NCBI GenBank assembly: GCA_003024785.1 | Contig: PUQB01000060.1 | Location: forward strand, 1-64,000 | DNA: 64,000 nt | Reading direction: 5' to 3' | From: Selaginella tamariscina | Taxonomy: Eukaryota; Streptophyta; Lycopodiopsida; Selaginellales; Selaginellaceae | The notes under the pieces: model-generated | Databases searched by the model: none | Told to the model about the DNA's origin: nothing | The model's input: the letters and a program-made list of their open reading frames with translations, nothing else | In this document: piece after piece, positions 1 to 64,000 of the stretch | How the letters are laid out: every line of letters starts with the position of its first letter | Position numbering within the stretch: the stretch's first letter is position 1 | Made by a program: the position numbers and the translations under genes

Positions 1-1045
1 ACTCAGTGAAAATCACTTGGTCGGCGAAATACCCACAGAGATTGGTCGCTTGCAGCATCTTGTCGAAGCCACTTTCTCTCGTAACAACCTCATTGGCTCC
101 ATACCGAGTTCCATTGTTAACTGCTCTAGGCTTGAGCGCCTCACTTCCATGGGGAACCGACACACGGGAGCTCTTCCATCTCAGATTGGATCTGTCAAGT
201 CACTCTTGGATGGTGTACAACGAGTTTACTGGAAGCATTCCAGCCGGGTTTGGAAACTGCACAAGCCTCTTCCACCTCTCTCTAGACCATAACAACATGA
301 GTGGAGAAATACCACCTGAGATTGGACACGCATCAAACTTGAGAGTTGTCCACTTTGGATACAACAATCTGGTAGGAAGCATTCCAAACTCTATCTTCAA
401 CTGCACCAACTTGGAGGATCTAGGACTGGGTTACAATAATCTAGATGGACACTTACTACGGAGCATAGGCGGTCTTTCGCATCTAAATGAGCTCGGACTC
501 ACTCACAATCGGTTATCTGGAGAGATACCGACGAACTCGGCAATCTCTCGAGTGTCACGTATCTGAGTTTAGCTAGCAATGCACTCACGGGTGCAATTCC
601 ACATTCCCTTGGAAGGCTTCAGCAACTTCAGATTCGTATCTGGGAGCAAATTCTCTGAGGTCAAATATACCGGTGGAGCTCTTCGATTGTCAAACCTTGG
701 TCTCTTTGGACCTCGCAGAGAACATGCTGAATGGTTCGATTCCTGCTGGGGTCAACAAGCTTCAACTGCTTGGCAGCCTGAATCTCAGCTCAAATCTACT
801 AATAGGTAGTATCCCGGTGAGCATTAGAAGCCTTACCAGATTGAGCAGCCTCGACCTTTCCCACAATAGGCTCATAGGTAGCATACCACCTTTGCACAAT
901 CTCAGCGGTTTGTCTGAGGCACTGATCTTTCTCATAATTCTCTTTCGGGATCCATTCCACCAGATATAGGGAGCTTGATGACAACAACAATCATCGATCT
1001 TGCTTTCAACAAGCTGTCTGGTATCATTCCTTTGTCAATTGGTGC
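1..1045 (+). pseudogene. LRR receptor kinase ectodomain fragment (inverted copy 0)
   Basis: Plus-strand LRR sequence of the plant extracellular type (repeated LxxLxLxxNxLxGxIP), with segments such as LSENHLVGEIP, NNLIGSIPSSIVNCSRLERL and SLDLSHNRLIGSIPPLHN. It is open from the window edge and matches the reverse complement of 21206-22247, so it lacks the N-terminus (off the window) and everything after the Copia insertion at 1046. The reading frame shifts near 200-240, near 545 and again near 640-680, so it cannot encode one protein. The family (LRR-RLK subfamily XII, FLS2/EFR-like) senses ligands at the plasma membrane. This copy has no kinase or membrane segment and is a relic. Confidence 0.85.
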
Positions 1046-1244
1046 TGTTGTGAAAAGGTGTTAAAGCAAGAGCCGAGCTGAATATCAACTAACCTATGTT
1101 TTTGTATTTCTGGATATTATTTATACAGTTTCCTTTATAACTATATATGGTAGTTCTCCATAAGTATATAGGCCTAAGCTATATATGGCCTAAACCATAT
1201 ATAACTGTTCTTCCAGCTTGGACTCCACGCTGGATATCTCAACA
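1046..1244 (-). repeat. Copia A 3' LTR (199 bp)
   Basis: Begins TGTTGTGAAAAGG on the plus strand and ends GATATCTCAACA, so read on the minus strand it is TG...CA. It corresponds to 21003-21200 of Copia B. Just inside it (1245-1260) the minus strand reads GGCTGAGTGGGAG, a purine-rich tract typical of Copia second-strand priming. The LTR contains a TATATAA-like segment and inverted CCATATATAG/CTATATATGG words that could fold. Confidence 0.9.
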
Positions 1245-1289
1245 CTCCCACTCAGCCGTGAGAGTTCAAGATGGTCATTCGAGACCGGT

Positions 1290-4200
1290 GTCGCCAGAAA
1301 CTATCCCTGCTCAAGGCCTTGGTCATAATATCTGCAACCATCTCGATAGTAGACACATGCTTGAGCTTGATGTTTCTGGCTTGAACCTCTTGTCGGATGA
1401 AGTGGTACTTCACATCACATGCTTGACTTTGTCATGATGTCTGGGGTTCTCTGAAGTAGCTATGGCACTAGTGCTGTCACAGTAAATTGTGATCGGCCTT
1501 GGAAATGAAATTCCCATGTCCTTCAGCAACTTCATCAACCACGTTGCTTCCTTGGCTGCCTCTGTTGCTGAAATGTACTCGGCCTCCATCGAGGAGAGTG
1601 CAATCACTCGCTGCAGTCTGCTCATCCAACTGATAAGCCCATCATCCAAAGAAACACATATCCTGAAGTGGACTTCCTGTCTCCCTGTTTCCTGCCCAAT
1701 CTGAATCTGTGAAACCCACTAGATCCATTACCATGTGATCTCCTGTAGAGCTCCCACTAGCTGAATATGTGAGACAAAACCCGACTGTGCCTTGCAAGTA
1801 TCGTAAGATACGTTTGACTGCTGTCCAATGAGCCTCTCCTGGATTCTCTACAAACTGGAAACCACTCCGACTGCAAAAGCCAAGTCTGGTCGAGTGGAAA
1901 TGGCTAGATATAACAAACAACCAACTATCTGCCTATAAGGAACCTGTGCCATGACTCGTCTCTCCTCCTCAGACGTCGGCTGTTGATCTTTTGAAAGTTG
2001 TGTGTGTACGTCCATGGGGGTGCTGACGGGGTTGTTGTCGGCCATGTCATACTTCTGAAGTATCTCTTGCACATAGTGTGCTTGAGATAGCTGAATCACC
2101 CCTGCAGCTCTATCCCGGAACACCTGAATGCCCAAACAATAGCATAGGTCGCCGGCTGCGAGATCTCAAACTGAGATCGAAACTGGTGTTCAAAGAATTG
2201 AACAAGCCGAAACTGGCTTGCAGCCATGATGTTGTCATCAACGTATAATGCCAGGTATGCAAAGTCCACTCCTTGCGAAAGACATATACGTTTCCATCTG
2301 CAGTGGACTTCTGAAACCGATGGAGGTGAGAAACCTGTCTACATGATCATACCAGGCTCGTGGTGACTGCTTCAAGCCATATAGGGCCTTTCGAAGACGA
2401 CAAACATTGTGTTCTGTCCTTGCACCACGAATCCCTCAGGCTGTGTAGTGTAGACTTCCTCCTTCAGCTCTCCATACAGGAAAGCAGTCTTTACATCAAG
2501 CTGGTGAACCTCCAGATTCAAGCTAGTTGCTATCTGAAGAATGAGACGAATGGAAGCCATCTTCACCACTGGTGAATACATATCAACTCCAGCGATTTGT
2601 GAGAATCCTCGTGCAACAAACCAGCCTTGTATCGAGTACTTCACCTGTGCATCCAGCTTCTTCTTGAATAGCCACTTGGTACTTACAGTGCGGCCGTGGG
2701 GAAGAGTAACAAGCTCCCAAACCTGGTTCTTGAGGAGAGAAGCATATTCCTCCTCCATGGCAGCCCTCCATTCTGCCGCCTCTTGTGATTGCATCGCCTC
2801 ATGCACTGTCCGGGGCTCCCGAGGATACCTGGAGGTGAAGAAGGAGGTTGAAGACTCATCAGCTTCTCTTGCCTTTCGTGACTTGTAGCTAATTCTCCCA
2901 CTTCTCGTGATTGTGTTGATGGGTCGGTGGATTAGGTACCTGCGGAGGTGCTTGCTGAAGTGGAGGAATCTCCTCCTCACTTTCGTGCTCCTCCTCACTC
3001 AGATCTGGATCTGCTGCAATCTGCAGTCTGGATCTTCCCCAATCCGCCCTGGATCAGGCCCATGTGCTGGTGGATCCTGTGGCTGCTCTTCCTCAAGAAT
3101 ATACCCGGATTAACTTGAACTGTAAACCTATCCTTGTAAAGCATATCCTCATTAAACTTAACGTCTCGGCTCACAACAATTTTCTGGTGAGTGGGATCGT
3201 AAAGCCTATATGCCTTGCTCTCATGGCAATATCCCACCATGATATACATGTTACTCTTCTGCTCCAACTTACGACGGAGTTCGTCCGGAACATGTGCATA
3301 TGCCAGGCACCCAAACACACGGAGGTGTTTCAAACTGAGCTTCCCAGTCCACCGGGTGAATGGAACTTCTCCACCAATGCTGCTTGCAGGAAGTCGATTC
3401 CGGATGTAGCTTGTTGCTTAAGGCCTCTGCCCAATAATTGAGCGGTGTTCCTGCATGCATAAGCATGCATCTTGTCGTCTCCACTAGAGTCGATTCATTC
3501 TCTCTCGCCACTCCATTTTGCTGAGCTGAGTATGGGGCTGTAAACTACTGCTGAATCCCAGATTCTTCGCACAACTTCTTGAGCACACTTGCTTGATACT
3601 CCCCACCTCTATCACTCCTAAGTACGCGGATTTTCAAATTCTGCCACACGTTTTCTGCAGCAATCTTATATAGCCAAAATTTCTGCTACTTCTGATTTGT
3701 TAATCAAGAATTTCACCACTGTGTAACGAGTATAATCATCTATAAACGTCACAAAATACCTCCTTCTGTTCAATGACTGAACATGCATTGGTCCACACAC
3801 GTCTGTGTGCACTAATTCTAGAGGTTGAGTGGTCTTACAGCAGATGCCCTTACTGGGGAACGGTTGCCTATGTTGTCTTCCAAAACAGCATGCCTCACAG
3901 AACTCAAGGTTGTCTCTAAGTACCTGAAAGTCTGAAAGCTGGTCCTGGTCCCAGCTACAGCTCGAATCGCTGCCTCGTTTGCATGTCCCAATCGTTGATG
4001 CCATCGTTGAAGAGTTGTGGAGAAGATCTTCTTCTTGGGTATCACCAATGTGGCGTCTAGCCTATAGTTCCCAGCATGTCTTTGGCCACGTGCTACTATG
4101 GTTCCTTGCTTGTCAGTGTAAGTGATCTTGTCCTTATCGATTGACCTTTCCAACCGGCATCTGCTATCTTCCCAACCGAGATAAGAGTTTCGCTGAGTGT

Positions 4201-5289
4201 GGGGACATAGTGAACCTGTCGAAGATCGACAATCTCACCGTTCTGGAGTTGAATCTCTACTGTCCCGACTCCTGCAATGCTCAATGGTCGATGATCTCCC
4301 GTGTAGACTCCTTCTCCCACTGGGATTGCCTGATATGTCTTAAAAGCGGCAAATACTGGAGTACAGTGAACATTGGCACAACTGTCCAACCAGAGGATAT
4401 TTTCTTCCTCGAAAGGACTGAGGTTAGTGGTTACCATGAGGGCCATCCGCTGATTGCCCTTGTTCTTCAGTTCGCTTGCTCGTGGTTTTCCTGCTGCCTT
4501 GTCCGGACAGCTCTTGGCAAAATGCCCCATCTTCTTGCAGTAGTTGCACGGTCCAAGCTTTGACGATGGAATGTCCTGCCTATTTGTGCTACTGCTACCT
4601 TTATAGTGTGAAGCACTGCTCCCACTCCTCACTGACTGTGGATTGAAGTTGGTTTTCTTTTCGAATTGGCTCGAAGTGAAGAGGACTTGAGAATGTCCCA
4701 CCGTACCGCTGGTTATGTCTGCTTGAGGATTTGGATCATGGTTGATGACTGCAGAATTAAGACATCCCTGATGTATTCTCCAGTGTCGTCTTGAGAGTCA
4801 CGTGGTCTGGCCTAGTCAAGGCCCCGAGAAGCACCGTGGTTTTGTCTATATCTGAAATGGTCTGTCCGAGAGCAGTGAGCTAGCAAGAATGGACTTCATT
4901 CTTCCAGGAACACAGATGCTGGTTCTGTGGGACCAAACTCGAGCTTAAAAAACTTTCCTTTCAGCGATACCACGGATCTCTCCTTCCGTGCCTGATTGCC
5001 AAAAATCGCCTTCAACTCTGTCCAATTCTCGGAAGCTGACTTGCTTAGATCTATGGTGATGCCTACCAAGCCCAATCCCCATTAGTGACAACGCTTTGTC
5101 ATGTCGAACCTGCCAATCTTCTGGGTTCGTTTGAGGTTTCACCTCACTACCATCTGCAATTCGTAGACAATTGTCACGCATCATAACAAACAAGATTTCC
5201 CGCTGCCAGTTCTCAAAGTTATGCCCATCAAAGACCGGAATTGGGATTGATTTGTGGCTTGTCGTCATGTTCTCAAGTATGTCTGTCAC
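1290..5289 (-). pseudogene. Copia A gag-pol, frameshifted
   Basis: Gag starts at 5289 (MTDILENMTTSHKSIPIPVF). A CCHC zinc knuckle follows (CNYCKKMGHFAKSCPDK, about 4540), then a protease-like WLDSCANVH where DSGA is usual. The integrase zinc region (WHQRLGHANEA; FCEACCFGRQ) and core (HTDVCGPMHV, FIDDYTRYTVV) lie at 3670-4000. Reverse transcriptase lies at 2200-2800 (QLDVKTAFLYGELKEEVY; YVDD active site near 2240) and RNase H at 1410-1650 (SSMEAEYISATEAAKE; CDSTSAIA). At least six frame breaks separate these, so no full polyprotein is made. Domain order identifies Copia rather than Gypsy. Confidence 0.9.
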
Positions 5290-5368
5290 TGACTAACTGT
5301 TCTTGAGGATATAACGTTCCACGAACTGCACTTGCTGCTTCCTATGACCCTTGAACTGCTGTTGTTCT

Positions 5369-5381
5369 GGCTCTGATACCA
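5369..5381 (-). other. Copia A primer binding site
   Basis: The minus strand reads TGGTATCAGAGCC directly next to the 5' LTR. This is the standard plant Copia site complementary to the 3' end of initiator methionine tRNA. Confidence 0.85.
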
Positions 5382-5500
5382 TGTTGTGAAAAGGTATTAA
5401 AGCACAAGCCAAACCGAATATCAACTAACCTATGTTTTTGTATTTCTGATACTATTTATACAGTTTCCTTTATAACTACATATGGTAGTTCTCCATAAGT
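5382..5500 (-). repeat. Copia A truncated 5' LTR
   Basis: Matches the first about 119 bp of the 1046-1244 LTR as far as CTCCATAAGT. It then changes abruptly to sequence that is also found at 29833. The break is therefore both the end of the inverted copy and the start of tandem unit A. Confidence 0.88.
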
Positions 5501-5767
5501 AACTACCTATATATAGAGGTATACGTCACAATCTAATTAACTCTTCCAGATTAGACAGTCTTGCTCCACTTCTTATTGAGCTTCTGAGACACAAGCAGCT
5601 TACGGAATATGTCTTACAGATACCATCTGTCTGTATGCGATATATATACACATGCATATACTCCCATCTAGTGATATAGATCAGTTTCGGAGTTGTAATG
5701 CTGTATATGTGTTATTAGAACCTTGCTAGTGCTTAACCTATGTGTAGTTTAAGGCATCCTTGTCCAG

Positions 5768-5848
5768 ATTACAGAAAGTTTCTCAATGCTAGATTCTAAA
5801 GAAGCAACTCAACAAAGAAAAGCCATTGATGCTATTGGTGAATTGAAG
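5768..5848 (+). pseudogene. Unidentified coding exon, unit A copy (shortened)
   Basis: An 81-nt open segment between an acceptor (CTTGTCCAG) and a donor (AAG/GTATGAAT). It reads ITESFSMLDSKEATQQRKAI and ends GELK. The unit B copy (30091-30207) is 117 nt, so this copy has lost 36 nt in frame. No other exons of the parent gene were found and I do not recognise the protein. It is probably a gene fragment caught in the duplicated block. Confidence 0.4.
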
Positions 5849-6619
5849 GTATGAATATGATAGGTTAACGAAGGGTTACTTTTCACAATCCTTTTAATCA
5901 TAATTAATTAAATTAATTATTTTAAAAGATTTTATATGCATTTTGAATATATAAATTAAAAGACCTTCAGAATTAATGCATTTCATCTATATACATGAGT
6001 TTGAATATATAATTTTTTTTTAAATACCCTTCATTTTTAATATTTATTTATTAATTAAGTTTTAATTAATTACTACTAATACAAAAGGGGGCGAAAGCGT
6101 TCCCCCCATTCTATATTGTGAACTGCTCTATCTTGGTTAAGAGATACGCCTTGTAGTTAGTTACGCTAAACTTTCACGCAGCCTCTCTTAATAAGATTTT
6201 AAAGTCAAAGTTTTAACTTTACAATCATGAATTAGATTAAACTGAAAAGGTTTAATTTTTAATTTTGATAAAATTGTATATTTTTTCCAAGTAAATATGA
6301 TGAAGAAGGATTTGATTATTTACTACATAGACATGTATATATTTTTAAATATATAAATATATTTTTTTTTAGAAACCCTCGCGCTGTATTAAAAAGACAC
6401 GTTACATTGTTATAAATTGACTGAACGTTTGTGTGTTCACATCTTACAAGCTACGCGTATGTGTCCTAATACGACAACCGTATTCAAACGCTGAATAAGT
6501 ATGTATGATCGACGCAAAATATAGTGTATGCTGTCATATGAGTGGCAATGCTATGCTTAGTTGACTTAATCAGAAATTTAATAGGTTTGAACGAAGGAGC
6601 TATGTCTTCTTCTTAGAAA

Positions 6620-6664
6620 CACATGGTGAAAGTCAGTCAAGTAGTGAAATTCTGTTATATAAAT
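6620..6664 (+). promoter_or_regulatory. GH3-like core promoter remnant with TATA box (unit A)
   Basis: TTATATAAATT at 6654-6664 is preceded by AGTCAGTCAAGTAGTGAAA. The same arrangement, with matching spacing, precedes the intact GH3 gene on the other strand (GGTCAAGTCATGAAA then CTATATAAC, around 12630-12660). The GH3 relic downstream therefore appears to have kept the core promoter of its parent. Activity is unproven. Confidence 0.45.
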
Positions 6665-6716
6665 TCGGTCGTATATATGCCTCGCAGTGAAATATTTAAT
6701 TCAAATTAAATGGATA

Positions 6717-6996
6717 CTGCAGTCGAGCAGTGGTACTTGGAAACATGCGGTATGCATGGGATACTGCCAAGGAGGAGTTTCAGAAGGCTACCATTCACTT
6801 CCCATAGTGATATAGATCCCTGTGCAGAAAGAATTGCATGGGAACGAGAGTGGGTACTTCAATTCTTGACATTGACAGGTGTTGATCAGCTAACTATTGT
6901 TCTTACGCTTCCGGCGGTGGCAAGCAGAAAGACCGACGGTTGCGATGCAGATCATAATCGAGTTGCAAAAGCTGCATCAAACAAGTGAATTTTATG
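6717..6996 (+). pseudogene. Decayed GH3 exon 1-intron-exon 2 relic (unit A)
   Basis: Plus-strand sequence reads CGMHGILPRRSFRRLPFTS then HSDIDPCAERIAWERE. It aligns to YGIYGIPSKEEFKKLPLAS and YSDIEPYVQRIANGDE of GH3 exon 1. The first intron is recognisable, followed by a decayed SSGTSGGKQK phosphate-binding segment and the exon 2 end (NRVAKAASNK) with its GTGA donor. Keeping introns shows a DNA-level copy rather than a retrocopy. It lies on the opposite strand to the intact GH3 gene, about 3.6 kb beyond that gene's stop codon, and runs directly into the hairpin at 6997. Confidence 0.75.
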
Positions 6997-7170
6997 AGCT
7001 CGTGAGGTTTCTTGAAGCAGTATGTTTCTATTATCGACTTTCTTACTGATAAACCTCAAAAGGGACAGATGGGGGAGAGGTTAACTTCAAGCGTGCTGCA
7101 TTCTGAAGATTACTAAACTGTCAGTAAGGACGTTGATAATAGGAACATACTGCTTTGGAATATATGAGCT
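6997..7170 (+). ncRNA. Putative GH3-derived hairpin RNA, MIRNA-like (unit A)
   Basis: Arm 1 (7015-7051) is sense GH3 sequence and arm 2 (7119-7155) is antisense GH3 sequence. The two 37-nt arms pair at 36 positions, 4 of them G:U, with one T-C mismatch. An outer helix of 8 bp (6997-7004 with 7163-7170) flanks a small internal loop. The loop (7052-7118) is also antisense GH3. Bases 7135-7155 are identical to the plus strand at 11396-11416, so an RNA from arm 2 is fully complementary over 21 nt to the GH3 mRNA at the KQYVPII codons. A 21-mer starting at 7134 would begin with U. Size and pairing are like a young plant MIRNA or hairpin-siRNA precursor. Expression and processing are unknown. Confidence 0.5.
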
Positions 7171-7887
7171 TCATTGAGTAAACTACCCTTTCAGTCTCAG
7201 GTACGTTCGTGGTGTGCTTTTATTTCATTGCGTAATACATAATTTTGTGTGGTTTGTTCGGTATGGTGAAGACAAAGCACGTCTTATATTTATTTATATA
7301 TAGCGGCGGTGGGTTAGGAAACACATGCGTACGTGTCCGTGCAGCACGCTCACACCTCAAGACAAGCTCAAGCAGCTCTGTATTATGCACATTATTTAAA
7401 CACAAATGATATTTATTTTATAATGAATTTTTCTTTCACAGAGTTTCATAGCATGAACCAAGGATTAGGCAAAGACAGGACTCATCACAAACGCACATAA
7501 TATGAATCGAATATTAAATTTTTCTTCTTCTTTCATTATTATGGAATTGCAGCGTTCTAGTCACGACGAAGGTGGCGACAGCGATGACAATGGTGTTGTT
7601 GGTGCAACAGGCAGTGATGATGCAACTCAGTGTTAAATCCAAAAAACAAGCACTATCATTAGTAACTAAAGCGCGCAATAGTAATACTAATTAGAGAACA
7701 TATCACTGAAATATTTAATTTTTCAACGTAACAATGGGATATTAAATCTAGAATATACATATACATACATACATACATAACATGAGTCTAGAAATGAGAA
7801 ATAATATGAAAGAGAATTGAGTAACATAATCAGAAATTAAAATATTTATTTATTTATTTGTTTTTTTATTAATCATTATTTATATTT
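7171..7887. other. Intergenic stretch shared by both units
   Basis: Matches about 31513-32221 with many small indels. I see no credible gene. A 31-codon acidic open frame at 7541-7636 is shifted in the other unit. Short ACAT repeats occur at 7763-7780. Confidence 0.6.
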
Positions 7888-8695
7888 AGGAAACTTCATA
7901 TATAGCTCTGAAACTTATTGTATTTACATATATACTTTGCCAAGGTTTAAATTTACTCTTATACCTTTGAAAAGCTTCAATCCTTGTATTTGAATTTTTA
8001 TATTAATAAACTTAAATTATAATATATTAAGAATGAAATAAAAAATTTATTAATTCTTAAATCCTAAAATGTCATAATAAAAATATTAAGAAAAATAGTT
8101 ATATTATATGTAATCTATATGTTTAGTTGATTTCATTTTTGAAATTAAATATAAATTAATCATAAAATTTCATGATTTAAAAACAAAACTATTTTAGTTT
8201 AATTTTAAGAGAAATTTCATATATATCATATACATTCCTTGAAATTTTAGATTTACATAATTACCCATGATTCAATTTAAAACTTTATAGGCTTTAAAAT
8301 TAAACTAAAAAATATTTTCTTAAAAATCAAGAATAATTCATAATTAATTGATATGTTATTATATTTAGTTCTAAAATGCAATCAATTAAACACATATACT
8401 TCAATATAATATAATTATTTTTAAAAAAAATATTATTTCTTAACATTTATTATTATAACATTTTAAATATTTAACCATTAATAAATATTATTTAATTTAA
8501 TTCTAAATATGTTATAAGTTAAATACATAATTTTATTAATATTATTATTTAAAATTTACAATACAAGATTTAAATGTTTTTCAAAAGTATAAATATAAAT
8601 TTAAAACTTTCATAAAGTATATTTGTAAATTCAAAATTTTAAAAAGTATATATGTAAATATGATAAATTTAAGTTGATATATATGAAATTTTCCC
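7888..8695. mobile_element. AT-rich TIR element, MULE/MITE-like, 808 bp
   Basis: The first about 120 bp (AGGAAACTTCATATATAG...) are an imperfect inverted copy of the last about 120 bp (ending ATGAAATTTTCCC). The element is flanked by a perfect 9-bp repeat, TTTATATTT, at 7879-7887 and 8696-8704. A 9-bp target duplication with long terminal inverted repeats is characteristic of Mutator-like elements. No transposase is present, so it is non-autonomous. Unit B retains only the left end (from about 32222). Confidence 0.6.
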
Positions 8696-10609
8696 TTTAT
8701 ATTTTTGTGATCAATTATAACAATTGTTAATTATTCTTATTTGTAGCAATCTTAAATTAGTTACTCATTATATTTATAATAATTTTAAGTCAGTTCTTAA
8801 TTTCACTTCTGCTCATTCTTATTAATATTTTGCTTATTATCTATACTTTAAGTTTTTATTAGAATATTTATGATACTTTCATTTAGATCTTCTTATATGT
8901 ATCTACATCATAATAAAACAAAATAAAATATTCTTATTTATTATTAAGACCTACTTTCCACTAGCGGGTGGTTAATTGCCTCAACCAATTAAAATAAAAA
9001 AATTATTTTTCTACCATTGGTTTAGTTTTCCATTTGCTAGTTACAAGATTTTTACAGCTTCTTTTTTTACTTTGGTGACACATCTTTTTATAACAAGTGT
9101 AAGTAGTTAAAAACTTATGGAGTATCCAAATTTTAAATTGAGGTTATCATTTAAAATTAACAATTTTATTTTGCATTTTACTATTTAGGTTAACGAGAAA
9201 GTGTAAATAAAAAATATGTAATGTTATTTTATTATTATGGTACGTTATGTTTATGCACTTAATGTAAATATGTAATGTAATGTAAGTACGTGGATACACT
9301 ATAAATAAATTAGTAAATTAATTTTTGACTTGATACTCAAGTAAAAATTTCCGTTTTTGTAATGATTATAACCGATAATATAGTATTTTTTTTAATAACT
9401 TATAATTTATTTCAATCTTAAATTTAATTGAAGATATAAAAATAAAAATAATTTAAATTTAAATTTTAAAACTTAAAATTTTAATAATATTTTCTATTTA
9501 TGCAACTCAATACTTAACTTTTCGAGGCATATGCCCTTGGGTTAATCTTAATTAAATTAATGAAATCCAATATTTTATTAATACAGTCCACACATGTAAC
9601 TTAAAACTTAATAATACAATATTTTTTAATTTTCTTTATCATTCTCATAACAGTAAAGTATATATAAAAAAATAATTTTTGATTCAATAGTTTAATTTAG
9701 AATAGGTTTTATTTTTTGTTAAGAAATTATAATAATAAACTTTTAAAATATTCTAATAATATTCAAAGATATATTCTAATTGGATTAATCTAGAGTTTAG
9801 TTAGGAGTACTAGTTCAATTTTAATTTATTTGAAAAAAATAATATTATAGAAAATTATTAAGAATATTCTATATTTAAGGTATGATAAAATATATATGAA
9901 AAAAGAATATATCTTAATAAATTATTTATACTCTTAAACTTAAACCAAAAAAATTATAATTGTCAAAGTTGTCCAATCAATCTCAAAAATTTTAACAATT
10001 TAAATTAATAATGGTTAAAATAACACTTTAACAATTATCTTTAGTGTATTCGTCTTTATCTAGAAGTTATTGACAAGATCAATGGTTTAATATTAATATT
10101 CACGTATGTATTTAAATCACGTGTGTATATATATGTGTGATGGTAAAAAGGCTTATAATAATATATATTATGGACCTTATATATCGATAGAAAATCATAT
10201 TTTACATTTTTGGACCTTATATTAAAATTATTTATTTATTTATTTGTCTTTTCTATACTCGAGACTGACACACCGTACGTGCCTATGTATACATAGAATA
10301 ATGTTATAAACAACATTGCAATTCAGATAAAAATTCTATGATATCTAGTGAAGGTTTTTTATGAATTTATTTTAATTTATTTTCAATATTGCAAGTCAAA
10401 ATAAGAAGTCAACTTACATACACTATATGTTGTTCACTTGAACAACAATTCTTCCAGGACACACGCGCACACGCGTGCACATCTACGTCATCCTCCACCA
10501 CCAATTACGTAACGATATACCCCACTGACCTAATGCTCCATTATACGCGTAGAAGAATAAATTTTTTCATTAATAAATATTTACAAAAAGAATGATCTCT
10601 AATAGCTAA
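8696..10609. other. AT-rich intergenic DNA
   Basis: Very AT-rich, with no open frame of note. About 8.7-9.8 kb has no counterpart in unit B. From about 9.84 kb it again matches 32.5-33.2 kb of unit B, up to the end of the GH3 gene. It probably includes the GH3 3' flank. I see no recognisable terminator or gene. Confidence 0.6.
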
Positions 10610-12468
10610 TTAAGAGCTCTTCGATCGAACAGACATAACAACATTAGACTCGAAAATCCTCAAAATGGTAGGATTAGTCACCAACCTCGGCGTCTTGTAC
10701 TGTCCGATACTCCCTTGTCCACTAAATACCACGTGGTTAACTATCCTGTCAAAAGTTCCACTCTCTACTACCTTGATCTCTAAGGGTCCGATACTGCCTT
10801 CCCTCCGGTTCCGGTTGTACACCGTGGAGAGGAAGCTCTCCAATACGTTACTGCAGTACCGTACGTTCTCAGACTCTGCACCAATCCAGTTCGGCTCCAC
10901 CGGGTTCCCATCTGCAGTGGAGAGCTCCCAGTAGACAACATAGTGACCAGGTTGAGAACACAGATCAACCCTGCTGGTGTAATCCAACAGTCTGAACTTT
11001 GGCAGCACTGATGCTCCATTCGCAACTGCATTATGGAGCTCGAATTCGTCAGTCTTGTCAGTGTCCACGCTCAGTAGAACGCCCGCCCGTCTCATAAACG
11101 CAAACTGCGGGGCACTGTTGTGGAAGCTTGCGACCTTGAGCACGTCTCCGACACGGTATCGATACAGCCCGCCTTTGGTAGTCACCACCAGCTCGTACTC
11201 GTGGCCGAGCTTCACGTCCGCTAGCTCGACCAGAGTCCCGTCCGGCGCTAGAAACTCGTAGAAAGCGAAACAAGGGAAGACAGTGTAGAGAACCTGAGAG
11301 GGATCGCAGATGGGCGAGAGGTTGACTCCGAGCGTGCTGCATTCCGAAGAGGCGTACAGAGACGAAGCTATTGGTAATCCGTCAGTATAGAAGTCGATAA
11401 TAGGAACATACTGCTTCATGGAGCCTGTAACTATGGAATGTGCCAGGTTCACGTTCGGAAACAACCGCCGTATGATCCCCCGCCAAGACTGTTTTGAACA
11501 CTCCCACCGGATGGCGTTAGCCAGCACCGGGTTTGGCCTCAGTATGTTGTTCACTGCATCCTTTACTGAGAGGTCCGAGACAATGTTGGTGTTCACTGAG
11601 CCCCTCTCTATATCGTCGGATATCTCCCTCCAGTACTTACGGAGCTCCTTCATGCCCCGGACAAACGTCGAGGCGAAGACTGCCCCGATAGACGACACCT
11701 CCTGGACTGGGCGAGCCCACACAGGAGGTGACAGTAGCTTGTTTGTTGGTAATCCACACACACTATAACTTCATCTGGACTGGTGTATCCAGACTCCGGG
11801 TCTCTCTTCCGGTTCCGAAATGCAGGGCTGGTGAAATACCCGCTCAGTCCGGAGCACGTTATGACTCCGCCGGACGTTATTCCCGGCTTCCTGACGTATA
11901 TGAATTGCAGGGTCTTGCCTTTGCTAGCGTATGGTGCTTGTCTGCGATGCCACAGTGAGTTTCAGTCAAAAGATGAACATTTATATATTCATTAAAAACT
12001 CACTTGTTCAATGCAGCTTTAGCGACTCGGTTAAGCACGACGAACTCGGCATCATAGCCCTCGGCCTTGGGAAAGAGCTTCTGCTTCCCACCGGATGTAC
12101 CAGAACTGCAGTCAACGACAGCTAGTTAGCAAAGCCAGTCAACGAAAGTCGAGGGTCAAGATGAAATACCTGGTAAGCATCTCATGCACCCTGCTACCCA
12201 GTATAGTGCCACTCTCGTCCCCATTGGCTATTCTTTGTACATATGGCTCTATATCGCTGTAGGAAGCGAGCGGTAGCTTCTTGAATTCTTCCTTGGACGG
12301 TATACCGTAGATACCATACTTTTCCAAGTAGTCTATACCACTATTTGCCTGCAGTATCCTTTGAAGAGCTTCGTTCTGTACAGTGGACACATCTTTGGTT
12401 ACTCTCTCTACAAACTCGAGTGCTGCCTCGTCAGATGCAATGTTTTCGAGAATCCCCTTGGCTTCCAT
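10610..12468 (-). CDS. GH3: GH3 family acyl-acid amido synthetase, copy A (one frameshift)
   Basis: Three exons: 12170-12468, 12004-12105 and 10610-11941, with 64- and 62-bp introns in correct phase. GH3 enzymes adenylate auxin, jasmonate or benzoates and join them to amino acids in the cytosol, controlling hormone level. Seen here: N-terminus MEAKGILENIASDEAALEF, ATP-loop SSGTSGGKQKLFP across exon 2, VGAVF-type SSIGAVFASTFVRGMKELRK, YASSECSTLGVNL, ELVVTTKGGLYRYRVGDVL, DKTDEFELHNAV, GHYVVYWEL and C-terminal LEIKVVESGTFDRIVNHVVF with GQYKTPR. Expected product about 577 residues, normal for the family. A single missing C at about 11705 (compare 34328) breaks the frame in exon 3. The substrate cannot be told from motifs. 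A hairpin 3.4 kb beyond its 3' end carries 21 nt complementary to 11396-11416. Confidence 0.92.
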
Positions 12469-12626
12469 ACCAATAGCAAACTTCTTATGTCACACTGGAA
12501 CTGAACAAGCCTTGTATGTAACAGTTGCGAATGTAACCCCAGAGATGAACTAATTCCTTAGAACGATTTTCTCTCTCTCTCTTTTTTTGGTGTTGTGTTT
12601 GACAGTGTGTTGGGGATGGCTCATGT

Positions 12627-12665
12627 GTGTTATATAGTAAAACTTTCATGACTTGACCGAGCCAA
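12627..12665 (-). promoter_or_regulatory. GH3-A TATA box and upstream element
   Basis: The minus strand has CTATATAACAC about 165 bp upstream of the start codon, with GGTCAAGTCATGAAAG just upstream. The leader between TATA and ATG has a pyrimidine/purine run (CTCTCTCTCT on the plus strand near 12570). No TGTCTC auxin element was seen close by. Confidence 0.5.
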
Positions 12666-12799
12666 TGGAGCTTCCAGGAAGACCTAGCTCCTTCCGTTGT
12701 TGACAAATTAAGGTTTAATTTGCGCTTCCAGAGTTTCATCGCTAGTATTCTACATAGGAGGCTGCGAGGCATAGCTATGATGATCACTAAAGGATTAAA

Positions 12800-13500
12800 C
12801 AAGATTAAATTACCGGAAGATTCAATGTTTGAATAGGGTTGTCGTATCTAAGTTTTTGGCTACTAGCAGATGTCACATGGCAGGTTCTTGTTCAGTTTCT
12901 GGGGTAATACTAAACCTGACTAACAGAACCAATCTTTAGAATTTTGTAAAGAGTTTAGGGTTTTACTGTTTAACGTGTGAAAATCATGTGCAAACTCAGC
13001 TTCCCTTCTACAGTCAGAACGTTCTAATTTTAGTTGTCATTCGTAACTTCTGTGTAGAAATTTCTTTAAATTTTAACATTAATTGAAAAAGTTTACTCAC
13101 CGGGGTTCGATCCCTGGTCCCTCCACTTTTATTTTCTTTTATAGTAAAATTATGAAAAACTTAAATTAAAGTTAACTCAAGCTAACTTCCGAAGAACCCT
13201 AATATGGTGTTCGGCAGGATTCGATTTCTTTTTCTCCGATATTGCAATGGAGCATAGATTGCAGAATTTATCAAAGAGAATTCAATCAGCAAAGGTACAT
13301 AGTATACCTGTCTGCGTGTGTGGACACACATCGTAGACATAAACTGCGTATGTCCCTGTGTGCTGAAACATGTAAAATACATCAGACGAAAGTGCAGGAG
13401 ATGTGTGTGGCGTGTGCGTGTGTGATATAGAACGAAAAGTATAGCAACTTTGTGTATACGGCTATATAGTCATGTATTATATATATATATATACATTTCC
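12800..13500. other. Intergenic, no gene seen
   Basis: Matches 35.5-36.48 kb of unit B with large indels. It contains a tRNA T-arm-like word at 13098-13128 that is decayed in unit B, and short TG-rich tracts. No coding region was supported. Confidence 0.5.
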
Positions 13501-13670
13501 AATGGTATATAACATTGGAAATACATCAGGCCAAAGTGGATGCAATATCAGGAACGAAGCAGTTTTCTCAACAACGAAATAACCCCCATCCCAAGTGTCG
13601 GATTTTACCCCTCTACCAGTTATCAACGTAGAGCTGGATGCTGGAAATTGGCAGGTATGCGTGTGGGACA
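13501..13670. other. Conserved exon-like block of unknown identity (unit A)
   Basis: Nearly identical to 36481-36650 while surrounding DNA differs more. The minus strand is open (SSSTLITGRGVKSDTWDGGY, FVVEKTASFLILHPLWPDVF) after a possible acceptor TTTCCAG. The plus strand also offers an open reading ending at a donor (TTGGCAG/GTATGC). I cannot tell the coding strand and do not recognise the product. Confidence 0.3.
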
Positions 13671-14378
13671 TAGTTGTATGGATGAAAGAACTCAGTGGAG
13701 TTCAGCATTTTCCTTCGTGTTGATGCTGTTATCTGGGTGTGTGTTTGTGATGTATATATGTATGTGTGTTGTACTACGTGACTTACAAAAGCTAAAGGAG
13801 GATGAAAACGAAGGCACATTGGGGCTTTTTCGCTTCTTTTTGGAGACTAACCACGAACGGTTGAATGTTTTATCAAGGAATAAGGTAATTGAAACTATTT
13901 CAGTAAATTAGAAGGCTAATATAGTTTCACTTTGGTGGACGATCTTGCCGCCGGATGTCACTTCTGTAGAGGACAATCAACGAGTGAGTTAGAGATCTAC
14001 ATATGAAATAAACATTTTAATATTTTTATATAAGAATATTCTCTCTTTCATAGAGTGTGCCTGGACTAGAGGATATGGGTTCAAACCCGGTTTCTTTATT
14101 TTTATTTGCCTTGCCTTCAAAGCTTCCAGATCTTCCAGCATACATAAGCTGGACAGGTACACACCATACACACAATCTGTACGTTACTTAATAGCATGAG
14201 TTTAATTTATGTCATCCAGGCATACATAGATACATCCATGTGTACACTCTTTAAATTCAATTATAGGATCAATGCGCGACATATCATCCATAGCAAATAC
14301 AGGTTTTGAAAGGACTGAAAAAAATAAGAAATATGTTAATTGTTATTTTATTTTTGATTTTTTAAACTTGTTTTGAAG

Positions 14379-14710
14379 AAATTACACCGGTGAAACCGTC
14401 TAGTGTAACTCCAGCACCGTCCAGAATGATAACAAGGGTATTCATTTTCTATCCCGGTGGCTAAAAATGGAATCGACACCTATGAACGTTGAAGATAGCA
14501 AAGGTCTCTCTCTCTCACACACGCACGCACGCACGCCCGCACACACTCAGAGCTCGTATTGTATTTGTTAGGAAAACAGAAGAGTCCACCACCGCCACCA
14601 CCATTACCACCTTCTTCTTCACCACTGTTTAATACAAGCAATTCTTAAAGTTATCAGAAGATGAGCCTTCCTCGTCTGCACCTTCACAAGCATCTCTACC
14701 TCATATTGGT
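14379..14710. other. Conserved exon-like blocks, one proline-rich (unit A)
   Basis: 14379-14465 is nearly identical to 37481-37570. On the plus strand it follows an acceptor-like TTTGAAG and reads ITPVKPSSVTPAPSRMITRV. 14580-14708 reads KSPPPPPPLPPSSSPLFNTS then, after a one-base shift corrected in unit B, QLSEDEPSSSAPSQASLP before a GTAAG donor. This suggests a plus-strand gene with a proline-rich region, now fragmentary. The minus strand of the first block is also open. Family unknown. Confidence 0.3.
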
Positions 14711-14713
14711 AAG

Positions 14714-14761
14714 CTTGTGTGTGTGTGTGTGTGTGGTGTGTGTGTGTGTGTGTGTGTGTGT
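14714..14761. repeat. (GT)n microsatellite
   Basis: Interrupted GT run directly after the proline-rich block. The unit B counterpart (37687-37742) is a longer, uninterrupted (GT) run. Confidence 0.9.
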
Positions 14762-15157
14762 TGGTGGGGTGGGGTGCGTGTGTGCAAGTGTTACACACGT
14801 AGAGTCTAATTTTAACAATGTAGCACCACTTATAGTCCAGGCATCAAATTAAGAAAGGTTTGGCTTGTTAATGGTTTTTTAATTCAACATTTTTTTGCGG
14901 TTTATAAACATGTTCGTATTTAAATATATATGAGGCCAGCCATGTGCAATGAGTGCAGGGGGAGGATTGAAGGGACCAGCAACTATGAACTAACAACTGA
15001 ATCTAATATTAACCACCACCTTTTTTAAAGTCTCTCCACATGGTTGCAACTGTTGGTTTAATCATTTTATAGAACTAAAGCAAAGCATAAATTGAAGGCA
15101 CATTCCCTCATCAGTCTTATACACATTTGGAATGGCAATGCAAACATTTGCCTGATT

Positions 15158-15245
15158 ATGTTCGCTCAAATAAGAGCAGATGGTGGATGGATTGATGGAG
15201 TGCATGCAACTTACTACGGAAGGAGTGATGCCTCAGGAACCAACA
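15158..15245 (+). pseudogene. Expansin first-exon fragment (unit A)
   Basis: Reads MFAQIRADGGWIDGVHATYY then GRSDASGTN, stopping at a GTAAGT donor. GGW..(V/A)HAT(Y/F)YG..DASGT is the N-terminal signature of plant expansins, secreted wall-loosening proteins. No downstream exon with the GACGYGN cysteine region is found before the receptor-kinase gene, and the upstream signal-peptide region (ATGGCAATGCAAACATTTGC, then a stop) is disrupted. A 5' fragment only, repeated at 38157-38244. Confidence 0.6.
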
Positions 15246-15485
15246 GTAAGTATAAGCTCCAAGAGGTCTTGTAAGCATAAAAATAAAACTTTATATATGT
15301 GCGTGTGCAAATAAGTAAAAAGCTTTAACTCAAGAAATGGATCAGAAATGGCTTTCAACTGGGGGACCAGTGATAACTCCTTGAGATAGCAAAATCACTA
15401 GCTGCTTTAATATCATTCTCTATATTTAAAAACTACCATTTAATAATCATATACATATAGATACTTAGATGCACGAGCGTGCACC

Positions 15486-16023
15486 CTAGCTTTCTTCATG
15501 CAAAGACAGTATTTTGTGAATGATCCCCGCCACATCTTTCATAGTCGGCCTCCTCGATGGAGACGTGTCTGTGCAAATGATGCCCAGCTTCAACATTGCG
15601 GCCATTTCGTCCATAAACAGGTTGGTTTCCACTGCGGATAATGTAGGATCTAGTACATCTATTGCACTTGTGACAGACTTTACCCAGCTTGGTAAGCTCA
15701 CCTCACCCCCAGATTCCTCACTTATTGGGGTTTTACCGGTTACCATCTCCAGAACAAGTACCCCGTAGCTGTACACATCGCCCATAGTGGTCGCCATCCC
15801 AGAGTACGCATACTTTGCAAAAACATATACATGAAGAACAAGTTGAAGAAACTTAACACTTTTGGTGCACAATAGCCGATGGAGCCTCTGAAAACAGATT
15901 GTGTCACTGCTCCCTCGTCAGTACCATGCAGCAGCCTTGCTATCCCGAAATCTGCAACATGTGCTTCAAAATCTGTGACCAGAAGCACGTTGGATGGCTT
16001 CAGATAAGAGATACACATGCACC
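15486..16023 (-). pseudogene. LRR receptor kinase, kinase C-lobe fragment (unit A)
   Basis: Encodes [20 protein letters not shown] (with the DFG magnesium-binding motif), [28 protein letters not shown] and SRRPTMKDVAGIIHKILSLH, ending in TAG at 15486. Compared with unit B, 900 bp (38998-39897 there) are deleted between 16004 and 16005. This removes the catalytic HCD loop, the whole N-lobe, the membrane segment and the last LRRs, and fuses the kinase fragment to the LRR exon. The intron donor near 15865 is also lost. Copia B follows at 16024. Not functional. Confidence 0.9.
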
Positions 16024-16219
16024 TGTTGATATGCAGATGGAGTCCAAGCTGGAAGAACAGTTATATATGGTTTATGCCATATATAGCTTAGCCATATATA
16101 CTTATGGAGAACTACCATATATAGTTATAAAGAAATTGTATAAATAGTATCCAGAAATACAAAAAACATAGGTTAATTGATAGTTGGTTTGGCTTGTGCT
16201 TTAACACTTTTTCACAACA
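16024..16219 (+). repeat. Copia B 5' LTR (196 bp)
   Basis: Starts TGTTGATATGCAGATGG and ends TTTTTCACAACA. It contains TATAAATAG at about 16140-16148, the likely promoter TATA. The primer binding site abuts its end. Confidence 0.9.
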
Positions 16220-19200
16220 TGGTATAAGAGCCAAGAACAATAGCAGTTCAAGGGTCATAAGAAGTAGCAAGTGCAGTTCGTGGAATGTTATCCTCAAGAA
16301 CAATTAATCATGACAAACATACTTGAGAACATGACGACGAGTCACAAATCAATCCCAATTCCGGTCTTTGATGGGCACGACTTTGAGAACTGGCAGTGGA
16401 AAATCTCGTTTGTTATGATGTGTGACAATTGTCTACGAATTGTTGGTAGTGAGGTGAAACCTCAAATGAACCCAGAAGATTGACAGGTTCGACATGAGTC
16501 ACTAATAAGGATTGGGCTTGGTAGGCATCACCACCATCACCTGGATCTAAGCAAGTCAGCTTCGAGAATTGGACAGAGTTGAAGTGATTTTTGGTAATTA
16601 GGCACGGAAGGAGAGATCCGTGGTATCGCTAAAAGGAAAGTTTTTTAAGCTCGAGTTTGGTCCCACAGAACCAGCATCTGTGTTCCTTGGAAGAATGAAG
16701 TCCATTCTTGCTCAACTCACTACTCTCGGATAGACCATTTCAGATATAGACAAAACCATGGTGCTTCTAGGGCCTTGACTAGGCCAGACCACATGACTCT
16801 CAAGACGACACTGGAGAATACATCAGGGATGTCTTAAGCTTTAGTCATCAACCATGATCCAAATCCTCAAGCAGACATAACCAGTGGTACGGTGGGACAT
16901 TCTCAAGTCCTCTTCACTTCAAGCCAATTCGAAAAGAAAACCAACTTCAATCCACAGTCAATGAGGAGTGGGTGCAGTGCTTCACACTATAAAGGCAGCA
17001 GTAGCACAAATAGGTAGGACATTCCACTGTCAAAGCTTGGACCATGCAACTACTACAAGAAGATGGGGCATTTTGCCAAGAGCTGTCCGAACAAGGCAGC
17101 AGGAAAACCACAAACAAGCAAACTAAAGAACAAGGGCAATTAGTAGATGGCCCTCATGGTAACCACTAACCTCAGTCCTTTTGAGGAAGAAAATATCCTC
17201 TGGTTGGATAGTTGTGCCAATGTTCACTATACTCAAGTATTTGCTGCTTTTAAGATCCCAGTGGGAGAAAGAGTCTACACGGGAGATCATCAACCATTGA
17301 GCATTGCAGGAGTCGAGACAATAAAGATTCAACTCTAGAACTATGAGATTGTTGACCTTCGACAGGTTCACTATGTCCCCGCACTCAGCGAAACTCTTAT
17401 CTCGGTTGGGAAGATAGCAAATGCCGGTTGGAAAGGTCAGATCAATAAGGACAAGATCACTTACATTGACAAGCAAGGAACCATAGTAGCACGTGGCCAA
17501 AGACATTCTGGGAACTATAGGCTAGACACCACATTGGTGATACCCAAGAAGAAAATCTTCTCCACAACTCTTCAACAATGGCATTAATGATTGGGACATG
17601 CAAACGAGGCAGCAATTCGAGCTGTAGCTCGGGACCAGGACAGCTTTCAGACTTTCAAGTATTTAGAGACAACCTTGAGTTCTGTGAGGCATGCTGTTTT
17701 ATAGGCAATCGTTCCCCAGTAAGGGCATCTACTGTAAGACCACTCAACCTCTAGAATTAGTGTAGACAGACGTGTGTGGGCCAATGCATGTTCAGTCATT
17801 GAACAGAAGGAGGTATTTTGTGACGTTTATAGATGATTATACTCCTTACACAGTGGTGAAATTCTTGATTAACAAATCAGAAGTAGCAGAAATGTTTTGG
17901 CTATATAAGATTGCTACAGAAAACGTGTGGCAGAATTTGAAAATCCGCGTACTTAAGAGTGATAAGGTGGGGAGTATCAAGCAAGTATGCTCAAGAAGTT
18001 GTGTGAAGAATCTGAGATTCAGCAACAGTTTATAGCCCCATACTCAGCTCAGCAAAATGGAGTGGTGGAGAGAATGAATCAGACTCTAGTGGAGACGACA
18101 AGATGCATACTTATGCATGCAGGAACACCGCTCAATTATTGGGCAGAGGCCTTAAGCACAGCCAGCTACATCCGGAATTGACTTCCTGCAAGCAGCATTG
18201 GTGAGAAATTCCATTCACCCGGTGGACTAGGAAGCTTGTTAGTTTGAAACACCTCCGTGTGTTTGGGTGCCTGGCATATGCACACGTTCCGACGAACTCC
18301 GTCGTAAGCTGGAGCAGAAGAGTAACATATATATCATGGTAGGATATTGCCATGAGAGCAAGCATATAGGCTTTACGATCCCACTCACCAGAAAATTGTT
18401 GTGAGCCAAGATGTTAAGTTTAATGAGGATATGCTTTACAAGGATAGGTTTACAGTTCAAGTTAATCTGACGGTGTATATTCTCGAGGAAGAGCAGCCAC
18501 AGGATCCACCAATACATGGGCCTGGGATAGGTTTATAGTTCAAGTTAATCCGACAGCGTATATTCTCGAGGAAGAGCAGCCACAGGATCCACCAGCACAT
18601 GAGCCTGATCCAAGGCGGATTCGGGAAGATCCAAGACTGCAGATTGCAGCAGATCCAGATCTGAGCGAGGAGGAGCACGAAAATGAGGAAGAAATTCCTC
18701 CATTTTAGCAAACACCTCCGCAGGTACCTAATCCATCCCGACCCATCAACACAATCACGAGAAGTGGGAGAATTAGTTACAAGTCACGAAAGGCAAAAGA
18801 AGCTGATGAGTCTTCAACCTCCTTCTTCACCTCTAGGTATCCTCAGGAGCCCCGAACAGTGCATGAGGCGATGCAATCACAAGAGGCGACAGAATGGAGG
18901 GCTGCCATGGAGGAGGAATATGCTTCTCTCCTCAAGAACTAGGTTTGGGAGCTTGTTACTCTTCTCCACAGTCGCCGCACTGTAAGTGCTATTCAAGAAG
19001 AAGCTGGATGTGCAGGGTGAAGTACTCTGATACAAGGCTCAGTTTGTTGCATGAGGGTTTTCACAAATCGTTGGAGTCGACTTATATGAGACGTATTCAC
19101 TAGTGGTGAAGATGGCTTCCATTCGTCTCATTCTTCGAATAGCGATTAGCTTGAATCTAGAGATTCACCAGCTTGATGTAAAGACTGCTTTCTTGTATGG

Positions 19201-19778
19201 AGAGCTGAAGGAGGAAGTCTACACTACACAGATTGAGGGATTCGTGGTGCAAGGACAGGAACACAATTCTTGTCGTCTTCGAAAGGCCCTATATGGATTG
19301 AAGCAGTCACCACGAGCCTGGTATGATCATGTAGACACCTTCATTGGTTTCCATAAGTCCACTGCAGATGGAAACGTATATGTCTTTCGGCAAGGAGTGG
19401 ACTTTGCATACCTGGCATTATACATTGATGACAACATCATGGCCGCAAGCTAGTTTCGGCTTGTTCAATTCTTTGAACACTAGTTTCGATCTCAGTTTGA
19501 GATCTCTGCAGCCGACGACCTGTGTTATTGTTTGGGCATTCAGGTGTTCCGGGATAGAGTTGTAGGGGTGATTCAGTTATCTTAAGCACACTATGTGTAA
19601 GAGATGCTTCAAAAGTACAACATGGCCGACAGCAACCCCGTTAGCACCCCCATGGACGTACACACACATCTTTCAAAAGATCAACAACCGACATTTGAGG
19701 AGGAGAGATGAGTCATGGCACATGTTCCTTATAGGCAGATAGTTGGTTGTTTGTTATATCTAGCCATTTCCACTTGAC

Positions 19779-20358
19779 TGTCAAGCCACGATCCAGGAAC
19801 CAGGAAGAGAACGGATTCCAAGGACATGAAGGCTTGACTCAGGAGTAGGAGAGCAGGACAGGAACTAGGAATAGGAACAGGACGGATCTAGGAGCAAGAC
19901 AGGATCAGGATAGGATCCGGGAGCAAGACAGAAAGGCGCAAGACAGGATCCAGGAACAAGACAGAAGTAGGACAGGATCCAGGAGCAAGATAGGAAACAG
20001 GAGCGAGACAGGAGCAGGACAGGAAACAAGACAAGACGAGATTGATCGTAGTAAGACTGGTGTTGATAATAACTGATTGTATAACAATTAAGTCGAAGCT
20101 TTTATGCTCACAACTCCAAGAGCTAATCTAGGCATGAGTGCTAAAAGTGGTTGCATGCATGCAAAGTGACTGCATGCATGCAGAGGCTAAGATGAGTCCA
20201 CATGTCCCTTATCCTCTAGGCATATCCTGTGGCATATCCTGTAGGAATATCCTGCAATCATATCTTGTGTCCGGAATCCTGGTAGGAATATCATGTAGGA
20301 AAGTTTTGTAACTCATATCCTATATCCAGAATTATGTATCCTGTATCGGGTCATGACA
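19779..20358. mobile_element. Solo LTR nested in Copia B, 580 bp
   Basis: Begins TGTCAAGCC and ends GGTCATGACA (TG...CA), flanked by a perfect 5-bp duplication TTGAC at 19774-19778 and 20359-20363. Copia A has the uninterrupted site (minus strand at about 1886). No internal retroelement sequence remains, so it is a solo LTR made by LTR-LTR recombination. It carries a purine-rich minisatellite in its first half. Confidence 0.85.
19797..20045. repeat. Purine-rich minisatellite inside the solo LTR
   Basis: About 250 bp of degenerate short units built on AGGA(A/G)CAGGA and CAGGATCCAGGAGCAAGA. The strand is almost all purine. There is no conserved spacer/repeat alternation. Confidence 0.8.
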
Positions 20359-21002
20359 TTGACCAGACTTGGCTTTTGCAGTTGGAGTGGTTTCCAGGTT
20401 TGTAGAGAATCCAAGAGAGGCTCATTGGACAGCAGTCAAACGTATCTTACGATACTTGCAAGGCACAGTCGGGTTTTGTCTCACATATTCAACTAGTGGG
20501 AGCTCTACATGAGATCACATGGTAATGGATCTAGTGGGTTTCACATATTTAGATTGGGCAGGAAACAGGGAGACCAGGAAGTCCACTTCATGATATGTGT
20601 TTCTTCTGGATGATGAGCTTATCAGTTGGATGAGCAGACTGCAGCGAGTGATTGCACTCTCCTCGATGTACATTTCAACAACAGAGGTAGCCAAGGAAGC
20701 AACGTGGTTGATGAAGTTGCTGAAGGACATGGGAATTTCATTTCTGAGGCCGATCACAATGTACTGTGACAGCACTAGTGCCATAGCTACTTTAAAGAAG
20801 CCCAGACATCATGACAAAGTCAAGCATGTCGATGTGAAGTACCACTTTATCCAACAAGAGGTTCGAGCCAGAAACATCAAGCTTAAGCATGTGTCTACTA
20901 TTGAGATGGTTGCAGATATTATGACCAAGGCCTTGAGCAGGAATAGTTTCTGGTGACACCGGTCTCGAATGATCATCTTGAACTCTCACGGCTAAGTGGG
21001 AG

Positions 21003-21200
21003 TGTTGAGATATCCAACGGAGTCCAAGCTGAAAGAATAGTTATATATGGTTTAGGCCATATATAGCTTAGGCCGTATATACTTATGGAGAACTACCATA
21101 TATAGTTATAAAGGAAACTATATAAATAGTATCCAGAAATACAAAAACATAGGTTAGTTGATATTCAGCTTGGCTCGTGCTTTAACACCTTTTCACAACA
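21003..21200 (+). repeat. Copia B 3' LTR (198 bp)
   Basis: Starts TGTTGAGATATCCAACGG and ends CCTTTTCACAACA. Preceded by the polypurine tract at 20994-21002 and followed by the second GCACC. Confidence 0.9.
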
Positions 21201-22679
21201 GCACCAATTGACAAAGGAATGATACCAGACAGCTTGTTGAAAGCAAGATCGATGATTGTTGTTGTGATCAAGCTCCCTATATCTGGTGGAATGGATCCCG
21301 AAAGAGAATTATGAGAAAGATCTAGTGCCTCAGACAAACCGCTAAGATTGTGCAAAGGTGGTATGCTGCCTGTGAGCCTATTGTGGGAAAGGTTGAGGCT
21401 GCTCAATCTGGTAAGGCTTCTAATGCCCGCCGGGACTACCTGTGAGTAGATTTGAGCTGAGATTCAGGCTGCCAAGCAATTGAAGCTTGTTGACCCCAGC
21501 AGGAATTGAACCATTTAGCATGTTCTCTGTGAGGTCCAAAGAGACCAAGGTTCTAACAATCGAATAGCTCCACCGGTATATTTGACCTCAGAGAATTTGC
21601 TCCCAAATACCGAATCTGAAGCTGTTGAAGCCTTCCAAGGGAACGTGGAATTGCACCCGTGAGTGCATTGCTAGCTAAACTCAGATAAGTGACACTCGAG
21701 AGATTGCCCAGTTCGTTCAGTATCTCTCTAGATAACCGGTTGCTAGTGAGTCCGAGCTCATTTAGATGTGCAAGACCGCCTATGCTTCATAGTAAGTGTC
21801 CATCTAGATTATTGTAACCCAGTCCTAGATCCTCCAAGTTGGTGCAGTTGAAGATAGAGCTTGGAATGCTTCCTACCAGATTGTTGTATCCAAAGTGGAC
21901 AACTTTCAAGTTCGATGCATGTCTGATCTCAGGTGGTATTTCTCCACTCAGTTGTTATGGTCTAGAGAGAGGTGGAAGAGGCTTCTGCAGTTTCCAAACC
22001 CGGCTAGAATGCTTTCGATAAACTTGTTGTACACCATCCAAGAGTGACTTGAGAGATCCAATCTGAGATGGAAGAGCTCCCGTGTTGTCGGTTCCCCATG
22101 TAAGCGAGGCGCTCAAGCCTGGAGCAATTAACAATGGAACTCGGTATGGAGCCAGTGAGGTTGTTACGAGAGAAAGTGGCTTCGACAAGATGCTGCAAGC
22201 GACCAATCTCTGTGGGTATTTCGCCGACCAAGTGATTTTCACTGAGTGAGAGGACTTGTAGCTTTGTGCTACAGAGAGTCAAAGGGATGCTTCCAGTGAG
22301 GGAGTTGTCATCCAGCAGGAGGCTCCGAAGTTCATGTAACATGCCTAGCTCTGGAGGATGACTCCACCAAGCTTGTTGGAGGACAAGTTGAGATGAGAAA
22401 GGAAAGTCAAGTTACTAACAACAGGCATAATTCTTCCTCGTAACTCGCTACTGTTGAAGTGGAGAGACGAAACTCTACCCTTAAGGCATTGGATTCCTGC
22501 CCAATTGCAGAAGTTACCTGCTCTATCTGTCCAAGACAAAAGAACACCTTGCCTCCTTGATGCTTAAGAGCGCCTCTGCATCCTGTGAGATTGATAGGCA
22601 TGTTGGAATCATGAACCATAACAGATTAAAGATTGGAAAAGAGTCGAGAAGCCATTGGCAACAAAAGAGCAGTCATCAT
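21201..22679 (-). pseudogene. LRR receptor kinase, N-terminal ectodomain (unit A)
   Basis: Start at 22679 by comparison with unit B: MMTALLLPMASRL begins a signal peptide, then the frame shifts. The LRR N-cap is followed by many plant-type repeats (LRSLLLDDNSLTGSIPLTL; NHLVGEIPTEIGRLQHLVEA; SLNLSHNRLTGSIPPLHN). 17 nt of the N-cap (IVEDP region) are missing and several single-base shifts occur. The exon ends at the Copia B insertion (21205). Together with 15486-16023 this was one class XII-type receptor gene. Confidence 0.88.
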
Positions 22680-23530
22680 GTGTGTGTATATGTGTGTGTG
22701 CTGTGTGTATAGAGACATACAGTCCTTATGCATGCGTGTGAATGAATGTGGAGATTGGTCAAATGACCCAGCTGAGAAATGTACCTGATATCATTTTCAA
22801 GAAGCACGACCGGTCCTGTTCGAGGTAGGGACCAGGTCTTATGAACTGCTGTTGACATAAATTCTATCCCAAGTGCATACACTCTTTAAACAACTCTAAC
22901 ACGACACATAGTGACCTATACAATGAGAGTAGACTCCACATACTGTTCATATGTATGTATGTGAAGCGCATTAAGAATTGTACCGAGTGAGTACTCTACT
23001 CTTGTAACTTGAACTGTGATAGAAAACTGTATGTTAAGGATTTTGAATCCTTAATCCATGCTCAGGCGGGTTGCCTTCAACTCCCATGAGTTGTTGATGA
23101 AGAGAGGAAAATCAGCTAGAGGAAGGTGAGGGACATGAAATTGAAGACAACAAAGAAAGAGAAGAGGAGCAACACATAGATGATGAAGGTAATCCTTGCA
23201 ACAAGACACAAGGTGGGTGAACCAGTTCAAAAGTATTATTTGGAGAACACAGTGCTGCTCGAAAGTCTATGTTAACCAAGAACACATCTTTTTCAAAGTT
23301 GCAAGAACATGGAAAGAAGGATCAAACCAAAATGAAATTGACTTTAGATTTTATATGTAACATAATACATAATCAAAACCTTCAATTGCTTATTAGATAT
23401 TGTCATTCAAATATGGCCATAGGTGAACCTCAATTGAAGGGCACATTCATTTTCTCCATGTTCATCTCCTCATTCATCCCAATGCTTCCCAATTTAACTA
23501 ATAAACAAGCAAAGGATCTAACGAACTAGA
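22680..23530. other. Upstream flank of receptor gene, no gene recognised
   Basis: 22680-23255 matches 44897-45447. It holds a short TG-rich tract at 22681-22710 and probably the receptor-gene promoter. 23256-23530 is unique to unit A. A 86-codon open frame there (23269-23529, KNTSFSKLQEHGKKDQTKMK) resembles nothing I know. Confidence 0.5.
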
Positions 23531-24362
23531 TTTGGATAACAATTTCATGAAAAATAAACATTAGTTTCATCAAACAAAAACACTATAGACAACCCTCATG
23601 AGCTTATAATCATGTCGACACCCAAAAATTGTATGGCCTTATATTGAGAGCCAAACAAGAAGGTATAAGATTAAAAAAATCAAGTGGGAGATTAGTACTT
23701 CCTATGTATAACTATCAATTTAAAGGAAAAAAGAAAAAACTAAGACAAACCCATTACAGACATGGAGGCCAAAGCAATTGCTTGTTTAAACAACATATAA
23801 AGGGAAAACTACATAAGATGTGGTACAAAGGAATTGCTCCTAACTGAAAAGAAAAAGATCTTACTTGCTAATGCTCTCATTCAGGCAACTTGTCATCTTG
23901 TTGTTTCAACTTTGCCGATATCGTTGTTTCCTTCTCCATATGTGTTTATTAAATCTCTTTGTCTCCCCTAAAAGCCTTGTCCCCTCCGAACCCAATGGCA
24001 TCCATTCAATTAGGTGGAGAAGAACACAAAAGAGAATGAGGAAAGATAATAAAACCCTAGGGTTCCTAGGTGATGGTCAATCCATGTAATTGCTGTTAGC
24101 TTAGATATCCCGTCAACCAATGCTTAATTTAATACATGGAAACAATTATAATTAATTGATGGATGGTTGGTCATTTGTTAGCAAGTCAAAATGCATGACA
24201 TGATATCTCGGGCAAAAGCATTGTTGCACTACACAATTCAAAGCAACTTTTTCAAGTGTAGGGGCGAGATAACCTTGGCATGAAAGAACATTGCCTTACC
24301 ATTGAGACAGTTGGAGTGGTGAAGGATCATGAATTAGAATTAAGATAGAGACTATGCCTATC
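23531..24362. other. Repeat-derived intergenic DNA (unit A)
   Basis: Matches 52118-53140. No intact gene. It is probably the 3' flank or LTR region of the Gypsy relics that follow on the minus strand. AAACCCTAGGGTT occurs at 24052-24064. Confidence 0.5.
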
Positions 24363-27300
24363 ATGTCTGTCGAGGATTAAGGACTTTGGAGTTCATCCAA
24401 AACGTGAGGTTTTTGTGGTCATTATAGACAGTAGTGGTGTGCAACGAACCTTCTAAGAATCATTGCCACTCCTTAAACGAGTTGACAAACAGCAATAACT
24501 CTTTGTTGTAGATATTGTAAATAATCATTTTCAAAACTTAGTAACAAACTAAGGTCCACGATATTGTCTGGAGACCATAAATGTGTCATCATGACCAGGG
24601 GCCCTTTCATAAACACCAATTGGCCCTTTGCCTAGTTAGCTTAAGCGGAGAGGAAAAGGTTGTGACAATAAAGTGGAAAACCTTCTTAAGCACCAGTTCT
24701 TCACTTGTAATGGACTTTGTGCATGGGAGGAGATGAGCTATCTTAGAGAATCTGTTCACAAGCTGCATCAAACCCCTTAGATCAGAAAATCGGTGATGAA
24801 GTCCATGGAGATTGACTTTCAAGGACTAGTTGGAATCGACAACAAATAAACAATCCATATGAACAATGACAAGGGACCTTTTGATTGGTAACAAACATTA
24901 CAAGTGAAAATAAAGTTTGCTAATTACATTTGAAGTTGGGGCCACTAGTAATCTTGCGTAACCAACTCAAATGTTTCGTGGGTGCCAAAATATTATGCAA
25001 TAAGATTATCATGACAAACTTGCAACACTTGAAGATAACATGAGCCATCTGGAACATAAATAAAATTGTTGTAGAGCAATAACCCATTTTAAAACTTGAA
25101 CCAATTGTAGTTACCATGGTTGTATTGTGAACTAAGATTTGAGGCTCAGTTAGGAGCAATATGACTCAAAATATCTTGAGCAAGTGGATTTGTTCGTAAT
25201 GTCATATACATCATATCAAGAATGCAAATTGCATCACCTTAGTATCCATCAACTTTATTCGGTCTGATCCTAGAAGAACCTATCATTGTTGGTCAAATGT
25301 TGAGTCACCGGGACAAGTAGTCAAGTAGGATCATTAGGATAGAGCATTATTAATTACCTATTGCGAACCTAATTGATATGTAATGATAAAGTTGAACCAT
25401 GCTAAGAACTCAACAAAATGATCAACAACTCAAAACTCATGTCAACTGAAGTACATAAGATTCTTGTGGTCATTTAGATTATTATTCAGTGTGGCAAACT
25501 CTCTGGAAGTGTGTTCATTTCTCAAATGAATCCACAATAGCCAACAATTCTTTATGATGTATCTCGTAATTGATTTATAATGCAAGAAACTTGCAGGAGT
25601 GAAATGTTATTGGGTGAAGTTAACCATCTTCATTAACATGGGATAGGATGCTACTAAGTGCAAAGTTTGATGCATCAGCCTCGATGACAAAAGGTTTGTC
25701 AAGATTAGGGTGAGTCAATATTGGAGCGTAGGTGATAGCCTACTTCAAGGTGTTGAAAGTAGCCTTCACCTCTAATATTCACACAAACCTTCTGTGTGAA
25801 TTTGATGAGTGGTAGCATGATTTTGGAGTAGTCTTTATGATAGAAATGGGCAAAGCCAAGAAAATATTGAACATCTCATATAAATCATGGAACTTGTCAA
25901 TTTTGTTACAGTTAATGCTCTGATCTCAAAATACATATGTTTAAGAGATGAACCAACACAACCATACATCTAGGATAGATGAGATGGCATGCTGAGGTGG
26001 TAAGGAGTGGATCTCCAACACTCCCCCTCACTCCAGACACCAAAAGAAATCTGATCTCACAGCTCAACAAAGGTTATCAACTAGTGCTCTCTCAGCACTC
26101 TCAGCTCTTGTGGGTTTAATGTGTATGTGTATGTAGAAACATAAAGTTTTGGCTTCTTGTCAAAGTTTCAATCTGCAAAAACCTTTCTTATGCTCTCCAA
26201 TAGTGTGGAGAATGTCTTGATGTTAGCTCCTCCTAGTAGCTACTCACCTATAATCAGTTGTTCCTGTAGCATCACTCAAATTAATGAGGTCTCCTTTGTG
26301 TAGAGGGTTGATCTACACAATAGTGTGTGCAGAAAAGTCATTGGAATCAGCTCCCTGTAAGTCATCCCATTTTCTAGAGCAATGCCTGCACATAGAGTGA
26401 TTGGTAATGAGAAGCCTCCTTGGGCTCCTTTATGGAGGTTATTTTGTGGCTATGATTGCTCTGCAACACCACTCTTTACTCGTTGTTAGGGCACCACACC
26501 TTGGTGCTCCTTGAATGCTACTTGATCACTAAATCTAGTGACTAGCAATTTGCTCTTTGGCAAGTAGCTCCCTTAGCTGCAATGTTATGGTGCTGCCATT
26601 AATCATAGTGCTCTCATTAGAGTCTTACATGTTGCTGGTCAATCACCATCCAACCCTGCCCTTCTATCCTAGGGGATCTCATGGGTTTCAGTTAGCAAAT
26701 TTAAACATCCACCAACGATTGCTTCTGCTTTAGGGCTAAATTAGTCCAATCAGCCCACAACTTTCTGTGCTCTGTTGCATCCTAAGGTTCATGGCCTAAC
26801 ACAACCCAATCTAGGGCTCTTCTTCATCTTGCAAACTCACCAAATTCTAGCATCTTGTGATTCTTCATCATCTTTGTTGGCCTCCTCACTATTCGTTGCT
26901 AAAAAAATGCATATGTACAAGAGATGAACCAACAACTTTACATCTAGGATAAATGAGATGACATGCTGAGGTGGCAAGGAGTGGATCTCCAACAAATTTT
27001 ACACATTTCTCACCTTGGCAAGATATATTGAAACTCCTTTCAAAAATATGATGTACTCTAGAAACTCCACATAGTCTTTTCAAAACTACATTTACTAAGC
27101 TTGATAAAAAATCATGATTTCACAATAATTTCTACAATATTGTCAAACCTACTCATTGTGCTCCTTCAATGTCTTGGAATATATTAGGATGTCATCAAAG
27201 TACAAAATCACTAACACATCCAAGAACTCTCAAAAGATGTTATTGGCTATGTGTTGAAAATAGCCAGTGCATTGTGAGACCAAATGACATCATATCATAA

Positions 27301-28850
27301 AGTTCAATCTTAGTGAAGTACTTAGCCCCAACAAGATGCTCCAATAGACTCAATATCAGTGGTAGGGATACCAATTTTGTACCATTATTTTGTTGAGTCT
27401 ACGATAATCCATCACCAAATGCAATGAATCATTCTTTTTTTTTGACAAAAAGATAGGTGCACTAGTTGGTGTCTTTGAGTATTGAATGAATCCATTGAAA
27501 AATTATTCTAAAATATATATCCACAAAACCTTAAGCTTTGTTGGGGAAAGTCCGTAAATCGGTCCCCAAGGGGGTTGAGCACCTTCCACTAAGTCAATGG
27601 GACAATGATATGGCTGATGTTTCAGGAGTTTATTAACATTGACCTTGTTGAAATCATCAATAAACTCATTGCACTTAGTTGGTAATTGGCTTAGAAACTT
27701 ACTTGAGTTGGACTCAAGTGCTTGGGTGATAACTACAACAAAAATTGATGAAAGATCCCATTTACCCTCTTGGACGAATTTGTCCAACGAAATCATACAA
27801 ACTCACAAATACTCCAAAGTTGAGTATGGAGAGTTGGAAATCTTGACCTCCCTCGGCAAATTGAAATACCACTTGCACTAATCAATTATTAAATTGTGGA
27901 TCTCAAACCAAAGGAGATTTTGCAGGAAGTCTCTGGCTCAAACTCCTCAACAAAAGCACATGATGTCACATGTTGGGAATGCACGACAAAGACATGAATT
28001 TGGTACATGAGTTTCTTTAGGGAAATGAAGTGTCAACGTGCAAAGGTGCAATCCATAAAATAAGTGTTGGTTTTAGAGTTCAACATAGTCAATGCTACGA
28101 CCTTGCAACCCATTGCCACATAAAGTTTAACTTTTGTTGTAAAGGACTTACTAACTCAAGACGATGAAATGAAACCAGTTATTTATAGGGATCTTTATGC
28201 TTGGGATTGTCTAATTAAATGGCTTTTACTTTGGTTGGACTTACTTGTTTAACTCCTTATCCAACTTGTTAAGAATTTTAAAATAATTGCTTCGGTTCAA
28301 CGACTTGGGACTCTCAGGGTGAATGTAGTTGACCATGATAGGTTGAGGACTCGTGGGGCGAACATGATTGACCATGTGCCTCAACTTGTTTGGGCAGTTG
28401 ATTCAATAAAGACACAAATCATTGATCCTATGATGTTACTTCTCAACTCAGGTTAGAGGACCTCAACACCAAGCTTGAGTGACCTCACCCTCTATGAGAA
28501 TTGGTTCTTGAGTTGAGGCTAAAGGATGGCCATGGTTTATCATTAGTGCTACTATGTGTGAAGCTAAGTGTATTCCTGAATGTGATTGCTGAAAAAGTTT
28601 TGAACGACATTTAATTAACTAATTGTCACATCGTACAACATGATTAATAGCCTCGAAGAGACATATTGGGCCCTTATGAAATGTTAAGAAGAAGTCCTTG
28701 ACATCATTGTGAAGCCCTTGGTAAAACTGGTTAATTAGAGCTTCCTCATTCCATAATACATTGCATGCCAAAAGGTAGAACTCTGATGATATAGATTGGA
28801 TGATTACCATGTTAAAGTGGACGAATCTTATTAATTACCATTTATGCACT
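24363..28850 (-). pseudogene. Chimeric Ty3/Gypsy relics, gag-pol (unit A)
   Basis: On the minus strand, from high to low coordinates: gag (28619-28810, LWNEEALINQFYQGLHNDVK), then the start of RT (27503-27796, GAQPPWGPIYGLSPTKLKVL). The RT active site YFDD lies near 27195 (VILYFDDILIY). RNase H follows at 25440-25700 (ADASNFAL; DHKNLMYF), the integrase zinc region at 24920-25160 and the integrase core at 24607-24822 (MQLVNRFSKIAHLLPCTKSI). The integrase then breaks off and a second RNase H end follows (TVYNDHKNLTFWMNSKVLNP, 24363-24470). So pieces of two elements are fused. A TRIM-like element is nested at 25932-26994. All frames are broken. Confidence 0.85.
25932..26994 (-). mobile_element. 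TRIM-like non-autonomous LTR element (unit A)
   Basis: Two about 88-bp direct repeats (25932-26020 and 26908-26994) enclose about 890 bp. On the minus strand they begin TGTTGGAGATCCACTCC and end at a TG...CA-type terminus. The internal DNA beside 26020 reads GAGTGAGGGGGAG on the minus strand, a polypurine tract, which gives the orientation. No coding domains and no clear Met-tRNA primer site were found, and no obvious target duplication. It is present in both units, so it predates the tandem duplication. Confidence 0.6.
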
Positions 28851-28903
28851 ATCAATGTCTCTAAAGCAATGCTTAAACTCTAAAACAAATAGTTTAAAGT
28901 TGT

Positions 28904-29832
28904 CTTGTCCTCAGGCACCAGAAGTAGGGACGTCTGTGACTGACATCTGGCAGCAGCCGTAGTCCGAGCATGAAAATTAAAATCCCTGACTCATCTTGGT
29001 GGACAAGGTTGTTGCCTTGACCAAACCAGTCCAGCATTGTCTCGAAGCATTCGTCCCTGAAACTGGTGCCTGCAGGAAAACTTATGTGTCAAAAACTGAA
29101 GAGAGGAACGGCTAAGAGGGGGAAACCTGGAGAAACCCCACAGCCAGCAGGAGGTGGCGAGACCTGCGGTGGGCAGTTTCTGGGAAATCGTACAGGGCTC
29201 TTCAAATTGAAGGTTCTGTCCAAAAGTTTGTCCGCCTGAGGAAAGTTAAGACAAGGTTGACGTGAGAACAAGAAAGTCAAAGCCCACCTGATTGCAGAGA
29301 CACCTTCCCGCAGAGGCCAGAAGAAAAGCAGGGACATGCGAGCACTGCAAGATAAAAGAGCAAGCGTAGTTTGCTTGCTCCAGAGTTGCAACAACGACGT
29401 CCAGGGCAGGAAGCATCCATTGGTGCGTTTCAGCAGAGACAACAAGCAGATAGCGGCACTTGCGCGGCTCCGCCTAACGCATTCCACCGAGTTATCACCT
29501 GATACATTCTAATCAGAAAACAACGCAGAAGAAGGTACAAGGACATACTCACTCCTTGGAATGCCTCTGCATCGCCCCAATCAGGATTGACAAGCAGCAC
29601 CCTTGAGAAGCTGCTGCCGGCTGGTGCTGCTGGTACTTCATGAGCGTGGGTGTCTTGCCTGGAAACCTAAAGATGAATAAGGGCAAACAATATAAGAATA
29701 TTCTATATGCTCTTTTTTAGGGTTTAGGGTTTTAGCAACTTGTGGATTTTTCTATGGATGAATCAGTTGGGTTTTCAGAGAAGCACAGGTATGCATATTC
29801 TCGTAGGTGTGTGTGCGCGCGCGCGCGCGCAT
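28904..29832 (-). other. Unique spacer between units with coding-like minus-strand sequence
   Basis: Richer in G+C than its surroundings and absent from the end of unit B. The minus strand has exon-like stretches: SRVLLVNPDWGDAEAFQG (about 29565-29640) before a GTGAG donor, LLVVSAETHQWMLPALDVVV and ATLEQANYACSFILQCSHVP (about 29300-29450), and GTSFRDECFETMLDWFGQGN (about 28990-29070) after a TGCAG acceptor. A 132-codon open frame at 29089-29487 overlaps in another frame. I do not recognise the protein. It could be a gene fragment. Two TTTAGGG words lie at 29716-29733, and a GT/GC run (29808-29831) ends exactly at the unit B edge. Confidence 0.4.
29808..29831. repeat. GT/GC dinucleotide run at the duplication junction
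   Basis: Alternating purine-pyrimidine tract GTGTGTGTGCGCGCGCGC and onward, prone to Z-DNA and breakage. It directly abuts the first base shared with unit A. Confidence 0.85.
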
Positions 29833-30090
29833 AACTACCTATATATAGAGGTATACGTCACAATCTAATTAATTCTTCCAGATTAGACAGTCTTGCTCCA
29901 CTTCTTATTGAGCTTCTGAGACACAAGCAGCTTACGGAATATGTCTTACCTGTCTGTATGCGATATATATACACATGCATATACTCCCATCTAATGATCT
30001 ACATCAGTTTCGGTGTTGTAATGCTGTATATGTGTTATTTGAACCTTGCTAGTGCTTAACCTATGTTTAGTTTAAGGCATCCTTGTCCAG

Positions 30091-30207
30091 ATTACAGAAA
30101 GTTTCTCAATGCTAGATTCTAAAGAAGCAACTCAACAAAGAAAAGCCATTGATGCTATTGGTGAATTGTGTAACACTTCAAACAATCTCTCTCAGTCTCT
30201 CTCTAAG
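30091..30207 (+). CDS. Unidentified coding exon, unit B copy
   Basis: A 117-nt phase-0 open exon between an acceptor (CCTTGTCCAG) and a donor (AAG/GTATGAAT). It encodes 39 residues: ITESFSMLDSKEATQQRKAI then DAIGELCNTSNNLSQSLSK. It is hydrophilic and helix-prone. The unit A copy lost 12 codons in frame. The parent gene is not recognised and no neighbouring exon was found, so it may be an orphan exon. Confidence 0.4.
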
Positions 30208-30984
30208 GTATGAATATGATAGGTTATACGAAGGGTTACTTTTCACAATCCTTTTAATCATAGTTAATTAAATTAATTGTTTTAATGATTTTATATGCAT
30301 TTTAAATATATAAATTAAGACCTTCAGAATTAATGCATTTCATCTATATACATGAGTTTGAATATATAAATTTTCTTTAAATACCCTTCATTTTTAATAT
30401 TTATTTATTAATTAAGTTTTAATTAATTACTACTAATACAAAAGGGGGCGGTTTGTGAAAGCGTTCCCCCCATTCTATATTGTGAACTGCTCTATCTTGG
30501 TTAAGAGATACGGCTTGTAGTTAGTTACGCTAAACTTTCACGCAGCCTCTCATAAATAAGATTTTAAAGTCAAAGTTTTAAACTTTACAATCATGAATTA
30601 GATTAAACTGAAAAGGTTTTAATTTTTAATTTTGATAAAATTGTATATTTTTTCCAAGTAAATATGATGACGAAGGATTTGATTATTTACTACATAGACA
30701 TGTATATTTTTAAATATATATAATATATATTTTTTTCTTAGAAACCCTCGCGCTATCGTTACATTGTTATAAATTGACTGAACGTTTGTGTGTTCACATC
30801 TTACAAGCTACGCGTATGTGTCCTAATACGACAACCGTATTCAAACGCTGAATGAGTATGTATGATCGACGCAAAATATAGTGTATGATGTCATATGAGT
30901 GACAATGCTATGCTTGACTTAATCAGAAATTTAATAGGCTTGAACGAAGGAGCTATGTCTTCTTCTTAGAAACACATGGTGAAA

Positions 30985-31018
30985 GTTAGTCAAGTCGTGA
31001 AATTCTGTTATATAAATT
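30985..31018 (+). promoter_or_regulatory. GH3-like core promoter remnant with TATA box (unit B)
   Basis: TTATATAAATT at 31008-31018, preceded by GTTAGTCAAGTCGTGAAA. It is the same arrangement as upstream of the GH3 gene and of the unit A relic. It lies about 340 bp upstream of the hairpin stem. Confidence 0.45.
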
Positions 31019-31057
31019 CGGTCGTATATATGCCTTGCAGTGAAATCTTTAAATAGA

Positions 31058-31338
31058 TACTGCAGTCGAGCAGTGGTACTTGGAAACGTGCGGTATGCAT
31101 GGGATACTGCCAAGGAGGAGTTTCAGAAGGCTACCATTCACTTCCATAGTGATATAGATCTCTGTGCAGAAAGAATTGCATGGGAACGAGAGTGGGTACT
31201 TCAATTCCTGACATTACAGGTGTTGATCAGCTAACTAATGTTGACTATTGTTCTTACGCTTCCGGCGGTGGCAAAGCGAAAGACCGACGGAGATCATAAT
31301 CGAGTTGTACAAGCTGCATCAAACAAGTAAGTTTGATG
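31058..31338 (+). pseudogene. Decayed GH3 exon 1-intron-exon 2 relic (unit B)
   Basis: Counterpart of 6717-6996. It reads the same decayed GH3 segments (TCGMHGI-type, DIDLCAERIAWERE, NRV..AASNK in broken frames), with the first intron and exon 2 donor still visible. Sense strand is plus, opposite to GH3-B at 33236-35096. Confidence 0.72.
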
Positions 31339-31512
31339 AGCTCGTGAGGTTTCTTGGAGCAGTATGTTTCTATTATCGACGTTTTTACTGATAAAACCTC
31401 AAAAGGGACACAGAGGGGGAGATTAACTTCAAGCGTGCTGCATTCTGAAGATTACTAAACTGTCAGTAAGGACGTTGATAATAGGAACATACTGCTTCGG
31501 AATACACGAGCT
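31339..31512 (+). ncRNA. Putative GH3-derived hairpin RNA, MIRNA-like (unit B)
   Basis: Arms 31356-31393 and 31461-31498 pair at all 38 positions (32 Watson-Crick, 6 G:U), with an 8-bp outer helix (31339-31346 with 31505-31512). The whole structure is 174 nt, the same length as in unit A. The arm 2 segment 31477-31497 is identical to the plus strand of both GH3 genes (11396-11416 and 34020-34040), so its RNA is antisense to their mRNAs. The single mismatch of the unit A stem is paired here. Likely a young hairpin-siRNA or MIRNA locus if transcribed. Confidence 0.5.
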
Positions 31513-33235
31513 TTAAAGTACCCTTTCAGTCTCAGGTATGTTCGTGGTATGCTTTTGTTTCATTGCAGATTTGAGCACTTCCACGATACATAATTTGGTT
31601 TAAAGGCGGTGAAGCCAAAGTACGTCTTATATTTATTTATATATAGCGGTGGTGTGTTAGGAAACACGCCTACGTGTCCGTGCAGCACGCTCACACCTCA
31701 AGACATTTAAACGCAAGTATATAGTCATGATATTTATTTATACAGTGAATGTTTCTTTCACAGAGTTTCATAGCATGAACCAAGGATTAGGCAAAGACAG
31801 GACTCATTGTCGTTAATCCCAGAATATGAATCGACATATTAAATTTTTTTCTTTCATTATTATGGAATTGCAACATTTAGTGACGACGGCGACAGCGATG
31901 ACAATGAGGTTGTTGGTGCAACAGGCAGTGATGATGCAACTGACTCAGTGTTAAATCCAATACCATTACTGACTAAATCAAGCAATAGTAATACTAATTT
32001 GAGAACATATCGCTAGAATATTTAATATCTAGAGTATAAGTCAACGCAACAATGGCATATTAAATCTAAAATATATATATATATATATACACTTAACATA
32101 ATAACTATGAGTCTGGAAATGAGAAAATAATATAAACTAAATATAAGAGAGAATTGAGTCACATAATTAGAAATTAAAATATTTTATTTATTTATTTGGT
32201 TCTTTTTTGTTATAGTTATATTTAGGAAAATGTCATATGTAGCCATATTTATATTTATATATATATAATCTTAATAATTTTAAATTTACATACATACCTT
32301 TGTGAAAGTTTGAAATTTATATTTATACCCTTTAAAAGCTTTAATCCTTGTATTTTAATTTTTAAATAATAATATTTAGTAAAAATTATAATTTATAACA
32401 TATGTAAAATAAAATAAAATAAAATATATTATTATTAATATTATTTTAATTTTAATTTATTTTAAAAATGTAATTATAAAAATTATTAAGAATATTCTAT
32501 ATTTAAGAATAAATTTGAATAAATTATTTATATTTATTTCACTTTTATGCTGTCTTTAAACAATAATAATTGTCAAAGTTGTCTAATCAGTCTCAAAATC
32601 ACTTATTTTTACAAGTTTGAATTAACAATGATTAAACTAAAATGTTTCAATTATAAACCCTAACGTTTACACTTTAACAAGTATATTCAGTCTCTGATCT
32701 AGAAGTTCTATATTGACAAGATCAACGGTTTTATATTAATTTGACGTGTGTATATATTGTGATATATCGTAGAAAATAATATTTTATATTTTTGGACCTT
32801 ATACTCATTCATTCATTGTTTCTTTGTCTTTTCTATCGATGCCATAAGTTACGGTTCCAAAATAACCTCTTTCTTGAATCACACCGTACGTGCATATGTA
32901 TACATAGAATAATGTTAAAACTATATTGCAATTCAGATAAAAATTCTATGATATCTAGTGAAGGTTTTTATGAATTTATTTTAAATTATTTTCAATATAA
33001 AAAGTACATTTAATATAACTTAACTCGAATTTCCATTTAAAATTGCAAGTAAAAATAAGAAGTCAACTTACATACACTATATCACTTGAAAACAGACACA
33101 CAAGCGCACGCACACGTGCACATATACGTCATCCTCCACCACCAATTACGTAACGATATACCCACTGACCTAATGCTCCACTATACACGTAGAAGAATAA
33201 ATCTTTTTATTAATAAATATTCACAAAAAGAATAA
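31513..33235. other. AT-rich intergenic DNA (unit B)
   Basis: Counterpart of 7171-10609, but about 1.8 kb shorter. Only the left end of the TIR element survives (from about 32222), followed by a deletion. No gene seen. Confidence 0.6.
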
Positions 33236-35096
33236 TTAAGAGCTCTTCGCTCGAACAGACATAACAACATTAGACTCGAGAATCCTCAAAATGGTAGGAT
33301 TAGTCACCAACCTCGGCGTCTTGTACTGTCCGATACTCCTTGTCCACTAAATACCACGTGGTTAACTATCCTGTCAAAAGTTCCACTCTCTACTACCTTG
33401 ATCTCTAAGGGTCCGATACTGCCTTCCCTCCGGTTCCGGTTGTACACCGTGGAGAGGAAGCTCTCCAATACGTTACTGCAGTACCTTACGTTCTCAGACT
33501 CTGCACCAATCCAGTTCGGCTCCACCGGGTTCCCATCTGCAGTGGAGAGGTCCCAGTAGACAACATAGTGACCAGGTTGAGAACACAGATCAACCCTGCT
33601 GGTGTAATCCAGCAGTCCGAACTTTGGCAGCACTGATGCTGCATTCGCAACTGCATTATGGAGCTCGAATTCGTCAGTCTTGTCAGTGTCCACGCTCAGT
33701 AGAACGCCCGCCCGTCTCATAAACGCAAACTGGGGGCACTGTTGCGGAAGCTTACGACCTTGAGCACGTCTCCGACACGGTACCGGTACAGCCCGCCTTT
33801 GGTAGTCACCACCAGCTCGTACTCGTGGCCGAGCTTCACCTCCGCTAGCTCAACCAGAGTCCCGTCCGACGCTAGAAACTCGTAGAAAGCGAAACAAGGG
33901 AAGACAGTGTAGAGAACCTGAGAGGGATCGCAGATGGGCGAGAGGTTGACTCCGAGCGTGCTGCATTCCGAAGAGGCGTAAAGAGACGAAGCTATTGGTA
34001 ATCCGTCAGTATAGAAGTCGATAATAGGAACATACTGCTTCATGGAGCCTGTAACTATGGAATGTGCCAGGTTCACGTTCGGAAACAACCGCCGTATGAT
34101 CCCCCGCCAAGACTGTTTTGAACACTCCCGCCGGATGGCGTTAGCCAGCACCGGGTTTGGCCTCAGTATGTTGTTCACTGCATCCTTTACTGAGAGGTCT
34201 AAGACAATGTTCGTGTTCACTGAGCCCCTCTCTACGTCGTCGGATATTTCCCTCCAGTACTTACGGAGCTCCTTCATGCCCCGGACAAACGTCGAGGCGA
34301 AGACTGCCCCGATAGACGACACCTCCTGGGACTGGGCGAGCCCACACAGGAGGTGACAGTAACTTGTTTGTTGGTAATCCACCACACTATAACTTCATCT
34401 GGACTGGTGTATCCAGACTCTCGGTCTCTCTTCCGGTTCCAAAACGGGGCTGGTGAAGTACCCGCTCAGTCCGGAGCACGTTATGACTCCGCCGGACGTT
34501 ATTCCCGGCTTCCTGACGTATATGAATTGCAGGGTCTTGCCTTTGCTAGCGTATGGTGCTTGTCTGCGATGCCACAGTAAGTTAGTTTCAGTCAAAGATG
34601 AACATCTATATATTCATTAGAAACTCACATGTTCAATGCAGCTTTAGCGACTCGGTTAAGCACGACGAACTCTGCATCATAGCCCTCGGCCTTGGGAAGG
34701 AGCTTCTGCTTCCCACCGGATGTACCAGAACTGCAGTCAACGACAGCTAGTTAGCATAGCCAGTCAACGAAAGTCAAGGGTCAAGAATGTAATACCTGGT
34801 AAGCATCTCATGCACCCTGTTACTCAGTATAGTGCCACTCTCGTCTCCATTGGCGATTCTTTGTACATATGGCTCTATATCGCTGTAGGAAGCGAGCGGT
34901 AGCTTCTTGATTCTTCCTTGGACGGTATACCATAGATACCATACTTTTTCAAATAGTCTATACCACTATTTGCCTGCAGCAGTATCCTTTGAAGAGCTTC
35001 GTTCTGTACAGTGGACACATCTTTGGTTACTCTCTCTACAAACTCGAGTGCTGCCTCGTCAGATGCAATGTTTTCGAGAATCCCCTTGGCTTCCAT
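33236..35096 (-). pseudogene. GH3: GH3 family amido synthetase, copy B (several frameshifts)
   Basis: Exons 34796-35096, 34630-34730 and 33236-34563, as in copy A. Start MEAKGILENIASDEAALEF. The central half is intact (SSIGAVFASTFVRGMKELRK, VTTKGGLYRYRVGDVLKV). Compared with copy A, bases are missing at about 34911 (exon 1), about 34447, about 34382, about 33732 and about 33341. The last of these replaces the C-terminal GQYKTPR region by a short wrong-frame tail. It does have the C that copy A lacks near 34328. Either a pseudogene or a gene blurred by assembly indels. It contains the hairpin-matching site at 34020-34040. Confidence 0.85.
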
Positions 35097-35249
35097 ATCA
35101 ATAGCAGCTTCTTATGTGACACTGGAACTGAACAAGCCTTGTATGTATGAATGTAACCCACTATGAACGAGGGAAGAATTAACTCCTTAGAATCGTTTTC
35201 TCTCTTTTTTTTAATGTTGTGTTTGACATGTGTTGGGATGGCTCGCGTG

Positions 35250-35290
35250 TGTGTTATATAGTTAAACTTTCACGACTTGACTGAGCCAAT
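35250..35290 (-). promoter_or_regulatory. GH3-B TATA box and upstream element
   Basis: The plus strand has GTGTTATATAGTTAAAC at 35251-35267, the counterpart of the copy A TATA region, followed by the conserved CACGACTTGACTGAGCCAATG. Confidence 0.45.
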
Positions 35291-35299
35291 GGAGCATAC

Positions 35300-36480
35300 G
35301 GAAGACTTAGCTCCTTCCGTTGACCATCCTGAACCTTATTAAATTGTTCACAACGTCCTGAACTTAAGGCTTAATTAGCGCTTCGATACTTGATTATATG
35401 GCGTCGCTAGTGTTCTACATAGAAGGCTGCGAGGCATAGTTATAATGACACGTCTCACCCGCCACGGCAAAAAACACATTCACTAAAAGATTAAACAAGA
35501 TAAATTACTGAAAAATTCAATGTTTGAATAGGTTGTAGTATGTAAGTTTTTGGCTACTAGCAGATGTTACATGGCAAGTTCTTGTTCAGTTTATTGGGTA
35601 ATACTAAACATAACTAACAGAACCAACTTTAGCTAAAGTTTAAGTTTTAGTTAAAATACACTAGAATTCTGTAACAAAATAAATTTCTTTTATAAGATTT
35701 TAAAGAGTTTAGGGTTTAACTGTTTAACATGTGAAAATTCGTTCACTGTGCACACAGTTCAAACTTACCTATCGATTAAACCGAACGTTCTATCTTATTT
35801 AACTTCCGTTCATAAATTTCTTTAAATTTTATAAAAATAAATTTATTTCGTACATTAATTAAACTTTTCACTCACTAGTTCAAATGCTAGTCCACTCCAG
35901 TTTGATTTATTTTTGATTTTTGACTTATAAATCGTCCACTCCAGTTTGATTTATTTTTGACTTATAAAATTTTTAAATTTAACTAAAGATTCATTAAACT
36001 TTTAACAGCAAATTTATTTTGCTAAAATTATGTAAAAATTAAGATTTTAACTGAAGTTAAGAAACCCTATATGCCGCTGTCTGGTGTTCGGCAGGATTTC
36101 AAAGAAGGTAAATCGATGTGTGTGCGTGTGTGTGCGCGCGTGCGTGTGAGAGAGTTTGTGTGTTTTCTTGATAAAAATCGATTTCTTTTCTCCAATATTG
36201 TAATTGAGCACGATAGATTGCATAATTTATCAAAGAGAATTCAATCAGCATAGTATACCTGTCTGCGTGTGTGGACATACATCGTAGACATAAACTGCGT
36301 ATGTCCCTGTGTACACATGGAAAATACATCAGACGAAAGTGCAGGAGAAGACTAAGCAATTCAATTTGTGTGTGTGTGCGTGTGCGTGTAACGAAAAGTA
36401 TCGCAACTTTGTGTATACGGCTGTATATGCTCAAGTCATGTATTATATATATAGATATACACACATTTATAATATTTCCA
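35300..36480. other. Intergenic, no gene seen (unit B)
   Basis: AT-rich with TG-rich tracts (36115-36160, 36367-36390). A local duplication of GTCCACTCCAGTTTGATTT occurs at about 35889-35960. Several open frames here are low-complexity. Confidence 0.5.
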
Positions 36481-36650
36481 ATGGTATATAACATTGGAAA
36501 TACATCAGGCCAAAGTGGATGCAATATCAGGAACGAAGCAGTCTTCTCAACAACGAAATAACCCCCATCCCAAGTGTCGGGTTTTACTCCTCTACCAGTT
36601 ATCAACGTAGAGCTGGATGCTGGAAATTGGCAGGTATGCGTGTGGGACAT
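36481..36650. other. Conserved exon-like block of unknown identity (unit B)
   Basis: Counterpart of 13501-13670 with few changes (minus-strand reading SSSTLITGRGVKPDTWDGGY). The good conservation relative to its flanks suggests former or present coding or regulatory use. Strand unresolved. Confidence 0.3.
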
Positions 36651-37480
36651 AGTTGTATGGATGAAAGAACTCAGTGGAGTTCAGCATTTTCCTTCGTGTT
36701 GATGCTGTTATCTGGGTGTGTGTTTGTGATGTATATATGTATGTGTGTTGTACTACGTGACTTACAAAAGCTAAAGGAGGATGAAAACGAAGGCACATTG
36801 GGGCTTTTTCGCTTCTTTCTGGAGACTAACCACGAACGGTTGAATGTTTTATCAAAGAATAAGGTAATTATAAATATATATATAAGGTAATTGAAACTAT
36901 TTCAAGTAAAGAAATGTAAATTAGAAGGCTAATATAGTTTCACTTTGGTGGACGATCTTTCTGTAGAGGACATTGAACGAGTGAGTTAGTGATCTACATA
37001 TGAAATAGACATTTAATATTTTTTATAAGAATATTCTCTCTTTCAGGTATAATGTGGCCGCTACCTCCTCCATCTCAAACCTTAAGCCTGGTGAGTTAAT
37101 ATAAGCATAACTATACTGTATATCATTACACGTTCATACGATGATATCATAGTATATTAAATTTCATTAACAACTATAGAGTGTGCCTGGACTAGAGTAT
37201 GGATTCAAATCCGGTTTCTTTATTTGCCTTGCCTTCAAAGCTTCCAGATCTTCCAGCAGACATAAGCTGGACAGGTGCACACCCATACACACAATCTGTA
37301 CGTTACTTAATAGATGTACACGCATACATAGATACATCCATGTGTACACTCTTTAAATTCAATTATAGGATCAATGCACGAGATATCATCCATAGCAAAT
37401 ACAGGTTTTGAAAGGACTGAAAAAATAAGAAATAAGTTAATTGTTATTTTATTTTTGATTTTTTAAACTTGTTTTAAGAA

Positions 37481-37680
37481 ATTACACCGGTGAAACCGTC
37501 TAGTGTAACTCCAGCACCGTCCAGAATGATAACAAGGGTATTCATTTTCTATCCCGGTGGCTAAAAATGTACATGTAGCCATTACCACTTCTTCTTCACC
37601 ACTGTTTAATACAAGCAATTCTTCAGTTATCAGAAGATGAGCCTTCCTCGTCTGCACCTTCACAAGCATCTCTACCCCGT
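37481..37680. other. Conserved exon-like blocks, proline-rich part reduced (unit B)
   Basis: Counterpart of 14379-14710. The polyproline stretch and intervening intron-like DNA are deleted. The end reads QLSEDEPSSSAPSQASLPRI in one frame, directly before a GTAAG donor and the (GT)n run. Confidence 0.3.
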
Positions 37681-37686
37681 ATCGGT

Positions 37687-37742
<56 letters not shown>
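37687..37742. repeat. (GT)n microsatellite, about 28 units
   Basis: Uninterrupted GT run. The unit A counterpart at 14714-14761 is shorter and interrupted. Confidence 0.95.
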
Positions 37743-37743
<1 letters not shown>

Positions 37744-38156
37744 GGTGGGGGTGCGTGTGTGCAAGTGTTACACACGTAGAGTCTAATATTTTAACAATGT
37801 AGGCGCAGCACTTATAGTCCAGGCATCAAATTAACAAAGTTTGGCTTGAATGGTTTTTTAATTCAAAACTAATACATTCATTTTGCGGTTATAAACATGT
37901 TCATATTTAAATATATATGAGGCCAGCCATGTGCAATGAGTGCAGGGGGGAGGATTGAAGGGACCAGCAACTATGAACTAACAACTGACCAGCAACTATG
38001 AACTAACAACTGAATCTAATATTAACCACCTTTTTTAAGTTTAATATTGGTTGCACTGTTGGTTTAATCATTTTATAGAACTAAAGCAAAGCATAAATTG
38101 AAGCCACATTCCCTCACACATTTTAATGGAATGGCAATGCAAACATTTGCCTGATT

Positions 38157-38244
38157 ATGTTCGCTCAAATAAGAGCAGATGGTGGATGGATTGATGGAGT
38201 GCATGCAACTTACTATGGAAGGAGTGATGCCTCAGGAACCAACA
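38157..38244 (+). pseudogene. Expansin first-exon fragment (unit B)
   Basis: Same reading as 15158-15245 (GGWIDGVHATYYGRSDASGT) with a GTAAG donor. No further expansin exons lie before the minus-strand kinase gene at 38471. Confidence 0.6.
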
Positions 38245-38470
38245 GTAAGGTCTTGTAAGCATAAAAGTAAAACTTATATATGTGTGTGCAAATAAGTAAA
38301 AATCTTTAACTCAAGAAATGGATCAGAAATGGCTTTCAACTGGGGGGACCAGTGATGACTCCTTGAGATAGCAAAATCACTAGCTGCTTTAAATATCATT
38401 CTCTATATATTTAAATACTACCATTTAATAATCGTATACATATAGATACTTAGATGCACGAGCATGCACC

Positions 38471-40128
<1,658 letters not shown>

Positions 40129-40261
40129 TGTTGGAAAGGTTTTTGTGCTCAGATCCTGCATTAAGAATGAATTGGGTACATAGACAACGAACTTGACGAC
40201 GAAGAGACGTGACCGTAGCCACGTGGAGATCAAATGTCAACGTCCAGTCAATCCGCTGACA
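40129..40261 (-). repeat. Copia C 3' LTR (133 bp)
   Basis: Short LTR, similar to 43468-43606 with several small indels and ending CAATCCGCTGACA on the plus strand. Confidence 0.9.
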
Positions 40262-40299
40262 CTCCCCTTCAGCCATGCGATGAGTCACTGCATCGGCTG

Positions 40300-43200
40300 A
40301 ATCTTCATCTCCAGCAATGTCTTCAACAGTCAGCTCCATCCTGTTCTGCTGGAAACGAGGAACTTGCAACGCCTTAGTCAAGATGTCTGCCACCATCTCC
40401 TCAGTTGGGCAGTACTCCAGCTTGATAAGCTTCTTAGCAACTTGCTCTCGAAGAAACTTGACTCGCACCTGCATATGCCAAGTCAGGTCGTGATACCTCG
40501 AGTTTGATGCTAGCATGATGGCACTGATGTTGTCGCAGAAAAGCTGGGTCGGTGGTTGCTCCCCCAGAAACGGCTCCAGGAAAATTCGCAACCAGATGGT
40601 CTCCTGTGCTGCTGATGTCGCAGCCACGTACTCTGCTTCTGTCGAGGAGAGTGCTGTGATCTTCTGCCACTTGCTCCTCCAGGCAACCAGGTTTGCCGAG
40701 GAAGAAAGCGTAGCCAGAAGTAGAATGACGAGAATCAGGATCACCAGCCCAATCAGCATCGGAATAGCCTTGAAGCTGGAAAGTCTCGTCACCATAGCAG
40801 CCGCTGTAGACCAAGGCATGTTCTCTTGTCCCCTGTAGGTAACGAAAGATACGCTTCACGGCCTCCCAATGTGCTCTACCGGGTTAGCCATAAATTGAGA
40901 GACTTGCCCACCGTGTATGCCAGCTTAGGTCTTGTACAGACCACACAGGTAAAGAGGCTGCCCACGGGGACTGCTGCCGAGATGACAACGCCAGGCACTG
41001 TCGCACGGGGCAACGCCTGAACAGTCTGGGAACTGGAGGCCTGGCTGGAGGGACCAACTGCATGTGATGTGGCGTCTGCAGAACCGCCACCACACCATTC
41101 GTCCACCAGCTCGAAGTCGATCACACGTCCAGGGTGTAGGTGCCCAGCTGGGGCATCTGCTGCAGAGACGGCTCCCCCATAAACTTCAGCTTCATTAAAC
41201 ACCACGTCCCGGCTCACGATGATTGAGCACTTGTCCAGACGCAGAAGCTTGTAGGCCTTGGATGTCTGAGCGTAACCCAAAAGCACACACTTGATGGCTC
41301 TCTCATCAAGTTTGGTGCGCAGCTTCTCAGGAACGTGGGCAAAGGCCACACAACCAAAGGTTCGGATGTGGGCCACGCTAGGTCGTCGACCGGTCCAAGC
41401 CTCGTAGGGGGTCATCCCTTTGACCGTCGTGGTGGGAAGCCTGTTGCGTAGATATGCAGCAGTGATCACGGCCTCGCCCCAATACGTCTTGGGCATCCCT
41501 GCATAGAAGAGCATGCTTCGAAACGCCTCCTCTAGCGTCTTGTTCATTCTCTCAGCCACTCCATTCTGAGAAGGGCTGTATGGAGCAGAATACTGGTGCA
41601 TAATTCCCTGAGCAGCACAGTACTTAGTGAATGCGCCACTCACATACTCGCCACCATTGTCAGTGCGGATGCAGCGAAGCTGATATCCTGTCTGCAGCTC
41701 CGCCTCTTGTTTGAATGCCAAGAAGTGAGAGAAGACCTCGGACTTGGCCGCCATGAGTGCCACAGAGACAAAGTGAGAGTAGTCATCCGTGAAAGTTACA
41801 AAGTACGCTTTCTTACCAGGAGTAAGCGTGTCCATGGGGCCGCAGACGTCCGAGTGCACCATCTCCAGAGGTGCTGTCGTTGGAGGACTGGTGGACTCTG
41901 GATAAGGCTTCTTGGCAGACTTGCCAAGTACACACGCCTCGCAGAACTCCAGTGTCTGACCTGTCGGAATGGACAAACCATCAACCAATGACTGTCGGGC
42001 CATGGTCAGGATCGCTTGAGCATGGGCGTGGCCCAAGCGATTATGCCACAACTGCAGAGTGTGGGGGACCGTCGAATGGTCGCCACCATGGCTTGATGAG
42101 CGTCTGGGATGCATAACTTAGCATCCAGCTGGTATAGGCCTCCATAGCGAGCGCCACGTGCTACAAGCTGATTTTCTGAGTTGAGGACCTCACAGCCGTG
42201 CTCATCGAAACAGAGGTGAAAACCAGCATCACAGATTCGCCCCACAGAGAGGAGTGTCTCTGTTAGCCCGGGGACATGGTAAACACCATCGATTGTCTTG
42301 ATGGCTCCTTGCAGCTGCACACGAACACTGCCAACGCCCACCATCTTGAGCGAGGAGCCCTCCACTGAGTTGACCACGTCGGCTGTTGTGAGTAACCGAT
42401 ACGTGATGAACACCTCCCTCAGAGGTGTGGCGTGAAGATTGGCTCCTGAATCGAGCCAAAGCACAGGGGACAGGATCTCCCCTGTTCTTCGAGCCATGAA
42501 CAATCGGGCCTCCTCGTCACGCGACCCCTGCGGCTGTTGCAGAGTCCGATTGCTCCCATTCTGAATCAACCGTGGTTGCTGACGAGGTGCCTGCTGCTGC
42601 CGCTGATTCCCTATTCGCCGAGGGCAATCACGGGCAAAGTGCCCCATCTGCTGGCACTCGTGGCAGGGCCCAATCTGTCGCTGGTTCTGCTGCCTTGGCT
42701 GCTGCATTCCACGCTGCTGCTGCTGTCGTCCACCACGGCGCTGCTGCTGTTGGCGTCTCCCACCGCGTCCGGCAAAGAGAGCTGTGTTCCCAGCAGCCAA
42801 CTGAAGGCTTCGAGCCTCCTCATTCACAGCAGAGACCATGTCCTCAAAGCTCTGCTTGGGCAGATTGAGAAGAGTAGTCCGCACTCCTCTGTACGCCTCA
42901 AGCAAGCCATTGAGAAAAACAGCTTTCTGATCGCTCTCGCTAGGGGTTGCCTTCACTTGAACCAGTTGAATCACAAGTCCCTTTAGACGGCTGACGAACT
43001 CAGGTACCGTCTCGTTCGCTGCCATCTTCAATCCGAAGAACTGTTGCTTCAGACTGAGCTCACTGGCAGTACCAGATCCCCCAAACGAACGGACAAGGCC
43101 ATCCCAGTTGTCCTTCGCTGGTTTTGTGAGGGCGATCAGGTCCACGAACTCCTGGCCCAGCGCTAGACCAATCGTGGTCAGCGCCTTGCGATCGCGGGCG

Positions 43201-43388
43201 TCCCAGGCAGCCTGCATTGCTGGGTCGGTTGTGGGACGGGCTTCTGTGCCATCCACCACACCCCAGTTGCCCTCTCGCATCAGCACCAGTTGGACCTTGA
43301 TGCTCCATGTATGGAAGTTCGCTCCCGTGAAGCGCTCCAAAAATTTGTCCAGGAATTTATCCGTGGACACGGTTGAGGAAGAAGCCAT
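40300..43388 (-). pseudogene. Copia C gag-pol lacking reverse transcriptase
   Basis: Gag begins at 43388 (MASSSTVSTDKFLDKFLERF). It has an arginine/glutamine-rich tract and a CCHC knuckle CHECQQMGHFARDC, followed by protease VLWLDSGANLHATP. After a one-frame break near 42100 come the integrase zinc region (LWHNRLGHAHAQAI) and core with its D-D-E residues (VHSDVCGPMD; RTDNGGEYV; NGVAERMNKTLEE). The frame then passes from the integrase tail (near 41010) straight to VGSLFTCVVCTRPKLAY and RNase H (RIFRYLQGT; SSTEAEYVAATSAAQE). The RT palm with its YVDD is missing, an internal deletion. Confidence 0.9.
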
Positions 43389-43467
43389 TAGTGCTTGATC
43401 AAGAGGCGATCAAAGACACTAACCTTGCGTGGCTTCAATTCCTTGCTAATTCCTAGCTCTGATACCA

Positions 43468-43606
43468 TGTTGGAAAGGTTTTGTGTGCTCAGATCCTCAT
43501 AGCATTAAGAATGAATTTGGGTACATAGACAACGAACTATGATGACGAAGAGACGTGACCCGTAGCCACGTGGAGATCAATGTCAAGTCCAGTCAATCCG
43601 TTGACA
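43468..43606 (-). repeat. Copia C 5' LTR (139 bp)
   Basis: Pairs with 40129-40261. The primer binding site is immediately internal to it. Confidence 0.9.
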
Positions 43607-44896
43607 GCTTCTAATGCCCGCCGGGATACTACCTGTGAGTAGATTTGAGCTGAGATTCAGGCTGCCAAGCAGTTGAAGCTTGTTGATCACAGCAGGAATC
43701 GAACCATTCAGCATGTTCTCTGCAAGGTCCAAGAGACCAAGGTTCCGACAATCGAATAGCTCCACCGGTATATTTGACCTCAGAGAATTTGCTCCCAGAT
43801 ACAGAATCTGAAGCTGCTGAAGCCTTCCAAGGGAACGTGGAATCGCACCCGTGAGTGCATTGCCAGCTAAACTCAGATATGTGACACTCGAGAGATTGCC
43901 AAGTTCGTCCGGTATCTCTCCAGATAACCGGTTGCGAGTGAGTCCGAGCTCACTTAGATGGCGAAAGACCGCCTATGCTTCCGTAGTAAGTGTCCGTCTA
44001 GATTATTGTAACCCAGTCCTAGATCCTCCAAGTTGGTGCAGTTGAAGATAGAGCTTGGAATGCTTCCTACCAGATTGTTGTATCCAAAGTGGAAGAACTG
44101 TCAAGTTCGATGCGTGTCCAATCTCAGGTGGTATTTCTCCACTCAGGTTGTTATGGTCTAGAGAGAGGTGGAAGAGGCTTGTGCAGTTTCCAAACCCGGC
44201 TGGAATGCTTCCGAAAATCGTTGTACACCATGTTGAACTCCAAGAGTGACTTGAGAGATCCAATCTGAGATGGAAGAGCTCCCGTGTGTCGGTTCCCCAC
44301 GGAAGTGAGGCACTCAAGCCTGGAGCAGTTAACAATGGAACTCGGTATGGAGCCAGTGAGGTTGTTACGAGAGAAAGTGGCTTCGACAAATGCTGCAAGC
44401 GACCAATCTCTGTGGGTATTTCGCCGACCAAGTGATTTTCATTGAGTAAGAGGACTTGTAGCTTCGTGCAGTTGAGGAGAGTCAAAGGGATGCTTCCAGT
44501 GAGGGAGTTGTCATCCAGCAGGAGGCTCCGAAGTTCATGTAACATGCCCAGCTCTGGAGGGATGCCTCCACCAAGCTTGTTGGAGGACAAGCTGAGATGA
44601 GAAGGAAAGTCAAGTTACTAAGAACAGGCGTAATTCTTCCTCGTAACTCGCTACCATTGAGGTGGAGAGACGAAACTCTACCCTTAAGGCATTGGATTCC
44701 GCCCAATTACAGAAGTTACCTGCTCTGTCTGTCCAGGACAAAAGAACACCTTGCGGATCTTCAACTATGGCCTCCTGAAGCTTAAGAGCGCCTCTGCATC
44801 CTGCGAGATTGACAGGCATGTTGGAATCATGAACCATAACAGGATTGAAGATTGGAAGAGTCGAGAAGCCATTGGCAACAAAAGAGCAGTCATCAT
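43607..44896 (-). pseudogene. LRR receptor kinase, signal peptide and N-terminal LRRs (unit B)
   Basis: I place the start at 44896 because the minus strand then reads a signal peptide MMTALLLPMASRLFQSSILL, WFMIPTCLSISQDAEALLSF. This is the usual mature-end motif of class XII receptors (DxxALLxFK). One base is missing directly after LLSF (unit A keeps AAG GAG there), then EAIVEDPQGVLLSWTD and the N-cap NFCNWAGIQC follow with another shift. About 15 plant-type LRRs run to the Copia C insertion. It is the 5' part of the same gene as 38471-40128 and would sit in the plasma membrane if intact. Confidence 0.88.
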
Positions 44897-45447
44897 GTGT
44901 GTGTATATGTTTATAGAGACATTAGTCCTTATGCATGCGTGTGAATGCGTGTGGAATTGGTCAAATGACCCAGCTGAGAAATGTACCTGATATCACTTTC
45001 AAGAAGCACGACCGGTCCGTTCGAGGTAGGGACCATATTAATGTGAGGTCTTATGAACCGCTAGCAATTGCCGCTGACATAAATTCTATCCCAAGTATAA
45101 ACAACTCTAACACGACACATAGTGACCTATACAATAGAGTAGACTCCACATACTTTTAAAAAGTATGTATGTGAAGAACATTAAGAATTATACCAGAGTG
45201 AGTACTCTGCCCTTGTAACCTGAACTGTGATAGAAACTGCATGTTGAGGATTTTGAATCTTTAATCCATGTTCAGGCGGGTTGACTTCAACTCCCACGAG
45301 TTGTTGCTGAAGAGAGGAAAATCAGCTAGAGGAAGGTGAGGGACATGAAATTGAACACAACAAAGAAAGAGAAGAGGAGCAACACACAAATGATGAAGGT
45401 AATCCTTGCAACAAGATGCAAGGTGGTGAACCAGTTCAAAGTATTAT
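44897..45447. other. Upstream flank of receptor gene (unit B)
   Basis: Matches 22680-23255. Likely holds the receptor promoter, but no clear TATA was chosen. Similarity to unit A stops at about 45447. Confidence 0.5.
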
Positions 45448-46930
45448 TTTGTGGGTTACAATTAGGTTAAGCAAGTTGACTCACTAACATTGGGACTAGT
45501 TTTCCATGCTAGCCCATTCACACAAGTTGGGTGGGGGCTCCGTCACAAAATAAGGTAGGGTAGTAGTAGATAAGTTCATAATCGAGCTCGTTATTCTTTT
45601 ATTGGTGCAAGATTTACTTTGTGTCATCAAGGCACAATCTATATTACACTTAAGGGTTATCCAACTTTATCATTAGCAAATTCTTGCTTTAAAGGTCTTA
45701 TCGAAATAGACGTTTCATCAGTTAGAAATTAAGGTATGTCTGCAACCTCCCCACATCAAGTTAAGAATAGCATCACAGTTAAGTAATGCATGTTTATGTT
45801 CTTGTTCAATTATCTTAGTTGATAAGAAGCATCCTTAAGTAAACAAAAGAAAAATTAAGACATTCTCACGTAATCTCCAAGAACCATCTTTGTGCGCACG
45901 TTAAGATCTTGTATGAGCAATTTTTTGGTTTGCAGAATATGTATACCATAAGATCAAGTATATTGCTATGTTAAATACCATTTCATCATATTGTGCTCAT
46001 GCACATGTAGATTATCAGAGTTTTAATCGGGCTAACATATGGTAACACATGGTTGCTAAGAGATCTCAATACCTTATGTAAGTAATGTTAAGTCTTTTAA
46101 TATAATCTTAAGAGTCTAGCTCATATGTCTAAGTAAGCATAAGACTTAGGGCCAAGTCCACTTAGAATATGGAATTACCTTCATTTGGGAGTAAACCCTT
46201 TTAAAGTGACAAGGGGTATCTTAACACATGACTAATCCATAAGGGTTTGAGTAGCCAAGCCATAGTACCCTAGTTCTAGGGCTAGTAACTAATGAGAACA
46301 CCAAAGGCAAATACGAGTGCTCTACTAAGCAACCCCTAAGATTAGGTTTGGACAACCTTGAGCACGTGACTACACAAGTGCCTCACAAAAGAGTTTTGCT
46401 AATGAGTTTAGGCTTGGACATATTTACACACTCTTAGAATGAACGTCCCTAGCCAAGTGTGCCAATTAGCACACCCAATTATGAGACTTAATCTTCCTTG
46501 GGCGAATGCTTAAGGCTTAGCACATTAATGCGAGTGCCTTGGGTGTTGTATTGTGTGCCATGTAACCTAGTCTCACATGTTAATGTGACATTGTTTCCCT
46601 AGATGTAAGTTATCTCACCATAGCCCTTCAGACTCAAGAGCTACACCTGGTGCCACGAGCGTGACTCACAAATGCCAACCCTAGAATTCCCTTCATGTGA
46701 ACCCTCAAGAACATAATAAAGAGAATTGGCTAATAGGAACTCATTGACTTGATGCAAGAGATTGGAGGAGACTGGGGGCCCAGATGCATCGATCTTATGC
46801 TCTTCAATCTGCCAAATGATATGGCCACCACTAAAACAATGACGTCCCAAAGTGGAATGAAGTAGAAACATCCACATCATTGTTGCTTTTAAGCTTGCCA
46901 AATGCTTCCTCAACAACAATTGAACTTTCA
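45448..46930. repeat. Rearranged, diverged relative of the 54187-55989 LTR
   Basis: 45480-45720 resembles 54560-54850 in direct orientation (shared GGGGGCTCCGTCACA and flanks). 46020-46700 resembles 55000-55700 in inverted orientation (shared AAGGCTTAGCAC, CATAGCCCTT.AGA.TCAAGAG). No coding domain. Probably an old LTR remnant that suffered an internal inversion. Confidence 0.55.
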
Positions 46931-47039
46931 AGTAGGTAGATTGTGTTATTTTCATGTACAACAAAGGTTTTGTCGTGAATGAAAAAAAGGTAGAACTTGA
47001 CTGTTACACATATGCTGGATAAATCATTCTTCTTCTTTT

Positions 47040-47372
47040 AGGTTATGGCGTGGAGTTACTACATGGTTACATTGAAAGACGCTATATTCAAGCGTAACAA
47101 TGATTTGGCTGCTGCACACCCTCGATGGTTATGACTCCAACATTGACATCATCCTAATCATATTGGACAAAAGGATGTTGTTGTCATCCACTTTAGGAAT
47201 TGAGTACAATGAATACAAAGAGAGGTTAGTGCGCTCTATGAGGTTGCTACTAGAGCTTTACGTGCTAAAGAAGGGTATAGTTGCAAACCTTATGGTTGAA
47301 GCTAGGTTAATATTAAATGTCGTTGCCACTTTGGGGCGTCATGTCTACTGTTTAGAAAGGGGTGCTACTTAG
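47040..47372 (+). pseudogene. Possible Copia gag relic
   Basis: Open reading LLHTLDGYDSNIDIILIILD ... LGIEYNEYKERLVRSM resembles the gag region of Copia elements, where LLxTLPxxYD is followed by a repeat of LLxYExRL. There is no zinc knuckle afterwards and frames break on both sides. Uncertain. Confidence 0.35.
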
Positions 47373-49290
47373 GTTGCTCAAGCTCCAAAATGACTTTCTT
47401 TTAAGTAGAAATTAGGGAGGCGTCAAAACTATTCATAAACAAATAATTTGACATTTAAATTAATTGGAAGTGTAGTACCTGAAAATAACAACAATGCATT
47501 GGTTAAACATGTGACTAACATTTCATCATCTGGGGAGGAACCCGACAAAGTCGAGGTTGATACATTTATGTAGAAGCTACTTTTCCTCAATCCTAACTTG
47601 GAATTTAGTGAGATAGAAGACGGTGACGACTACTTCAACATAAGTTTAGAAACACTTTCTACTGTGGGCATCCTCAACGAACACGCTTCTAGCATCCCTT
47701 GAGGTAACTCTAGAAATGACATCAACATGACAAACCAACAACCTTTTTATTATGACACTCTTTGAAATTGTTACCATCATGCTGCATCTCTACATGAACC
47801 CTTACAGCTTCCTCGTACACAGAGCATGTTGCACATTTGATGGTATATAGACAATACTTGCATTTTAAGCCAACTGCAAGTCCCTTGCCTAATAACTTTG
47901 TTGACTATGAAGTCTCCCAGTAATAGTAGTTGTAGTCAAAAAGTTATGAAATGTCTTCCCAACTTATTGTTCCCTTATTGTTGTCCCAGAACAATTTTGC
48001 CCTCCACTAAAATCTAACATTTTCTCTACATGCCATAAACTTCACTCTTTTGCTACCAGAATCTTGTGTAGCAAGCTATCTCAAGAGATGTGCTAATGGC
48101 CAAAACTTTGTTTGTTAAAGGAAAATCAATTTTTGGGAGATTTCTTACCAAGTGCGGATGAATCCATCCCATCAATGCATATGAGAAGATAGTTTTGTGC
48201 CTCCTCACTGCTAAACTTCTTAGCAATTCTAAAGGCTAGCACCGATGGCATCATACTAGACCTATTATTGATGGAATAAAATGTAACAAAGATAAGCACC
48301 AAAAATAATTAATGTAACATCTACTTATACCTATTCAACTTAACAACAAAAAGAATTTAAAAATTGATATAATGCCTCCGCTGCCCAATGTTATTATAAT
48401 TTATCGCATGCTCACTTTCTTTGATGTATATGGGATCTCGACATGTGCTAGCGTTTTGATACCACAAATGTTCTTGAAAATAACACAATAGCAACATGTC
48501 ATTTCTCATAAATAACCATCATTCTGGTAACTTAACGCCTCTCAAACAACATTAATAGCATGCTTGCATAAATTTATTGCATGCTTGTTTGCACCAATGA
48601 AAGTCGTCTTTTGTCGATTTTTATGTCATCTTTCAGTAGGTATTTAATAATATATTTGCAGTGTGGTAGTGTCTTACTATTGAACCTGACAACTAGTCTT
48701 ACTGTCACACTTTATTCAACACCTGACACTCCTTTTCAGCGGCATTGATGGCTTTCATTTTCTTTCTCTAGGGTTTAGCACAATCAACATGGACAACTCT
48801 GCTAGTTGTGCCAAGCACATTCGAGGGCATTTGATATGGTGAAAAAACAAAACCTCTACACCTATGTTGTCATCACCAAAGCATGTGCTATGCACTCCAT
48901 TGAGCACCCTTATCTGGTAAGTGCTTTTTAAGCTAATGCTTCACGCTTTGTCATGTCTTCATAGCATGTCAAACAATCCTCATTGCTTGCTCAAGTATTC
49001 CAAAATAATAAAGAGTTTGTTTAGACATGGTGAAGACTGACCATGCATTTGGTGTGGAGTGGAATGCCACTCTATTCAACATACATGGAGAAGAATTCCA
49101 TGAGTTGTTTGTGTCACATTACATGTGTGCTGGAGGTCTTGTGTTCATTCTTGAGATTAACGAGATTATCAAGACTTGGATTCTTACACAATTCCACACA
49201 TGAGGGGATTTTGTGTAGGGTTGCAAATGCTATTCATAATGTAACCATGCTAAAACATTTCAATGTGTAATACATTTGGCCACATTCGGT
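47373..49290. other. Repeat-block DNA without recognised gene
   Basis: Part of the unit B-specific insertion. Short decayed frames only. No domain recognised on either strand. Confidence 0.4.
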
Positions 49291-49299
49291 TGATTTAGT

Positions 49300-51670
49300 G
49301 CTAAGGTATTCCATACGTTTTCCATTTAACTCCTTGCACAATGAAAATTAAATTTAGGGTTTGTCGGACAAATTTTTAATAAAATTCATTTCAATTAAGT
49401 TTTTGGCTACTTTGCCTTAGAATTTGCCTACAAACCCTAATAATTCATAAATAATTATCCTGTAAACTTCATTTTTCCTTGTTTTTGGAGAGATGTTCCT
49501 TAAGCATCATATGAAGGATTCTTTATTGGAATTCATTTCTATTTCAGTTTTTGGCTTCTCTACATCAATGTTCGTTTACGAACCTTAACATTTCATGTTT
49601 AATTTTTTGATAAAATTCATTTCCCTTGTTTTCGATAGTTGTTCCTTAAGGATCATATGAAGGTTTTTGTACTATGTTATTTTTATTCGTTGCTTGGACA
49701 TATGTTTCTTAGTGTTCTTCAATGAAACATATGGATCAATAGTCATTATTACTTAAGAATTCATTTCCTTTGCTTTCCGTATTTTGTTCATTAGGGTTGT
49801 AATTGCTAATTATAACTCATTAGGGTTGTAATTGCTAATTATAACTACAATGAACATTTTTTTATTGCTGATGATTTCCTTTTGTTTTATGGACATCTAA
49901 TTCTTAAGGTTCGATGGTGAACCTTAAGTATCATTTGACGTTATTTCTTACTCATACATTTTTTTCTTCTCCTTTCATAAGGGATTTGCTTAATTATGTT
50001 TAGACATATAACTTAAATTTGTTAATATGTTTATTCACTTACAAAACCACTCGTGATAGTTAATTGGTGCAAAAAAGGGGCCAAAGAGTAAGATTTGGTT
50101 TAGAAGAGAACATAGCCGACTCATTCGTGATGGTTTTGTAAGGAAAAATCCATACCAAAACAAAAAAAAGAGGGGTTTTTACCGCACTGAGATAGAGACA
50201 TCCTTCCAATGGACCTGATGAAGAACTCACCATCATAATGGTAACTCAAGCTCCTTAGCAGACGAACCTGCTCTATGTTATGGAGTAGCATTTATTTCTA
50301 TACGATGAACTGAGCAATCCTACAAACAACAAATGAGTTTGCATATGCTATGTTGGGCTTGGTTTAACCTTTTTAGCTTCTGACATGCGTAATGAAGGTC
50401 AGTCCACTAGTCAACGTTCAGCTCCCTAACCACTCGTACGGATATTATGACATGTCTATTGTCATCATTCTTGTCTCGGAGAAGGTGGTCCATTATCACT
50501 TTGTAATGTTATGTCCTTAGTACGGGTAACATCATGTTGCTTCCCGATTGATAAGAAATGAGCATTAGGTTCATACATCCATAGTATGCGTAATCAAATC
50601 CCACTGATATTTTGGTGCTTGAGTTCTTGGTTGAGTAAACAGTCTTTGACGGGTATAACCTAGACAGAGGGATATGCATTCACCCTTGTAGGCGCAATCG
50701 CAGATGACCTTGTGTATTGTGCATTGTTTTGCACCCATGAGTGCTTCACGAACCTTTTCATTAAGTTCGTTATTTGTGCTCGTCTCCCCTGCACACTTTG
50801 GGTTCATGTTTGACTAGCAAATGTTTATGGTTTGACAATGTCTGTGGATGGATATCAAGCGGAATTGTATAATTAGGTTCATTGGATGTGAATGTGGTAT
50901 TTCATCGACGTTTGAGTGTTTGATTGTCTCGATCGTTGTAGTATGAAATTTAATTAAAAAAATTGACCATGGATTCTTAGGGTTCGCTCATGAATTTTAA
51001 GGTAAATAAGCCAATAACTCATTAAAAATGAAATCTAAATACAAATTACCTAGTGATTTTTAAGATTTGCCAGCGAATGCTAAAAAATAGTATTCAAAAA
51101 ATTGGGATAAATAAAATTTAACAAAAAATCCTTCATTAAATGTTAAAGTTTGCTGATGAACCCTAAGATATTGAAGTCGAAAAACATAAAGAAGTTAATT
51201 ATATTAAGAACTAGCTCTTAATTTTTAAAGTTTCGGCAAACTTTAAGAATAAAAATTAAAAAAATCAAATCAAAATATGAAAACAAAAATAGTGAAATTC
51301 AGAAAACCAATTCATTCATACTTAAGTTCACTGATGAACACTAAGGTACAAAAGTAAAGGAGTTTAATTCTTAAGAAAATACGACCATTGGCTCTTAAAG
51401 TTCACTAATGAATCATCGGAATCAAATGTACAAAAATAAAAGAAAATGAATGTTATCAAATTTCGGACATTTATTTATTAAGGTTCACTGATGAACCTTA
51501 ACATTGAATACGTCTATTACAAATTCATTATCCCTCTTATTCATATTTACAATGTTAATGCTCATCCCGACCCATACACTGAGAAATGTCAAAAATATGA
51601 GAAAAATATGAAATAAAAAATAAATTAAACTTCATGCTTGGGGTTCATTGGTTATCAAAGAAAATACATT
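49300..51670. mobile_element. Foldback-like element with inverted arrays of a palindromic motif
   Basis: The left array (about 49370-49960) and right array (about 50960-51670) are inverted copies of each other. Each is made of degenerate 65-97 bp units centred on a palindromic word. The clearest copies are 49903-49928 (CTTAAGGTTC, 6-nt spacer, GAACCTTAAG) and 51478-51501 (TTAAGGTTCA, CTGA, TGAACCTTAA). The 1-kb core has only a 78-codon frame (50571-50807) that I do not recognise. Inverted arrays of tandem repeats around a small core are typical of Foldback-type transposons. No target duplication was identified. Confidence 0.45.
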
Positions 51671-51904
51671 CGCTTTTAAAATAAATTACTAAGGCTTCAC
51701 TATATAAATGTAAGTATTACATGCCTATCATAATGATTATTATATTACTTTATTTAACATTGGGTTCAATGAACACAATATAAAAATACAAGTACTAATT
51801 AATGTTGAACCTGATGTTTATGCAACTAATACTAAACTAAGTGTCATGAATGACAACTGTACATACAAATAAAGTATGCATGAACATGTGAAAATAGTGT
51901 GCCA

Positions 51905-52089
51905 CTTAAGATATGAACTACGCTATTGTATGCCATCTAATCATGCAACCAAGTTACAACTTTGATAGTACTCCCACGATGGATAGGCTTTCACAAATAC
52001 TTAAGATATGAACTATGCTATTGTATGTTGTCCAATCATGTAACTGAGCTACAACTTTGACGGTACTCCCATGATGATAGGCTTTCACG
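51905..52089. repeat. Tandem duplication, 2 x about 95 bp
   Basis: Two adjacent copies beginning CTTAAGATATGAACTA and ending in GATAGGCTTTCAC. The second starts at 52000. Confidence 0.8.
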
Positions 52090-52117
52090 GATGATATAAA
52101 TGATTGCTACTACAAAT

Positions 52118-53140
52118 TAAATTTGAATAACAATTTCATGAAAAAATAAACATTAGTTTGATCAAAGAAACACTACAAACAACCCTCATGACCTTATAAT
52201 CATGTTGACACCCAAAAATTGTATGGCCTTATACTGAGAGCCAAACAAGAAGGTATAAGATTTAAAAAATCAATCGAAGGCAAAGGAGGAGATATAAAAT
52301 GCATTACATCACATCAAAGTAAAATCAAAAGCTAATGCTAATTGCATAAAAATAAAACATGGTTATTCCTTTGATTCCGTAGTAAATATGTGAATCTACA
52401 CATGAAAGTGATATAAAAGGTAATGCAGAAGAAACTCAGGTGGGAGATTAGTCCTTCCTATGTGTATGCCATTTTTTGATTTAAGAGGGAATAACTATTA
52501 ATTTAAAGGAAAAAAAGAAAAAATTAAGGCAAACCCATTACAATATGGTGCATGTTTAAACAACAATAAAGGGAAAACTACATAAGATGTGGTACAAAGG
52601 AATTGCTGCTAACTAAAAGGAAAAAAGATCTTACTTGCTAATGCTCTCCTTCAGGCAACTTGTCATTTTGTTGTTTCGACTTTGACAGTATCGCTATTTC
52701 CTTCTCCATATGTGTTTATTAAATCTGATTGTCTCCCCTAAAAGCCTTTGTCCCCTCCGAACCCAATGGCATCCATTCAATTAGGTGAAGAAATGTTAAG
52801 AAAGGAGAAGAACGCAAAAGAGAATGAGGAAAGATAATAAAACCCTAGGGTTCCTAGGATGGTCAAATCCACGTAATACTGTCAACCAATGCTTAATTTA
52901 ATATAGGGAAACAATTATAATTAATCGATGATGGTTGGTCATTTGTTAACAAGTTAAAATGCATGACATGATATCTCGGCAAAAGCATTGTTGCACTACA
53001 CAATTCAAAGCAACTTTTCCAGGTGTAGGGGCAAGATAACCTTGGCATGAAAGAACATTAGCCTTACCATTGAGACAATTGGAGTGGTGAAGAATGAATT
53101 AGAATCTATGCCCATCATGTTTGTCGAGGTTTAAGGACTT
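52118..53140. other. Repeat-derived intergenic DNA (unit B)
   Basis: Matches 23531-24362, with about 170 bp extra at 52275-52440. No intact gene. Confidence 0.5.
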
Positions 53141-54186
53141 TGGAGTTCATCCAAAATGTGAGGTTTTTGTAGTCACTATAGACAGTAGTGGTGTGCAACA
53201 AACCTTCTAAGAATCATTGCCACTCCTTAAATGAGTTGACAACCGGCAACAACTCTTTGTTGTAGATATTGTAAGTAGTCATTTTTAAAACTTAGTAAAA
53301 ACTGAGGTCCACGATCAATGACAATATTGTCCAGAAGACCATAAAGTCTGAAACCTTCTTAAGCACTAGTTATATTGTGTCTTGACTTGTGATGGACTTT
53401 GTGTATGAGAGGAGATGAAATATCTTAGAGAATTTGTCCACAAGTTGCATCAAACCTCTTAGATCATGAAAGATCGGATGAAGTCCACAGAGATTGACTT
53501 TCAAGAACTAGTTAGAATCAACAACAACTAAACAATCCATATGAACAATGGCAAGGGCCTTTTGACTAGCAACAAATGTTACAAGTGAAAATAAAGTTTG
53601 CATTATATTTAAATTAGGGCCATTAGTAATCTCGCGTAACCAACTCAAATGTTTCGTGGGTGCCAAAATATTATGCAATAAGATTATCATGACAAACTTG
53701 TAACACGAGCCATCTAGAACATAAATAAAATTGTTGTAGAGCAATAACCATCTTAAAACTTGAACCGATTGTAGTTACCATGGTTGTACTGTGAAATGGG
53801 ATTTGAAGCTCAATTAGGAGCAATATGGCTCAAATTATCCTAAGCAAGTGGATTTGTTCGTAATGTCATATAAATCATCAAGAATGCAAGAATCCACTAG
53901 AGCTTGTATCATCTTAGTATCCATCACTTTATTCGGTTTGATCCTAGAAAACTTGCCTTGTTTGGTCAAATGTTGAGTCACCGGGACAAGTAGCCAAGTA
54001 AGATCATCAGGATAGAGCATCTATTAATTACCCTATTGCGAACCTAGTTGATATGTGATGATAAAGTTGAATTGTGCTAAGAACTAAGTCTAACGAAATT
54101 GTCAACAACTTAAAACTCGTGTCAACTAGAAGTACATAAGATTCTTGTGGTCATTATAGACTATTATTTGGTGATCAGAAGTGTGT

Positions 54187-55989
54187 TGTCATAGTTTTTA
54201 CTATGACTCGACCCTTTACTTTGGACGTTGACTATTGTTACCTACATACTATGTTGATGGACCTTAGATGTAGTAGGAAACAGGCCCGCTTAGTGCACTT
54301 AGGTATCTGGTGATGGTCCGGCCGAGGTCATTAGGTATTTGCAGGAAACTCTAAGCGAAGCTAGAACTTACCTTCTAGAAACCCACTCCCAATTTTGATG
54401 TCCCGAATAGGCTGATTGGTCTTTGCAGATGAGTTCGACGTGTTAAGTAGGGTTAGGAACACCCCTAGGGTTGCCCTAACCCATGCCCTAAAACCCCCAC
54501 CCCCTTGGGTAGGGTTTAGGGGTAGGAGTAAGGGTGAGTTATAGCTCATATTGTTAATTTATCTAAGAACTAAATTCAGTACTAGCCCACTTACACATAT
54601 AAGGAAAAGAGGGGGGGGGGCTCCGTCACATAAATAAGGTAGAGTATATGTAGGAGAGCTCCTGGGTTCATGACTGAGTTCGTTGCTCTTCTGTGCAAGC
54701 TTTAGCTTGTGTCGTTAAGGTACAACCCTCTGTTGTGCCGCCCTAACTTCCAGATGCCAGGGTACGTCCCACCTTCGGGGTAGCTTACCCTTAACGTTGG
54801 CAAATCCATGCCTGGGAGGTCTTGTCGGAATGCACGTTCTAAGAGGCAGAGGTTGAGGCTTGTCTCCAGCCTCCTCCTCCACGTCAAGCTAGGTGTAGCA
54901 CTCACAGCCAAGCAAGGCACATCCGTGTCCTTGTCCAACTGTGGGTGTGGGATCTTGTTTGACAGGTTCACGTTACCTAGTTCCTGAGAGTTCATTGAGG
55001 GATTCTAGAGTTGGCATTTAGGAGCCACGTTTGTGGCACTTGGTGCAACTCTTGAATCTAAGGGCTATGGCATGATAGCCCACATCGGGGAAGGCAGTGT
55101 CACATGGAGATGTGACACTAGGCTAAACATCACATTGTGCAACGCCTGAGGCACGCCCTTTGGGGTTATGTCATGGGCTTGTCGCCAAGGGGTTGGATAC
55201 CTTAGCAAACAGACATGCTTGTGCTTGCACTAGGGTGCTAAGCCTTGGGCATCCGCTCAAGGGAGGTTAGGTCTCATAACTAGGTGTGCTTTGGCACACT
55301 TGCTAAGGGAGTGTTCTCCCTAAATTCAAGGTTGAACAACCTAAACATGTTAGTAGGAGCTTTCGTGAGGCACTCGCAAGGTCATGTGCTTAGGATTATC
55401 CCAAACCTAACCTTAAGAAGTTTGCTTAGCAGAACACTCGTGTCCGCCTATGGCGCACACTTGTGTCCTTACTAAGTACTAGTCCTAAGTCTAGGGTATA
55501 ACTTGGCCACTCAAATCCTTAGGGGTTAGTTGTGGTTCAGAGTACCCTTGTCGCCCTAAAGGGGTTGTATTCCCAGATGAGGGTGATTCCTCAAGGGGTA
55601 AGTGACGATGCCTTAGTTCTGTCCAGGGGTATGTGTAAACACCGTCCCCTTGATGGGGGTTAGGGCATGAGCCTGTCTAGGTCTTCTAGGGCAAGACCCT
55701 AAGTCAACTAGGGTTATCCCTCAAGGGTTTTGGGGGTAGACACTCTAGGGAGACTTAGGCTAACCCTAAGTCAACTAGGGTTATCCCTCAAGGGTTCTGG
55801 GGGACATTCTAGGGAGACTTAGGCTAAACCCTAAGTCTCCTATCCACTTGGGCATTAGAGTCTAACCCTAGGGGTTGTTAAGGTTGTTCTAGGAAAACTT
55901 AGCGTTACTCACACAGGGTGATGATGCCGAATGGCCACCTGGCAGCCACGTGTTGCCACGTGTTGGCCCTTTAGGTTAAAACTCTGACA
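54187..55989. mobile_element. Solo LTR, 1803 bp, in the Gypsy relic of unit B
   Basis: Begins TGTCATAGTTTTTACTATG and ends AAAACTCTGACA, with a perfect TGTGT duplication at 54182-54186 and 55990-55994. Unit A has the uninterrupted site near 25511, so it inserted after the tandem duplication. No internal retroelement domain. A G9 run and GGCTCCGTCACA at 54611-54632 mark the part shared with 45448-46930. Confidence 0.85.
55696..55826. repeat. Tandem duplication, 67 + 64 bp, inside the solo LTR
   Basis: Two adjacent copies start ACCCTAAGTCAACTAGGG and end GAGACTTAGGCTA. They are rich in TAGGG/CCCTA words but have no regular telomere-repeat spacing. Confidence 0.85.
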
Positions 55990-56403
55990 TGTGTCATTTT
56001 TCAAATGAATCCACAATAACAAATAATTCTTTATGATATACCTCGTAATTGATCTTTAATGTAAGAAATTTGCGGAGTGAAATGTTATTGAGTGAAGTTG
56101 ACCATTTTCACTGACTTGGGATAGGATGTTACTAAGTGCAAAGTTTGATGCATCAGCCTCAATGACAAAAGGTTTATCAAGATTGGGGTGAGTCAATATT
56201 GGAGCATAGGTGATAGCCTACTTCAAGGTGTTGAAAGTAGCCTTCACCTCTAATGTTCACACAAACCTTCTGTGTGAATTTGGTGAGTGGTAATCTTTGC
56301 AATAGAAATGGGCAAAGCCAAGAAAATATTAACATCTCATACAAATCATGGAACTTGTCAATTTCGTTTATGGTGAATGCTCTAATCTTCATTGCATAAA
56401 AAA

Positions 56404-57478
56404 ATACATATGTACAAGAGATGAACTGACACAACCCTACATCTAGGATAGATGAGATGGCATGCTGAGGTGGCAAGGAACACTCCCCCTCACTCTAGAC
56501 ACCGAAAGAAATCTAATCTCATAGCTCAACAAAGGTTATCAACTGGTGCTCTCTTAGCACTCTCAGCTCATGTGGATTTGATGTGTATGTGTATGTAGAA
56601 ATGTAAAGTTATGGCTTCTTGTCGAAGTTTCAATATGTAAAAACCTCTCTTCTGCTCTCCAATAGTGTGGAGAATGTCTTGGTGTTAGCTCCTCTTAGTA
56701 GCTACTCACCTATAATCAGTTGTCCTTGTAGCAATGCTCAAAATGAATGAGGTCTCCTTTGTGTAGAGGGTTGATCTACACAATAGTGTGTGCAGAAAAG
56801 TCATTGGAATCAGCTCCCCCGCAAGTCAGCCCATTTTCTAGAGTAGCACTTGCACATAGAGTGATTGGTAACGAGAAGCCTCCTTGGGCTCCTTTCTGGA
56901 GGTTATTTTGCAGCTATGATTGCTCTGTAGCACCACTCTTTGCTTGTTGTTAGGGCACCACACCTTGGTGCTCCTTGAATGCTACTTGATCACTAAATCT
57001 AGTGACTAGCAATTTGCTCTTTGGCAAGCAACTCCCTTAGATACAATTTTATGGTGTTGCCATTAATCACAGTGCTCTCATTAGAGTCTTACTTGTTGCT
57101 GGTCAATCACCATCCAGCCCTACCCTTCTATTATAGGGGATCTCATGGGTTTCAGTCAGCAAATTTAAACATCCCAAAGTTGGGATCAATTACCAATGAT
57201 TGCTTCTACTTAGGGCTAAATTAGCCCAATCAACCTACAACTTTCTGTGCTCTGTTGCATCCTAAGGTTCATGGCCTAACACAACCCCAATCTAGGGCTC
57301 TTCTGTCATCTTGCAAACTCACCAGATTCTAGCATCTGGTGGTTCTTCATCATCTTCACTGGTCTCCTCACTAGCCATTGCTAAAAAAATGCATATGTAC
57401 AAGAGATGAACCGACACAACTCTACATCTAGGATAGATGAGATGACATGCTGAGGTGGCAAGGAGTGGATCTCCAACA
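56404..57478 (-). mobile_element. TRIM-like non-autonomous LTR element (unit B)
   Basis: Counterpart of 25932-26994. The left terminal repeat (56404-56483) has lost its last about 12 bp. The right one is 57390-57478. On the minus strand the internal sequence next to the right repeat begins ATGGCTAGTGAGGAGACC and is open for about 19 codons only. Confidence 0.6.
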
Positions 57479-59388
57479 AATTTTACACTTGTTCAAAATA
57501 CATTTATCAAGCTTGTCAAAAAATCATGATCTCATAATTTCTACAATACTAGTCAAATCTGCTCCTTGTGCTCCTTCAATGTCTTGGAATATATGAGGAT
57601 GTCGTCAAAATACAAAATCACTAACACGTCAAGAACTCTCAGAAGATGTTGTGGCTATGTGTTGAAAATAGCCAGTGACCAAATGACATCACCATGTACT
57701 TAAATTGTCTGTATTGTGTGCAAAATGCAATCTTCCACTTGTTCATTAGGCAAATCCTAACTAAGTTATATACACCTTAAAGTTCAATCTTGGTGAAGTA
57801 CTTAGCCCCAACAAGATGCTCCAATAGACTCAATATCAGTGGTAGGGATACCGATTTTGTATCATTATTTTGTTGAGTCTACAATAATCCATCACCAAAC
57901 ACAATGAACCGTTCTTTTTTTTTTTTTGACAAAAAAGATGAGTGCACTAGCTGGTGACTTTGAGTATTGAATGAATCCATTGAAAAGATTATTTTAAATA
58001 TATGTCCACAAAACCTCAAGCTTCGTTGGGGAAAGTCTGTAAATTGGTCCCCAAGGGGGTTGAGCACCTTTCACTAAGTCAATGGGACATTGATATAGCC
58101 GATGTTTCAAAAGTTTATTAACACTGACCTTGTTAAAATCATCAATAAACTCATTGTACTTAGTTAGTAGATGGCTTAGAAACTTACTTGGGTTGGACTC
58201 AAGTGCTTGGGTGATAGTATAGCAAAAATTGATGAAAGATCCCGTTTACCCTCTTGGACGAATTTGTCTAACGAGATTATACAAACTCACAAAGATTCTA
58301 AAGTTGGGTATGGAGAGTTGGAAGCCTTGACCTCCTTCTGCAAATTGAAATATCACTTGCACCAATTGATTATTAGATGGATCTCAAACCAAAGGAGATT
58401 TTGCAGGAAGTCTCCCAAGATTACTTGGATGGCTCAAACTCCTCACATGATGTCACATGTCGGAAATGCACAATAGAGACATGAATTTGGTACGGGAGTT
58501 TCTTTAGGGAAATGGAGTGTCAATGTGCAAAGGTGCAATCCATGAAGTAAGTGTTGGCTCTAGAGTTCAATATAGTTAATGCTATGACCTTGCAACCCAT
58601 TGCCAGGTAAAGTTCAGCTTGTTTAAAGGACTTACCAACTCGAGACAACAGAATGAAGACAGTTATTTACAGGATTTTATGTTTGGGATTGTCCAACTAA
58701 ACTACTCCTACTTTGGTTGGACTTACTTTTAACTCCTTATCCAACTTGTTAAGAATTTCAAAATTGTTACTTCTGTTCAACAACTTGGGACTCTCAGGGC
58801 AAATGTAGTTGACCATGACGGGCTGAGAACTCGTGGGGCAAACATGATTGACCATGTGCCTCAGCTTGTTTGGGCAGTTGATTGCCATAATAAGGACACA
58901 AATTGTTTGTTACTTCTCAACTCAGGTTAGAGGACCTCAACACCAAGCTTGGGTGACCTCACACTCTATGGGAATTGGTTCTTGAGTTAGGGCTAAAGGA
59001 TGGCCATGGTTTATCATTGGTGCTACTATGTGTGAAGCTATCATTGCTTGTGTAAGTGTGTTCCCTCGAATGTGACTGTTGAAATAGTTTTGAATGACAC
59101 TTAATTAACTAATTATCGCATCATACAACATGATTAATAACCTCAAAGTGACATATTGGGCCCTCATGAATGTTAAGAAGGTCCTTGACATCATTGTGAA
59201 GCCCTTGGTAAAACTGGTTAATTAGAGCTTCCTCTCCCATAATACATTACATGCCAAAAGGCAAAACTCCGATGATATAGATTGGATGATTACCATATTG
59301 AAGTGGATGAATCTTGTTAATTATGTTCATACACTATCAATGTCTCCAAAGCAATGATTAAATTCTGAAACAAATAGTTTAAAGTTGT

Positions 59389-60600
59389 TCAACATCGGTG
59401 AATCTTTTCTCCAACAAAGGGGCAAACTAGACTCAAGTGGTGTATGTAGTAGTAGTCCAACTAAAACCACCTTTGAATGATTGCTAACATAACGATTGGA
59501 GTTCATTCGGATAACTAGGCAAACTTAATTCATAAACCCATGGAATTGGGACCTTGTGCTGTTGAACCTTTCTGGCAAACTAACCTTAGGTTTCCATATT
59601 GTTGTCAAGGAAATTGAGTTTGAAAACTTGCTTTGTAATAGTTAGATTTGTTGTGTGAGTTCGACCACTTGTTGCACTAGCTTTTGACCTTTCTAATCTT
59701 GTTATTCCTTGATTCTAGTAAACTTATGTTTTTTCCGTCTCTTGATACAACTTTGAAAGCATGCATATCTTATTTAATGATTTCTATTTCAAAGATGGTG
59801 CAAACCTATTACCTTTTATAGCCATGCTCCATCCTTGACACCAATGATGCATGGCCTAAGGAGGTTCAAACTTGGAGCCTTATGTGATAACATGCAAGGA
59901 TGGAGTATCAATCGGTACACACTATTCCCACATTTTTTTGTTGAAGATGGTTAATCAATTTTATGAAGTCTAAAATGGGTTTTATATAGGTACACCCATA
60001 GCTTGATTAGAATGCAAATATTTATTTAAATAAAAAATGAAAAATCGGTAGTATAAACAAATTTATTTCATTTCATGTAAAAATTATTTTATGTTCTCTT
60101 TTTATTTTATTTTTTTAAATACAAATATATTTGTATGAAATTTAATTCACCTAAAAAAATATTATTGCCAAACTGTAATATGGTTGTATAACGGATATTT
60201 ATACGCATGAACATATGAGGATGACACACTAAAACTCTAAGAATAACATTTTGTACAGATTTAAAATTGTACTTTACATTCACTACCTAGTGTATGAAAT
60301 TGTATACACGGATGTACTGCAGCGTGTAACGTCTCTTCAGACTGACTCCCACATTCATATCCAATTACCTCAAACAACTTGAACACAATGACACTCCACT
60401 TACAAAGTGATTGTCAATGGAGCGATCACCAACTAACAGCGATTGCCGTGTGAAGCTCCAAACTTCGCAGATCAGCATGTGGCAGGCTGATGGACAACAT
60501 TCTACGATTGACCAAGACGAGAACGACAACTTGATACCCAGGCTGAGACGACACCGACCAAACAACAATATGAAGGTCAAACATGACTGACAAGAAGGCG
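59389..60600. other. AT-rich intergenic DNA beyond unit B
   Basis: No gene recognised. Extremely AT-rich at 60000-60180. The 60365-60616 open frame has no known motif. Confidence 0.5.
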
Positions 60601-60601
60601 A

Positions 60602-61150
60602 CATGTTGTCAGGCAACGACAGGTCAGGGACAAGGTGTCAGACAATCCCACGGACGGATCTGACCAACCACCAAAGGTACCAAAAGATGGCTCGCGTAGG
60701 GAAGCACGCCATGACAGTTAACCAAGTACAAAACTCGAGGACAGCCTAAGGAGGAGGCACCACATGGGGGTCAGTGGCCAAAGAAGGACGACACATGGAC
60801 ACTCCAAGCCATTATATAAGGAGGGAGGCAACTAGTAGATGGGGTTTTTCTTCTCCCATGAGTAGGAGCACTAGATAGGCATTATTTATTGTATTTTGTT
60901 TATTCTGCAATACAAGCTACAATATAGTCCCGTTTCTCCTCCAGACATCAACCTCCCAACTCTGGGAGTCCCAAGGGCGGCGTTCGGGTAAGGGCCACCC
61001 CTTTTCAACTACCTACTCCGACCGTCAGCCACAGTTGAACGTTAGCAACAGCTACCCACCTCCGGGAGTTAAACGTTAGCAACAGCATCTTGCAACTACC
61101 GAACGCAACTCATATCAGCCTAACCTAACCATCCAAGCTGCGAAGTCACA
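60602..61150 (+). repeat. LTR-like block with TATA box
   Basis: GC-richer than its surroundings. It has ATTATATAAGGAGGG at about 60811-60825 and a following pyrimidine-rich leader, the layout of a Gypsy LTR. A short repeat GTT(G/A)AACGTTAGCAACAGC occurs twice (about 61034 and 61065). No second copy or target duplication was found, so element limits are uncertain. Confidence 0.35.
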
Positions 61151-61691
61151 AAACTCCAAGGACATACAAAAAATTGGAGATATAAGGTGTAAAAAACAAT
61201 GCATCCGTTATTACGAATACAAAAGCATATACACGAGGTAATAATGTGCATGTAGGGTTATAATTATAATATTCAAATTTCATAAGGATAAATTTAAACT
61301 TCATATGTAAATTTGTTGTAAATATTCCATAAATTTATAATATGTAATTTTCCTTAAAATCTAACATGCATATTTTTAACTTTTATTTGGTACAAAAGCA
61401 TATACTTAATGATATATATAAATGTAGTTATTTTCGCAGGAATGTTCTTTATATATTTATGTTACTTCATTTTTATTCACACAAAATTTATCATGTAATG
61501 AATTAAGTCAATATCATTATAGCAAGAATAAATGGTGTCTACACAATCGTATAGACTTATTTATATTACAGTTTCTTAATTCGCAGACGAATGGACATGT
61601 GTGTATGTGTCTATATAAATATAGAGATATAGAGAGAGACACACTTTTTTTATGACAAAATATAATAATTACACATACAAAGTTCTATCCG

Positions 61692-62350
61692 TTATTTAAC
61701 CTTGCTCTTGCTGTTATTTGGCTTTATCTTCTTATTTGGTGCACTCTTCTTCATGGAATCTGCTAAATGACATACTTAAATTAATGATTTTATAAGTTTA
61801 ATAAACATTCTATTAACGCACATGCATGAATGTTATTCATGAATACACATACCATTCATAGCGACTTTAGCACCACTTTCAGAACTAGCTTTCCTCTTTA
61901 TTGTGCCATCCGACATTTTCCTTCTAAATTCTGAAAAGAAACATTATTATATATATAATCTAGTATATTTATCGGTTAGTAGTAGATACATGAAGTATAG
62001 ATAGCGTGCGACACACACTTCCAAAGCGTTCCTAAGAGGCTTTACAAATTCTTTAAAGTCAAGTTCCTGTAAAGCTTTGAAGACATCTTCACTATTCATG
62101 ATGTCCTCTCCGATTTCAAACATAGATCTTTAGCACTGTCCCATAAAAACACCAATGTTAAGAACACACATATGTAAGGAAATTACCCACGTTGTGGACA
62201 AGTAGTGTATGAACACCCTCGTGCTCTCAGCTAAGGCCTCAAGAGCCTCCGTGTCAACTTGAGCTTGACGCTCCCGAAGCTTAGAATTAGGATGCGTTCC
62301 ACATGCACCATAGGCAGCTTGTCAATCTCCTCCATCACCGGCACCACCAT
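61692..62350 (-). CDS. DPB4/NF-YB-like histone-fold protein (POLE3 type)
   Basis: Four exons: 62191-62350, 62019-62135, 61853-61930 and 61692-61759, with donors GTGGGT, GTGTGT and GTATGT and AG acceptors. The reading starts MVVPVMEEIDKLPMVHVERI, then after a one-base loss KLRERQAQVDTEALEALAES, TRVFIHYLSTTAKDLCLKSE. After another loss near 62101 it continues MNSEDVFKALQELDFKEFVK, PLRNALEEFRRKMSDGTIKR and a lysine-rich tail ending KSKVK*. This matches the histone fold of DNA polymerase epsilon subunit 3/DPB4 and plant NF-YB11-like proteins (FIHYLS..A.D.C; EDVFKAL.E.DF.EFV.PLR..LEEFRRK). Such proteins pair with a DPB3/NF-YC-like partner in the nucleus, in replication and chromatin. Splice phases still fit, so missing bases may be assembly errors. 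Confidence 0.8.
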
Positions 62351-62355
62351 TGCAG

Positions 62356-62403
62356 AACCCTAAATTCTGAAACCCTAGATTATCTCACCTTTAATATATA
62401 GCC
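62356..62403 (-). promoter_or_regulatory. Telo-box pair and TATA region of the histone-fold gene
   Basis: AACCCTAAA at 62356-62364 and AAACCCTAG at 62370-62378 lie just upstream of the start codon. A TATATATTAA-type TATA (minus strand) is at 62391-62403. AAACCCTA telo boxes are known in plant promoters of replication and translation genes, which suits this product. Confidence 0.55.
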
Positions 62404-62565
62404 TTTGACAGAAGGCGTGTGTGAGTGTGCACGCGTGTGTTTTGATAATTCTGTCAGCTGTTTACATACACACACACACGCAAAGAGGTCCTCCTGAGCA
62501 TCTGGTAATATATCTAAAGTGATGTTTAATTATTTGTATACATTTGATAATTTACTAATTGTATT

Positions 62566-62648
62566 ATCACTCAAAGCCCTTATCAGGAAAGAGGGCTGCC
62601 AACAAAGAAACAGATGCAAACACGGTGACAATTTTTTATTAAAGCCAA
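62566..62648 (-). pseudogene. Decayed duplicate of the transporter last exon
   Basis: TATCACTCAAAGCCCTTATC and GCTGCCAACAAAGAAACAGA TGCAAACAC match 62969-63052 of the transporter's last exon, with internal deletions, about 400 bp away in the same orientation. Confidence 0.6.
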
Positions 62649-62956
62649 TACTAGAAATATTAAAGAATATTCTAATAGTAAGAGATCATGAGCAGTACAT
62701 TCTAGTAATATTCTAGAATATTTCTAATCCAAGTGGCACTTTAAATTTATCATATTAGTTAGCAATTGCACAAACGCGCATGTGTGTGTCTGGCTCGCAC
62801 GTAATAGCACATGCATGAATGTAGCAGATAATTGTAAAAAAAACGGTGCATGTTAAATAATAAAATCTGTACTAAGTTAAAAAAATATCAAATAGTTGTG
62901 ATACTAAGAATTTCTTACATCCTAATGCACTAAATATTAAATAATGATACATTTGA

Positions 62957-64000
62957 TTAACCTGTATTCTCACTCAAAGGCCTTCCCTTTGATTCTATAG
63001 GGAAGAAAAAGATCAACACCGCTGCCAACAAAGAAACAGATGCAAACACAAGTAATGAGAGTGTTTGATGACAATTTCTCATCAAAGCCACGGCCACAAG
63101 AGGACACAGCATACCCCCTATTCGTGCAAATGAGTTTGCAATGCCTAGTCCTGTTGTCCTCGATGAAGTTGGATAAACCTTGTAAATAAATACAAAAAGC
63201 TCGTTAGTAGGAACTAATGGGCTCTTCCACACACACGCACACACGCGAGAGAGACACGTAGTCACGTTCTTAAATGAGTAAAGTACAAAATATATGCAGG
63301 CATTTTAGACATAAATAGTTCTTTTAATGTCCTTGAATAAACATTATACCAAAACTTAAATATTAATTAACTTGCTTAAAATTAATTGTTAGCGTTACCT
63401 CAGGTGCATAAACATAGAGGATTGTGAAAGAACCCATGATACACGCTCGAGCACCGAAGAGACAGAATGTGGTAAACCCCTCTGGTTGATGGTGTAAAAG
63501 TGGCAGTAAAAAATGCCACACAATATGAAAAAGTGCAGACATGGACAGTTCCTCCCGTAGTAATCCACCATAGCAGCTGCTACCGCCAACCCCGGAAGTT
63601 CTGCATGCGTGTGTGTGTGTGTGTGTGTTTGAGAGAGAGAGAGAGTCACCTACCAGCAGAGCTCGTTATCAAAACATCTCGAAACATATGTGCTTCCTGT
63701 GTTTACAAAACAGTTATACTTATTTAATTTACTTAAATGTTTAATATTGATACTAATTACCTCAGAGGTTTTTGTGAGATTATCGCCGGCCCCGCAACAC
63801 AAGCTCCTCTTTGGCTACTTATTTGGGATGCCAGAAGCACAAGACCATAATAAGTGAAAGCATTTGCAAAGAAAACTAACCACAGAAGAATAGTCGAACG
63901 TATTAATGGAGGAGAAAAAAGCACTGTAAATGCTGTTATAAACTTATACCCCTCGTGATCTGCGTATACAGTAGGAATATAAGAATTAATATGTTTAGCT
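62957..64000 (-). CDS. MFS transporter, NiaP/OCT7-like, C-terminal part
   Basis: Continues past the window edge. Exons seen: 63761-63923 (PPLIRSTILLWLVFFANAFT; YYGLVLLASQISS), 63399-63600 (ELPGLAVAAAMVDYYGR then PLLHHQPEGFTTFCLFGARA and IMGSFTILYVYAPE) and 62957-63178 (VYPTSSRTTGLGIANSFARI, GGMLCPLVAVALMRNCHQTL, ending in ENTG*). This is the C-terminal half of a 12-helix major facilitator of the plant organic cation/nicotinate (NiaP) group, with the conserved PE.YPT..RTTG motif. The family moves nicotinate, trigonelline or organic cations across membranes. A missing T in the T-run near 63510 and another base near 63575 break exon 63399-63600. Confidence 0.85.
63604..63648. repeat. (GT)n(GA)n microsatellite in a transporter intron
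   Basis: GTGTGTGTG run followed by GAGAGAGAG, immediately upstream (minus-strand sense) of the exon acceptor at 63601. Confidence 0.9.

Follow-up and report, generated by a model that had tools for sequence, protein, structure and literature searches.

Does the inverted repeat within a decayed copy of a GH3 gene, found in a 64,000-nucleotide stretch of Selaginella tamariscina DNA (the whole stretch analyzed, hereafter the window), represent a young MIRNA gene whose product is directed against GH3 itself? An initial annotation of the window suggested that the repeat could make such a small RNA. We propose, with a probability that we place at roughly 0.6, that it belongs to a young plant MIRNA family that originated when GH3 was duplicated in inverted orientation and that is predicted to silence GH3. 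The hairpin under study and its neighboring GH3 gene (GH3 A) form unit A, and a second such pair in the window forms unit B (Table 1). Searches covered the window's own assembly (300,702,823 bases in 1391 contigs), where only the best candidates were scored, so that the counts reported are lower bounds.

Structure of the hairpin and its likeness to GH3

The two arms had been claimed to pair at 36 of 37 positions when G:U pairs are counted, which we confirm, the sole exception being 7039/7131. Folding of 6990-7180, which had been suggested as a check, gave -75.4 kcal/mol, whereas 200 shuffled sequences averaged -41.8 (sd 3.4; z -10.0) and none of them folded equally low. The minus strand of the same hairpin region is also predicted to fold (-53.8, z -6.9). 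The extent first given for the hairpin, 6997-7170, is essentially right, except that pairing in the predicted fold reaches slightly past it. Structural criteria described for MIRNA genes include a duplex of 20-24 nt whose 3' ends overhang by 2 nt and which has at most five mismatches, no asymmetric bulge of more than 3 nt and a precursor of at most 300 nt (PMC12594335). With ends and overhangs assumed, the predicted duplex of unit A agrees with these criteria: it contains no mismatches and two G:U pairs in 19 bp, within a hairpin of 165 nt. Rfam yielded no match across the window at gathering scores and none at E ≤5 over 6900-7300.

GH3 A, as delimited by homology, consists of three exons on the minus strand (12468-12170, 12105-12004 and 11941-10610), and a 1-nt deletion near 11706 shifts its frame. 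The PDB chains nearest to the exon 3 frame at 10610-11770 are GH3.6, GH3.5 and GH3.8, followed by GH3-1, GH3.15, GH3.12 and JAR1; the first three we take, partly from their PDB names, to be auxin-conjugating (group II) enzymes. The decayed partial copy is on the plus strand, ~3.4 kb past the 3' end of GH3 A. That such a copy exists had been claimed initially. It matches GH3 in exon 1, at the exon 2/intron 2 junction and in exon 3, the last in both sense and antisense orientation by blastn, with the sense piece at 7005-7049 followed by the same region inverted at 7066-7155. Because the exon 2/intron 2 junction is included, the source of the copy would be genomic DNA and not spliced RNA.

The DNA upstream of the copy also resembles GH3. 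A GH3-like TATA region had been noted there, and the segment that contains it can be aligned to the upstream region of GH3 A, both ending in TATATAA (score 47, z 6.0; none of 300 dinucleotide shuffles scored equally high). With the upstream region of the unit A hairpin as the only query and that of GH3 B left out, similarity was found for four of six GH3 upstream regions, the other three being those of C900_128k (z 6.1), C449_869k (z 7.3) and C900_165k (z 5.4, with 1 of 300 shuffles equally high); it was absent for C449_942k and C449_1052k. The TATA box is located ~340 bases 5' of the hairpin, a distance that would be compatible with transcription from a captured promoter. Further upstream, ~560 bases from the TATA box, is an interspersed repeat of ~200 nt at 5894-6090 that is perhaps SINE- or MITE-like and has at least 34 matches on other contigs among the 42 matches listed (best 40 of 924 candidates scored).

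Table 1. Coordinates of the features in the window, with the basis for each.
Feature	Position	Strand	Basis
GH3-promoter-like segment ending in TATA box (TTATATAAAT, 6655-6664)	6574-6663	+	Local alignment
Decayed GH3 exon 1 copy, sense	6706-6853	+	blastn to 12365-12209, 72.8%, E 4e-18
GH3 exon 2/intron 2 junction copy, sense	6955-6993	+	blastn to 12033-11995, 84.6%
Hairpin arm 1, GH3 sense	7015-7051	+	Fold, pair table; GH3 exon 3 sense match at 7005-7049
Predicted star strand	7018-7038	+	Register within arm 1
Hairpin loop, mostly GH3 exon 3 antisense	7052-7118	+	7066-7155 matches 11307-11416
Hairpin arm 2, GH3 antisense	7119-7155	+	Fold, pair table, GH3 alignment
Predicted mature small RNA UGAUAAUAGGAACAUACUGCU	7134-7154	+	Paired register with the fewest changes (29 compared, 15 loci); 5'-U
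Predicted target site, with expected cleavage at 11404/11405	11395-11415	-	Pairing score 0.5 (one G:U)
GH3 gene, unit A, 3 exons, frame broken	10610-12468	-	Homology, Pfam GH3 domains
Unit B hairpin, MFE -68.0; small RNA 31476-31496	31345-31509	+	Homology, fold
Unit B GH3, several frame-shifting indels; target site 34019-34039	33236-35096	-	Homology

The high-copy repeat at ~5894-6090 could be taken to favor a MITE-like transposon hairpin whose likeness to GH3 is accidental. We regard that reading as extremely improbable: the hairpin and its flank match the GH3 promoter and exons 1 and 3 as well as the exon 2/intron 2 junction, and the listed matches to the hairpin and to 6640-7000 are all on contigs C949, C900, C1060 or C449. 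A transposon origin of the hairpin was rejected on these grounds. The origin first suggested, an inverted duplication that took the GH3 promoter along, is supported by the alignments and shuffles and is consistent with the tree described below. We propose that a single inverted duplication of GH3 took in the promoter, exon 1, the junction between exon 2 and intron 2 and a portion of exon 3, and that an inverted exon 3 piece joined to this copy would have created the foldback now seen behind a GH3-like promoter.

The hairpin family and its rate of change

Unit A (5500-16005) matches 29832-38997, i.e., unit B, piecewise. Over 5500-7200 the two units differ by ~1-4%, like other parts of the units, which taken alone is weak evidence. 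All five substitutions between A and B at paired stem positions preserve pairing, another, at position 7039, which is unpaired in A, creates a pair in the fold predicted for B, and unit B is without 7172-7178 at the stem base. The divergence between A and B is 7-12% in 7200-8043 and 9808-10400 and ~1-4% in 5500-7200 and 13221-16005, a mosaic suggestive of gene conversion or of constraint that varies along the units. Elsewhere in the window, 1-5501 and 16099-22247 carry the same long stretch in inverted orientation, with 91-95% identity in three pieces, and their translations indicate Copia-like reading frames and receptor-kinase fragments.

At least 15 loci homologous to the hairpin were found, ten on C449, two each on C949 and C900 and one on C1060, and 11 of the 15 keep the full foldback. 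The C900_160k locus is 97.5% identical to unit A over 5500-7800 and its adjoining GH3 coding sequence is 100% identical, so that it may be the other haplotype and the independent loci may number 14. By alignment, 0 or 1 duplex positions are unpaired in 11 of the 15 loci, the 1-nt insertion of 988k being uncounted. Arm 2 is missing from 929k; the loop and upper stem are missing from 874k, 1056k and 955k, and among these only the predicted fold of 1056k still pairs the duplex. Most of the duplex part of arm 1 is gone from 955k, 988k has an additional base inside the small RNA, and the small RNA is altered in 1005k and 1138k. The cluster at C449:869k-1139k holds at least ten hairpin loci, six of them with the full foldback, and three GH3 genes. 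At C449:1021047-1021182, 136 bases match 6640-6774 (81%), with no hairpin match nearby among the matches listed; this is perhaps a sixteenth, truncated member of the family.

To compare rates of change, each locus was masked outside its BLAST-homologous range and parsimony changes were counted on a tree built from the flank, with the duplex defined as columns 7016-7036 together with 7134-7154 and rates expressed per occupied cell across the 15 loci. Changes per cell were 9/588 in the duplex, 15/390 in the upper stem, 18/328 in the lower stem, 33/764 in the loop and 333/7897 in the flank. The duplex thus changes about one-third as fast as the flank, the loop and the remaining stem. Compared with the other stem, the difference gives a Fisher p of 0.0015 (cells are not independent), and only 648 of 100,000 sets of 42 columns drawn at random from the 98 in the stem were equally low. 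The register beginning at 7134, which was fixed before the comparison, turned out to be the slowest of 29 along the stem, with nine changes (neighbors 11). Arm 2 alone has its minimum at 7134 (four changes), and arm 1 alone has its minimum (three changes) two to three bases off, with five changes at 7134. Relative to flank windows the slowness is moderate, as 487 of 20,000 random pairs were equally slow. Between unit A and C449_914k, none of the 42 duplex positions differ, compared with 109 of 622 in the flank (binomial 0.0003); P ranged from 0.0003 to 0.087 when A was compared with ten C449 loci and from 0.004 to 0.23 in the comparisons of C1060, so that some are not significant, and all of them are mutually dependent. 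Conservation of the whole stem was rejected, because slow change is limited to the duplex and the upper stem is near the flank rate. Among 11 hairpins no compensatory change on both sides of the stem was found, so that a conserved sequence is supported and not independently maintained pairing. Local gene conversion could contribute to the slowness of the duplex.

These rates bear on two other readings. The locus could be an inverted repeat from which several Dicer-like enzymes cut mixed 21-24-nt siRNAs and no one defined miRNA, with GH3 silenced post-transcriptionally or via DNA methylation. The stems of A and B, ~37 bp long and containing no more than one mismatch, would suit such processing, and complex siRNAs are described for most of the gene-similar foldback loci found earlier (PMC1790633). 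Slow change, however, is restricted to one 21-nt register with the upper stem changing nearly at the flank rate, and 874k and 1056k, which are without the upper stem, still keep 39 and 40 of the 42 duplex bases of unit A. We consequently consider an siRNA locus unlikely. A dead, untranscribed pseudogene repeat spread passively by segmental duplication would account for the decay of several hairpin copies and for the GH3 copies that are broken in the assembly, but it would not predict a duplex that changes more slowly than flank, loop and remaining stem, nor a TATA region (6641-6705) with 21 changes in 753 cells when 6300-6640 has 158 in 2957 by the same parsimony count; it appears to us distinctly improbable.

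The exon 1-2 stretch of 14 of the 15 hairpin loci (that of 988k is too short) and of seven GH3 genes was used to build a tree, which was rooted at the midpoint with no outgroup and has supports from 0.23 to 1.0. Hairpins and GH3 genes are separated by a long branch with support 1.0, and both are split into a C449 group and a C949/C900 group, with the C1060 hairpin in the latter. These parallel splits suggest that the hairpin was probably born once, before the clusters separated, and was later co-duplicated with its GH3 target. GH3 A and the three C449 copies have dS of 0.27-0.29 and dN/dS of 0.13-0.14, which indicates that the target protein was constrained for much of that time. More recent constraint on GH3 looks weaker, as dN/dS is 0.28-0.30 between GH3 A and GH3 B and 942k and 1052k differ by ten nonsynonymous and two synonymous changes. 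Frame-shifting indels are found in five of six distinct GH3 sequences (A, B, C900_128k, C449_1052k and C449_869k), and C449_942k is open almost to its end with a different C-terminus. The deletion near 11706 in GH3 A is also found in C900_165k, whose coding sequence is 100% identical and may be the other haplotype. The indels could be either real or assembly errors. Decay is apparently in progress for several hairpin and GH3 copies.

The predicted small RNA and GH3 target sites

The stretch 7135-7155 is identical to 11396-11416, as originally reported, and since the gene is on the minus strand it is antisense to GH3. A 21-mer starting at 7134 is likewise fully complementary to GH3 apart from a G:U pair at position 1. 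The 5'-U is found in all 14 loci that retain that position, and the same-strand base of GH3 A is C, which suggests that the U was probably gained in the hairpin family. This U forms a G:U first pair with the star strand as well as with the target. The 5' end of the arm 2 strand is weaker than that of the arm 1 strand (-0.3 vs. -2.3, with the same artificial cap). As the strand with the weaker 5' end is favored as guide, the asymmetry rule would favor the use of the arm 2 strand.

A search with PF03321 gave 29 matches, which were grouped by position into at least 12 GH3 loci. Sites for the 21-mer 7134-7154 were scored with 1 for a mismatch and 0.5 for a G:U pair, both doubled at positions 2-13. 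All seven GH3 genes of the local clade (two on C949, two on C900 and three on C449) contain a site with a score of 0.5 (a single G:U) or 1.5 (an additional mismatch at position 17), and the best score in the fetched DNA of the five other GH3 loci (C593, two on C302, C870 and C582) was only 9 to 10.5. Genome-wide, 34 sites matched 19 nt of the small RNA with at most two mismatches, compared with two for a reversed-pattern control; 30 fall in hairpin arms or in GH3 genes of the local clade and four are elsewhere (C14, C680, C1137 and C1250). Twelve of the 34 are exact over the 19 nt, eight in hairpins and four in GH3 genes. Judging from the coordinates, a hairpin locus lies ~2-12 kb past the 3' end of each of the seven GH3 genes in the local clade, on the other strand. 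For the C1060 hairpin, which is 1.6 kb from its contig end, no GH3 match was among those listed. Excess conservation of the target site in GH3 was not seen: it has two differences in 45 nt, and 329 to 369 of 1167 windows were equally low.

Based on these features, we propose that a Dicer-like enzyme would cut the stem to release a 21-nt duplex, that the arm 2 strand, with its 5'-U and weaker-paired 5' end, would enter Argonaute, and that the loaded strand would then guide cleavage of GH3 mRNA between 11404 and 11405. Since the promoters of hairpin and target have a common ancestry, and the two were duplicated jointly as a convergent module, the small RNA would provide feedback that increases as GH3 is induced or gains copies.

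Precedents and significance

The closest precedent is MIR163 of Arabidopsis, a locus that originated when SABATH methyltransferase genes were duplicated in inverted orientation, that is located near their cluster and that captured part of the founder promoter (PMC5388894, PMC1790633) and likewise targets an enzyme that modifies small molecules (PMC1790633). In the present case the target is GH3 instead of SABATH, the product is predicted, from sequence alone, to be 21 nt and not 24 nt long, and there are at least 15 loci rather than one. On sequence evidence, the hairpin family would work like a MIR163-type gene. For miR824-AGL16 and other young Arabidopsis MIRNA genes, stronger conservation of the miRNA region than of the remaining arm sequence has been treated as indirect evidence of function (PMC1790633). 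The hairpins here have the same pattern; the earlier comparison, as described in that source, was of foldback arms with genes, whereas here 15 paralogous foldbacks of one genome were compared with one another. Drift and death, perhaps the commonest fate of new MIRNA loci according to the same account (PMC1790633), fits the decayed hairpin copies. In rice, a degradome target of an osa-miR172d-5p variant is a GH3-family mRNA (PMC6337123), so that it shares its target with the small RNA predicted here; the variant is a member of a conserved miRNA family, and the part of PMC6337123 that concerns it does not mention an origin from GH3. Neither the small RNA sequence nor that of its star was found by literal search in the main texts of the papers covered. 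A GH3-derived MIRNA gene was likewise not among the literature matches listed, a statement that applies to those matches and is not a claim of absence from print.

The family is unusually well populated beside its GH3 targets. It is possible, if somewhat doubtful, that the GH3 gene and the convergent MIRNA gene derived from it form a self-limiting amplification module, co-amplified in at least two clusters, in which each GH3 copy would bring its own promoter-matched brake and the brake would have outgrown its target on C449. If the small RNA acts as proposed, a family of hormone-conjugating enzymes would be restrained by a small RNA that it had itself given rise to. With many copies at varied stages of decay in one genome, the birth, stabilization and death of MIRNA genes may be traced with internal controls, and the family could show whether new MIRNA genes buffer the tandem amplification of their targets.
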